Source: Bolinopsis microptera
Lineage: Eukaryota; Ctenophora; Tentaculata; Lobata; Bolinopsidae
Length of the DNA: 64,000 nucleotides
Direction: 5' to 3'
Assembly: GCF_026151205.1 (NCBI RefSeq)
Contig: NC_087072.1
Coordinates: 5,070,084 to 5,134,083, forward strand
Part shown: piece by piece, positions 1-64,000 of the stretch
Position numbering within the stretch: position 1 is the first letter of the stretch
Layout: each line of letters opens with the position of its first letter
Notes under the pieces: generated by a model
What the model saw: only the letters and a program-made list of their open reading frames with translations
The model's database searches: none
Told to the model about the DNA's origin: nothing
Made by a program: the position numbers and the translations under genes

Positions 1-1917
1 CAAACTGATCCTACTGGATCTTTGAGAGGGAGGTTGTTAGAGCTGTGGTCATCTGGTTTGGAGCGGAAGTATGTTAGTGGTGAACAGTCTAAGTGTGTGG
101 TTGGTTTGATTCAGAAGTCTGATCAGGACACTCTTTCACAGAGCACTTCAGATCTAGTCAAGCCCGATATTCCGTATGGTTACCCATTACTGAAAATTCA
201 CAAGCTGACTGAGACTGAAATTAGAGAGAAAAAGATTCCACCCAGTCGATTCGTGACTGATCTCTCTAGAGGAGTAACTGCAAGATCAGATAAGTTTGTT
301 GTTTGGAAGTGGTTGGGACCTCTTGCCAGAGATTACTGTATAGATCTTGTTAAAGATTCAACTGCAGCTCTCATAAAACTCGAGGAATTGGCAGCTTCCG
401 GACAAGTAGTCGATACTTGGATCAGCTTCAGTATTGATATTGTTTCTCTATACGATTCTCTGCAACATAGCTTGGTGATGTCAGCCTTAGATGATGCTAT
501 GGAGTTGTGTAGACCAGATTGGTCTGAGGAGTTCAGGACTTGGCTGAAGGGACTGATACAGCTTAGTTTTGATTCGGCAGTCTTGAAGAATGCAGACAAC
601 TGGTATGAGGTCGTTAACGGTGTACCCACTGGAGGTATCAATTCAGTGGATTGCGGTAACATTGCTTTGTTCTTTGTCCTAAAGAGTCTGGTTTACGACC
701 CGGTTGTTAGACCAGAGGAGCTCAAGAACCTTGATCGGTTTGTGGATGATATTTCGGGCCAAGGTATGTGGAGAGGTTCTATGATTGGTTTTGAAGAATG
801 GGTAGGGTCATTACGCAGTAAGATGGTTGATAACTATGGCTTAGATATTACATACGAAGTGAAACCAATCACGGAGTTCACTCAGTTCCTGGACATTCAG
901 TACAAGTTTGTTGGAGGGAGACTCACAACAGATCTGTTTAGGAAACCTACTGACGCCAACAGGTATCTTGAATTCTCAAGTTTCCATCCACGACATACCT
1001 TCCGGAGTATAGTCTTTTCACAGGCACTTCGATACAGAAGGATAATCAATGATGACGTCTTACTGGATGAGAGATTGGCAGAGCTTCAGTTGTTTTTTGA
1101 GCGGTCTTCATATCCTACTGATATGGTGAGAGAGGTCATCAGTGATGTCAGATCGATACCAAGAACTTTACAGTACAAGGCAAAGGATCAGGGTCCCCCT
1201 TCTTTCACACCATGGATTGTTACATTCGGTGCGGGCTATGAGGAAACCAAGGAAAAGGCTAAAGAGGCCAGTAACATCATCTCAAATAGCCGTACATGGA
1301 GCAGTGAGAACCCTGAGAGGATCCCTAAACTCCAAGTGGTGACCAGGCGAGCCCCTAACTTAAAGGACACTTTATTCAAGAGAAAGAAGCTTGCCTTAGG
1401 TTCAGAGTCAAGAACAACTGACCCATGCACCAAACCTGGTGAGAAGAAGAAAGGCAGACCCTGCCAAACTTGTCACCTTGTTAGTGGCAATTCCATGGTC
1501 TCCAATAATGGACACTCAGTCAGAACTCAAGGTGGTAACTGTAAGACACGCAACATTGTGTACGGCGCGACGTGCAAACTTTGTACTGTTAATAACTTAT
1601 ACGTGGGAAAAACAGTCACCAGCCTCAGCCAACGTGTGAATGGTCATCGCAGTAAATATTATGAGATTTTAGAGGCGAGTAGTAAGGGGAATGTTGAGAG
1701 CCACAGAGATTTTGATGACGAGAATGTTTTAGGAGCACATCTTTTTTCAGTTCATAATTTGAGGGAGAGATCTGATTTCAATGAAAGTTTCCATTTTGAT
1801 ATTTTGTGTTCTACATCCCCAGATAATATTAGAAAGTCAGAACAGTTTTATATTAACAAATTGAAGACACTTTATCCGTTTGGCCTGAACAATGTGAATT
1901 CCGTTTCTGGAAGCTAA
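1..1917 (+). CDS. Penelope-like retroelement ORF, RT plus GIY-YIG endonuclease (5' end outside window)
   Basis: Reverse transcriptase and endonuclease of a Penelope-like element, which copies its RNA into chromosomal DNA. The frame is open to base 1, so the N-terminus lies outside the window; about 638 codons are visible. RT landmarks: YPLLKIHK near 183-206, motif A FSIDIVSLYDSL near 427-462, motif B GVPTGG near 619, catalytic FVDDI near 738-752, and the HPRHTF region near 985. A cysteine pair (PCQTC) leads into a C-terminal GIY-YIG nuclease with NIVYGATCKLC near 1552 and LYVGKT...R..GHRS to about 1650. The ORF ends in TAA at 1915-1917 and has no internal stop, so this copy may be young. The order RT then GIY-YIG, rather than an N-terminal AP endonuclease, separates it from LINEs. 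Confidence 0.93.
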   Translation, partial: QTDPTGSLRGRLLELWSSGLERKYVSGEQSKCVVGLIQKSDQDTLSQSTSDLVKPDIPYGYPLLKIHKLTETEIREKKIPPSRFVTDLSRGVTARSDKFVVWKWLGPLARDYCIDLVKDSTAALIKLEELAASGQVVDTWISFSIDIVSLYDSLQHSLVMSALDDAMELCRPDWSEEFRTWLKGLIQLSFDSAVLKNADNWYEVVNGVPTGGINSVDCGNIALFFVLKSLVYDPVVRPEELKNLDRFVDDISGQGMWRGSMIGFEEWVGSLRSKMVDNYGLDITYEVKPITEFTQFLDIQYKFVGGRLTTDLFRKPTDANRYLEFSSFHPRHTFRSIVFSQALRYRRIINDDVLLDERLAELQLFFERSSYPTDMVREVISDVRSIPRTLQYKAKDQGPPSFTPWIVTFGAGYEETKEKAKEASNIISNSRTWSSENPERIPKLQVVTRRAPNLKDTLFKRKKLALGSESRTTDPCTKPGEKKKGRPCQTCHLVSGNSMVSNNGHSVRTQGGNCKTRNIVYGATCKLCTVNNLYVGKTVTSLSQRVNGHRSKYYEILEASSKGNVESHRDFDDENVLGAHLFSVHNLRERSDFNESFHFDILCSTSPDNIRKSEQFYINKLKTLYPFGLNNVNSVSGS

Positions 1918-4900
1918 TTTTTCATGGTGTCCCGAATTTTATTTTTGAATCGTTCATTTTTTGTTTATATATTCAGTCTATCAATTTTTGAATTGCGTCT
2001 TTTTATTTTTATTTAATGAACTACTGCAGACTCCACATTATTATAGTATATGCCATTAATTTTGTTCCGATTTTAAACTATTCCATTTTGACGAGATGCT
2101 AAATTAATTTTTTGAGACTTTACTACATTTTTGATGGGAATTTTTGACATTTTTATATATACTAACCATTGATATTCTCAGATTATGTGACTGATTAAAT
2201 GCTGAAGATAAAAGAAATATATTCATTTTGCTAAGATTATGTTTGCGTTTCATTGCTCAACAGCTGTTCAAAGGATCAAATTTAAGGTGACCTCTTATAC
2301 CCTTTCATTCCAAGAACTACGAATGAATTCAAATGGCGAGTTGGTTCACATTTTACGGCCTCATTTCGATCACATGTCGACAGAAAAAAAAGTATTTACA
2401 AAAATGTACATACAGTCTTATGTTCATTGCTAATTTCTAAACAAAAGAAACAATCAAATTAAATAAAAAACAACAATCAACACATGAGATAAATGTAGAA
2501 CTCGATTTAAAAACTTTCTAAGGAAATCGTACATCTCTACTGGTGTTTAGTATAAGTAACACCCCATGGAGTGATTGCAGTCACCAGAGTCGTATCTTGA
2601 TCTCATACTACAACCAATGACCAGGTACAGGACTTGTAGTTATATATTATGGTTGGTACTCTGCGGCACCGAACAGAAGGGGATTGGAGGGGGGGGGTGT
2701 CAATTAGTTGCATTTTAGTCTTGGTTAGGAACGTAAACTATTATAGTTGCCTTCAGAAAAATGCCCCCCTCCCATGCGGCACAGGAAACAACTCATTGAA
2801 CGGTTATCACATGTCTTCACTGTGCAACTGGAAAAGGAGCTCATAACACCATTACTTTAACTAAATTAATCTAACTATGGGGTCGACTGGTGACTTGTAA
2901 TCTCACACGAAAAGATTAAAACGCTTTAAATTTTAGGAGGTGAGTTGAGTTTTACAGTGGTGTTATGCTCATGCAACTTAAACAGTAAAAATTTCAATCA
3001 GAAGAGCAATTAGAAATAAACAACATGGAATAATTTGTAAATAGGCGACAAAGATTAACATTCTACGGTTTATGTGTACCACGTTATTATTTCCACTAAC
3101 GTATCACGTATGTCATATAATTGTTATAATAAGTGGGATGCAAAGGCGATTTAAGACTATTGGACTAAAGTCACGACGAAATACCATTCAATTTAATGAA
3201 ACTGTCTCGATTTAACCACAGCGAGATTTACTCAAAAGATGATTCAATTTAATTGGAAAACAATATCATAGAAAGGATGACCTAGCTTCATAGGTTACGG
3301 AGACACCAAAACTTTTTGTCGGATTGTTAAATAGTATACTTTCAGGATCGCTGATCGTATATAGAGCTAATAATATTATTAGTAAGAGTGGAGTTATGCA
3401 GATATGTTTTACTTAAAGTTAAAGACAATACAAATAACTTGAGGAATGGTACTTGTTCAACTTGTCTTTTGCTGCGCTTGGCTACTTTTCCAGTTTACCC
3501 GGAACTTAATTACCAATATTTACAGTAATAATAACCAGCCATAGTCCATGGAAAGTTTGAACTCTATATTTTCCAAATAAAGTGCCCCCTAAACGGAGTA
3601 AGTTAATAGCGGAAATGTTCTGCAATAACATTCACTAGAACCAAAGATAGTTGTGTTTTTATCTTGATTCTTCTGAAACAATTGAAATGGTATGTGGAAT
3701 AGCAACAGAAAGTGAACGAAAAGATAGTGAAATACGTATCAAACAACACTTTTAAAAACTGCTAAAGAATGGAAGTGCAATCCTGTGCGGTAAGGAGATG
3801 GTTGTGAATAGTGAAAGGCAAAAGAATCAGACAAAACAAATTGCAATGTTCGAGCATTTTTGATACTAGAAACAAATATCGTTATGTTCTTAACAAACAA
3901 TTGTGGTGGTGTGGTTGTGCGTGGGATGATTACTTGTGCAAATGGAAACTTGTTCAGGCATGCTAGCACTGATTCCAATCATTGTAGCAAAAATATGAAG
4001 TTAACGTGATTGTACTGGCAAATAATCTAACTACGATTGGATGATTAAAACTAATTGTGACACTACAAATCTATTAAATTTATTGAGGACGTTACAGAAG
4101 AAATTGATTTAATGCAGATTGCAGTCCGAGAAGTCCTATCTCTCCTCGCGTCCTGAAATGGCATTTCTGAGAAACACCATCTTAAGACGCGAGGAGAAAC
4201 GGTTTCTCTTGTCTCATATATTTCAACGAAATACTATTACTAACTTAGATTATGTAATTAAAATTTGATAGTTGTAATTTTCTTCGAAAATTATTCGCTT
4301 TTAAAAAGAAACAAAAATATAGTGATATTACCCGATATTACCTATTGATTTGCGTAGAAACCTGAAACTCAGCCCCATGAGGTCAGAGGAAACGCAAAAA
4401 TTTACCATATTTCAATTTATTGCCCTTAAATTATTCAACAAGCAAGTTATGAATAAGATAAATTCTATTTCTCATAGGGTTATATTCGAGCTGGGGTTAC
4501 CCAAAACTCAAAGGCGGATGTAACATGAAAATAAAATAAAACAAATTCATAGGTCTCATACGTTGAATGTTTTTGAGTTGCAGGTCATTGGCAAAAAAAG
4601 CTGGAGTTTGTACATTGTGTACTAAAGTAGAACTGGCGAAACTGTTCATTCACTCAATCTGATCTCCTCCTCAAAATAATTCGGACTTGCACTTTTCTCA
4701 AATCAAGTTCGTCCAACAACCAGTTACCAGAACTAAATAGAAACTGAACAAAGATCAAGCAACAGCCAAAACTGCAAAGCATCTAGTTATCTGCAGTCTG
4801 CAGGCCAAACCATCAGTTAAAACTTGAACTTATCATTTGCCCGCTTAGTATCAGTACTAAAGCTAACGACTCCAGTAAGTTACTATACTAATTAACAGTT

Positions 4901-5843
4901 TAAACGATTTTAGAAATTAGAGAACTCTTTTAGTATCCAAACTGGTTCCCCTCATTGAGCTGCATTTTGGAATAATGAGTATTATACTTATACTTACAGT
5001 TAGGAGTAGGCATGCAACATGTCTAACAAACTAATTAAGTTCTCCGCTTTTGGGTTTATTTTGTGAAGTGATAAGAAATAAAAGTTCAAACTGTTCATAA
5101 AACGACCCATTATAATTTAAGAATAAGGTTGTTATAGGAACAGGAAAATAAAATGTTAAATTTGACGGCCTCATGTGGTTTAGCGACAAGATTGTGTTAT
5201 ATGTGTAAATCACATCACGCCCTCGACCCTAATAGATTTGTTTTGTGCTATTACAAACATTCGGGATATTAGATGATTCAGAAAATGGGTTGAGTAATGA
5301 GTCTTGACAGGAAAAAGTCATGAAATCACTACAAATCGTAGAATTTCATAACTCCTCCGTTATTTATAATCGGGGCGGGAGGTTTTTGGCCAGAAGTCAC
5401 CGGTTTAATAAAAACGGAAAATCTTAAAATGTAGGCCATTTCAAAGTGGACAAAGTTCGGCTTTGATGCAGTATATATAATTCTCCTATTTATATGTGAT
5501 AGCTAACTAAGAGTAATTATGATGGTTAACTTATAAATTAAAAGCCAGACATATTATATGATACCTATGAGTATAAATTATTCATTTCTTAGTCCTACAA
5601 TTCAAACGAAATGATTTACATTTCAAAGCGATTCTTAAAACTCAAAACTAACCTCTTCAAACTTACCAAAGTTTTTAATTTTGAATTCTGTTAGTTAATT
5701 ATTGCAGTGTGCGTAAAATAAATAAGCCTAATTTGTAGATACCTTTCTCAAAATTATCTTTTGAAAACCCAAAAACTCGATCACCAAATCACTGGATTAT
5801 TACTATTAGTTATTACAAACAAACACAAAACACAAAACACACA
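1918..5843. other. Gene-free AT-rich stretch
   Basis: I see no supported exon here. The few ORFs are 60-80 codons, have biased composition and lack convincing splice sites. The first few hundred bases after 1917 may be the 3' UTR of the Penelope-like element. The only structure I recognise is one copy of a dispersed repeat near 4041-4170. Confidence 0.6.
4041..4170 (+). repeat. Dispersed repeat, copy 1 (inverted partner near 59.8 kb)
   Basis: This segment matches the reverse complement of 59770-59885. Shared blocks include CACTACAAATCTATTA, ATTGAGGACGTTACAGAAG and AATTGATTTAATG, in the same order and spacing with scattered differences. Neither copy has a recognisable ORF, so this is probably a non-autonomous element; its ends are not resolved. 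Confidence 0.7.
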
Positions 5844-5863
5844 TAGCTGATGGGGGGGGGGGG

Positions 5864-5970
5864 CCAATGGCATAAAATGGCATAAAATGGCATAAAATGG
5901 AGACTTTTTCTATGGAGAAAATGGAAAAACCCATGAGTAATTCTCCATTTTCTCCATTTTATGCCATGAA
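5864..5970 (+). repeat. Foldback unit, left copy
   Basis: Three tandem GGCATAAAAT units are followed, about 60 bp on, by their reverse complement (CTCCATTTTATGCCA), so the unit can form a hairpin. A near-identical copy at 9029-9132 forms the other end of the composite insertion. Confidence 0.8.
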
Positions 5971-6229
5971 TTTTGTCTTCGAAATTTCATCTTTAACACC
6001 ATTTAACACCTAAATTGGACATCCTAACATGTTTATTTATGCTTACTAGGGGCGTAACAAGCTTATGAAAGCTCATAGTAGGCTACTAGATGCTTATACT
6101 AGGTTAGTAGAGGCACACTTCAGGCAAACTCATAATTACTCAAGCCTAGTGTAAAGTTATTTCTACAGGCTACAGCAGGAGTGAGTAATAGGGTAGAGTA
6201 ATAGGCACTGAGAAGTGAGACCTACATCC

Positions 6230-6950
6230 TCGACAGTCGAAACAAGCTCGCACTGCAAAGGGGAGGCCTGCCTTTCGAGATCGCATTACCCGGGGGAAGC
6301 CTCGAGTCCAAATTCGTGTATCGAGGGGTAGGTGCAGACTTCGATAAACCGAAAAACCAAAAAAATATTTTCGGCTAATAATGAAGAGGGTAGCATGAAA
6401 CGTGGAGAAAAGTGGTTTTTAGAAAAACTTTGAAAAATTTTGACTTAGAAAATTTTCGGCCCGAGTCATTCTCGATACGTACCTCTCGTATCGAGAGCTC
6501 CCGATTCCGAGCTCGTGTCGCAAAGGGGAGGCCTGCCTTCCGAGATCGCATTACCAGGGGGAAGCCTCGAGTCCAAAATTGTGTATCGAGGGGTAACTTT
6601 CTAAGTTAAAATTTTTCAAAGTTTTTCTGAAAAACACTTTTCTCCACGTTTCATGTTATTGTTACCTTGTTCATTATAAGCCGAAAATATTTTTTCGGTC
6701 AAAATTTTTAAAATTTTTTCTGAAAACCGCTTTTCTACACGTTTCATGCTACCCTGTTCATCATTTGCCAAACATATTTTTTCGGTTTTTCTAAGTCCAC
6801 ACCTTCCCCTCGATACACAATTTTGGACTCGAGGTAATGCGATCTCGGAAGGCAGGCCTCCCCTTTGCAACACGAGCTCGGAATCGGGAGCCCTCGATAC
6901 GGGAGGTACGTATCGAAAATGACTCGGACCGAACATTTTCTAAGTCAACA
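6230..6950. repeat. GC-rich repeat units, two direct and one inverted
   Basis: A block containing AAAGGGGAGGCCTGCCTT and CTCGAGTCCAAA...GTATCGAGGGG occurs near 6255-6332 and 6518-6594, and inverted near 6803-6880. A linking segment with TTTTTCAAAGTTTTTCTGAAAA also recurs in both orientations. ORFs through these units are repeat-derived. The same linker reappears just right of the nested LINE (8910 onward), showing that the LINE split one unit. Confidence 0.75.
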
Positions 6951-8909
6951 TAAATAAATAAATAAATAAATAAAGTCAATTTTTACAGCACAGCAATATA
7001 TATATCTAAATATCAGATCCTCTGTAATCATAATGTATAAAAAGGAGCTTTTCTCTGTGCTGAAGGATGAATCAAGGCAGATCATGGTTCTGTTAGCAGG
7101 CCACCCTAGTTATGGACAATACATATATATAAAATAATTAAATTATAATTTTAAAATTGTGTCAAGATTGAACTAAAACATAACTCAGGGTAAAATAGAC
7201 GTATTCCCTTCGTCAAATTAACTATTTACAATACTAAACTTAAACAAACTCCGGGTAAAATAAACGTAATCCCTTTGTCAAACTTGCTATTTACAATAAG
7301 TTAATAAATTAATACGGTTGAAAATTATTTCATATTCAATAACAATGTAGCATCAATATAATTGATACAAATGAGGAGCATACATAGCAGTGAGAATTGC
7401 ACATAACAGGAGGACTGGAGGTATGGAGCAATAATGATTGACAGTGCACCTTTCCACTGATGTTCCTAATTTCCTGTAATAGCTTAATAGGCATGGAAAT
7501 ACTTTGATTGCAGGGGATAGATTGGATTCACTTATGTACTGAGATAACTTAACCGAAATAACATAACTGCCTAGATACATTGGCTAGTGTTGGGTGGGAT
7601 CATGAATTTATCGTAAGAGTTGTCCCCTTGGTAATTCTCATCAGTTAGCACCATATTCATAAGAGTTTCTTTGTATAACTTAGAAAATTTCTTAACGTCG
7701 TCACACTCTCTAAGGGACTTTGGTAATATGTTCCAGGCCTTAGTTCCTAGATAGTTAAACTCCTTGTGAGATCTTGATTTAGGAGTATAAAGATTGCAGT
7801 TTTCTGCCTCACGTGATCCACCAGAAATATACGAGAATTTCCCGATAAAATGCTTTGGACATGTTTCATTGATTATACGGTACATATATGAGCTAAGATG
7901 AACCTGTCGTCTCAAATGGAGAGGAAGCCATCCCATATTTTTGTATACATTAACCGACCTCTCTCTGATGTTTACATCTAGGGCTATTTTAGCAACCTTT
8001 TTGTACATGATATCTAACTCTCCTAGTCGTTTTTTATATGTTCTTGACCAGATGGTGTCTAAGTAGTCAAAATGTGGCAACATAAGTGCATTAGCAAACA
8101 TCTTCCTGAACTTAAGAGGGAGAAGTTTTTTTGATCTATACATAGCACCAATTCTTTTCGATATCTTTTTCTTAATGTTATCAATATGTTCATTAAATGT
8201 CAATCTGCTGTCAACTATAAGTCCAAGGTACTTATGGGATTTAGTTTCACAGATTACCAAAGTAAGGTCATCACAAATTTCAACAAGGATGGCATCAAGG
8301 TTAGGCTTAGAGTCAAGGATCATTAGTTTTGTTTTTTCATTATTCAGGGATAGTTTATTAGCCTGAAGCCATCTGATAACTAATTTCAACTCTTGTTTGA
8401 TGTTACCATAGTTTCCTCTAGATATATTGTCAAAATATAATGCACCGTCATCAGCAAATAGATAAGGTTTAGAAAATAGGCATGCATTAGGCAGGTCATT
8501 GATAAAAATGCTGAATAGAATTGGTCCTAATATACTTCCTTGAGGCACTCCAGAGTTCAATGAATGTAAACTGCTTATCCTACTCCCAACTCTAGTTTGC
8601 TGTAATCTATCTGTGAGGAAGCTCCTAAACCAGCTCAATGCAGTATCTTTTATTCCATAATGCTTCAGCTTTTGAATGAGAATATCATGGTTAACAGTAT
8701 CAAATGCCTTTCTGATGTCCAGGAAGATAATTGCAGGATGCTTGGCACTGTTCTTAGCAGTAAATATACGATCAAACAGATCTAACATGAGATAAGTTGT
8801 AGAGTGATCTTTACGGAAACCATATTGATGCTCTGAAAGTATTCCCTTTTCATCAAGATATTGAGTCAGTTGGGAGTTCACACAAAATTCGATGCACTTT
8901 CCAAGATTT
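6951..8909 (-). mobile_element. 5'-truncated LINE nested in the composite insertion
   Basis: On the minus strand the element runs from about 8909 (truncated 5' end) to a TTTA microsatellite tail at about 6951-6974. The sequence around it is a single repeat unit cut in two: CTAAGTCAA on the left and ATTTTTCAAAG on the right are contiguous in the intact copy at 6603-6623. This defines the insertion site. I see no convincing target-site duplication. About 600 bp between the RT ORF and the tail would be 3' UTR. Confidence 0.75.
7571..8909 (-). CDS. LINE reverse transcriptase (N-terminally truncated)
   Basis: This is the reverse transcriptase part of a non-LTR retrotransposon. Motifs in order: IIFLDIRKAFDTVNHD (motif A), SGVPQGSILGPILFSIFI (motif B), and FADD (motif C, where many LINEs have YADD), then the thumb-like region KSHKYLGL..D. 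The frame is open for about 445 codons to the stop at 7571. There is no AP-endonuclease domain, because the copy is truncated within the RT N-terminus. The first codons of the longer open frame (to 8932) come from the host repeat, not the LINE. It resembles the Jockey/CR1/L2 group; I cannot assign the clade more finely. It probably cannot move by itself. Confidence 0.9.
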
Positions 8910-9028
8910 TTCAAAGTTTTTCTGAAAACCACTTTTCTCCATGTTTCATGATACCCTGTCCATTATTGACCAAAAATATCATTTTTAAAAAATAATTTTT
9001 CTCGAAATTCTAAATTTTTCAGGTTTTC

Positions 9029-9132
9029 AATGGCATAAAATGGCATAAAATGGCATAAAATGGAGACTATTTCTATGGAGAAAATGGAAAAACCTATGAG
9101 TAATTCTCCATTTTCTCCATTTATGCCATTGG
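9029..9132 (+). repeat. Foldback unit, right copy
   Basis: Second copy of the GGCATAAAAT-based hairpin unit found at 5864-5970, in the same orientation, and followed by the C run that ends the composite insertion. Confidence 0.8.
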
Positions 9133-9154
9133 CCCCCCCCCCCCCCTAGCTGAT

Positions 9155-9610
9155 AGTCCCCTAGCTGTCTTCTAAACTCCTCAGCTTCACATCTTGGAGC
9201 TGGAGAAGGGGAACACAGTTTTAGCTCTTCTAGCAGCGTTGAGGTCGTGCCTCTCGTTGACAATGGAGGTCTGGAGGTTGAGGTGAGTGGTGGCGGATGT
9301 GAAGTTCGTGTTGGATCCTCTCAATTGGCGTTCTGAAGTATTGTAAGCTGGTTTAAATTGGGCATTGATATGGGCGAAAAGTCGGCGAAACGTCATTCCA
9401 GGCTCTTGTAATTGGTTTATTGCATTATTTGCAATTAATGTTAATTATCGAGTTATCATTGGTAGATATATCATATAATGATGTGTAATTGATATGTTAA
9501 TACGGGGAAATTTCGTCTGCAAACGGAAAATGAAAGCCAGTGACGACCCTTGTAGTTCAATTCAGTATAGACATAGTCACGAAGTCTAAAAGAAGTATAA
9601 TTTTGTATTA
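9155..9610. other. Spacer with no supported gene
   Basis: Minus-strand ORFs of 69-78 codons cover part of this stretch but lack recognisable domains or splice sites. A GCGAAACGT motif near 9382 resembles motifs seen in Penelope-type repeats, but there is no further support. Confidence 0.4.
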
Positions 9611-11261
9611 CGGGTATATGGCCCCCAGAATATAGGTCGTTTTTTGAGCACTTAGAAACAGGTGTTAAAACTACTTCTAAGCATGTTTAGGGCTGTAAAT
9701 ATGTACATAATAACCCTTTAAATGTTTCTTGGGTAGTTGAAAATAATTATTAGGTTTTTAAGTGTACTTTTTTTTCACCTGTAAAAATACCATTTTTTAA
9801 CAGGGCCCCCAGAATATAGGTCCAAACATCTGTTCCTAAGTTGTTCTAAAATTGTCACAGACAGTTATATGCAGTCAGAATATGTTGCTGAGACTGTATT
9901 GATGATGCCAATGGCTCCAGATACTAAATTGAAATGGTTTAGAGTATACTTAATAGCAAAAAATCAAAAACTACGGCCCCCAGAATATAGGTATGCAAAA
10001 ATCGTCCTCAAATACTCCACTTTCATACATTTTGATGATGCCATCTCTTCAGCATATGTTCTTTAACTGTTTCTCATCACTACCCCACATTCCTTAATGC
10101 TCGGGGTGACAGAGAAAATGCAGAATCTTGGTCGCTATTTTTTTTTTAAAACCTATATTCTGGGGGCCATATACCCGTGATGAGTAAAATCTTTAATTTT
10201 ACTTGTTTAAAAGCTTTCATGCACTCATTTAGTAGGGATCTTAACTAAATACTTAAATAAGATTGAAGGAGTGTCCCTAGATATGATTGAGGGGGGCTGT
10301 TTTTATCTGTATCAATACAATGTGCACCTCAATGACTGTAAATCAGACATTTTTGGCCGCCAAATTTTTTTAAAGGCCTAACTCAAAATTCTGTCCCAAA
10401 ACTTAAGGTCATGAGACAATTCTACGTTGATTCTGAAAATTTCATGTGAAAATATTGAAACCCTATTGAGTTCTATTGTTTTGAGCGAAGTCAGTTTGAG
10501 ATATGGGCGATTTTGTTCATTTTTTGCGATTATTTGAACACAGAATCCACAGTTAGGTAGATATTGAGCTGATAATCATAGAGAATGTGTAATATATGCT
10601 TACCTTCCATATAAAGTTGGTTTCATTCAAAAATATTGATATTTGACCAATTTATGGACCAAAATCGATCAAATTTGGTGCGTATGCCCAAATATGGGCA
10701 TATGGTTTTTGTTTTTATCCCATAACTCGGCCAATTTTTATCCAATTTTGATAAAACTTGATATGTGGGTTCAGGAGACTAGTAGCTACAAGTAGAGCAT
10801 CCCAAAGCATGGTTTTGGGCATGTTCAGGGTTTTTGACCAACCTATATTCTGGGGGTCGTATAGACCTATATTCTGGGGGCCCGTAAAATTGTGGTGGCC
10901 ATAACTTTTTTCCAAATTGTCAGTTTGCAGATGTCTCGATGAAAAGATAGCTTAAAATAATACTTATACTCATACCAGTAGTCTTAATGGCATGTGTTGG
11001 ACAGATTTTTGTCATGACAATTTTTCGCCATATTTACCCCTCTAGAAAATGACAACATCGTTTAAATCTTTCGCTGTCATGACCAAATATACCAAAATAC
11101 CTCATGTAGGTCCAAAATTTTTATCCAGAAACATAAGTTACATGTTTTACTCCAACCTAGCAGTAACAGATCCCATTAGTATCGCTTATCTTGGTTAGAA
11201 ATGTATCCACTAACATGACCTATATTTTGGGGGCCACCTATATTCTGGGGCCATATACCCG
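9611..11261. mobile_element. 1.65 kb inverted-repeat element built on CCCCCAGAATATAGGT
   Basis: The ends are inverse copies: CGGGTATATGGCCCCCAG from 9611, and ATTCTGGGGCCATATACCCG ending at 11261. TA flanks both ends (9609-9610 and 11262-11263), as for Tc1/mariner-type insertion. The 18-bp core GGCCCCCAGAATATAGGT occurs three times forward (near 9620, 9804, 9975) and five times reversed (near 10151, 10844, 10866, 11219, 11237). An internal near-perfect second right end stops at 10177. No transposase ORF is visible, so the element looks non-autonomous, possibly made of nested or rearranged copies. Confidence 0.7.
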
Positions 11262-11310
11262 TACAGCATTAAATTACAATTAATTGACTTAAAAAATGCT
11301 TCAGCTGTCC

Positions 11311-12206
11311 CTAACCTCGAACAGTAGTAGTCCTGAAGTCGTTCCTTTTGGACTGAACAAAAAGGTTGAAGAGGTTGGAGGAAAAAGTGCTCTCCCTTCT
11401 GCAACTATTATTTTTAGTAGATATTTTCTTTGCAGCTCGATTACCTTTCGAATCTGATCCTCCATTTTCCGGCTTGTTCAGAGATCCAACCTTATCCTCG
11501 GTGGTATCCTTTAAAAAGGTTATATTAAAGACTTAAAGAGGATGACATTAACGACACCAATTGGTGATATTATTAGGAACCCGCAGTAACGGCGTGAGGG
11601 TAAACCTTCTCTTACTGCAACCAACAGTTACTGCAACCAACACGTAAACCAACTTCGTTTAACATAAAATGAAGTTAATAGTAATACCATTAATAATAGT
11701 ATTATTAAATTTCGGCTCACAGTGACAAGGCTGTACTTGGGAGAAACGTTTAGAGGTGTAACTCTGTTCGGCAGGGAAGTAACAGTGCCCCAGAATGAGG
11801 GATCTGGAGAAATGTCTGCCTTGGTCTTTACCGAGTTCTTTCTACTCCTCGAGGTACCGTTCACCTAATATAATGTATAAAGACAAATATAATAACAGTG
11901 TTTATAAACACTGTTATATAAATATAAAAAATAGTTCGCTTAAAAGTAGCACTCTGTGCCCATCAGTCTGCAGCAATGCTAACCTGAACTAAAATGTAAT
12001 CCAGCTTCATAACAACTTACTTTACGTTGCATGTCATTGATAATTTGCTGGGAGAACTTCTCATACATCCTGTTTATGGTGTCAGGGTCTGCCTTCATCT
12101 CCCTCACAGCCTGATGGATGAACGTCTCCTCCGAGGCTGGTAGTGGAGGGTAAAGCATGTACGGCTTGGTTTGAGCGGCCGGGGAGTGACTGGGGCCTTG
12201 GGAGTC
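11311..12206 (-). CDS. Unrecognised gene, last three exons (partial)
   Basis: Three minus-strand exons join in phase 0: 12021-12206, 11721-11864 and 11311-11508. The splice sites are CAG|GAC and AAA|GTAAGT, TAG|GTG and ACT|GTGAGC, then AAG|GAT; the frame ends in TAG at 11311-11313. They encode about 175 residues: a proline-rich start (MLYPPLP), a likely helix (EETFIHQAVREMKADPD...MYEKFSQQIINDMQRK), and a basic serine-rich tail. I do not recognise the family. The open frame continues a little upstream of 12206 but has no ATG there, so the first exon is missing. The gene is divergent from the plus-strand gene starting at 12680. Consistent phase across three introns is the main support. Confidence 0.5.
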
Positions 12207-12679
12207 CTGAAATGGCTGCTTACCATTACATTTCACAATATTATGTTACTAATACTAGATGACAAATTGTTTTCTCTGATGAATTCATGAGAATCAAATG
12301 ATTAGTAGGGCAATTGATCAATCGTTTCGTCACATGTCAAACTTCGTCGGAGGTCGTACAAGTGGCTCAAAATTAGTGGATTCGTCAAAATCTCGTAACG
12401 ACATTGTATATGAATATGATTTACAGATGGTATGAAACGCTGGCATAAGTTTCACATCAAGTTCAATAGTGAAATATAGCATGATTATGATGTTGATTTA
12501 GAGATAGCTCGAAACGCTGGCATCAGTATTGCTTGACATCGGCTCCCGAACCAACTGATTTGCTGCACATAATGTTTTCAATAAAAACACACGTGTTGAG
12601 GTCTGACCGAACACGTTAAACACGAGTTCCTAACGTTCCGATCAAGACGGGTAATTAGATTGCTCGAGAGAGAGACCCT

Positions 12680-14269
12680 ATGATAGCACTTAACTCCACA
12701 TATGTTTGTGTTTTGCTGCTTGTCGAGATCCGTATCGCATGCAGTGCTGGTATGAGGGACAATGTTAGAGCTCGACTTGAACTCGATAGGAACCATCACC
12801 AGGTCAACAACAAGGGACAGAGGAAGCAGGTACCACCCGAGATGTCGGATAGACCTCAACACTTGAAGTCACTGAACAGACAGAAATCAGACCTTCCTCA
12901 GAAAATCAAGAAACTGTCCCCAGTAGGAAAGAGAACCGTGCTGCCTCGGATAGCAAGACGAGCTGAACCTGGTGATCAGGACACCCAACAAGGGTTCAGA
13001 CAACAGAACAACTTAGCTATTTCCAGACAATCGACAGTGGTGGGAATCAACCGACCAAAAGTACAGGGTCCTTCTGGAGATATGGGAGGGAGGGAAGCAA
13101 CACTGACTGGGATCACAAGACAACCTATAAGGAGAGAAAAAGGAGCAAGTTGCTCTAACTTTATGATAGACAACGCACAATACGCACAATTCAGCAGGTT
13201 TGTTGGCATGTAGGACTAGGAAACTTAACCTCAAACCTGCTTTCTTTCCTAAGTTAACGTCGCAGACATATTAGTATCTTGGCAGTCCTGGCCAAATTAT
13301 AAACTATCTATTAGTCATTCTTTCAGGACAAGCATTGTGGAGGAGCTCCCGATCAAGACAAAGAAGAAAGGACGTCAAAATAGTATTGAAAATGAGGAGG
13401 GACCACCCGTCAAATGCTATGAACCCGGACAACTATTGGAGGAAACAAGATCGAAAATGCGGGAGATCGACCGACGGAACTCAGACTTGAAAGCAAAGAG
13501 AGAGTCGATCCATTACAGCATCGAAAAGCAGACTTTAATGGATATTGAGAATGCCACTAGCACTGACTCACCTGAAGAAACAGATCTTCTTCATTTCCTC
13601 AAAACAGCTGAACAAGTTTCTTCACCGAGTTCCGTTAGAGATCGCAGGTCTGAGAGCATCAAGCCGGTTCCCAGGAAGAAACTGCCGCCCATCTCACGAA
13701 ATGCTCACTCTTTCAACGAGTTTGACCACAAGAGACTATCCCGCCAATTCAGCCAGCAATCTGACAAGTCTAGCTCTGGTTCCCAGACCTCCCTCAGAGA
13801 CGGCTCCAAGAGGAGGTTCTCCAGTGCTAACGGAGATAAGTCCATGTTCACCCTGAAGAGCAAGCCGCACAGAGAGCCTGTTGGGATCGTGTCCCATGTA
13901 ACAGGAGACCTCTCTGTGAAACTTACCAAGATGAAACCTTTGAGGCTACAGAACAAGGGAGAGTTCGACTTAGAGGAGTACCTAGCACAGATACCTAAAT
14001 CCGACAAAGGAAGCACGAAACTAAGGCCTCTCTCAACAGACATCAGGATAGACAAATCGGATCAACTACTGAGGAGAACCAAATCTTCCACCCCAGCTAT
14101 GGTGCTGTGCAGCATAAAGCCGGATATGTCTCAGTATCTGAAGAAACCGAAGAATATTGGTAATCTTCTAGAGTCTAAACCCCCAAGAACTAACTTTAAA
14201 CGTGCTGTTATGGCGGTCGCGGCAACCAACAGGATCCATCGCTCTTACACAAAGATCTGGAGGATGTGA
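12680..14269 (+). CDS. Unrecognised basic, serine-rich protein (2 exons, 486 aa)
   Basis: Exons 12680-13197 and 13327-14269 join through CAG|GTTTGT and TTTCAG|GACA; phase 2 is kept and the frame closes with TGA. The protein is highly basic and mostly disordered: Q/R/K-rich in the first half; EETRSKMREIDRRNSDLKAK may be a short coiled coil; then Ser/Arg/Lys-rich stretches with several R-x-x-S sites (RRFSS, RRTKSS). The first 23 residues are hydrophobic enough to look like a signal peptide, but the basic remainder fits a cytoplasmic or nuclear protein better, so M25 (12752) is an alternative start. An AATAAA lies 51 bases after the stop. No known domain recognised. Confidence 0.7.
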
Positions 14270-14319
14270 GATCCGGTAGATAGATTATTATTCAAAACAT
14301 TGGAAGAGTAAAACTCAGA

Positions 14320-14325
14320 AATAAA
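14320..14325 (+). terminator. Polyadenylation signal AATAAA
   Basis: Canonical AATAAA 51 bases downstream of the TGA of the two-exon gene ending at 14269. Confidence 0.6.
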
Positions 14326-14963
14326 ATTCACTATTTAGATATGAACTGTTTGGATATACGATGAAAATTACCTGAATAAAGTCAGAAGATTTCGTTGTCA
14401 TCTGCTGGACGTTAAAAATCAACAGATATAAAAAACAACCTGCTAATAAAATGGAGAAGGTAGCCTGCCGAATGATTCATCATGAACCTTACTTTTAATA
14501 TCTGATATTACCACCATTTTTGATTGAGAGACTTAGTCCTGCTTGAAACTCAGTCCCATCGACTGCTTGATACCAACTAATTGCTTACTTTATGATCATT
14601 CAAAATATAACGCTAGACAGCTACAGATGGTTGACATAGTTTTAGTCGCCGAGGAGCTGCGTTTCATATTTATATAAAATTGTTTAATGTTTGTGATTTT
14701 TAGAAGAGAACAAGACACTTATATATATATCAGCAAAACAGGATTAAGAATTGAACATAAAATTGACAATTTGAAAAAAGATCAAATTTTAGAATTATAG
14801 CAACGAAAACTTAATACTAGGAAAACTGTTTGAAAAGTATGAAAATCGTAAAACTCAGCAATTAGAAATGAGATGCCTTGAAAATTGTTTCTAGGAGTTA
14901 TTAAAATGAGTTCAAAAAGTATCGGATGATCAGTCGTACGACGAACAGCTCGTTACTCTAACC
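14326..14963. other. Intergenic, AT-rich, tail-to-tail between two genes
   Basis: This lies between the 3' ends of the plus-strand gene (14269) and the minus-strand NCAPD2 gene (14964), so it probably holds both 3' UTRs. I see no ORF or repeat worth calling. Confidence 0.5.
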
Positions 14964-17900
14964 TCAACGCGAACGCCTAGTCCTACGACCTGATGTTACA
15001 GGTTTACTCTTGCTCTTGGCAGGAGCAGGAGCTTTCTTCCTTCCCGCTCTTCCTGAGCCTTTAATTGATACCTCAAAATCTTCCGAATCGTCTCCGGTAC
15101 TCTCGGCACTGTTATGAATGTTGGGTAACTCCAAGTCATCGTCACTCTCCTCGGATGAAGGAGGTGGTTTTCGTTTACTTATACCCCTTGTGGGAGGTCT
15201 CTTGGTTCTATTTACAGGTTCAACGTCCTCCTCCCCTTCACTGGAGCTCTCCTTCTTCTTTTTGGCACGACTTCTAGTCTGTTTGGTGGGAGGTGGAGGG
15301 GGTTTTATTATCATTTCCTTCATCTGAGAGAGTATCTCGTCAGTCCCCGCACTCCCGTCTCCTCCACCCTTATCATGACAGAACCTTAGCTTTGTCTCGA
15401 AATCATTCAGCAGGTCTTCAGATTTAACATTCTTCCTGGCTTTCTCTACGATCACAGTGAAGTTCCCGTAAACTTCTGAGTCTGATAGTTTGTCGTGGTA
15501 ACAAGCGATGTTGTCCAGAAGTTTTTTAAGACTCTTTTCGCTGTATGAGAGCAGAGACAGGCAGAAGGAGAGATCGTGCCATTGTCTGTCACATCTTGTA
15601 GCTCGGAACCTGGTGAATATGGTAGCGTTAGAAATTTAACATATTATCAGCTGAAGATTTAATAATTTTCAAATTAGGTCTTTGGGGTTACGTTAAAAAT
15701 TTGATCGACTGAGATAGCCTCATGGCAAGCTTACCCAAAGAAAACAAATAAGGCTTTTAAATGTAAAATCTGGGATAACCTATGACAAAGCTTTTCGACG
15801 AGGGACTCCGCCTGCTTGTCCTTATCAATAAACTCGAACAAGTATTTCATGATACTCTGGAACTGATCCTTACTCCTTCCCGTCTCGGGATCAGACAGAT
15901 GGGAGATTATATCCGCCATCACATTGTAGATAGCATTAGACTTCTTGCTGAGCTCCGTGAAGAACATCTTGGTGAGAGAACGGATCTTGGGATCTTCGTC
16001 CTCAAGACAGCCAGCTAGCTCTGAGATATTCCCCTTCACTTTCACCATGTCGTTTAGGATGAGATTGGTCAGAACGCGGATTGTTGTGGAGCGGACTTTG
16101 ACTGATACGTCACTCAAACGAGCATATATTTTACCGGTCCAGTTAACCAGGAGATTGGGGAATCTGAAGAATAAGACGAACATTAAAAAGACATCGGAAT
16201 ATTTTAAAAAAAATCAAAATTGATTTGAATATTTAAAAAGAAATATTTAAAAAAAAATTTGAATATTTAAAAAAAAATCAAAATTGATTTAAATGTTCAA
16301 CAACTGAAGTCAAATTATCCCATCTCCCCCACTAACCTGATGATAAGATCGTGTAGAAGTATCATGATGTTACACCTCGTCTTCTCATCGCTACTCTTCT
16401 CCAGCAGAGTAAAAAGAAGCTGAATATTATCCTCACACAGAGCAGAACTGACCAACATGAACTTGCAGAGAGCGAGCACAGCCGCGTTCTGGATCCGGAG
16501 ACAGGGGTAGAGTTGGGGTGAGGAGCAGATGTGCTTGAGGAGGGGTGTAAAGCGGGCCAGGTACCCTGGTCCTGTCACTATCTCCCGTTCTAGAACCTAC
16601 CAGGGATATGAGGTGTTAGTAACGTACCAAGGTAGGTACTTCACACTTCTGAGGTAGTCCGCGAAGTGGAGATTAAAGTGCGCTGAAAAGAGGTTTAAAT
16701 GAAAAATGTAAACAATTTCTAGTTAACCTGTCTGACATGCTCAGCCTCAGCGTCATCTGCAGTAGCCCCCTGTAGACCCAGTTCGTCCTCAGCAGCATCT
16801 ACTGCACTGTCATTCAGAGTCTTGTTTCCTCTGTTATTTAGCTTCTTCTCACGTCTACTCTCCTGAAACATCTGTGGTCAAGGGTCTTCTTCTGGTAGCA
16901 TTGGATGGCAGAGACATTTTGGGAAGATTTATCTTTTAAGAGAAATACTAATAGCGTCGAAATTGTAGGGTACTTTACCTCGATCTGTTGTCGGACAGTA
17001 GATCTGTGTTTCAGTTCGTTCAGGACCCTAGTATCAAGATGTACCAGGGTGGAGAGAGCCGTCTGTCCTAGGAGACTTAGCAGACGATACATGTGCAGAC
17101 CCGCTAGAGGCTGGAGTGTTTGTGACGTTATTGAAAAGTTGAAATGTAATATGTGAGTATGCGGGTAGGGAGGAGTATAGTAATGCTTAAAAAGCTGAAA
17201 CAATTTGCTTATAAGCACACAAACGTTTGTCTACACAAAACAAGGTACCAACCACACCCCTGATAAGATCAACTAACATTGAAGGCGGGGGTATCATCCT
17301 CCATGTTATCCAGCAGATCACCTCCCTTTGCTGGAAATGTCTTGAGAAGCAGCTTGTTGAGTATCTCCGTGATAATAGAGTCCGGTAATTCGCACAGACA
17401 AAACAGGGCCTTTACGGCCTCGTTTGAGAACCCTATCCAGTCTACGGCGGGGGTGTCAAATGTTTGCAGGAGTTTATCTGAGATGGTGCTGACCAGACGG
17501 TGAGTCTCTTCCAGTCGGGTGAAATCTTGGGCATCCTGCGGGAAAAGGTGAAAATTAAAGGTTTCTATTAACTAATTAAGCACAACAACTAACATTTTGA
17601 CAAATTATCCGCGAACTTTCCAGGAAGAATGTAGAACTATTATAAAAAGGTGTGGTAAAGTTTCACGAGTGACGGTGCATTACCTGTTTCTTAGCAGGTA
17701 CGCCCTGTTGAAGCAGAACACATGTGTTCTTAGCCAGCTCTATATCACCAGTGAACCCAGCAGTTATCAGGAGGTTCATGTTCTGGGTCACCAACGTGTG
17801 GTCCACACTGTGAAACAAGGGTTAATTTGCTGGCAATGGACTGTTTGACTGTTTGAAAGTTTACTTCAGTTGCGAGTTGGTAACAATTATGCGATGATGT

Positions 17901-20900
17901 AAAAACGAAGACTAGTAAGAGTGAACCTAACCTTGCCACCATTGAGAGAATCATGGTTGCAGCGTTCAGCTCGTGTGGTTGTACCCCTTCTGTTTTGTCA
18001 ACCAGAAGATCAAGTAGGACCCTAGATGGTAAGGTAAGTTAACAAAAGAAAGGCGTGATAATATGAAAATTAATAACATAGAGAAACACACCTTCAGATT
18101 AACCCCTATTCCCCATTAACTCGGTTCTGGTAACCCTGGTAACCTGGCGATGGTAACTTCAGTAACCCAAGTAACTAACTTGATAGCTCTAGGACTGACG
18201 TGCTCCTTCTCGATCAGTAACTTGACCAGCTCTTTCAACGACATCAGTTCCCCAATAGTGCTACCGTAAGTCATGTTCATAAGGTTCTTCGCCACTGCTT
18301 CTGGACCAGGCCTGAAGGTTAAAGTTATCTAATAGTAATATGTTGATTTTGTGATATAAGAAAGCTTCACGATTTCCTCAAAGACAAAATAACATACCAC
18401 TCATACTTAATCTCCTGTCCAGTACTAACTTCTTTCCGGATACAGGTTTGATGTAAAGTCTGATGTAAGCGTTCACTACCGCATCTTTCACATTCCGATC
18501 AGGATTGAAGACAAGGACCAGCATCTTCCTGACCCCCAACTCCGCTGCCTTCAGTCCAAACTCAAACGCGGAAACTGCGGGGAACAGTGTAGGTCATAAT
18601 AATAGTTCAATTTAAGCGTTCAACCCGACAATTAATCAGTAAATTAAATAAATACATCTGATTATTCAGTAAATTTAAAGCATTCTCAGATTTAGTTTAG
18701 GGACTGTTTGACTCGTGCTGTTATGAGTATTATTTGACATCGTTTAATATCTGCGTGAGCCAAACCAGGTTGGTTAAACAATAGTGTAATAATTGTCGTA
18801 AATATGTAGTGCGTGAATATTCTAATTTAAATTATTCCTAATTGGGGTATGGTTTGGCTGCCGTTTAACTATTTTAACGCCATCGAATCATCGATATTAA
18901 AGCGATGCGGGGGTGACTATATTTACCGTCAACATTTCTAATAATAACACCGCTAGGACAAGTTGCCAACTGTCTGCTTGTTTGCACCAACTGTCTAATT
19001 AGTTGTTTATCCAGCGGAGGACTGAACAAACATTCCAATCAGATCACACCTGTTTAGGTTGCCATTAATCGGTCCTAGCTATCATCCGTGCTAATTTGGC
19101 AGCAGATTTATTCGATTAAAATCTAATTATTGTTGATCGTTTAGTAGCTTTATTCGTTCACCCAGATTGTGTTGAATGAAGCAATGCACCATGAGTTTTG
19201 GACAGTGTGTCATTTGTCGAGAGGTTCTAGCGGATGATATGGTGGCAACGCTCTGTGGGCATGTTTTCCATCGCAAGTGTTTGGCAACATGGCTACAGCA
19301 ATCACGAATCTGTCCTAATTGTCGGTCCTACTGTTCCAGTGACATGTGGATCAGACTATATCCCGAGATAACGCACGCCACGTGTAGCGACTCTACGTGC
19401 AATAAAGAGGGCACGTGTAAATCCGGCGCGGTCGTCAAAGCAACAAGGCGCCAGGTCCTGCAACTACAACAACAATGTGCGGCCCTCTCTGACTATATAG
19501 ACTCGTTAGGATCACACATAGAGCAGTTTCGGCAGAACATAAACAACACTACTCGGATGTTACGGGACATCCACACGATACTGGATGACATGGCGGACCC
19601 GCGCAGTCCTACACTGGAGGAGGTCCTGACCCCTGTTGAGAGTGCAGGGGGAGAGGAGAGGAGTAGACAAACTCTCTTTTCTAGAGCTGACTTGTCAGAC
19701 TTACAGACTGTTGTTCAGTATTTGGAGAATAGGATAACTTTCTATGAGAATTTGTACGGGAAAAAGGACGAAGGGTCTGAGCTGTAGTTTACAATCTTAA
19801 ACAGTCCATTTTGTGGGACGTGGGTTAATTTATGACTATTTTTGAAGCGATGGGGTTATTTTTATTTGATTTTTGACTATGAATATTCACTTTGATTGAA
19901 CACAGTATTTAATTGAATAAATTACTTGTGACTTTGCAAATAAATATTTTTAAAAGAACAAGTTCTCACTTAGAAAGTCGATACTCTCCAGAATATCGGA
20001 AGCACTCTTGCTGGCGAGCAGCTGAGAAACCAGCACAATAACTCGGTGCATCTGCTCGGTAAACAGCACACAATCCCTCAGGTACTGCACTATCAGGTCC
20101 TGCTTTTGTATCGTCTCCAGTTTCTTAGCAGTTTCAGGGTCAAGGTCCGTCTCCATTGCTTCGTCAGTCTGAGCTGAGGGTTCTGACTCCTCTGATTCCT
20201 GGGTACCTGCAGCGATGTACTGTGTGAGGGTAGAATAATTGTATTCATTGCTCGTAACTCTCATCACTGATTAACGATTTATTATGTATTTGGAACTGTA
20301 ATATATTATTCTATTAAAGTAAAAATAAATTCAAACCAAAGTTTGAATCATCAAAGATCATGACCCTACCATAGTAAATCTATTCGGATTCTTACTGGTG
20401 GATTGTTGAGGCAGTTCTTCCTTCAACACTTTCAACTTCTCCACCTCTACTTTTAATTTCTCCATCAGATTGTCCAGGGATAGTTTGTCAGAGTAAGGAT
20501 TGCATCCCAAGTACGTGTTAATAAAAACCAGGGCGTTTTTCCTCACATTGCTACTCTTGTCCTGAATGGACCCGACCACTTTCTCCACTAGGTCCTGTTG
20601 TCGGGGGATGGGCACACAGCGCTGTTCTATCAGCTTAGTCAGGATCTGGATTGACTTGCTCCGGACAAATGCGTTTTGGTCGTGTATATGCAGTTCCAAC
20701 CTACGTGAGTGATTAAATCGAAATAGGCATTTTTCAAAAAGTTATTAATTAAGTAGTTAAGGTTTGTGACAGGAAGAAGTCAACCAATATTAAATCCACA
20801 CTTCGTTGAAATCACCCCTATATAGTATATTTATAAATCGCCCTTACATTGAGTAGTGAGTACGTGTATAACCAACACCACGAACATGATCTAACTGTCT

Positions 20901-23900
20901 AGTTAAGAAAGTTTCATTACAAACCTATCGAAGAGAGTCTCTCTAGTATCCTTCTCCTCGTTTGCTTCGCCCGACAGAACACCACCGATTAGATCCCCGA
21001 TGATAGTCAACACACAGTTCCTCATAGTGTACGAATCTCCGTCCAGATGGGGCATCAGAGAGCTGATAGCACTGAGAACCACTGGTCCACAAGTGGCTCC
21101 TACCTCCAACATGAAGTTACAATAGTTGCGGGTAGCGTTTGTATCACGTGCCAGTTCGCCGGGCTCTATCTGCGCTATCTCTCGGATTACTTGGGCAACC
21201 ACTGTTTTCACGTCGTAGTCACGGACACAGACTAACATTAGGGAGGCGAAGGGTGTGGAGAGGGTATCATGCTGTTGTAGGAGTTGGACTATTTTCATAC
21301 ATGCACCTGGAAGGCATACGGCTGTCATTAATGTTAGTTCATAAGCTTCACAAGGGTAATCATTGTGTCATCGATCTTAATATATAAAAGTAAATTAAAC
21401 TAGTGTGTCATCTTACCTAGACAGTGATTGTATCGTTTGATGAGGATTCCGAGAACGTGGAAGATAAACTCAAGTGTTTTCTTACACTTCAGCACCTCAG
21501 AGTTCTCCAAAAGCTTGTAGCAGCAGCTTGCGACCTGTGATATTCAAAATCTTATCAATTATAGGATCAGTGATGAAATGAATGTCATAATTTACTGAAA
21601 ATAAATCAATCATCGCTAGGTGTTTAAATTTACTGGCTCGGGAAGTCTCATCCATCTTTGATTGGCGCTAAAATAATTTCGAAAGAAAATACGCTAGCAG
21701 TCTAAACTTCAACCCGCAGCACATGAAACACTTCGCGCGTTACGCAAAACATGGAAAACTCGAAGTAATTCAAATGATACGACATGTTGAGTTAAAATTA
21801 TTCAATTAATCATTAGAGATTATCTTGAATTCGAGATTATCTTCAACAGTACTTAATATCAGATTGAGGCTTATATAAACCTTATTCTAACGCATAACAT
21901 CTCATTATCACAACTCGAGATGAGTTTTACACAGATAGCTGTATCATGAACCGTTGACGATTAGGTCTTGAGGCTTTAGTTTTAAATCATATTCACGTTA
22001 GGAAAAAAATACAGTTTACCCAGTTAATAGCAGCATTTAAAAAAAATAAAATGCGGTCTATAATATTTAAAATCGTCTTTTGATATGGGCTCCCTTTGGC
22101 ACAAAACATTCGCGTTTGGCAGGATTCGAACCTGCGCGGGCAGAGCCCATTTGATTTCGAGTCAAACGCCTTAACCACTCGGCCACAAACGCCTGTGCAA
22201 ATTTGCAATTCTTTTAAATTTATACTTCAATACGCGCCCCCGCAAGCTAACATTGACGGGTTTCATGAGGCAAGCTCACAGATTTATAAAAAGTAACAAA
22301 GTACGAACCTGCTCAACGAAGGTCTCGTGTACAACAGGGGGATCCCACAGCAGGGCTAGGTTCAAGTCGAGCAGCTGTCGCAAAGCGTGCAGACCTTCCT
22401 GTCTTTCTCCACTACCCCAACAAGTACCAATATCTTCTCTGTTTTTCTTTCCTTTCCCTTTCTGAGATAACAGGTATTACTTGAAATTGATTGATTATTT
22501 CTTGATGTGTTATTACGTTTTAAAATTAAAAGTTTCAGAAAGAAGACCACAATTTAGATTGTACATTATGCATTAAAAAGTACAAATATCCCAGATCAGA
22601 CTCTGGGATATTTTTTGATATCTAGTTACCGACAAAATCTCGGTGTCGAAAATTTCGAAAAATTGTTTATACTAAATTTGCCAATAAACTTAAATTGGCT
22701 GAAGAAAAATTTCACAAAATAAAAAAAAAGATCTGATGACGATCATTGATCGAAATAATGAGGTATATTCATTATTCGTAATATATATAATAAGTATTTT
22801 TTCAGTCTACTCTTTATCAACCATTGTTAAGTTACCAATATCAGTGTCCCCAAATTATGTGATTGAGTCTGAAACAAAATAGATGTATCCAGAATAACTT
22901 TATTAATTTCTTTCAACAATCGGGCCTTGTTCCATAATAGGAGTGAAAAAAATTGTGTCAGCTATAACAGATTTTCAGAGGGATGATCCCTTGTATTATA
23001 TACAGACCTAAACAGGTAAATACATCCTGGTTTTGGACCAAGAGACAAACTAGGAACGATTTGGTCACAGGTCAGATCACCTGTTAACAATGAGACCGAC
23101 TAATAACATGATCTCTATTTTCCAGCTCTACTACACATCAACACAGTGATTACTACCTTCAACCTGTACTATATATTCTTGGTTCGAGAAACTTCACATT
23201 CTAGCACTGTGAAACCCTGAGCCTAAAGACGTTTTAAATATACTTTAGACTTGGACGAAGGGACAAACGAGACACCATTAGGTCACTAGTCAGAACACCC
23301 TTTACAGAAAGACCAGCCAATAACTTGAAGTGAGACTCATGTGATGTAAGTAAAACTAGAACTCGTGATCTTACTACCTAACGTAGATAAGAAGGCAGAC
23401 AAGCCACTGATAGCAGAAGGCAAATGGTATTGGTAAGAACACATAACATTACCCTATCAACTCAGGAAATCAAAATCCCCTGCTTTAAGACTAACAGAAT
23501 CTTTGCCTTTTGTGTTTACTTGCTCGGGAGCTGAGAACCTAGTCTAACACTAGCACTCAAAAGTTTGTTGTTTTCAGTTTATAGAGTTGTTTCGTGTGAT
23601 TCTGCTGCACTGTCCAGTCCGAGTACTCCCCCGCCCTCAGCCACAGTGTCCTCTGGTTTTAAAGTGTCCTGTACCTTGATGGCAAGCCTCGAGAACTAAT
23701 ATTTGTTTTTCAGGTGACATCTCTGGTCCAGATAGGTCGCACAATAATAATAGGGGGCCGGGGGGGGGGGGGGGGGGGGGGGGGGTTGCTAAGATGACAC
23801 GGCAGTCGTGCATAATACCTTGTAAATTTCAAAATATATTAAGTCTGTTAGTAAAATTCCTACTTACAAACGATTGAACGATTCCCATTTCAAAATTGTT

Positions 23901-26900
23901 TATTTGCTTGTTGGTTGTTCCTTCCGATGGTTACGACATAGACAGAGATTATGCTGCATTGTTGAGATTTTAAGCATGATCAATAACATTAACTTAGAGC
24001 AGGGTCTGGTGGAAAGTTTCCTAGTCCTCGTTATAAAGCTTACAAATAGGTACTCTGCCAGTGCTCATGCTCGGAGCAACTCCTACGGGTCCAACTTCCT
24101 TAAGTTTGTAGTAATGTAGCAGCTAAGAGATCTCTTCAACAATAACATTAACTTAGAGCTGGTCAGTTGGACATTTTCAAATTCTGGTGGCGGATCTCTT
24201 AAACAATAACATTAACTTAGAGCTCCACTATTGGGTGTTGCCAAGCTCGCTCCGGTCCGCAACAACCTGTAAAAAGTCATTGTCCACCGGCTTAAGTTAT
24301 TAAATTCAATATAATTATATCTAAGACCTGGGTGAGAGCTCGGTTACAGTTCACAGAGACACAGTTTTAGTTTGTTGTTGTAAATCTTCCTGGCATCGGG
24401 TGCTACTTTATGAAACAACAGTATAGTACAGGCTTTCTATCTTCTACCGTGAATAGGGTTTTGCCTTAGTTCATGTGATTTCTGTATTGATAACATTAAC
24501 GATAATATACATTGTATCCTGACAGGTGTAATATAGCATTAAGCATATTAGTCAGTCCATAAAATATTAGCAATTGGGATCTGATTGAGTGATTGCAGTT
24601 CAGTGTTCAGCATCCCGATTAAGACTGACATGAAATAACTGCGGTAACAGGTAGGGTGAGAATCCCTGCCACGTTTTTGGTCAGCTTCGCCGGGGCTCAT
24701 GTCTTTCCTCGAGGGAGCATTAGTGTCTACAGAAAAAATGACAAATCCTAGCGAAGTCCAATCCGAACCACATCTTCCATCATAGGTGGTGCTGGGTCAG
24801 ATGGTTACTGAACGGATTGGCCTGGAGAAAGGCAAAGTCCTGTTTTCTCAAGTTAACCATAGAGGGGGGTCAGGTGCTGTTCGCTCACGGCTGGTTCTTG
24901 GAGCCAACACCCTCAGCCCACAGAAGTGGGAGCACTGTCGGTGGTGGCTCACCCAGATAACGGACATTGTCTCTCCAGTCTCAATTCCAGGCGTTCCCAC
25001 CCCACTCACTCACTCACTCACACGCCGCCCCCGGGCCGCTCCAGCTAGTGGATATCTAGCAATTAGTTATTTCCCAGCTAGTGGATATCTAGCACTTACT
25101 CCTTTTCCAGCTAGTGGATAATTAGCACCCAGAAAAACTCCGGTAAACGGAAGCAACACAAACACACAAACAAAGAAAAGTCACACGCGGCCCAAAATTT
25201 CAAATTAAACAAAAAAAAGGGTCTTCACAAAACACAAATTTGCTTGGTAGCTTCGTATTGTCAACATTATACCGCGCGCGTCGCAAAGACGCGCGTAAAT
25301 AAAAGAAATCATAGATTTGGGCAAGAGATACTAGATGCTCAGGTATGCCCGGTAGGTTCCTGTCTGCTCACTAGAAAGACAGGGGGCAGCCTGTTCTAAA
25401 AGAGCGCCCGGGAGATCACCTAGGCATGGGTGGTGCTCTCCCGAGACCGAGCATTATGACAGTTTTCCCTCGGGAAAACGTCGCTCACCAGGCTTTATCC
25501 TCCAAAGGGTAAGGAGCACTAGCCCATGCCGAGTGCCCGTACCCTGTGACACCTACAACCGGAGGGACCCCAATAGACGTTAGTCACCAGACGGACGTAG
25601 CCTTCCGAAAGGAAGGTAAAGTGGGTGCCCCAACCCAAAAAAAAAAAAACTGCGGTAACAGGAAGTTGCCACTCACCAAACTTCACCTAGTGGAAGAAAG
25701 ACAAGGTCAAAATATCGAAGGTTACGGGAAATGCCAAAGTTGGTTGTTCCTGGCTGCGATGACACTGGATCATATTAAGATTGCAGCCATCTTCCTGTAT
25801 CTTCTTTACATTTCCCAAGGTATAGATATATTAAAACTAATACAAACAACACGCTAACGGTGTGTCTTGATGATTATAATAATCGCTGACATAAATATTT
25901 CGTTATTATAATTAAATGCAAACCAAATGTTATCTAGAGACACCCTATCTTTTTGTCTTCAGCTGAAATAGAAGTTTTTCTTTCAAAAACACTTTCTCAG
26001 CAGCCGAAGACTTTTACAAGAACGTTGCTCGAGAGGGAAACTGCAAGGCAAGTAGATACCTACGGCGGAGGAGGAGGGGATAATAGTCCGGGTTTAGCTA
26101 TCAACGGTGTAGTTAATAAGTAAGTTTACCAGATATTGAATAATAACTAGATATAGTTACTATACTGGTGGGGATACTAACTAAATTTGCTTCAATGTAT
26201 GCGAGAGCTATCTCGAGGTTTTGATTGATCAATGCTGATATGATTGCTGAGAGCTGCGCTGTCATGTTGACCCTCATATTGTCACCCCTCACAAAAATAT
26301 GGTGAGTTTACCAAGGTTATAGAATTATTTTAGGTTATAAGTTTCGGTCTTAACCAATATTTATTTTGTTAGTGTGAACGATTTCAACCATACGAACACG
26401 GGAGGAAGCTCAGCATGGTGGATGGTAACACTGGAAAAGGTGTACCTAATATCAAAGATAGTAATCTACAATAGGGTTAACAATAACAGAATAGAAGGAG
26501 TAAAAGTTTGGGTGGGAACAAATTTACCAGGAGGGGACTCCAGAGGTGCTACGAATGTTGCAACCCTGAAATATGTGAGCGGGAAACAACCTTACACCAT
26601 TCCTGACTTGGACATAGAGGGATCAAGCGTTGAACTTCAGGGTGGTCATGGTCATGGTCATATAATCAATCTCTCAGAAGTTGAAGTATACATTTTGAAC
26701 TATAGCTATAGGTATGTATAATGTAAGTCATAATTCGGAGCGATACTAAACGCGTGGAGCAAAAAGGCCATGTTGTGAGATAAGGTAACGAGGAAAAGGG
26801 TAGTCCCAGTAGAGTCTGTACAAGACTCACGACTGTTCCGCATGATGAACATTAGACTAGAATGATATTTACCTTACTTCAGATATCTGCTTCAGTTGCC

Positions 26901-28945
26901 TCAGAAGAAGGCCGGTGGAGTTGTTCAGTGTCTTTAGTCTTATTTCTATTATAGATGATTCAAGGAGTTATTAAGATTTACCAAGTCGATTAAATTTATG
27001 GTGTCGCCTTGTTCATACTTTAATTGATGAGCCATTTCACATTTTTTTCTTAACTAACATAACCTAGCTTTTCAGACAGAAATTATCCCGACCACAAAAA
27101 ACTCAAGACGTTATCAAAGCTAAGTTATATAATACAAATCTTATTACATTACATACTATAACTTTGGTAAAATTAAAATAACTATATTCAATTGTCTATT
27201 CATCGTTATCGATGACATTTCTGTAATTTTCTTATCTTTAATCGTTGTTGAGTATTGGCACGTTTTGTATGTTACCGATCACTTTCTATATTTGTAACTT
27301 CTTCGTAGGTTCCAAAAAAAGTACCCTGGGCAAACCCATTTATTTTGTGTCCAGTCCGACAACATAAAATAATCCCCAAGTTTAACAACTAATCTGCCTT
27401 TTTCAGGTCCGCCTCCAACGACAAAACATCTACGAACGACCGAAAGGCCTACATTCCTCTCTTGGTTTCAGACTTAGTCCTGACTCAACAGAACACGGTC
27501 ATTACAAAATTACTAGTGTTGGTTGCGAACCAATGGACATTAAGAAAACTGTTCGGCTGTTGGACACGATTTTTAGAAACTTATTTAACAATGTAGTAAC
27601 TCTAGATACTAAGAGTCAGACAATTTAAATTTGTTGTACCCTTTAAATTAAAGCGTTAATTGCACTTGATATTTAGCTTTCTGTAGAATAAATTTTTTAA
27701 CTGACGCATTTATGACCAGTATAATAAATATTTATGACCAGTATAATAAATATTTATGACCCATACAATAAATACATTTATTTACCTTCTGATACCAAAT
27801 TTTGCTTTTCACTTATTTGACATGACCTACCTAATGCTAGCTGAAATCTAAATACCACTATTTCACGAAAACCGGCAAATATAGCCATGGCCATAATGTC
27901 AACAAATACTGATGCCTACACCCCCATCCCCATTCTTGAAAGAAGACAAACCTTTGTAGTGACTATTTGATGAGATGACTTCCCTTCCTCCTCAAAACAC
28001 TGGTATAACTCAACGAGAATGTAGACCTCCATCTGGGATTAAAATGTGTAGTCAACGTGTCAAATCATCAGGATTGTAAAATCAGGGTCTTTATACGGAA
28101 CAAGATATTTAGAGCGATGATTTCAAAATAAATAGCCCAAGTTTTGATAAAAGAAAGGAGGCAGACAGTAAATACACTAAAATTCTAATGTAACAACATG
28201 AAGATAGCTGATCTAACATATAAATACCTGGAGAGCATTCAAGTGAGCTAGTTTATCTTGGGAATCAAGTCTTTCATTACTGAATATCCTAGCTAGAGTT
28301 TCAGTGTGTTGCTCAACCCCTAACACAGCTGTCCTCCACGCCTCCTCTTTAAGTGAGTTGTCCAATGAACTGAATTTCCTGACGAACAAATGTATCATAT
28401 ATATATAATTGATTAAAACTAGGATATTATGTAATATTGTGTGTATTGACTACCGGGCACTTAAAGTTAATCAGTTAATGAGGTGATCAGCCTAACCATT
28501 GAGCTGATCATGCAGCTGTTAGCAGGTCACATAATGAGTTAGAGCCTCTGAACACAATGCAGTAATTTCAAACGGCAAAATATGCTCAACATCCTCCATA
28601 TATATGAGCTCTTTAAGAATTCGAATCAGTGGCCAATGGCAGAAAAATGAATCACACAGATTATGCCTTCTGGAATATTATCAGTAGTCAATAACTACAT
28701 CTTCTCAAAACTCATTATAATTTATATACTCACAAAATGACACTGAAGAAGGTATCAAAGTGCTGGATACTCCACCACCCCCACCGACTCCTCTTCTTAA
28801 CTGACTCTCTTGCGCTCTCCAGATTAGTGGAAATGTTGTGCACTGGAACCACTTTAGAAACAGACATCCGCCCAGTCTCAGACACCAGCAGGTCATCTCG
28901 GGTGTCTGGGAACACAAACTTCCATGAAATTGTGGAGATGTCCAT
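14964..28945 (-). CDS. NCAPD2: Condensin complex subunit 1 (NCAPD2), 18 exons, 1,330 aa
   Basis: Non-SMC HEAT-repeat subunit of condensin I, which compacts mitotic chromosomes in the nucleus. Exons (minus): 28734-28945, 28228-28378, 27952-28032, 22309-22461, 21417-21534, 20925-21306, 20396-20700, 19970-20206, 18407-18574, 18144-18300, 17932-18021, 17684-17807, 17278-17535, 16979-17110, 16728-16862, 16337-16596, 15780-16163, 14964-15609. Their sum is 3,993 nt with every phase consistent, close to the ~1,400 residues of vertebrate NCAPD2. Recognisable blocks: IQHFDTFFSVI near the N-terminus, LDGDSYTMRN, the LGLQGATADDAEAE acidic linker, and the signature run FPNLLVNW...LILNDMVKVKG...SKKSNAIYNVMADIISHLSDPE with EKLCHR. 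The C-terminus is an acidic/basic Ser-Pro-rich tail ending RRTRRSR. ATG at 28945 is the first after an upstream in-frame stop. The exon 9/10 junction is the least certain. Introns 3, 4 and 8 carry other genes. Confidence 0.96.
16190..16300. repeat. A/T-rich imperfect tandem repeat in NCAPD2 intron
   Basis: Repeated AATATTTAAAAA and AAAATCAAAATTGATTT blocks lie within the intron between exons 16 and 17. Confidence 0.5.
19176..19787 (+). CDS. RING-H2 finger protein, TRAIP-like, intronless
   Basis: Probable E3 ubiquitin ligase of 203 residues. The RING finger fills residues ~11-50 with the pattern C-x2-C (CVIC), x11, C-G-H-x2-H-x2-C, then C-x2-C (CPNCR). It has His at ligand positions 4 and 5, so it is RING-H2. 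A hydrophobic WIRLYPE segment follows, then a coiled-coil-like stretch (~90-130, QVLQLQQQCAALSDYIDSLG). This order (N-terminal RING then coiled coil) resembles TRAIP, but the protein is under half the vertebrate length, so I do not assign the symbol. M6 (19191) is an alternative start. The gene has no introns and lies inside intron 8 of NCAPD2 on the opposite strand, which would fit a retrocopy or simple nesting. Confidence 0.85.
   Translation: MKQCTMSFGQCVICREVLADDMVATLCGHVFHRKCLATWLQQSRICPNCRSYCSSDMWIRLYPEITHATCSDSTCNKEGTCKSGAVVKATRRQVLQLQQQCAALSDYIDSLGSHIEQFRQNINNTTRMLRDIHTILDDMADPRSPTLEEVLTPVESAGGEERSRQTLFSRADLSDLQTVVQYLENRITFYENLYGKKDEGSEL
22103..22106 (-). terminator. Pol III terminator (TTTT) for tRNA-Ser
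   Basis: On the minus strand TTTT starts five bases after the discriminator base of the tRNA, the usual RNA polymerase III stop. Confidence 0.75.
22111..22192 (-). tRNA. tRNA-Ser (anticodon CGA)
   Basis: Read on the minus strand, GCGTTTG pairs with CAAACGC as a 7-bp acceptor stem, followed by discriminator G. The A box TGGCCGAGTGG and B box GGTTCGAATCC are intact. The anticodon loop is CTCGAAA on a TTTGA/TCAAA stem, giving CGA (reads UCG, serine). A long variable arm (GGGC...GCCC) confirms the class II serine type. There is no intron. It lies in intron 4 of NCAPD2, same strand, about 115 bp after exon 4; its internal Pol III promoter makes it independent of the host gene. Confidence 0.97.
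23005..23330 (+). repeat. Diverged direct duplication (~100 bp units) in NCAPD2 intron 3
   Basis: The segment near 23005-23107 (GGACCAAGAGACAAAC...GGTCACAGGTCAGA) recurs near 23220-23330 as GGACGAAGGGACAAAC...GGTCACTAGTCAGA with the same internal order. It is quite diverged and holds no ORF. Confidence 0.5.
23760..23785 (+). repeat. 26-base G run
   Basis: Pure G homopolymer in NCAPD2 intron 3, the longest of several in this window. Confidence 0.95.
23975..24226 (+). repeat. Three dispersed copies of AATAACATTAACTTAGAGC
   Basis: The 19-mer AATAACATTAACTTAGAGC appears near 23981, 24142 and 24204. The last two are preceded by GATCTCTT. This is an irregular local repeat upstream of the fucolectin-like gene. 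Confidence 0.7.
24652..25647 (+). mobile_element. ~1 kb poly(A)-tailed retroposon with target-site duplication
   Basis: AACTGCGGTAACAGG occurs at 24637-24651 and again (CTGCGGTAACAGG directly after a 13-base A run) at 25650-25662. A ~13-15-bp direct repeat with an A tail next to the downstream copy is the mark of LINE-driven retroposition. The insert is GC-richer than its surroundings. It contains three copies of CCAGCTAGTGGAT (near 25039, 25075, 25110) and an ACTC microsatellite near 25000, and has no long ORF. It could be a long SINE, the 3' part of a LINE, or a retrocopy of a non-coding RNA. It ends about 100 bp before the start codon of the fucolectin-like gene. Confidence 0.75.
25759..27596 (+). 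CDS. Secreted fucolectin / F5-8C-like domain protein (4 exons)
   Basis: Exons 25759-25819, 25963-26119, 26373-26711 and 27407-27596 join in consistent phase (1, 2, 2) with sites such as AATAA|GTAAGT and TTTCAG|GTCC; total 248 codons. Exon 1 is a signal peptide (IKIAAIFLYLLYISQ). Exons 2-3 form one fucolectin/discoidin-like beta-sandwich: DNSPGLAINGVVNN, HTNTGGSSAWWMVTLEKVY, then the LISKIVIYNRV...GVKVWVGTN strands, ending INLSEVEVY. Family members bind carbohydrate, often in innate immunity; the ligand here is unknown. A final histidine-glycine stretch HGHGH precedes the last strand. If exon 4 is not used, the frame stops at TAA just after 26711. The gene sits in NCAPD2 intron 3 on the opposite strand. 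Confidence 0.8.
27711..27780 (+). repeat. Tandem TATGACCAGTATAATAAATAT units
   Basis: Three adjacent ~22-bp units, the last slightly altered, follow the fucolectin-like gene. They supply several AATAAA sequences. Confidence 0.8.
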
Positions 28946-29168
28946 GTCACCCTTCTATTGAATAGATGTAATTTGTTGTTGGTTTAAAATGTAAAATTGT
29001 TAAGTACGAAATTTAGCAGTTTTGAATAACAGTGGCATTGAAGAGTAATTAAAAAGATACAATAGAGAAAACGATAAATTATTTAAAGCTTAATTGAATT
29101 TATTATGTTTCATTTCTTATCAGTGGAAACTAGGATAAGGAAAAACTGAACAATTTTAAAGTTTTTTA

Positions 29169-29525
29169 TCAGTGTGAACTGTGAAGTCTCTGGTGAACTT
29201 TAATATTTGATATCTGAACTTGAACAGAATAAGGTTTTTCACAGGAATGAGTTCTCCGATGAACTTTAATATCTGATTTGTGGGTAAAAGCAAAAGGACA
29301 GGCAGATCACTTGAAGGCTGTTTCACCGAAATGAATTCTATGGTGAACTTTAAGATTCGATTTGCTACCAGAAGAATAAGAACAATCTGAACACTTGAAG
29401 GGTTTTTCACCAGAATGATTTCTCTGGTGAATTGTAGGATTTGATTTCTGAAAAGCAGAAAAAGGACAATCTGAACACTTGAAGGGTTTTTCACCAGAAT
29501 GATTTCTCTGGTGAACTGTAAAATA
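29169..29525 (-). pseudogene. Relic C2H2 zinc fingers beyond an in-frame stop
   Basis: Translation continues in the same frame after the TAA at 29526-29528. It gives VHQRNHSGEKPFKCSDC twice, a third finger KVHHRIHFGETAFK, an in-frame TGA, another finger ending VHRRTH, and a last degraded unit where the cysteines are lost, ending in TGA at 29169-29171. The HSGEKPFKC linkers are intact, so these were once fingers of the upstream protein. The DNA units are nearly identical to one another, suggesting recent duplication or conversion. Confidence 0.8.
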
Positions 29526-30167
29526 TTATTTATCACCAGTGGAAAAAGGACAATTGGAACATTTGTAAGGCTTTTCCTTTAAATGGTTCATCTGGTGTCT
29601 ATTAAGATCTCGTTTCCTAAAAGAGGCATATGAGCAACTTGAACAATGAAAAGGTTTCACATCGTTATGAATTCCACGGTGGCCAATGAAATTTAACTTT
29701 CGATTAGTAGAATATGAACAATCTGAACAGTTAAACTTTAACAGATTCGATGGCACCTTTTCTTGCTCAATGTAAGCTTTCACGGAGTAGTTAGTCAGTT
29801 CTGAGGTTTTTTGATAATTTTCAGAGATTGCTCGCGTAGACTGTGCAAAATGTTGGTCAACATAGGTATTGGGCTTGGAATTATAAATCTTGTTGTAAAC
29901 AGTAGCCTGCATTTTCGTTGAGTTTCCTATACCTTTATCAGTCTGATTTGTATCAATAAAGTCGCTGCAATGTGCCCTGATATGATTATCAAAATATTCA
30001 TCATAAAAGTAGTGTCCTGAGCCTTTAGGACAGCGGAAACCTCCTTTCCTATCTCGTGATTCTTCTTCCTCGGTTTTTATTTCTATTTTAATGTGGCTAC
30101 ATTGTTCATCACAGTTGCAGTTCTTCATATAATCAGCTTCTTTCATACAATCTCTACCTTCAGTCAT
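29526..30167 (-). CDS. C2H2 zinc-finger protein, truncated by a stop within the third finger
   Basis: Probable DNA-binding protein of 213 residues. The acidic N-terminal half (IKIEIKTEEEESRD) is followed by a degenerate finger, then FNCSDCSYSTNRKLNFIGHR..H, FHCSSCSYASFRKRDLNRHQ..H, and a third finger started at YKCSNCPFSTGDK. There the frame ends in TAA, before the two histidines. The remaining fingers lie in frame downstream (29169-29525). The gene is either a pseudogene in decay, or a shortened protein with two complete fingers. Stop readthrough or an assembly error are other options. ATG at 30167 is the first of the frame. Confidence 0.7.
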   Translation of the reverse strand: MTEGRDCMKEADYMKNCNCDEQCSHIKIEIKTEEEESRDRKGGFRCPKGSGHYFYDEYFDNHIRAHCSDFIDTNQTDKGIGNSTKMQATVYNKIYNSKPNTYVDQHFAQSTRAISENYQKTSELTNYSVKAYIEQEKVPSNLLKFNCSDCSYSTNRKLNFIGHRGIHNDVKPFHCSSCSYASFRKRDLNRHQMNHLKEKPYKCSNCPFSTGDK

Positions 30168-31057
30168 AAGCTAGACTCTGGAAAATTAGAGATGTTAAAG
30201 TTTCAATGCAATCGATTAAAAATTAACATCAGCATTCAGCAGAGATTATGCTCATAACTATATATAGATATAGCTTTTGCTAATTGGATTTAAAACAAAA
30301 TTTATTAGAACAGGAGCACTTCAGCACTTATTCAAGTAATTTCCAGTAAAACACAATTATACTGCAGGATCTAAATAATTTATTCTATATTAGAGCTGAT
30401 GAGAACATAATTAATACCAAAATATCATACAAAATAGGAATTATTGCTAAAAACCATTTTAAAACATGTGTCTAATATTAAAAACATTCCGAACTAAGTT
30501 TACAGTGAGTGTTTATGTCACCCAGGCTGATCAGATATTTCCATATTTTAGTATGTACCTCGATTGTGGTTGTCAGAGCTTATAAAATAGAACATCATGA
30601 TGAGATGTAGCTGCGTACTCAAATTGGTTTCTAATTCTTCATTGAAGAATAAAAACACTCTCTGAACGGGACTGAGCAAATACATTTACAGAATGCAATT
30701 TTGAACTGTTAGTTCAGTCAAAGAATCAATTTTCAAAATGTCGATTATTTCGATTATTATTTTTCATGCGGTTCATGCAGACAAACAGGAAATGAGGTGG
30801 TTGAAAGAAACCACATGCACTTATATATACTTCTTTTATTTTTTATTCAAAACTATTCATTTTGTGATCAATTATTGAAAATTAATATATCCAGAGCTCT
30901 TGGACCTTCTTTACAACTTTATACAGAATATTATCTTATAATTCAATAATTCTCTGGGTTCCAATTATAGTTCAATCTTCAATGCCACATTGTTATGAAG
31001 GGATAAAGAACAAATGATGTCTTGTGTTCATTAGATTTAAGTTTACATGGATTTCCT
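30168..31057. other. Intergenic, AT-rich
   Basis: No supported exon or repeat. It separates the zinc-finger start from the 3' end of TPX2 and probably contains the zinc-finger promoter and the TPX2 3' UTR. Confidence 0.5.
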
Positions 31058-32868
31058 TTACTTCCCTCGAATGGAGGACGCTCTGAAGTTTGCCTTAGCT
31101 TTTTGCTTTTCGGCTTCTTCTCGAATCTTTTTCTGAAAAGCCTCCTTCTTTCGCTTTGAAATAGCCTCACCAGGTAGCACGAATTTGTTCCCTTTCTTGA
31201 TACCCAATTTGGTGGGTTTCTTGTTTTCTTTTGCAATGCTAGATCCAGGCTTGAAGTACGGGGTTGCTTTAAACGCTGTCTGTTCTTTGAGCTCCTTCAG
31301 ATGATTTTCTAATAATTTAGCTCTGCTCTGATTAGGATCCGTATATCTCTTATCGAATGAGAATGGCTTCAAATCTACTGCCTTCTTTTCAGTCTTATCA
31401 GGTTTCATAGTTGCACCTTTCTTACTGAAGTCAGGCACAGGTTGAGCTTTAAACTCTTTTGGCTTTTCCTCAACAAACTTCCTTTTCTTTCCCTTTGTAA
31501 GTTTAGGAGTCACTGCTTTAGTGGATGGTTTATCAGATTTTACTCTTGCTGGGAGACCAGCAGGCTTTTTGACAGCTTTAGGCACTGGTGCAGCCTTGAA
31601 CTTGTACTTCCTCATGGCATCTACTTCCTCCTTTTCCTTCTCAGCATGAGACTTGTGGTTGACGGGACGTCTTCTTTGACCTCTCATTCGTCGGATGAAT
31701 TCAGGAGTTTTAGGAACAGTGTGAGCAAGCTTAGGTTTCTGAAAGTGAGGCTTCATGACAACAGCATTTGATGTTTGTTTTACCTTTCCGCTACGCTTGA
31801 GGGCTGCCTGTTTCCTTAATTCTAGTGTTCTGTTTGGCTTTGGAAGGATAGGAGCTTGATGCCTGTAAACTCTTGGTTTTATAACAATTTTACCACATGC
31901 AACAGTTGAGATGCCTGGCTTAGAAGATTCGGCTATACTCTGTTTTTCATTCGTTGCTTTCTTAATTCGGACTGATCTTCTAGGAGTTGAATGAGAACGG
32001 AGAGTTGGACCAAATGATTCATCTGGATCTGAAATAAATGATATTACAATAAACCCCAGTTGTTGTATCTATATCCTGAATATTATTTTCATCATTTTTC
32101 AGTCAACTTCGGAAAATCAAAAAGTAAATATATTTCTGATACTATACTTTAATGAGCTGAAATGTAGCTGTGCTTGCTTATTAGATGACAGTCAAGACGA
32201 TGGTGACGGTTATTTTTTTAATCATAACTCAAGTTTTAGCTGTTTTTAAGGATTTTCCCAATGGTCATCTAGCCTCACCAACAAGTTTAGGAATAAATGG
32301 GCATGGGTTTACCCCTCCCTCCCCCTCAGAGAAACTCAGAAAAAAAAGTATGAAAGCAGTTTCCTATATCTATTGGAAAGATCTACTGGAAAGATTACAT
32401 CTAGCAATTAAATGTGGATTTTGGTAGGGAAGTGAGGACTATTTGTTGGACATTGGACACTTGACAGTTAAATGTTGTAGATTTATTGGTCTAAATGGTT
32501 AATAATCGAATAATTTTTTAACATGTGACAATTCATAACTGGATTAAGTAATATTAATTATAATATTGCAAGACTTACCATTTAGTTTGATTCTTTTTCT
32601 AGGTTGTATAATGTCACCAACAAGCCCTGAGCAATACTTTTATGTCACAATAATTACAAGTTTTACAAATAGCTAGTCGAAAGAATCAACTTGTATGCTA
32701 CATAAGAACTTGGGAGATGATACTGAGAAATTAAAGGTCCAAAAGAATCTAATTCACTAACAAACCTTCTTCAAAATCTCTACTTAATCTTCTAGGAGTT
32801 CCAGTGCTAACACAAGAGTTGTTGAAGGGGTAGTTCTGTGGGCAATCAATTCCAAGAGTGTTGTCCAT
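31058..32868 (-). CDS. TPX2: TPX2, spindle assembly factor (3 exons, 373 aa)
   Basis: Microtubule-associated protein that nucleates spindle microtubules in mitosis. Exons 32766-32868, 32579-32626 and 31058-32028 join in phase 1 both times; 374 codons with the stop. The match to TPX2 is in the C-terminal repeats: TVPKTPEFIRRMRGQRRRP, EKEKEEVDAMRKYKFKA, FKAQPVPDF, KPFSFDKRY, and TAFKATPYFKP; then a charged helix KRKKEAFQKKIREEAEKQ. It is about half the length of vertebrate TPX2 (~750). The N-terminus does not show the aromatic-rich Aurora-A-binding segment; instead it has STGTPRRLSRDFEE and a second TPRRS site near the start of exon 3. Either this lineage has a short TPX2, or more 5' exons exist. 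Confidence 0.85.
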
Positions 32869-33204
32869 TAGGTCTTATTAAGGAAATGGTTAATTTATTC
32901 ATAATATATTGATGATGATTAAGAACCAAAATTACGCAGTCAAGAAAATATCAAATAAAGAAACAAACTACTCAATAAAAAATGTCATTTACAGTGTATC
33001 AGGAACAAAAATTAGCCATAAAAATCATAAAGACAACACAAAAATAAACAAAACACAGAGCACATGTTTAGGCCAGCAACGATCTTAAGAAAACAACAAT
33101 TTTATTTAGTATCAGTTTTAAAAATAAGCAAAACAATAACTTATTATTCGAAAGTTTCATTTTATTTGTATAAAGAGCCAGGTCAAAAATCACATCAGAA
33201 CACG
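32869..33204. other. Upstream of TPX2, no gene seen
   Basis: AT-rich; likely holds the TPX2 promoter. I recognise no specific site. Confidence 0.4.
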
Positions 33205-33212
33205 ATTCAGGT

Positions 33213-33495
33213 CAGTGTGCCCCACTGACCGTGCTGTGCAGGGGGGGCGCCGTCTTAGGGGGGCGCCAAATCGTTGTTTGAATGTGGGACAATTTCGAAA
33301 AACTTAACTAAAATACCAGCAAAACTGCGCGTTTTGGTCTAGATACACACTTTTTTAGAGATTTTACCGGCGTATCCTCTTAAATCACCTAATTTGTTCA
33401 ATTTTAGGGAGGGGCACCAAAAGAGGAGGGGGCGCTAACAGGGGAGCACCTTTTCGGGGGGGGGGGGGGCGCCAACAGGCAATGTTACGCCACTG
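33213..33495. mobile_element. Non-autonomous hAT-like element, 283 bp, 8-bp duplication
   Basis: Flanked by ATTCAGGT at 33205-33212 and 33496-33503. It starts CAGTG and ends GTTACGCCACTG, whose inverse CAGTGGCGTAAC is a typical hAT terminus. The inside has repeated GGGGGGCGCC blocks near both ends and no ORF. Perfect duplication and hAT-like ends make this call strong. Confidence 0.88.
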
Positions 33496-33503
33496 ATTCA
33501 GGT

Positions 33504-34266
33504 TTGATCTGCTACGAAGCACACTCATAGCACTCAGGGGAATCAGAGGAAGATAAAAAGCCCAGCATCTTGGACTGGATGACGTATCCTTCAATTTCAT
33601 ACCTCAAAGACGAGCTATGAGGTCTCTTAAGTTTGTTTATGTAAATTTTATAAATAATTTATTGTAGCTTTTATATTGTGTAAAATTTTACGGACTAAAT
33701 GATCCCAGGGGGGACTCCCAACCCACCGCTTCAGCAGGTAGTTGATACATCTTTCACAAGCAAGAGCCACTTTGGTCTACTTGCTGTGAGGTGTCTCAGC
33801 TACATGGGTTGGGGGTCCCACCTTTTTTTCATGTGTGGCAAAGAAGCGTTTTATAAATCGTTATTCCACTTGGAAGTTTGATTAGGTTTTTAAAATAGGG
33901 TCATGTTTTGATACATTTTTTTAAAATATTGTACTTGATAAATAATTACTGTTGGTGAGGAAATGTATGTTATGTATTTTTTCACATAGTGCGATAAGAT
34001 TTTGTAAACATGTGTGATGATGTGATCGATAACTACACACCCGTCTTTGCCTCTTGAATGCTTGATTGGATAGATAATTAGGGAGCTTGACTGTCATATC
34101 ATGTTTATACAGCAATATCAATAGAAAACAGAAAATGAAATAAGCAATCAAATATTCAGTTCCATCTGGTAAAAAACCTACAAATCGATTTCGACTAGGG
34201 GTGTGCGACTTAATAATTAATATAAGCCGCTTCAGTTAGATTAGTACAAGTGGAAATACTGAGTCC
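33504..34266. other. Intergenic, no gene seen
   Basis: Short ORFs only. No domain, splice-site pair or repeat recognised. Confidence 0.4.
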
Positions 34267-34351
34267 TTACTGGGCAACGCTCAGCCTGTCATTCCGCCTA
34301 ATCTCTATTCTGTGTTTTTGAGCATGATAGCGGCCTGAGGTCCCCAGGTAA
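34267..34351. mobile_element. 85-bp TTAC...GTAA mini-element, copy 1
   Basis: Begins TTACTGGG and ends CCAGGTAA. It matches the nested element at 35306-35383 (shared GCTCAGCCTGTCATTCCGCC). The flanks GAGTCC recur on both sides (34261-34266; GGGAGTCC after the element), an imperfect target duplication. Confidence 0.65.
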
Positions 34352-34488
34352 GGGAGTCCAAGTATCTGTTGAGTATTCTGGATACAGTGGTATTTAAACA
34401 AGTTTTGTAGCGTTAGGATTTATAGCATTTTTGCTTTTTTTAATTTGGGATTGTGTGCTCCTTTCCAAAGTGTTAATGGTTTTATTAA

Positions 34489-34692
34489 AACTAGCAGGAA
34501 CCCGTATAACCCTAAAATGGTGTCAAGACTCAAGAGACTAAAATAATTATATTATTTATTTAATTCGCGTTTTTGACACCACTTGGGGGTCCAAATTTGG
34601 GGCTCTAAAACTTCCATTCCTTGGCCAATTTTTTATTTTTTTCATGCTGATTTGGAGCATGGAGGCCATTAAAACATTTGGCCCAATTTTTT
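34489..34692 (+). repeat. Dispersed repeat, copy 1 (inverted partner near 63.7 kb)
   Basis: It shares ACTAGCAGG, ACCCGTATAA, GGTGTCAAGACTCAAGA, GACACCACTTGGGGGTCC and TTCATGCTGATTTGGAG in order with the reverse complement of 63645-63832. No ORF. A non-autonomous element is likely; one end is probably ACTAGCAGG. Confidence 0.75.
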
Positions 34693-34731
34693 GAGGATTA
34701 CTCCGGCGCATGCCACTTTCACATAGCAATG

Positions 34732-34795
34732 TGTTGTATCACGTTGCGACCTCCACGGTCGTTTCACTACTTTATCGTCCTGACGATACAGGGGG
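34732..34795 (+). repeat. Short repeat matching 36570-36632 inverted
   Basis: GTATCACGTTGCGACC...GGTCGTTTCACTA...GACGATAC corresponds, with substitutions, to the reverse complement of 36570-36632. Confidence 0.6.
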
Positions 34796-34799
34796 AGCA

Positions 34800-34910
34800 T
34801 TGACCATTGTTAATGATCTGGCCCGGCGCGCGCTACTTCGTAGCTCTTGCCATCGAGAAGAAAGCGGCGCGCGCTACTTCGAAAAAATTTAGACGAGTAA
34901 CATCCGTCAA
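34800..34910 (-). mobile_element. TTGAC-ended GC-rich mini-element, copy A
   Basis: 111 bp, TTGACCATTGTT at one end and AACATCCGTCAA at the other. The core has two GGCGCGCGCTACTTCG blocks. GGGGAGCA precedes it and GGGGAGCC follows (7 of 8 identical target duplication). It is inverted relative to copies B and C. Confidence 0.8.
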
Positions 34911-35216
34911 GGGGAGCCGCGCACTTCATGCGCGGCGGGTCGTACAACGTATGACAAGCCATGTGTCTACGCAAACTGCGTGACGCACAATTGTTCATTG
35001 TTTCACAAGCCGGTTCGGCGGAGTTGCGCGCTACTGCAAGCGAAAAGGCTTTGGTTAGAGCAACAAGCTACTTTGTTGATTGACGATGTCAATCCGTCGA
35101 GATTGTTGCTCTGCTTCGCAACTTTTGGCACCAAAATTAAAATATTTGAAGCACAACATTTTTCGAAAATTTGTTAAAATTTGTCTCGATGAGCTGATTA
35201 CGATGCCATAATAACT

Positions 35217-35424
35217 TTGACGGATATTACTCGTCTAAATTTCTTCGAAGTAGCGCGCGCCGCTTTCTTTTCGATGGCAAGTGCTTCGAAGTGCTTCGAA
35301 GTAGCTTACTGGGCCGCGCTCAGCCTGTCATTCCGCCAAATCTATTATGTTAATGAACATAATAGCCTGGGGTCCTCAGGTAACGAAGTAGCGCGCGCCG
35401 GGCCTGATCATTAACAATGGTCAA
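35217..35424 (+). mobile_element. TTGAC-ended GC-rich mini-element, copy B (with nested insertion)
   Basis: Starts TTGACGGATATTACTCG and ends AACAATGGTCAA. It is flanked by TAATAACT (35209-35216 and 35425-35432). It is longer than copies A and C because it contains the 78-bp TTAC...GTAA element at 35306-35383. Confidence 0.85.
35306..35383 (+). mobile_element. 78-bp TTAC...GTAA mini-element nested in copy B
   Basis: CGAAGTAGC, a perfect 9-bp direct repeat, flanks it at 35297-35305 and 35384-35392. Its ends are TTACTGGG and CAGGTAA, and its body matches 34267-34351. A 9-bp duplication fits Mutator-like elements. Confidence 0.85.
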
Positions 35425-35728
35425 TAATAACTGAAAATGTGAAAGTTATAGGCCAAAATCCAAAAATGGCAAGATGTGCGCTGAGTTGGACTCGTCAACG
35501 CAGTATAGCCATAGCACATAGGAACGAATATTTTACGGGCATCATCCGTTAAATCCCTATGCGCGGCGCTCTGTTCGAGCTTATTGTACTAGACCGGAGT
35601 AAGTGAGATGTGAGAGAAGCGAGCAAATGTGAAGAGACTCTGACTAGCAATGTGCAATGAGCAAGCTAGGTAATCAGTAATACTGAACTGCTATTTCATA
35701 TTTCTATTTTATTTTGCAACACAAAGAG

Positions 35729-35852
35729 TTGACGGATGTTACTCGTCTAAATTTCTTCGAAGTAGCGCGCGCCGCTTTCTTCTCGAAATGTTGGCCCGAC
35801 GGCACGAGCTACGAAGTAGCGCGCGGTGGGCCAGATCATTAACAATGGTCAA
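35729..35852 (+). mobile_element. TTGAC-ended GC-rich mini-element, copy C
   Basis: 124 bp, TTGACGGATGTT to AACAATGGTCAA, with GAAGTAGCGCGCGCCGC inside. CACAAAGAG at 35720-35728 and 35853-35861 is a perfect 9-bp target duplication. No coding capacity. Confidence 0.88.
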
Positions 35853-36372
35853 CACAAAGAGAAACATCTTTTGTTTTTGTTTTAAACATTTAATCGTAAT
35901 TGGTATTTCATATCAACAATAAGCGACTGTTATCGCATCACGCATATTGTCATTGATCAAGCAATCTTAAATAAACACGGATACTCATCTGAAATTATTT
36001 TCGCTTCCACTAAATCGCTCGCCCAAATTTAAAAAAGATCTTGTGAAAAGGCCCCAAAGTGTGAAAGTGACTTCATTCGATGTATTGTTCAACGTTGCTC
36101 TATCCAGAGCCCTTGCGCTTGCAGTAGCGCGCGCCCGCCTCACGGCCCGCCTCTTGACTTGTGAAACAAGCGCGCCCGAAGTGGCGCGAAAGCACATGGT
36201 TAGGTGAATGTTCAACGCTGATTCCGAATAATCTCCTCCCCCCATCACACATGATGTAGGGTAAAAATGCTCATCTTAAAGTTACGGTGTACGAGCAAAA
36301 TTTGTTTTGGTAATGTGACAACTGTGATACTAATATTAGAAAAACTTGTAGGTTTATAAGTATAACCTACCA

Positions 36373-36452
36373 GGACGCGCGCCGAGTTGTGAGTTGGACT
36401 CGTCGACGGTCCTGATATTTGAAACAAATATTTTACGAGTATCACCCGTTAA
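36373..36452 (+). repeat. Repeat shared with 35478-35556
   Basis: GAGTTGGACTCGTC and ATATTTTACG.G.ATCA.CCGTTAAA occur in the same order near 35478-35556 and here, with a variable middle. Confidence 0.6.
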
Positions 36453-36549
36453 AGAAAAACGCAATTCAAATTCGATTGTGTAGGCGCCAGGGTTAGGGTT
36501 GTATTTCGCTTTGGGACTGTGGTTAAAGGGTTGTCATACGTTGTAGACC

Positions 36550-36632
36550 TGCTGCGCACGAGTGCGCAGCTGTATCGTGGCTTTCGCCACGATACACTTA
36601 GTGAAACGACAATGGGGGTCACGACGTGATAC
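36550..36632 (-). repeat. Two perfect hairpins plus repeat partner of 34732-34795
   Basis: CTGCGCAC-GA-GTGCGCAG is followed by TGTATCGTGGC-TTTC-GCCACGATACA, an 11-bp perfect stem with a 4-base loop. The right part matches 34732-34795 inverted. It looks like the terminal hairpin of a small element. Confidence 0.65.
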
Positions 36633-37152
36633 AAGGTAAGGGTTACGGACTTAGAGTTTATGTAAATCCATTTTGTTTGGCAGCCAAACCGTAAAAACCC
36701 AAAGTCACTTGATAATTGTTGGGCGAGCAAAATAATATTAATAAGAGCCAATCACAAATCACTGTACACCACACAACATGGAACTTCAAAATTCGAGATT
36801 TTTCTAAAAGGGTCACCCCCTCAGGAAAGTCTGATCAAAGACCCGAAAATGAGCCAAAAAAGAGAAGGGGTCCTTTGGCGTGTTCAAAAGTTCATACGGC
36901 CACCTGACCATGATGATTAACAAGACTTTTAGTTGCAGGTAACGGTTGAAGACCTCTCTGTTGTACCACTGTGTTATCTCTGTTTTCACTACTATTATAC
37001 ACTGCACCGCCTACAAAAGGAGGGACTTTTCAATTAACTGTCTCAATCGGTACAATTATAAAAACAATTTTGAGTTTGTAACGTTCTCAATTCTCATGCT
37101 ACAATAAAATGACTAATAAACAGTCTTAGAATCATCTGAGTGGAAGACTATT

Positions 37153-39753
37153 TTAAACCACACTGTTATCACAGAAAATCTTACGTCTGTTCCCTCTGTT
37201 GAAGTTTGACGTCCAGGTCCGTAACCATCTGTTGGGGTAAATGATCTCCCGCCAGTGTTTCCAACACATAACGTTGCTGATCGAAGTTATCACTACTTGT
37301 ATATCCAGGGCTAGCTGCTGACTCGACAGTTCCACTCCCAATCTACAGGAAATGGTTATATAAAGTGTGGGTGGACTTATTCCTCATGCTTGAGATAAAA
37401 AAAATCGGATCACCATAAGGGGTCGTTCACATATTATTACGTAATCAGCCGAGGGGGGGGGGGGGGGGGGGGAGGGTTCCAAATGATTACGCTAGTATAG
37501 TTTTAACACAATAGCTATGTGTAAACAGTAAAACTGATTACGGGGGGGGGGGGGGGGGGGGGGGGGTAAAATTGCCAAAAAATTGATTACGTAATATGTG
37601 AACGACCCCATCATAGATCATACCCATACATCAATATATCAAGAGTTCGCCAAATTTTCACAACTTTAAGCTGTAGAATTTTTTGTTTTCTTGAGTTTTC
37701 TTAATGATACAAAAACATACATATGTAGCTCACTTTTTTAAAACCACGTATATGGCAATACAGATGACGTCAGCGGCTATCACCACTCCGGTGATGATAG
37801 CGAGTTTTTTTATCAGGGCATGATCCAGGTCCTTGATTGACTTGAAGTGAGCTCGGTGTTCCCCACGATTACCCTTCACTTCCATTATGTGTCCTGGTAT
37901 AATACATATTAGTTCAGTGCCAGTGGACATAATATGACAGTAACAACAATGGCACATAATATCAAGAATTAAATAACTTATTGCGACATATATGTAGATA
38001 TTTAAAGATATCAATTTGTGAATTATGAGTTTTTCGGTAGCCTACTCACCGGCATTGTTAGCCTGAGTTGCCATGTTTTCTCGGAGTGGTTTCATGAAGA
38101 GGTACATTAGGATACAGTGTAGCGCTACTATGCACACCAGTCCCAGTGAGCGGAATATCAAGCTGAAACTGTTTCAAATGTAACACAATTAATCGTTATT
38201 GAAATGGCTATCACCCAATCGAACATATTCCACTCGACGTCAATACAAGTACAACATGGTGATTGGTGTCAGGATTGAAATAAGACTAGGGATAGTGGAT
38301 ATAGACTATAGATAAGAGTGGCCAGTCAAGGTGACTAAAAGAGTTTCAATTTTACATTCATCATACTCATTGGTCGTTTTATTTGACTTAGTTGGGGGGG
38401 GGGGGGGGGGGGGGTGTTCACTACACTTTTTTACACCTTAAATTACACTTAACCAAATCATCTTCTCAAAATCTTCTTTTTTTCTATTCTATATTCTCCA
38501 TCAGTCTTCACATAGTACATTTCCAAAGGCAAAACAGGGGTAAAGCATACCTTTGATGAGACAAAAATTTCACTTTTACACACTTTTAAGGCTGTTTTAC
38601 ACTACATTTTTGCCTATTTTAAGTATGGTGTAAAAATTGTAGAGAACCCCCCCCCCTCGCCACTTATTATCACAGAAAGAAATGTCCCAAAATATCTGTT
38701 AGCAAGAATATATTCACTCCAGTAGTTGTGTACCACAAACCTGCTTGATTTTCCAGATTTGCAAAACCCGTTCTCTATCTTGTACTCCATGATATCAAGG
38801 TTCGGCGTGAAGTAGAGAATTATGAAGAAAACCACGAGACCAGCAAATAAAACTGAAAACAGTTGTGTCAAAATTAATATCATATTTGCATTTAACTTCA
38901 AGATTGGCTTGACTTTCAAAGGCGATGGATCATTATTGTTAACTCTAACACCTCATACACTTAATCCTTATTCCCATTAAACAGTTCCACACATAATGAT
39001 TGCACTAAGTCACAAAATGAAGTTCCCCTACTCACACAGGGCGGGTAAGATAATGTAAGAACTGAGAAAGAGCACGAATTTAGAAGCAGTTCTCTTGATC
39101 ATGTTGAGTTGGTAGAAAAACCTCTGTCTGGACCACAGTAAGACAGTTACCGGTGTCATACACAGAGGGTACAGGATCACCGATATCTGCATGGGAATTG
39201 GGAATGAGTGGGTAAATATCAAAAATCAATCTTGAAACGAAATTAACTTTCTCCTTTAGTACTTTTAGTAGTGGTTGAACATTAAAACAGACTCACCCCA
39301 CGCCAAGTTTTGCAGGTCTCTTCAGAAGTGCCGGCCACTTTGGAGCCCCACAAGTTAATAACCAGCTGGGTATCAGTCAGGAAGAAGGAGGCCATTACCA
39401 GAGCGTACATTGCAGCGTTTCGCTTGTCAACCTTCTTTCCTCTGAGAAGATCAGTCTATGTTAAAAACTGGAACAATCCTGTAAACAGGAGAGACTTCGT
39501 CTGCCAATTTATCAGTCAATTTTGGTCCGTTATTATGCAACATCGCTAGAGTCACCGTTACACTACGTATTGAGATTTGAGGGAAAAAAGGCAACGAAAC
39601 GTAAGACTCGTGAAAACAAACACAAGATAAAACTATAAATAGCACTAATAACCTGAGTCTCCTGCCGAAGAAGAAGATTGCACATTGCACCAGGAGTGTA
39701 AAAATGTAAACCATCAGGAGCACCCTGATAGTTAGGAATACTTGCTGCCACAT
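37153..39753 (-). CDS. Unrecognised seven-transmembrane protein (7 exons, 323 aa)
   Basis: Exons (minus) 39653-39753, 39297-39441, 39036-39186, 38741-38852, 38050-38162, 37734-37893 and 37153-37342 join with consistent phases (2,0,1,2,1,2) into 324 codons with stop. About seven hydrophobic helices: VLLMVYIFTLLVQCAIFFF; MYALVMASFFLTDTQLVI; VILYPLCMTPVTVLLW; the exon 3/4 helix FVLFLSSYIILPALC...GLVVFFIILYF; LGLVCIVALHCILMYLF; LAIITGVVIAADVICIAIYVV; LDIQVVITSISNVMC. Loops carry basic runs (RRLRGKKVDKR, SRQRFFYQ) and the tail is basic (HWREIIYPNRWLR), so an outside N-terminus and receptor-like topology are plausible. I see no DRY or NPxxY motif and cannot place the family. Two G-run foldback elements sit in introns 4 and 6. 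Confidence 0.75.
37419..37609. mobile_element. 191-bp inverted-repeat element with two internal G runs
   Basis: GGGGTCGTTCACATATTA and its inverse TAATATGTGAACGACCCC end the element, next to ATTACGTAATCA in both orientations. Inside are G runs of 20 (37453-37472) and 25 (37542-37566). No clear target duplication. It lies in intron 6 of the 7TM gene. Confidence 0.75.
38394..38656. mobile_element. 263-bp inverted-repeat element ending in G and C runs
   Basis: Begins with 21 G then TGTTCACTACACTTTTTTAC, and ends with GTAAAAATTGTAGAGAA then 10 C, an imperfect inverted repeat. No obvious target duplication. It lies in intron 4 of the 7TM gene. Confidence 0.65.
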
Positions 39754-41679
39754 TCTCTAATCTACATCTGAATAATCTGACTGCTTTCTTCTATCCAGGG
39801 TATCCACTATCCAATGTACATCCAGAAATCAACTGAAAGTTTTCAGCGTCCACTCCGAAACACAAATATTAGATAAAATGCGGAAAAGACAAACTCTGTA
39901 TGTGTTACAAGAAAAATTTCCAAAGAAAACTATTCGCGACAAATACAAAGTGGTGGTGTAGATGGTGTCCCAGGATTATCGTCACGTGAAGGGTCAACTC
40001 GAGCTACTCAATATACGAATTTGCGACATCGAGATGCCCAATTTCAAAATGTCAAGAATTCAGACAACGGTATCATTGAGTAAAAGTAAATAGTAATAGT
40101 TATTGACTATTGTTCAAGGAATAGACGATTACACGGGTCAGATTTCTCAAGAAAAATAGAGGGCAAAAAAATAAATACTGATATTTGCAGTTGCACTACC
40201 GTTAAATATCTTTAAAATCTGTCTATGTATAAATTACTACGTCGTGTTCTAATATTTCAAATATAAAATACATTCTTTCAATGCGAAGGACCTAAGATGA
40301 GAAGTACGTACGGTACCCGGCTTAAAGTACGTACGGTACAACCTTTCCTAAAGGTACGAACCGTACCTTTCCTCTTGAGGTACAAAATGGGAAACGTTTT
40401 AATTTTGTATTTTATCTATTCAACTTCAAGTTGCTGAATTAGGCAAAATATTGTGAAAGTCGACACAGCAGCAAAGGAATATGGGTGACGAACGTATAAT
40501 ACTGCATAAAACTAATAGCTTATTTCGTAATCTCGTGATTAAGCAAATGCTGTAGACTGCCATGCCAGCGTCATGGCAGTTAAATATTTCAGAACAGAGT
40601 AAAAATTTCAGAACAGCAGACAATTTTTAACAAATTTTGCTAAATTGTGGCTTTTGTACCTTCTGGTTCAGTTTAAAGGTACTTGCCGTACAGCCATTTT
40701 TAAAGGTACGTACCGCACGTACTTCTCTTCTTAGTCAGATCCGAAAGTGTTTCACATTATATGGAAATTTTAACTTCCAAAAAATATTTTTTTTAAATGG
40801 AGCAAAAGGATCTAGATTGCAGTGCCGGAATTCCAAAATTGTGAGGCCATAAAGCGAAATGTGAAATTTTTTATCACAGCACACAGATTTTATCTGTGAA
40901 GATAAAATGGCACGCAAAATCGCAAATGTTCATCCAAGCAACGGTCCATTTAAGTGTAGTTTCTAATAAATAGATTTCAACATGATCGTTATAATTGCAG
41001 AGCAGGGACAGGTGTGAGTTGTGACTGGTTGGTGATTGAGAGGAGTAATTATCCCAGTTATCGTCTTCCTAACACTTCTCCTCGTCGCATTGCTTCAAAC
41101 TGCCTGAAATAACACAAATATTAGTGATGGGAAATTTGATCAAAACATAAGAAAACACTGCCCTGATTCGTTGCTTTTTGTAAGTCTCCCAACACAGCAG
41201 GAGAAGTGTTAGGGTGAGGTTGCCACTTGTATTGAATAAAATAGTAATATATTCTTGTGCTGTTTTTATACAGTTAGTTTTCTAGACAAGGAAATTTATT
41301 TGTCGACCATTAACAGCTACCTTTTTTACAGTGACCAAGCTTTACCTACTATTATTGCAGCTCCCGGAAATGGAGGCGCAGTGTTTCATTATATAAATAC
41401 GAGGGTAAACTGCGAGTCTGTGTGGTTCAATAGATAAACTGCAAGGTAATGTGGAAATATGAAGGAGAAAACTTGCTAGCTGTTTGAGTTCATCCGTAGT
41501 TTGAGCGATTAACTCTCAGATAGGTTTGATGCACTGATGGACAGAATTGATGTAGATTTAAAAAATATTCATAGGTTTTCGTTAAGGATACAACTGTTTA
41601 AACATCATGAATTGTGGTAGGTAAAACCAGTAGAAGGCATGGCACCACTCCAGTCTCCAACCCTAGTAATAGTTAACTA
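39754..41679. other. Upstream of the 7TM gene, no firm gene
   Basis: Contains the palindromic element at 40292-40734. A short plus-strand frame near 40999-41106 (CDWLVIERSNYPSYRLPN, ending TAA) follows a TTGCAG acceptor-like site and could be a last exon, but nothing upstream connects to it. Confidence 0.35.
40292..40734. repeat. 443-bp element with CTAAGAWGAGAAGTACGT inverted ends
   Basis: CTAAGATGAGAAGTACGTAC opens and GTACTTCTCTTCTTAG closes the segment. GTACGTACGGTACC-like words repeat inside both arms (near 40304, 40327, 40350, 40680, 40706). No ORF; target duplication not found. Confidence 0.7.
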
Positions 41680-42140
41680 ATGATGAGACCATACGGCTTA
41701 CCCTTCGTCCGTCTGAGCAATCCTACATCTGGTCCCTTTAACAGAGCCCTAGTGAGCCAGGGAGAGGACCTCCTCAACACACCTCTGTATTGTACCCTAT
41801 CACACTATGTGTTGTAGCTATGAAGACTCAAGATGGGCCCTGTTATTCACGTTTTAACTGCTTCATTTAAACAGTTGACCGCACCCATAGAATAGCAGAC
41901 CCACAATGCAGGACTATAAACTGGTTCCAGTAACACGTTATTGGTACTGGTAGTGGAGTGAGACCAGTTAGGAGGAGAGCCGTCACCCCACTAGACATAT
42001 TACCACCTCAGATCCCTTCTCCACAAAGAGTAACGCCTCCCCCAAAATGTGAGTACCCCCCCCCCCACATCTCGGAAATGTCCTCCTCTGATCTGTGCAG
42101 GAAGCTGCATTGTTATTCCCCTAAAACATACAATGCTATT
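41680..42140 (+). other. Possible small exons of an unrecognised gene
   Basis: A 45-codon ATG frame (41680-41817, starting MMRPYGLPFVRLSNP) and a proline-rich frame (41958-42140, VRPVRRRAVTPLDILPPQIP, with GTGAGT near 42050) look more protein-like than chance. I could not join them in frame, so this is a lead rather than a gene call. Confidence 0.2.
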
Positions 42141-42607
42141 TAGAGAGCCCCAGTGACCCTGATAGCGACACACAGCTTTAACACCAGTTGTTTAGTGAGT
42201 TTGTTTTGCAGGGTGCACATCGTTTCCATGAGGGGAACTCCTTTTTTGTTGGCAGGAACATATTACTTTGAGAACAGTAGCCATCGTCGTTATTTATTTG
42301 TTTACTGCTATAATGTTTAGTCCTACAAGTTAATCTTGAAAGCAAATTATGCACACTCAGTTTTAAATTCTTCTTGAGTTGTAAAATTCTCAGAGGGAAA
42401 ACAACTCGTAGGTGAACGAGTAAATATTCTAGTAATCTCAAATTGATTTGTTTACTTTCAGCTTTAGATTTTGCTTTAAATACAATGATCATTGTGAGTC
42501 AATAACAATGAATAAGATCAAGAAATACCCAAGTTTTGTGGAGTTTTCTTCTTAAATGATGAATAATTAACATAATATATTATATAATAGGATAAAACGT
42601 GATACAT

Positions 42608-45600
42608 ATGTTGGTGAGAGTGGCGGTTCTTCTTCCTCTGTTATCATACATCCTGAACCCGATAACAACTCAACCTGAGCCAACTCAACCTGCTCCAACC
42701 AAACCTGAGCCAACTAAACCTGATCCAACCAAACCTGAGCCAACTCAACCTAATCCAACTCAACCTGCTCCAACCAAACCAGCTCCAACCGATCCTGTTC
42801 CAACCAAACCTGAGCCATCCAAACTTGCTCCAACCAAACCTGAGCCAACTCAACCTGCTCCAACCAAACCTGAGCCAACCAAACTTGCTCCAACCAAACC
42901 TGAGCCAACTCAACCTGTTCCAACCAAACTTGCTCCAACCAAACCAGCTCCAACCGATCCTGTTCCAACCAAACCTGAGCCAACTCAACCTGCTCCAACC
43001 GATCCTGTTCCAACCGAACCTGAGCCAACCAAACTTGCTCCAACCAAACCTGAGCCAACTCAACCTGCTTCAACCAAACCTGATCCAACTGAAAAAGAAA
43101 ACGAATCTAGTACAGAAAAACCATCTTTCAGTGATTACACATCCGGTTCTGCAACAGCTGCACCAGATCCAACTTCTCCATTAACAACAACTTCTGTTCA
43201 CAAATGGGCAACAGTTACCAAAGTGCCACGGGATCATACTCAAGGTAAATTTGTAATTATAGTAATGATATGTTTTCGTAATCTCAGTTCATGCAACCAA
43301 AATTCGGAATTGCCGAACAGTCTTCTAGGAGTCTAGGCCTATATTTAAGAATAAATTATTTCCTAGTGCAGGAATATAACAATAAGGTAACATATCTTGC
43401 ATTGACTGATGAATTTCAGAAGACACGACTTGTGAATTCGTACAGTATCACGGTTACATAAAGATACAATGCACAGTTGTAGATAAGGCCACAAACAAGA
43501 CTAAGACGTTCTTCAAGTGTCCGAATTCTAACGATTACTACTCGGTGGTAAAACGAAGCTGCAAGTACCAACAATTTTCTGAGGCATGCCCTAACGATCC
43601 TATGTTTTACCAGGTAAGTTTGCTCAAGATAAGAGTAGATTTATGGGTACCGCGACAATTGACCCCCCGACAATTGACGCGAAATCTAGAGTTTAGTACG
43701 ACAATTGACCCCCTACGTAATAACACTGGCGTCAATTGTCGCGAAATCTAGAGTTTAGTACGACAATTGACCCCCTATGTAATAACGGGGGTGATGCAAC
43801 GTCAATTAATGTCAATTAATGTCAATTAATGTCAATTAATGTCAATTAATGTCAATGTCAGTTTTGCAAAATTTTGGAATACTGACATTAATTGACACGA
43901 TATTTTTCGACCGGAGATTATGTAGTTCTACCATATTTTTAGCACTTTAGAACGTTTATATCATCGATTTATTCACTACTATCACATATAATGGAAATGT
44001 GAAAAAATTCAGATCATTAAACAATAAAACTAAAATAATACGGTTTTCCGAAATTTAATTTTCTTAAATGGGCGTGGCCATCCAAGGGCGTGGTTCTCAA
44101 CATCATCAGAACTTAAAACCCACATTAAACGAAATGCCTTCATGACATTTATATTTGAATAACGAATCTTAAACAGCTAACATTACTCCTTCATACTAAA
44201 AAAGCCGATTCTAGATATTTTACCTGAATAAGAAACCAATAAAAAATGGGCGTGGCCGGTGGGGACCGAAGATGGAAGAGTTGGAAGCTGAAATTTTTTT
44301 TGGTGGTCTTTGAACCTAAGGATCAACAGATAAGAACATACTCATAATTATTCAAGGACATTTTGTTTTTTTGAACCGGTCTAATATAACTTACTTGAAC
44401 CGGTCTAATATAACTAATAATCTTTAATATTTATCGAATAATGATAATCTCAAATTTCAAGACAAATTAATTTCAATTAATGTCAATTAATGTCAATTAA
44501 TGTCACTTAATGTCAATTAATGTCAATTAATGTCAATGTCAGTTTGGGGTTTTTATGGAATACTGACATTAATTGACGATGCATCACCCCCGTAATAACA
44601 CTGGCGTCAATTGTCGCGAAATCTAGGGCTTAGTGCGACAATTGACCCCCCCCCCATGTAATTACACTGGGGTCAATTGATCGGGTTAGGGTTAGGGTTA
44701 GGGTTAGAGTTAGAGTTAGGGTGAGGGTTCCGGTTAGGGCTCCGGTTAGGGTTAGGGTTCCGGTAAAGGTTAAATTAGGGTTAGGGTTAGGGTTCCGGTT
44801 AGGGTTTGGCCTAGGGTTAGGGTTCCGGTTAGGGCTCCGGTTAGGGTTAAGGTTAGGGTTCCGGTAAGGGTTAAATTAGGGTTAGGGTTAGGGTTTCGGT
44901 TAGGGTTAGGGTTAATTGTATTAAATTATATTTTTGGGGGGTCAATTGTCGGGGGGTCAATATTCGGGGGGTCAATTGTCGGGGGGTTAATTGTCGGGTG
45001 TCAATTGTCTGGGGTCAATTGTAAGGGGGTCAATTGTCGGGGGGTCAATTGTCGGTGGGTCAATTGTCGCCCACCCGATTTATGGACTAGATTTTAAGCT
45101 TTTGTCACATAACTCACATTCACTCACACAGTTAGAGTTGCTATTTGGTAAGAGACCGATTTTGTAAATATACATACTACATCCTAATAAATGTATAACC
45201 TTAAACTGAAAACTAATCGTGCTCTACAGATGTGCGGGGCAGTGAGGCTTTGTAAAGACACAGGAAAAGGAGGATTTACAGCGATAGAGGAGATGCATTA
45301 CCACGACAACTACATGTGTGCCTATGCAGCATGTGACAACGGATACTACACCGCCGGAACAACTGACATTTGTCAAGACGGACAAAGATGTAAGAATGCG
45401 GACTACAACGATAACACGTGCTCCGAACACACCACTTCAGATTCATACACGTGCAGAAATAACTGGATATCCTCCACTGCCATACCTTCCAATCAGCTCT
45501 GTGATGGAAACTGCGATTGTCCCGGTATCTGTGATGACGAGGCAGTGTGCAACGGTCTTACCTACGGTATGTTCTGTCCTAGTAACGTGAAAGTGAATTA

Positions 45601-48600
45601 CACCACTTACGTACCACCGTTCTGGATATGTGATGGATATGACGACTGTGCTGGCGGGGTGGATGAGGAGAACTGTAAGGTGAGGCCACAATGTAAGCTT
45701 TCGTATACTTATGGTCGTAGGGACAGGGGACCTCTTACAAACCGAACCCGATGTGCACCACTTAGAAGCGACATATTTCCGTACTGTGCTGATTATTCCG
45801 ATCAACTAAACTGTATTGATTCTACTATAGCAAACCTAACTTGTTTGAGAGGGGGCGACCTTGTTTCTGTTGCTGATAGAATGATATGTCATGACATTTC
45901 TGGTCTCCGACTATGTGATGACGGATTTGAGAATATGTGCGAAGAAATCGGTATAACTTGTAAGGTCCACAAACACCAACTTTGTGACGAAGCAAAGGAT
46001 TGTATTAACGGAGCAGACGAGTTGCATGTCAGTTGCCGTACTTGGAGCAAATCTGTATGTAAGAGAGCATTTGGTATGAAGAACAGATTATTGAAAGTAC
46101 CTTTGAGCTGGATAAATGACGGATACAAGGACTGTGAAGATGGTATAGATGAAGGAGTAGTTTACCCAACCTGCGGTCTAACCCCAGCCACAATAAGACT
46201 CAAGAAAGATGTTGAAGAATGTAGAGAGGTTTTCCTCTGCGGTTTTCCCCCCTCTGGTCACGTGGAATTTAGCAAACTATGTCACAGAGCTGATACATGT
46301 GGCAACGAAGACGCTGTTTGCCGAGTAGCCCTTGATTCTCCGAAGATAGCTCAGAAAGTTTCGGAGTACATGGGCAGACACACAATATCGTATTGTCACA
46401 AAGGATTAGCTAATATAGCTCGTATGGCTGGAAACTGCTCAAATATAATTCATAAAGAACTTGATCTTAATATTCTAGGAAGAACAGAGATATTGCTGAC
46501 CGTTCCGCAAACTATATTTGATTGCAAATATGTGTACGGTGAGATGTATGTCTATCTTGCCTGCATTGGCCAGTGTGCCACTTCCATTTGTCCACTTGAG
46601 GATCCTATAAGACATGATTCCTGTCTTGGGCAGTACCCTTCAAGAGTTTACACACTTGCGGATAACAACTTTCTGACCTTTCTTCTGCCGTATGGAGACA
46701 ACAAATACCACAACAATTTGTTTCCTTGTGATAATGGCAGATGTATTCCTTACAAGCAAGTTTGTAATCTGGCTAACGATTGTGGAGATTTTTCAGACGA
46801 AACAAAATGTACGAACCACTTCATATGCCCAAAAAGTTCCAACTATATGCCCCTTTCGAGTGTTTGTGATGGAAAACCAGATTGTCAAGACTTTTCAGAC
46901 GAATGTAATGACAGATGCAATGTAAGAATCATAGAGAATGTGGCTCTCAAGAGTTTAGCCTGGTTTTTAGGTTCATCGGCTACATTTTTGAACCTTATTA
47001 TAATCCTACGAGGGTTATACACTTTTAAAAATGCTTCAACAGTGGCAATGCTTCTTAACAAACTTCTCATCCTCCTCATAGCATTTGGTGACCTTTTGAT
47101 AGGGATATACCTTTTAGCTATATCTATCTATCATGAATTGCGATACCATAGTTATTGCCCCAACAGATTCGAATGGTTGACCAGTACATCATGTGCTGTC
47201 TTGGGCATCGTCAATACTGTGGGCTCCCAGCTGTCACTCTTTTCAATGACAATCCTTAGTTTAACTCGGGTTATTAGAATGAACACAATGTCGATCAGCG
47301 ACGAGAGAACATTTAAATCTAGTTTTCTTGTCTTTTTAGCGAGTCTTTTGATTTTTGGAGCCTCCTTCCTGTTGGCTGTTGTACCTTTGTTTCGCAACTT
47401 TGAAGACTTCTTTGTCAACGGAATCAACTATCCTGGAAACCCACTTTTCATAGGGTCAGTCAAGAAGACTAAACATCTAGAAATTTTCGAAGAATACTAT
47501 GGAAGACTACGAAGTAGCGAACTATCATGGAAAAGCATAGACAGATTGGTGGTTGATATGTTTAGTGAAGAGTATGGAGGAATCACCAGGAACCAGGTTC
47601 ATTTCTATGGAAACGCAGGAGTATGCCTCTTCAAATATTTTGTAAATTCTGATGACCCTCAACGAATTTATGTGTGGTGTACCCTATTTCTTAACATCAT
47701 ATGCTTTGCTGCAATAACGATGGCCTATATCATCATTCACTTCATTTCGACCAAGTCCTCCAGTCAATTTGCAGTAAATGAGGCGAACAAACAACTCAAA
47801 AGTAGAAACAAAAGACTCCAAAGGAAAATAACCTTAATTATCGGGACAGATTTTTGTTGCTGGATACCTTTTATTGTAATGTGTTTCCTCCATTCCTTAG
47901 AAGTAACGGATGCTAGTCCTTACTACTCTCTGTTCTCAATTGTTGTCCTGCCCATAAACTCAGTCATCAACCCGCTACTATACGACGATACAATCGGTGT
48001 TCTGGTTTCAAAGATATTAAGATGGCTCTGTAAGCCTTTCAGAGCTGCTAAACAGAAAGAAACCGACACGATCGTGACTTGCGCAACACATCCTTCTCTC
48101 ATGACATCTACAGCTAATACTGGTGTTGAAGAGAATGTCCGCCGTGACGATACTACAGTTTCAACAAGTGGCCACAACGTTGAGGATGAAAGAAACTTTG
48201 TTCGTCAAAACCAGGTCATATCAGAAATATTGTCCAAAGCTTTGAGATCTAGATCACATTCTCGAAGTAAAGAGAAAGAATCGATAGTTGCGAAAACAGG
48301 TGAAAGATGTGATGCAGCTGCTCCTCAGAATGAAGCTTTGGAGATTTTAGAAAAAAGACATGCAAGGAGAAATGACAGATCAGTTAGTGTTATTTCTGAA
48401 AAACCGAATGACGAAACACCAAAACATGCAAGGAGGATTAACCGATCAGTTAGTGTTATTTCTGAAATACTAAATGAGGAAACACCAAAAACTGGAAAAA
48501 GTAAAAAATGGAAGTCCCAAAGAGCAATCACGATAGCAGAGGAAACAGAATTATATGACACTAACAACAGAGTCCTTAACGAAAAAACAAGAATGTCGGG

Positions 48601-48859
48601 GGATTTCGCGACCAGGAAGAAGAGAACACTCAAATCCATAAAAAAGATTGTTCGTAGACCTTCCGCTGTGCTGGCCAAAATAATTCTGCCAAAAAGTCCA
48701 TCAAATTCAACCGAGAAAACATCTGAAGAAACAGTATCATCATTACACTCAGATGAAGAGTTATATCATATTTACCAGTTCACCGAACATTTAGCTGATG
48801 AAGGACAAGAGAAAATAGATTTAGAAATGGCTGCCATTTCTGAAGAGGAAAGGGAATGA
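42608..48859 (+). CDS. LDLa-module 7TM receptor with proline-rich stalk (3 exons, 1,486 aa)
   Basis: Large cell-surface receptor related to LGR/GRL101-type GPCRs. Exons 42608-43244, 43420-43613 and 45230-48859 join in phases 1 and 0. ATG at 42608 starts a signal peptide (LVRVAVLLPLLSYIL). Next is a ~140-residue stalk of PEPTKPAPTQ-type repeats, then a Cys-rich region. LDL-receptor class A modules follow; the clearest are CIPYKQVCNLANDCGDFSDE and LSSVCDGKPDCQDFSDEC just before the membrane, with further ones (CDGYDDCAGGVDEENC) upstream. The 7TM domain spans ~847-1200: GDLLIGIYLLAISIYHELRY in TM2, NSVINPLLY (NPxxY) in TM7. TM3 ends LTRV where most class A receptors have D/ERY. The ~285-residue tail is basic and Ser-rich, with RRNDRSVSVISE repeated as RRINRSVSVISE. 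There are no leucine-rich repeats. The ligand is unknown. Confidence 0.9.
42670..43092 (+). repeat. Coding minisatellite (P-x-P-T units)
   Basis: Units of 12 bp such as CCAACCAAACCTGAG, in higher-order blocks of 24-48 bp, encode the Pro/Thr stalk of the receptor. Near-identical blocks suggest recent expansion. The repeat creates long spurious ORFs on both strands. Confidence 0.9.
43787..44591. mobile_element. 805-bp inverted-repeat element with 8-bp duplication
   Basis: GTAATAAC flanks it at 43779-43786 and 44592-44599. The ends are GGGGGTGATGCAACGTCAAT and ATTGACGATGCATCACCCCC. Both arms carry tandem GTCAATTAAT units. The empty target is visible nearby: CGTAATAACACTGGCGTC at 43715-43732 continues across the site without the insert. 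No ORF. Confidence 0.9.
44684..44914 (+). repeat. Interstitial telomere-like GGTTAG array
   Basis: About 230 bp of GGGTTA repeats with variant units (GGTTCCG, GGTAAAG, TTAAATTAG). The TTAGGG unit matches the common animal telomere repeat; here it is internal, degenerate and inside an intron. Confidence 0.9.
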
Positions 48860-50066
48860 TTTAAGTGTTATTCAAATATGAACAAAATTTGCTACCTCAT
48901 CTATAATTATACATAGTAGATATGTACATATAAGTATAATTAAGTCTCTTTTTAAGGACATTACTCACTTTGCAAAGATGTAGTTACAATTTAAGGCATG
49001 TGACCCTCCAGCCATTGTTATTTTGTATGAAAAATAAAAAGTCCAGTTTTCTTTGTCTAATTAGTTCATTGATGAAGTCGTGATAAGTAAAGCTTACTTT
49101 GGTGCATTCAATTTTTGTATGTTCCACCAAACAAGCTGCTCTTACTTATTGTTTAGACTTTAATAAAATGATCACACTTAAGCATTTGGGAGAATTGTTT
49201 TTTATGCCACATGATATTTAGGGGTCTCTGGGAAGCTACTTTTTTATTTTAATACAATTCTACATACATATATTCTGACACGATCTTAACAAGGCGCTTT
49301 AATGGATTTACTGCTCGCTCAAATAATGACTTTACTGTCGGCAGGTCACATAGCCAACACCATCACATCATCGTGAACCCAGGGGGGGGGGGGGGAGACC
49401 TCAGGACCTGCTCACTGCTCACTAGAGCTCCACAGGATAAACAATAAACATGGCTATCTATATCCTTATCGTTTACTAACCAAGAGAAACAAAACGTTTC
49501 TTGTAAAGATAATGGTACTGTTTCCAATGTAGGTGAACACAGAAACCCATTACAGAGCAGAACACGTGCCTCACTTTTGTGAGATCGTTCAGTACGTGCC
49601 AAATTTCTGTGTGTTTTGATAACACTGTCCGAGCCTGTGTCATGGACATGTTGTCCTTATTTTATCCTCCATTCCACTCGGTTTAATGGCAATGCTAACT
49701 GATATACTGCATTTTGTCTGATGTTGTTGACACATGTAAATTTAGTAGCATCCTCGAGTACACAGGCCATCCAGTCATTTTCGGGGTCTTCCTCTCGATC
49801 TCTCAATAGTTATGTTTCCACTCCAGTAGAAAATTGGTAGAAACTGTACTAGTTATTTTTCATTTATTGAATTTACAGTCGCCGGTTTCTGGCCCAATAA
49901 CAAGCTGAAGGGCTTCTTACTGGGTCCCTAGTCTCAACAATAGTACCAACTTTAAACGGTACCTTTCATTTCCATTTTATAAGAGAAGTTATTTGGAATT
50001 ATCAATATTTGAAAGTTAAGCAAACTATAAATTACATCTTTACAGTATTTTCAATTCGCAAAGGCA
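48860..50066. other. 3' flank of the receptor gene, no gene seen
   Basis: GAAAAATAAAAAG near 49028 could serve as polyadenylation signal. A 14-base G run lies at 49382-49395. The minus-strand 79-codon frame at 49363-49602 shows no domain. Confidence 0.4.
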
Positions 50067-50074
50067 ACGACCGT

Positions 50075-50211
50075 TAGGGACAAAAGAAAATCGCGATTAT
50101 TTTGCCCAAAAATCGCGATACCGCGATTTTTAACAGACTATACATAAGACTATACATAAATTTTTTCGCAAATAATAGGAAAAATCGCGATTTCCTTTTG
50201 TCCCTGGCCTG
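50075..50211. mobile_element. 137-bp hAT-like mini-element with 8-bp duplication
   Basis: ACGACCGT flanks both sides (50067-50074, 50212-50219). It starts TAGGGACAAAAGAAAATCG and ends CGATTTCCTTTTGTCCCTGG...CCTG, so it is nearly a palindrome (AAATCGCGAT occurs in both arms). No coding capacity. Confidence 0.85.
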
Positions 50212-50219
50212 ACGACCGT

Positions 50220-50919
50220 CGTTTAATGATGCACAGTTTGATCATAATTCTTATTGTTATGCTTCTCAGTAAAACAGCCCACAATCAAACTTATGTCATG
50301 AATGAGAAATTAAACACATCTAGATTGAAGGAATTACGCAAATTTAGTTGAACACATTATTACATGGTCGAAACAATTAAATAAAGTTCAAATCTTGTTA
50401 CTCAGATGTATTCATGTAAGTATTATACATAATTTATGGAATATGGATAAACTAAAATTGCTTGAAAATATGACAAAGGGATTAAACCGGGATGGTCCCC
50501 AGATGGGTTGAGAAGTAGACCCTCTGATTGTTATTCTCCAGTCCTTTTTGTTTTTAGTCTCCGTCTTTTCCTATCACCTTCGCTTTCACGCAGGAAATCT
50601 GGGGTGTGCTGCTTAAAGTGGACAATGTTTGTGTCTCTTTGCAGTGAGAGTGTCTAATGGTGTTATAATCATGATAGGTCAAAAGTTTGTAGTGATATAA
50701 CTCATAACTGTCAGTCTACAATTCTAAGCTGTCAGGGTTGATACGGAATCTAAGATGAACAGTTTGAGATTATTCCTCAGCTCTAACTAAAGAAAGTTTC
50801 GGAAAGGACTTTCAGACCACTCCCTCATTTTGAAACCTGACTTCATGTGTTGAGCACTTTTCTATCTAACCTTCTGTCCGTGTCTATTTAAACCTGCTCA
50901 CCTATTCAGTTTGACATTG
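50220..50919. other. 3' flank of the transporter gene, no gene seen
   Basis: No supported exon or repeat; probably 3' UTR in part. Confidence 0.4.
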
Positions 50920-52534
50920 CTACTGAACCTCTGTCATAGAAAAAACAACCATAACCTGAACCACACTGACCACCACAGCAGTGATTATAACAGATGATGT
51001 GGAGGCAAATGAGACCATGCCCGACCCAGCAATCCCACCAATCAAGCCAATTGTGGTTGCGATGCTAGTTCCTACTTCAAAGTTTGACGTTCCGAAGTAA
51101 TTCACGTCGTAGAGGACAAAGGTGTAGCCCAAACCAATTATCCCGTTCAAAAACTTCGTTATGAAGTTAGTTAAAATCGCTACTACAAGGTTTTGTTGTG
51201 TGAGCATCAGTATAAAGTTTGCTACGTATACTAGGGAAACAAACCCCTGCAGTTTACGAAATCCAATCTTGTCTTTCATCCAGTGCATAAGGAATGCAGA
51301 GGGCATACCTGCGAAGTTAACAAGTGCCAGTAACAAGAGTTCCGGCCCTTGAGTCATGGTAACTGAGCAATGAATGTTTGGTCCTGATTCATTGATCTTA
51401 AGCAGCTGGATCAACGCTGGAACGAGGAGGGTGGTCAACCAGCTATTAAAAGTAATACAAGCAATAAGGAGCCCCATTTTTGTGGTTCTAGCTGCGAAGT
51501 TTGAAACAATCACTGTTTCTGGCTGTTCTGCTTCGTCTTCTGATCCTTCTATTTGTGGGCCTCTTGTATCTTTTACACAGAAGTGAACCATGATGATCGG
51601 AAGAATGAGTACGGGCAATGTCGAGAAAAGTAGACACTTCCTCCATCCAATCCAATCAAGTAGTAGGAACCCCAAAACTGATGACCACATTGACCAGGCA
51701 ATAAAGATTATGTGTGTTATAAATAAAATCCTGTCTAGAATCTCTTTATTGTAAGCTATGTCAGCGGCCCAAACATAAAGACTGTTGTATCTGATTCCAC
51801 AACAAAAGCCAAGGAGGGCTCGAGCAAGAAGAAGAGCTGTATAGTTTGCAATTATGCCAAGCATAACTAAACTGCATACACTCAGATATAGCGAGATTAA
51901 AACCGTCTTCCGTTTTCCAAACCTGAGCACAATATCATTAAATAAATTTTTCGAATTTCTGTATTACTACTAGCAAATGTTTCACTGCAGCGTGAGGGTT
52001 ACAGTCAAAATCGTATAGAAAAATACTTTGACCCAACCCTTTTGCCAATGGTCCTGCAATCATAACTGAAACTGCTAAGGAGAAGAACAGAATGTAATCC
52101 AATAATCCTTCTTTCCAATGAGACAGTCCAATGTCACATGAAACTTGTTGAGTTAACATTCCTGATACGTGAGGAAATATGGTTATCAGGCTTCCTCGTG
52201 TGTTTTACAGAGTAGGAGTGGGGTTTTCAATACAAAGAAGGCTATCTTGTAAAATGCAATGTACAGAAAGAAATTAAATTTTTCACTTCAAAAATAAATC
52301 GGGACAGAAGTAGATACAACTTTGAAAGTTACACCAACCAGGCAAATCCATCTCTGTTCCATCTGCAAACTCGCATAGAATACAACATATCAACAGCATC
52401 TTATCATTCCTCGTCCAAGTTGTTTGTTGCTGGTCGTCTTTATCAACCAGGACGTCATTCTCACCGTTTTTCATTATTATTTGGAAGCTTCTTCTGGTTT
52501 GAGTGTGTACTATCATAACATTGAAACGATCCAT
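50920..52534 (-). CDS. Major-facilitator transporter, SLC22/SVOP-like (3 exons, 440 aa)
   Basis: Integral membrane transporter of the major facilitator superfamily; substrate unknown. Exons 52339-52534, 52038-52161 and 50920-51922 join in phases 1 and 2 to 441 codons with stop. The N-terminal block LSHWKEGLLDYILFFSLAVS resembles the first periplasmic loop and TM2 of SV2/SVOP and SLC22 proteins. The TM2-TM3 signature is AKGFGKRKT, formed across the exon 2/3 junction. About 11 hydrophobic segments follow, with a charged central loop (EGSEDEAEQPETV) between the two halves. TM1 is split by the first intron. The usual first ~20 residues look cytosolic and polar. Vertebrate relatives are ~550 residues, so this one is rather short at both ends. 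Confidence 0.85.
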
Positions 52535-52831
52535 AAAACAAACAATATTGCAATATATGTGCCGTCAACTTCAAGATCATCCGTAGAGTTATCTACGAGA
52601 TGATAGTCCACAAATCAGCTAAAACATTACAACTATTGTAAATCGTAAAACCAATCGTTTTGGGCGTCTCACGTGACACACATAGCACACACGATACCAG
52701 GTTCGTGGAGGGCGGAGAGGGTGTTGTTATGTTCCATGTTATGTTTATTTAAGGGTACAATGAAATACAATTAGATATGATATAGAAATATCTCTCTCCA
52801 AACTCCATAGTTAAGTTGCCACTCCAGTTAG

Positions 52832-52918
52832 GACAATATAATTATTAAATAACATCAAAAACATTATCAAAAAAAAAGCAAACTAGCACTGAGGGGTTGA
52901 TCATCAAGAAGATATATA
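52832..52918 (+). repeat. Direct repeat, copy 1 of 2
   Basis: GACAATATAATTATTAAATA...GAGGGGTTGATCATCAAGAA is repeated almost exactly at 53959-54043, about 1.1 kb downstream. The only differences are in the A run after ATTATCAA. Confidence 0.9.
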
Positions 52919-53958
52919 TATTTTAAAGTCACTATTGTGACGTATATCGGTCTATGGAAGACTATTGTTCTTAAAATTGGTTTTGTGTTTCTGTTGGTAT
53001 TTCAGGAATTTGTCATATCATTGTTTGTGCATTAGCTCCTATGAAGAACGTTTTGAGCAGGTATGTTTGTGTAAGACTGCTGTCCTCAAGTCTCCTCTGA
53101 TCTGCAACTATTTAACAAGTGTCAGTTGAAACAATAAAATATGTTGCCAATAAATCTACAGAGTATCGATTGAGATTCACAAACAAAGGGAAAAAACTGT
53201 AAATTTTGCAGCTTTGCCATCAAAGTCATAGTGCAGATCCGAAGTGCGAAGGGTGCAGCTCTGTGGATCGAGCGAGGGACTGCTAAATAATCTGGGAGGA
53301 CCTCTGAATTATCATGTGAACTCTACCCTGGCTCTTTAAAACCATTTCTAAGTCAACTGAAATCTTTAATTAATCGTCACTGTTTTGTACCCCTGTTTGA
53401 AGTGATCTGATGTTGGAGCCGGTTAATGGTCCGGTTCAATTAGTGTGATGCCAAGTTCCAATCACATACCACAAACTGTTACTCAAGGGTTGCTTTAACC
53501 AGTAGTATGTTGTAACCGCAGGACACAGTGTAACCTATTGTATTATACACTATGTGTTTTGCTTACCCCCGACGCCACTTTCAGTCTCTGTTATACGGTG
53601 TAAATATTGATTAAGATATAAAAACTAGAAGGATTTATTCATTGAATTTAAGTACTTAACTAAGACCGGTGACCAAACTTTTGAGGGGGTCCTGGACCCC
53701 AACCACCAAACGGTGCCCGCGGGGCAGCCACACCCATATTTGGTCCAAATTAGGCCCAATTAAGCCAAATACCCTGCTTATATTATAATATGCTATTGTA
53801 TAAAAAATGGATTTACAGATCATTCGCTGGTATAAAAAAACGTCAAAAGAAATGAAAAAAATTCGGATTTTTGATGGTTCTGAATGCCTTCTAATTATGA
53901 GGACTACCAGATCCTGGTGGAACCTAAGCAATCCATGATATCACGACAGGCCCTAAAA

Positions 53959-54043
53959 GACAATATAATTATTAAATAACATCAAAAACATTATCAAGAA
54001 GAGCAAACTAGCACTGAGGGGTTGATCATCAAGAAGATATATT
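53959..54043 (+). repeat. Direct repeat, copy 2 of 2
   Basis: Second copy of the 52832-52918 repeat. The 1.04 kb between the copies has no ORF. Confidence 0.9.
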
Positions 54044-54099
54044 AAATATTCATTGAACTTTGAGGATATTGGTAAATATTAGTGACCCTACTGAATGGC

Positions 54100-55930
54100 A
54101 CGATAATGTAAAATGTGTCACACTATGAAACTATATAAACCCTCTATGCATAGGATAATCGTTTCATCATCTAGATAAACTTTGTCGCATAACGATATCT
54201 TTATCCGACGATAAGATATCGCTTAAATGCGGCCGGCAGTAAGTTGTAAACTTTGTCACACTATAAAAACGTGACAGAGTTTATATGGACCCCTTGTTGC
54301 AGTGTTTGACCAAATTTTCGAATTTCCAATTAATAGGATAGTTGCATATGACTATTATCTACATATTTAGCGACTTTTTTCGTTAAATGGTAGCACCATG
54401 TAAATTCCGTCACACATTTAAGAAATTTATATGAGGGATGTTTATGACATCCTGACAAGAAATGCCGAATAGTCTAGCATTATTTTGTGAGCTGAATGTG
54501 TTTGGAATTGTTCACATATTTCATTGTTATAGGCAAATACAAATACAGAAGGCAGAAATAGGTAAACTTTGTCACATAAATTTGTATGATATCTCAACAT
54601 GTGTGAAATTGAGTAAATATTAGTATACCACTGAGTGGAGTTGGGTTAGAAACATATAATGAGAGATACGATGATTTAACTTGTAGAAGCTTTCAATAAA
54701 CATGTGTTGGTTAGTATACCAACTTAAACACCCTATATTACGTACTATGGATCAATTAACAATATTTCAACCACACACCGGTCATATAAATTACTATATG
54801 GCAGTGGTATGTTAACATTGGCAAAATTTCAACACCTGAACATGGTAAAAATTTGTAAATTTCGTCACAAAAAAAATATGATAACTTTATTTGCTATTTG
54901 TTGGCAAAATGACTACTGACTAGTTTATCGACATAGGTATGGTGATAAAGTAACATTATATCCTAATCGAGACCTACATAGGTGGCAAGAAAAGTAAATT
55001 TCGTCCCATTTCAGTAACTTAGTAAAATTAAACTCAGCATTGTTAAACTTGAGTTCTAATTTGCTGAACAATAACCAACCAATAATTCCTGTAAGAACAT
55101 TGAATTTTAACCGAGGTATGGTTCTTCAAAATAGGGTCAACAAATGTAAATTTCGTCACATCCGCGTACGTCATTGTAAAATGTAGATACAATTTCTTTC
55201 ACGTGAACAGTCCTAATTACAGTCTGAAATGATTAATACAGAGGAAATATAAAAACCCTGTCCTTTTTATAATGTACGTAATATGTTAATCACAGACTAG
55301 ACTATTTTATTCTATAATCATTGTTTCCTAATTTAACCTATTTACGATGTCGTATATCATTTTGTGACGATGTTTACGTCAACTGCCCTATATTGAATCA
55401 ACTGTATCCATGTATCGTCGTTATATAGAGTTTCCCCGCAAAATTTAACCTATTTACGATGTCGTATCATTTTGTGACGATGTTTACATCAACTGCCCTA
55501 TACTTGAATCAACTGTATCCGTGTATCGTCCTTATATAGAGTTTTCCCGCCTTCCAAACCAAAATTAGATATAAATGATTTCGGAAATTCACCCAGAATT
55601 TCAAATTCCATATAATGTGACAGAATTTACATCATTTCCCAATAACCAAGTGCATGTATTTGCTAACGTTTCAAAACAACATATATTTTAGGGCTATGAT
55701 TGGCAGAAGAACCATCAAATAATGAGTTGAAAGGGTTTTGAGGACACCTCACAGTAAAAAAGGGGTCTCTTATTCTGAGTGTGACAAAGTTTACGAAGTA
55801 TTGCCTTAAAGCCGTTCGATCACTGCCCTTTAGGCCTACGTTGTATCATAATTGTTAGATTAACCTAATCTACTATATTTTAGACCAAAAAATGCTAATT
55901 GGGCAGCTATGGTAAACAATGTCACAAAAA
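54100..55930. repeat. Degenerate ~150-bp repeat carrying GTAAAnTTnGTCACA
   Basis: Forward copies of the 15-mer start near 54108, 54246, 54400, 54562, 54855, 54994, 55146 and 55912. The first seven are spaced 138, 154, 162, 293 (two units), 139 and 152. Inverse copies (TGTGACnnnnTTTAC) lie near 54270, 55371, 55478, 55616 and 55780. Sequence between motifs has largely diverged. No ORF spans the region. Confidence 0.7.
55333..55550 (+). repeat. 108-bp tandem duplication
   Basis: ATTTAACCTATTTACGATGT...TTATATAGAGTTT...CCCGC occurs twice in tandem (about 55330-55440 and 55441-55550), with few differences. Confidence 0.85.
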
Positions 55931-56365
55931 TGTGACATTTTTTCCTTTTCACCCTTTTGAAAAAAGGCAATAGTATATTCTGAGTAATATCAATAACTGT
56001 AAATTGAAATAACTTCTTTAACAAGTAACAAAAAACAGAAATTTCGGTTGAAAATTTGTTGAACTCTGAAGAAAAACTTGAAAGGTCGGCCACCGGTAAA
56101 TTCATGACCGGGATAATTTGGCGGGTTTTGAGAAAGTCCGCCATATTTTTCCCGGTCATTAATTTTCCCAGTCTTAAATTAACCCGCTATAATATTCCCG
56201 AGTAAGGTACTTCAAGTAAGATGCTTTTTTCCATATCAATTGATTGTTGCTTCTAATTAAGGACTTACATTTCTTATTTTGGTTTTCAAATAGGTCATAT
56301 AGTTATATATTTAAATTATGATTGCTCTAAATTTTAAACTGAGTCATAATTAAGTACCTGAAAAG

Positions 56366-59300
56366 CTAGTGGTCCATTTTAGCTCGCTTGGAATCGCCAT
56401 TATCCTCCGCAAATGACAACCTGATCGTGCTTCCAGCGATAGTTGCACCGTCCAATAGCATCTTCGCTGCATTGGCAGACTCTTTCATCGCGTATCTTAT
56501 GTATCCGTAAGCTGTTCCCTGAAATTATTTATTAGTCAGTTTGAGGTATTGGTTATATGTACAGTTTATTTCCTGAGAATTTCGTCGTTTATTCATGCCT
56601 AGAGAAAACCCATCAACTCTAATTGAAAATTGAATAGTGAATCCGGTAAGAATGTTGAAAGGGATCGAACGGAGCTTCCACTTGCACTCAAGCTTTGATT
56701 TTATGAATTAACTAGAAAGCCCGTGGTCACAGAGCTGAGAGTAAGCTAATAGTATTCTTTGGTAGTCAGTTTTTATAGCATCAACAAATATCCATCACAA
56801 CCGACGCGAAGATACAGCCAATTAAAATATAGCTCGCACTGAACACCACGTAATAACAAAAAAATGATACAAATACCTCTCTCAAATCGTTGCACGTGCA
56901 AGTGCACTTCTAACACCGTTACCATGGTTATTATGAAACTACCTATTTCTTATATATTTGCACGTGGGCGGTCGTACAGTGTACAAAGAGAATTCTCTGA
57001 TTCCCTTAGCTTTGTACAATGTACGACCGCCCACGTGCAATATAGACTAGAAATATAGACTAGAAAACCCTTGGTCACAGAGAGGAAGCTAATAGTATTT
57101 TTTGTTAGTTAGTTTAAATCGCGTCACAACATATCCTACACAACCGAAGATACATCCGATTAAAATGTTGCTCGCACTAAACAGTAAACACAACGTAAAC
57201 AACAAAACCGATAAAAATGCCGTTTTAAAAATCTTTGCACGTGCGTGTAACAACCCTCATTACCATGGTTACTTTGCAACATTTTGCTTTATACCTAATT
57301 TGCACGTGGGCAGTCGTACAAACATTGTACAGTGTACAAACAAAGGGAATTCTCTGAATTATAATATAGATATTAATCCTGGCCCATCGCCCAGCTACGC
57401 CGAATCGAGGAGTTCCCGTAGTCAGTACCTTGCATGGCTGAGGTGAGGTACGGTCGCGGTTCATCGGTACATTCTACACGCTGACAAAGAATACGCGCGT
57501 GCTTAGCGTCATAATGATACGGAAAGTTGCAAAATTGAAGACCGTATTTATCAAAAAGTGTGGAGCAGTGCCAAGTAACTTGTGCGATGCGAAACTATGT
57601 TTTCAAAGAGTCTTACCCACCATGTGACTTCGATGCCGTTCTAGCAGAAACTGATTATTACTGTGATAGAATACTGCCTACATTTATTCTTGACCTTTAC
57701 ACCTACCGCAGAGTAACCGTCAACAATCAATGCAAGATCTCTGTGATCATGTAGGTGCATGTGTAATTAGTAATAGCAGATGATTGGCCCCAAATATATA
57801 CAGCAGGGTGTCAGAATTATTGGCGTGTTTTGAAATTTTGTGTGTATTTTATGATGAAATCTATATTTTTCGACGGGTCATAACTTTACTTCTGAATATC
57901 GAAATTAACAAAATTCAAAAACCGGATTTCAGGGGAAGCAGCCGAATCCTTTGAAGGGCTTCTTGTACGGAGTGTAAGTGATGTTCAGTTAAAAAATCAG
58001 CCAAAAAACGTTAAAAACGACTGAAATATCGGTATAACAGTGACTGACTTCTCAAAATTTTCAAAACTTTCGAAAAAGAAAATATTTATTTTTTCGAAAG
58101 TGCGGGTCCTCAAAAATAATTTTTAATGTATCAAATCTTATTGTTTTGATGTATACTTTCTTAATATGAAGTTAACAGCATGTTCAGGACATAAAAGCTT
58201 TTTGTATATGTCCCCTTAAGTCAAGTAAGTCAGTAAGTCTAACGCTTTAATTATTGTAACGTATCCCAACGTAAGACCAACAAATTTATGTGTAGCTGTC
58301 AAAATTTAGATTATTATCATTTTAACAAGGCCCCTGAACATCTAAAAACTTGTCATGTGGAACTTTTGGAAATGGCGGTAAAAGTCTTAAAATCTGGTTA
58401 ATTTGTACACTATTAGATAAAGATGTGGCATACTTATTTATGCGTTATAATGCAACCAAGTAAGTTAACATATACTTCATATTATGATTCTTTTGTTTAT
58501 CTCGTTATACGATCAGTAAAAATATCAAGAAAACTTACTCCTCCACCCATTCCTCGTAGTGGTAGATAAGAATATACTTTCCCTTTGTTAAGAACAGTAT
58601 TCCAAACGCTACAGCCCAAGTGAAGCAGAATATGGACAAAAACGAGGGAAGCTGATTAGAATAATCAAAGTAAACAACCTCCAAAATATGGTAGACAAAC
58701 AAACTTAAACACAAGCAAATACAGCCGGACACCAGTAACAGAGCGTACACAGTGAAATACTCAACACCACCTTCACCCATGGTATTTCATCTTACTCCGT
58801 ACAAACGACAACAAGTAGACTATGATCTCTAGAACGGTATTTACTGCGATCTAGCGAGCCCAATTAGGATGACCTCTCTGTTGTAGAGCGGTAGAGTGCT
58901 ACGACGACACAGTGATTTACGGAGTTAATATTGCGTAATCAGAGCTGGTTATTTCCGTGATGTTGGGAATGAAGTAAGACCTGGACAGAGATAACTACAT
59001 AACTACATAACTACATACCTTAGATACTGTGTTATGTACTGTTTATACGCAGTGATACATTATATATTGTGTAGAGCTGTAGAGTTGTCTAAACGTATAG
59101 ATGAGGATAGTAGAGTTAACTTGTTAAGTGGTGACTATTTAGAGGGTTACTTGTATTGTGACGTAATATCCAGATAATATGTCATATTGTTTACATGTGA
59201 GATTACAATGTATTCTGAGTGAAGTAACATGTTCACAATTCAGTAGTGGGGGCCATTTCGGATATCAATTATCTAAGTGTGATCACAACAGACAAATAAA

Positions 59301-62300
59301 CAGGGAACTGACAAAGATATTCTGCTTCTAACGTCAGCAAATTAATGGGTAATCAAGTGGTTTACCTCTCCTATTATATTGTATATACATTTTATAGCAT
59401 CAACTTTTCAACCCATCTAAACATTCCAAGAAGTGAAAATCTCGACTTACTGGGATGATCTGAATGTCAACAAGTTCGCTGAATCTGCAGAAGATGTCAG
59501 ACAGGATGTCCTCTGAGATGGGCTGAGGAGCGGCAACAAAGAAGAGTTTAGCACGGCAGTGAGTTGTAGATGAGATAGGCTGGTGGGGCGGTAGTGCTAC
59601 ATCTGTGTAAGGACAAGCTGAAGGAAATTAACACTAGTTATTTGAAAGCTATTTGAAAGCAACAACCTGTCACTATCAATTAAATGTATAGCAAGAACCA
59701 GGGCAAACACGCGGAACTGATCAGAGAGAGGGCTGTAGATTCATATATGATACAAAGAAAACTCCATTTATGGACGTGAGGAGAGTTAGGACTCCTACAA
59801 CTACATTAAATCAATTCCTTCTGTAACGTCCTCAATATATGTAATAGATTTGTAGTGTTGTAATTAGTTTTTAAAAACGATTGTGTGATTATATCTCTAT
59901 GTGTCTACATAACAATAGAAGTGGGCTTTTTTAAACTATCTGAGATACCATCAAAGATATCAGAAAAGCAGACACCTTTCTATGTTTGCAAGTTAAAATA
60001 CGAGGGAAAAGTTTCTAAATATCACGTGATAATAGCCCTGATATCACTGCTTACTCACTGCTAGCGGGAGCGGCGGTCTGGAAGCCTCCCGAGTAATCGT
60101 ACACTCCCTGTTGTTGTGGCTGCTGTTGTTGGGGCTGTTGTACCTGCTGCATCCCATCGTAGATTCCTGACGTACCGTAGTTCACACTGTACCCTTGATT
60201 GTAGCCCTGTTCCTGCAGAGGTTGGAATGTTCATTATTCGTTTTCCACTTTACATTTCAAAGCTACTCCTGAAGTGAAGCAATAATATTCTTTACTGCAA
60301 TTTGTCTTAGAAAATAGAATCCCGAGCATATTAGTCAGACTGCGGAGGACTACCTCAGACATAAGTTGATAAGAACAAAACAAATACTGAAACTAACCAC
60401 AGGTTGTGCCGTTGGTTGATGGAAAGCAGGCTGCATCCTTGGTTCTTGCTTGTAACCAACACCAAGTCTGAATCCAGGAGGATACTCAATGTTGTTGAGC
60501 TTGTTGCGAGCGTAACTTGCAGAACTTATGCTCATGTAGGTTGCAAATGCCATTCCTTTGCTTTGACCGTGCAAGGACGTGGCAAGATCCAAATTTTTTA
60601 AACCGGGAACAATGTCGAATAGCCTGTAGATGGGATAAATTGTTAGTTTCAATATGTCGTTGGCCAAAGCAGGGTACAATACACAGTTTATAAAAAACTG
60701 AAAATATGTTCGTCAGCCACAGTAAAATATCTTCAAAAAATGTAAGCTCCTAAATTAAATGTAAGTCTTATCACAGTCTTCAGTTACTTTTGCTCCTCCA
60801 AACTAATTTCCTTTTCATTGTATATACTTTTGTCCGATTTACTGGATAGTGGATAGCAGGATAGCAGTCATTCAAGCAGTTATATATAACTGCTTGATAA
60901 GGCTTTGTCATATATAATATTATACTTATGAATCATTTTCGCAGGTGCAATCCCAGTCATCCAGTGATGTCAAATAAGCGACCAAAGGAGCAACAGTAGA
61001 ACTTGAAACAATTCAAAATGTAGTATTGATACTATTTTAAAAACAGCTCAAACAAATAAATTTAAGTTGTAGCGATTAAGAAAATGTAAGGCTAAATCAT
61101 AACGTTCACTTCAAAAAATGAAACTTTTCAACCGCTGAACACTAAATGAATATCAAATATTTAAACAATATTATCATAATATTTTAACTGTCATATTAAA
61201 ACATCAATCTGTCAGGTTAGTTACAGGACAGACTAAAATATATAATAAGTGGTATGTTGAATCACATGGTGATGTTTCTCTCAAAACCATGGTGATATGT
61301 AGATCTCGACACCATGGTGATATATATCTTGTAACCATGGTGATATGTATCTTGTAACCATGGTGATGTATCTTGTTACCTAGTAAGTTGTTGTTCTGTA
61401 AGGCTGGTATGACAGGTAATTGTCAGTCTGGTAGTGGCTCCAGGTTCAGTCATGTCACGGTAACCTGTAGATACATGAAAACTTTTTATAAAGGAGCAGC
61501 GTAGTGATACGTGGTAAACTTTTAATTGGTATCAAGTTTCTGTTCGGTTGTTTCTTTGTTTCAAAGAGTTAGTTAATAAAATCAGTACTTTGTTTTTTTG
61601 TTTGAGATAATATATTTAAACCGTAAAATGTCACAAATAAAACAGTTAGTTGGTTAGTCTTGGTACTTTGGTAACATGTTTGTGGGGGCAATTAACCGTG
61701 CATATTATAATAAATATGATATGCACTTATGCTATGCACAATTAAAACTATTATTTTCTAAATTAGCTCAATTTTTTTTCGATATAAAACTAAGGCCAAT
61801 TCATCAGATCTACTTTTATTAATTAATAGACAATTGAATGTTCGTGTAAACATCTCATGTCTTCAGTATAATATCAGTAATTCTTGTTTCCAGTGTTATA
61901 TTGTATACACAATGAAGTAACTAAACGACAGAACATAGTCGAGTTATTGCAAGCCTGCTCACTAATATAATCATAGAAAGGGGCCAGGTTATATCATTGA
62001 GTATGGTCTAAATCAAGAGCCAACAGAAACAAATTAAGCTACACACCTGTAGGAACAGGACACATAACTCTAGCATAACAAGGTCCACTAGAGTTGTCTG
62101 CCTGGGTGTTAGTCATCATGTTTTTAGGAACTCTCGGCTCTGCTATGACTGCTTTGTAGGTTTTATCACAGTTTTCCAGGGCGTTGAAAGCTTCTGAGGG
62201 TTTGCAGAACCTCACATATGCGCATCCCTGAGGAGGAACATTTAGTTGAGATAACAACGGAACAATGCATACAACTAATTCAGGATTGCAATAAAGGACT

Positions 62301-63194
62301 GACAGTCAGGATTGAAAGCCAAAATTATACTTTCAATTAACCCCAGTAACCTTATTCTCCATCGTGGTTTTGTCTTTGAGAATCTGAACGTGATCAACTT
62401 TTCCAAACTGAGAGAACTCGAGAGTCAATTCAGAATCAGTCATTGTCTTAGAAACAAGTATAAATATTCTAGTTCGATGTTTGTCATCACTCATGGCTAA
62501 TTGAGAAATGGGGTCTGCGGTTTTGTCTCTGTTCGTTTTTGTGTCTGCCAGAAGTGCCTGAGGGATTATTAGCATTAAAATTTGTGAGTTGCATTTGATT
62601 CACTTAAACTAAATTTGAATCATTTTTCATGCAATTATAAACATGATTTTTTGTTACCATTAACTCCTGAGAAAATTACTATGCTCTTAACTCTAGAGTC
62701 TAGACAAGTTAGTCGTCAGAATTGATCAGTATATTATGAAGAACTCCGACTTAATCAAGAATATGTACCTTGATAGGTTTTGGGTTATCTCCGATGGTTG
62801 ATCCATGTAGCTTTTCCATAGCTAATGCTGCCTCAGAGGCTTTAGTAAACTTTACATAGGCAATGCCTTTGGGCTCCTTAGTGTCCTTGCGCTTCACAAC
62901 CCAAACATCTTCAACCTGAAATATAACTACTTAAGTACAATATTTTGACTACACCCAAATATTGAAAATCTCTGGAACACACAATCAAAACAAGACCTGG
63001 GTAATTCGAATAATCCTAAAGTTTCTAGTCAGGATTACATAGGGAGACAGTTTTAAACTTGTTATTTTATTTACCTCTCCATACTCCTCGAAGGCACTCC
63101 TCAAATCCTCCTCAGTGTGAGAACGAGAGCACACTACAAACACTCTTGAGAATGGAGGCTTGTGATGGTCAACACGGGGACGCTCATCTGCCAT
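56366..63194 (-). CDS. RBM45: RNA-binding protein 45 (RBM45), 9 exons, 474 aa
   Basis: Neural-type RNA-binding protein with multiple RRMs. Exons (minus): 63075-63194, 62769-62915, 62351-62557, 62047-62227, 61380-61464, 60398-60623, 60059-60212, 59451-59602, 56366-56518. They total 475 codons with stop and all phases close; vertebrate RBM45 is ~476 residues. RRM1 spans exons 1-2 (RVFVVCSRSHTEEDLRSAF; GIAYVKFTKASEA); RRM2 exons 3-4 (RIFILVSKTMTD; GCAYVRFCKPSEA). A third RRM is in exons 5-6 (LFDIVPGLKNLDL, YPPGFRLGVGYK). A Q/P/Y-rich linker (exon 7) leads to the last RRM in exons 8-9 (AKLFFVAAPQPISEDILSDI; GTAYGYIRYA). The C-terminus SKRAKMDH resembles a basic nuclear signal. Order and length match the vertebrate protein. 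Confidence 0.96.
56958..57040. repeat. 31-bp inverted repeat with one mismatch
   Basis: Arms 56958-56988 and 57010-57040, from TTGCACGTGGGCGGTCGTAC on the left, differ at one base and enclose 21 bases. It contains CACGTG at both outer ends. It could form a strong hairpin or be the ends of a tiny element. Confidence 0.9.
57375..57386 (+). other. NPGP (2A-like) fragment, probable LINE remnant
   Basis: An open frame reads YNIDINPGPSPSYAESRSS. D-x-NPGP sequences occur near the start of some non-LTR retrotransposon ORFs in marine invertebrates. No RT follows, so this would be a small relic. Confidence 0.35.
58535..58780 (-). CDS. Small two-helix membrane protein or first exon of one
   Basis: 81 codons from ATG (58780) to TAA. 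Two hydrophobic helices: VYALLLVSGCICLCLSLFVYHIL and LPSFLSIFCFTWAVAFGILFL, then a tail KYILIYHYEEWVEE. The stop overlaps a perfect donor (GAGGA|GTAAGT at 58538-58539), so the frame may instead splice onward after 80 codons; I found no matching exon below 58500. The layout resembles the first exon of the 7TM gene at 37-40 kb in topology, not in sequence. It lies in RBM45 intron 8, same strand. Family not recognised. Confidence 0.55.
   Translation of the reverse strand: MGEGGVEYFTVYALLLVSGCICLCLSLFVYHILEVVYFDYSNQLPSFLSIFCFTWAVAFGILFLTKGKYILIYHYEEWVEE
59770..59885 (-). repeat. Dispersed repeat, copy 2 (partner at 4041-4170)
   Basis: Reverse-complement match to 4041-4170, within RBM45 intron 7. 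Confidence 0.7.
61264..61376 (-). repeat. ~25-bp tandem repeat at the 5' edge of RBM45 intron 5
   Basis: Five units of ACCATGGTGATATGTATCTTGTA (plus-strand sense) abut exon 5. On the RBM45 strand the intron starts GTAACAAGATACATCACC and the repeats read GTTACAAGATACATATCACC, so the splice donor matches the repeat unit. Confidence 0.85.
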
Positions 63195-63644
63195 ATCTCC
63201 TTAGCTGTAATGAGTTGCAATAATGTGATTATACATTTTTAGAAAAGATCAAAGCTTAAATCATGGTTTAAATCTATTTAAATCCTCACGAAGAATAATG
63301 CAATGAAGTACTTCCAACAAAGTAATCTGTAAGTAACTGGAAAAATGCACAACAACATTTTCTGAAGGATCTTTAATATATATATTTTTTTCAAGTAAGA
63401 TTCAATTCAATTTTTTAATCTAGAACAAACCCGTTATATTTTACAAAGATATTTAAATAATCATACAGGCTAGGTGTCACCTTATCTATGGAGTGAGCAA
63501 GGATTACTTTCTCCTACTTATCTTACTATATATAAAGCGAGACGATATATATCTGTGCCATTTTACTGACACCACGGCATCAACTTTAACGCGACTTTCC
63601 GAAAAAAACCGTAAAAGATATACAACTGAAACTTTTTTGGCTGG
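63195..63644. other. Upstream of RBM45, no gene seen
   Basis: AT-rich sequence directly before the RBM45 start codon, so likely its promoter and 5' UTR. No recognised site. Confidence 0.4.
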
Positions 63645-63832
63645 GTCAAATGCTTTAATGGCCTCCAAATCAGCATGAAAAAATTAAAAATTGGCCAAGG
63701 AATAATCATTTCAGAGCCGAAAATTTGGACCCCCAAGTGGTGTCAAAAACGCCAATTAAATAGGTAATAATTATTTTAGTATCTTGAGTCTTGACACCGT
63801 TTAGGGTTATATTATACGGGTACCTGCTAGTA
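63645..63832 (-). repeat. Dispersed repeat, copy 2 (partner at 34489-34692)
   Basis: Reverse-complement match to 34489-34692, ending at CCTGCTAGT near 63823-63831. Together the two copies indicate an interspersed family with one end near ACTAGCAGG. Confidence 0.75.
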
Positions 63833-64000
63833 CATTTAATACTAGTTCCCTCTATAAAAGTTTTTGAACTTCTAACAACAGAATAGAAATGAAAGAGCTA
63901 ACAAAATGATGACTTTATAAGAAAGATCTCTTGGCATCGATGATAGTAAGAACAAAGGTAGCACAAACAGAATCTGGACGGTTCATTAATCATGTAAAAA

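Follow-up and report, generated by a model that had tools for sequence, protein, structure and literature searches.

A leucine-rich-repeat-free receptor gene with LDLa modules in Bolinopsis microptera, probably an unusual representative of the LDLRR-GPCR kind

Background

Which kind of receptor is encoded at positions 42608 to 48859 of the window (the whole stretch of 64 kb that was analysed), where a repetitive stalk, several LDLa modules and a class A seven-transmembrane (7TM) domain seem to be combined in a single protein? The first-pass annotation considered this architecture to be one that it could not name. Yet the combination of LDLa modules, no leucine-rich repeats (LRRs) and a relaxin-receptor-like TM region already received the name LDLRR-GPCR in 2008, as described in PMC2396169. 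Our results indicated that the receptor is probably a member of this kind, named in Ciona. More precisely, it would combine a mucin-like stalk, then six or more modules of LDLa or LDLa-like type, and an LRR-free 7TM domain of the LGR/relaxin-receptor type; together with the mechanism proposed below, this reading is given a probability of about 0.7. The layout has been known since 2008 in sea squirts, and the receptor is an unusual representative of it, modest as a discovery.

Results

Gene model and stalk

The gene was organized in three exons on the forward strand. Exon 1 (42608..43244) opens with the ATG at 42608 and encodes a hydrophobic leader, the PxPT stalk and a Ser/Thr-rich linker, up to a GTAAAT donor with phase 1 out. 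Exon 2 (43420..43613, forward strand) is Cys-rich, with phase 1 in and phase 0 out, while the remaining ectodomain, the entire 7TM domain and the tail are all carried by the single exon 3 (45230..48859, forward strand), where the stop codon ends at 48859. Once spliced in frame, the three exons yielded 1486 residues with a sole stop at the end. Since this join was accompanied by GT/AG intron borders and by matching phases (1 and 0), the three-exon model put forward in the first-pass annotation was retained with its coordinates. The order along the protein was hydrophobic leader, 27 P-x-P-T-x units, Cys-rich ectodomain, class A 7TM domain and 291-residue tail. From stop to stop (45191-48859), the exon-3 frame spanned 1222 residues; the longest forward frame encountered in 200 first-order resamples of this stretch was 167 residues.

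Exon 2 displayed no Pfam family at cut-off; it resembled a GRF zinc finger below threshold, which was taken as chance. Within the stretch 48860-50200 were three candidate poly(A) signals, the first being AATAAA at 49033..49038 (forward strand) and the others lying at 49162 and 49443. No paralogues were found inside the 64-kb window, where every match at E<=1 fell on exon 2 or exon 3 of this gene itself (the query excluded exon 1). The gene is predicted to be intact, as one model running from leader to tail.

The leader was about 22 residues long (by eye) and coincided with a hydropathy peak at residues 1-19. Behind it, a 15-bp minisatellite (42672..43089, forward strand; 27.9 copies according to TRF) encodes P-x-P-T-[K/Q/D/E], and its 27 in-frame units agreed with the coding minisatellite claimed before. 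The stalk would be O-glycosylated and mucin-like. The array was open in four of the six reading frames, so that its openness is no proof of coding. Changes between units occurred 14, 19 and 23 times at codon positions 1, 2 and 3, respectively, i.e. silent sites displayed no clear excess, which was counted against our preferred explanation. By itself, the repeat is thus little coding evidence; such evidence is supplied by the leader and the phase-matched splice sites.

Intron 2 and neighbouring genes

Intron 2 (43614..45229, forward strand) contained short tandem repeats and GGGTTA runs. At 43660-43860 and 44465-45070, these runs were accompanied by GTCAATTAAT arrays and GGGGGGTCAATTGTC arrays, and the repeats were partly inverted around a core (by eye), resembling a non-autonomous mobile element. 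Elsewhere in the window, a reverse transcriptase orf (7574-8962, reverse strand) matched PF00078 at 3e-32. A 638-residue open frame (1-1914, forward strand) matched no Pfam family at E<=0.01; in appearance, it resembles a Penelope-type reverse transcriptase. Pfam further recorded pieces of genes coding for a condensin subunit (Cnd1; 15734-16213, reverse strand), a RING finger protein (19176-19784, forward strand), an MFS transporter (50920-51963, reverse strand) and, below cut-off, a TPX2-like protein (31061-32068, reverse strand). One tRNA-Ser was found by Rfam and tRNA scans.

LDLa modules and search for LRRs

The entire exon-3 frame matched the Pfam LDLa family (PF00057) at 3e-17 over three stretches. 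When exon 3 was divided into nine pieces, four of them matched PF00057, the last with two modules, which brought the number of modules to five; three of these four pieces scored under the Pfam curated cut-off. All modules lie on the forward strand: module B (residues 393-426, 45575..45676; 24.0 bits for a cut-off of 24.1), module C (521-546, 45959..46036; 19.7 bits, under cut-off), module D (554-592, 46058..46174; 16.8 bits, under cut-off), and modules E (777-804, 46727..46810) and F (810-840, 46826..46918), whose common piece reached 59 bits (5.1e-16) in two stretches. TM1 follows module F by about ten residues. An additional LDLa-like module, A (352-384, 45452..45550), had no PF00057 match; in a shuffle test based on a 14-column matrix built from the five Pfam-supported modules, its score was reached by 17 of 2000 shuffles. 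The several LDLa modules of the earlier description were hence recovered, five by Pfam (three below cut-off) and a sixth by the shuffle test. Three other LDLa-like cysteine spacings, picked by reading the cysteine list, were not counted as modules, namely those around residues 432-472 (score reached by 315 of 2000 shuffles), 608-641 (1582 of 2000) and 482-514 (outside the eight best in the shuffle test).

In a hand alignment of the six modules, only E departed from the calcium acids D, D, D, E, with N, D, D, E instead. The position-3 cysteine is replaced by Ala in module A, Val in modules B and D and Met in module F; it is absent from module C, where the loop is shorter, and kept in module E. 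Module D further displayed Asn instead of the position-4 cysteine. In these assignments, all set by hand, no module received a position-1 cysteine, possible candidates being C341 (11 residues ahead of module A) and C514 (7 residues ahead of module C). The modules possibly represent a two-disulfide LDLa variant that has retained its calcium acids. Loss of the position-3 cysteine together with kept calcium acids had gone unmentioned in the first-pass annotation.

No LRR family was recorded by Pfam, either with the entire exon-3 frame or with its nine pieces. A loose LRR pattern, applied to the six frames of 36001-50900, gave 10 matches, 8 of which had an internal stop. The two open ones (39998 and 41232) were isolated and lay upstream of exon 1, and every match within intron 2 contained stops. 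Both approaches being negative, the earlier claim of LDLa modules without LRRs was confirmed.

The 7TM domain

The domain, considered up to NPLLY (46946..47983, forward strand), was assigned to LGR-type class A by Pfam (PF00001, 5.3e-12), PDB matches and anchor residues. Among 30 distinct PDB sequences at E<=0.001 with the entire domain, a set composed of solved receptors only, RXFP1 ranked first with 57.4 bits, followed by FSHR (47.7), LHCGR (40.0) and TSHR (33.3); LGR4, at 22.2 to 23.4 bits, did not surpass unrelated class A receptors such as the alpha-1B adrenergic receptor (24.3). The two halves of the domain disagreed, TM1-4 alone favouring FSHR (32.6 vs 20.6 bits for RXFP1) and TM5-7 alone RXFP1 (43.9 vs 20.2 bits for FSHR), and this was also counted against our preferred explanation. 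By score, tree aside, the domain can be regarded as LGR-type and closest to types C and A. A hydropathy scan (cut-off 1.6) flagged TM1, 2, 4, 5 and 6; the unflagged TM3 and TM7 were placed by homology.

The class A features N1.50, D2.50, C3.25, R3.50, Y5.58, W6.48, P6.50 and NPxxY (N7.49, P7.50 and Y7.53) were present, as was D6.44, and departures from usual class A consisted of T3.49, V3.51, F4.50 and N6.30. In accordance with the earlier description of a class A-like domain whose TM3 has TRV and no acid at 3.49, PDB alignment and residue anchors placed T3.49-R3.50-V3.51 at 47264..47272 (forward strand), replacing D/E-R-Y. Since the acid at 3.49 and the Trp at 4.50, the two class A features that are missing, are common but not universal, class A membership stands despite T3.49 and F4.50. 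The TM3 motif also varies among the nearest solved relatives (E-K-Y in RXFP1, E-R-W in FSHR), and a class A receptor with ECW in place of the full motif is described in PMC4814114.

PDB alignments and residue anchors further revealed, in extracellular loop 2, a cysteine-free insert of about 60 residues without RXFP1 counterpart (47420..47599, forward strand), a feature on which the first-pass annotation was silent. Between TM4 and the loop-2 cysteine, local alignments skipped 60 query residues and none of RXFP1. A 70-residue piece covering the insert (47423-47632) matched nothing among PDB sequences at E<=10. Two AlphaFold models from the single sequence were poor (mean pLDDT 42.6 and 31.5), and the first showed two helices in the insert, mostly with pLDDT <50. 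Given this poor quality, the models lend no support to a contact between an LDLa module and loop 2.

Cytoplasmic tail

The tail had been described as basic, repeated and 285 residues long. Translation gave 291 residues after NPLLY (47984..48856, forward strand) that are only mildly basic overall (51 K+R, 48 D+E and 56 S+T), the first 230 being more so (46 K+R vs 32 D+E). The repeated character held, as the tandem-repeat scan and translation displayed two copies of a 22-residue (66 bp) unit with RSVSVISE at 48358..48490 (forward strand).

Discussion

Assignment and proposed mechanism

At least one LDLa module in the ectodomain, no LRR and a 7TM domain that is most RXFP1-like (with TM1-4 alone favouring FSHR) are the features that the receptor shares with the Ciona kind. 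Its probable membership was judged, tree aside, from the domains it contains and from the solved receptor that scores best. One scan of bacterial and archaeal contigs with the 7TM domain gave 28 pattern matches and one scan of viral contigs with the exon-3 frame gave 3, none of them confirmed; both collections are non-animal and say little here.

As to how such a receptor might work, the outer LDLa modules would use calcium and acidic patches to capture a protein ligand from outside the cell. Modules E and F, some ten residues from TM1, would then press on the enlarged loop 2 as a tethered activator; we infer such direct activation of the bundle because these two well-matched modules adjoin TM1 and a longer loop 2. 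According to PMC4561518, activation of RXFP1 and RXFP2 depends on the LDLa module, which may be a tethered ligand acting on the TM domain, and the ligand contacts exoloop 2. R3.50, Y5.58, W6.48 and NPxxY would pass ordinary class A activation on to the G protein, across a barrier that may be lowered by the fact that the usual 3.49/3.50/6.30 lock could not form, and the tail would be phosphorylated for desensitisation. Since 3.49 and 6.30 (the usual lock partner, here Asn) are both non-acidic, basal activity is plausibly altered, as the first-pass annotation proposed, and may be raised; a neutral 3.49 is not always accompanied by raised basal activity. In rhodopsin, the ionic lock joins 3.49/3.50 to 6.30/6.34, and it is reported to be missing from many crystal structures (PMC3343417). 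Doubtful, in our opinion, is the combined proposal that LDLa modules entirely replace the LRRs as sensor and built-in agonist, with E and F seated on TM1 and acting together with a loop-2 lid, that the lost lock acids prime the bundle and that the LDLa modules are mostly of a two-disulfide type.

Alternative explanations

T3.49, V3.51, N6.30 and F4.50, as well as the LDLa array and the Ser/Thr-rich tail, would also suit an atypical scavenging receptor that couples poorly for want of D/E3.49 and Tyr3.51 and serves chiefly to take up LDLa ligands. The conservation of R3.50, D2.50, Y5.58, CWxP and NPxxY is not what one would expect of drift once coupling had been lost, and such a receptor seems unlikely. 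It could also be argued that two genes have been merged, the stalk exon 1 being part of another gene, for a secreted mucin-like protein, while the receptor starts upstream elsewhere or inside exon 3. The four open frames of the stalk repeat and the abundance of repeats in intron 2 are compatible with this view, as is the fact that the gene model is a prediction from genomic sequence. It is nevertheless very unlikely, as both intron phases fit and donors and acceptors are good; besides, the exon-3 frame read from its upstream ATG has no hydrophobic leader (by eye), hydropathy peaks are absent between model residues 19 and 852, and exon 1 read beyond its donor meets a stop after 92 bases.

A true GRL101 or another type C LGR, with LRR exons missing from the assembly or situated in intron 2, would account for RXFP1 being the best whole-domain match and for the many LDLa modules, which GRL101 also displays (PMC8286064). 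This is highly improbable, since the LRR-pattern matches of intron 2 all contain stops and the LDLa array runs unbroken into TM1 within exon 3, leaving no room for membrane-side LRRs.

The preferred reading, i.e. an LRR-free receptor of the LDLRR-GPCR kind, suggests that RXFP-like 7TM domains can function on LDLa modules alone and bears on how the LDLa module of relaxin receptors activates the helix bundle. With LDLa modules beside TM1 and no LRR between them, it would offer a natural minimal system for the tethered-agonist idea.

Comparison with known systems

Similar multi-LDLa receptors occur in cnidarian sequence databases; they were not used as evidence. In the description given in PMC4079206, cnidarian multi-LDLa receptors labelled type GRL101 cluster basal to type C1 LGRs; compared by description, they likewise carry multiple LDLa modules, but are described as LGRs. 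GRL101 itself (type C2 LGR) resembles the present receptor by multiple LDLa modules joined to an LGR-type 7TM domain. It differs by its LRRs, none of which were found here: according to the respective descriptions, Lymnaea GRL101 combines twelve LDLa modules with six LRRs (PMC8286064), and a starfish GRL101-like protein carries six LDLa modules and a smaller number of LRRs than the mouse protein it was compared with (PMC6267866). The receptor thus shares the LGR-type class A 7TM domain of type C LGRs (RXFP, GRL101) and lacks their LRR ectodomain, for which reason it is not called an LGR here. RXFP1 and RXFP2 (type C1 LGRs) are close by the LDLa in their ectodomain and, for RXFP1, by the best whole-domain match among solved 7TM domains. 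In contrast to them, the present receptor has no LRRs and displays LDLa modules beside TM1 instead of a single N-terminal one, and it differs from RXFP1 by TRV instead of E-K-Y and by its long loop 2.

For the Ciona LDLRR-GPCRs, again compared by description, the PxPT stalk, the long loop 2 and TRV are without mention in the account consulted; DRY is absent from the main text of PMC2396169, so that TRV has no comparison there. In the portions of the literature available to us, no description of these three features in such receptors was found, and we do not claim them as unreported. Fourteen of these receptors are described in Ciona intestinalis, with LDLa modules, no LRR and an INSL3/relaxin-receptor-like TM region (Kamesh et al. 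2008, PMC2396169), their LDLa modules being single or in tandems of 2-10 (PMC2396169). The likeness of the present receptor to them, as they are described, lies in its LDLa modules, its freedom from LRRs and its TM region of the INSL3/relaxin-receptor type.
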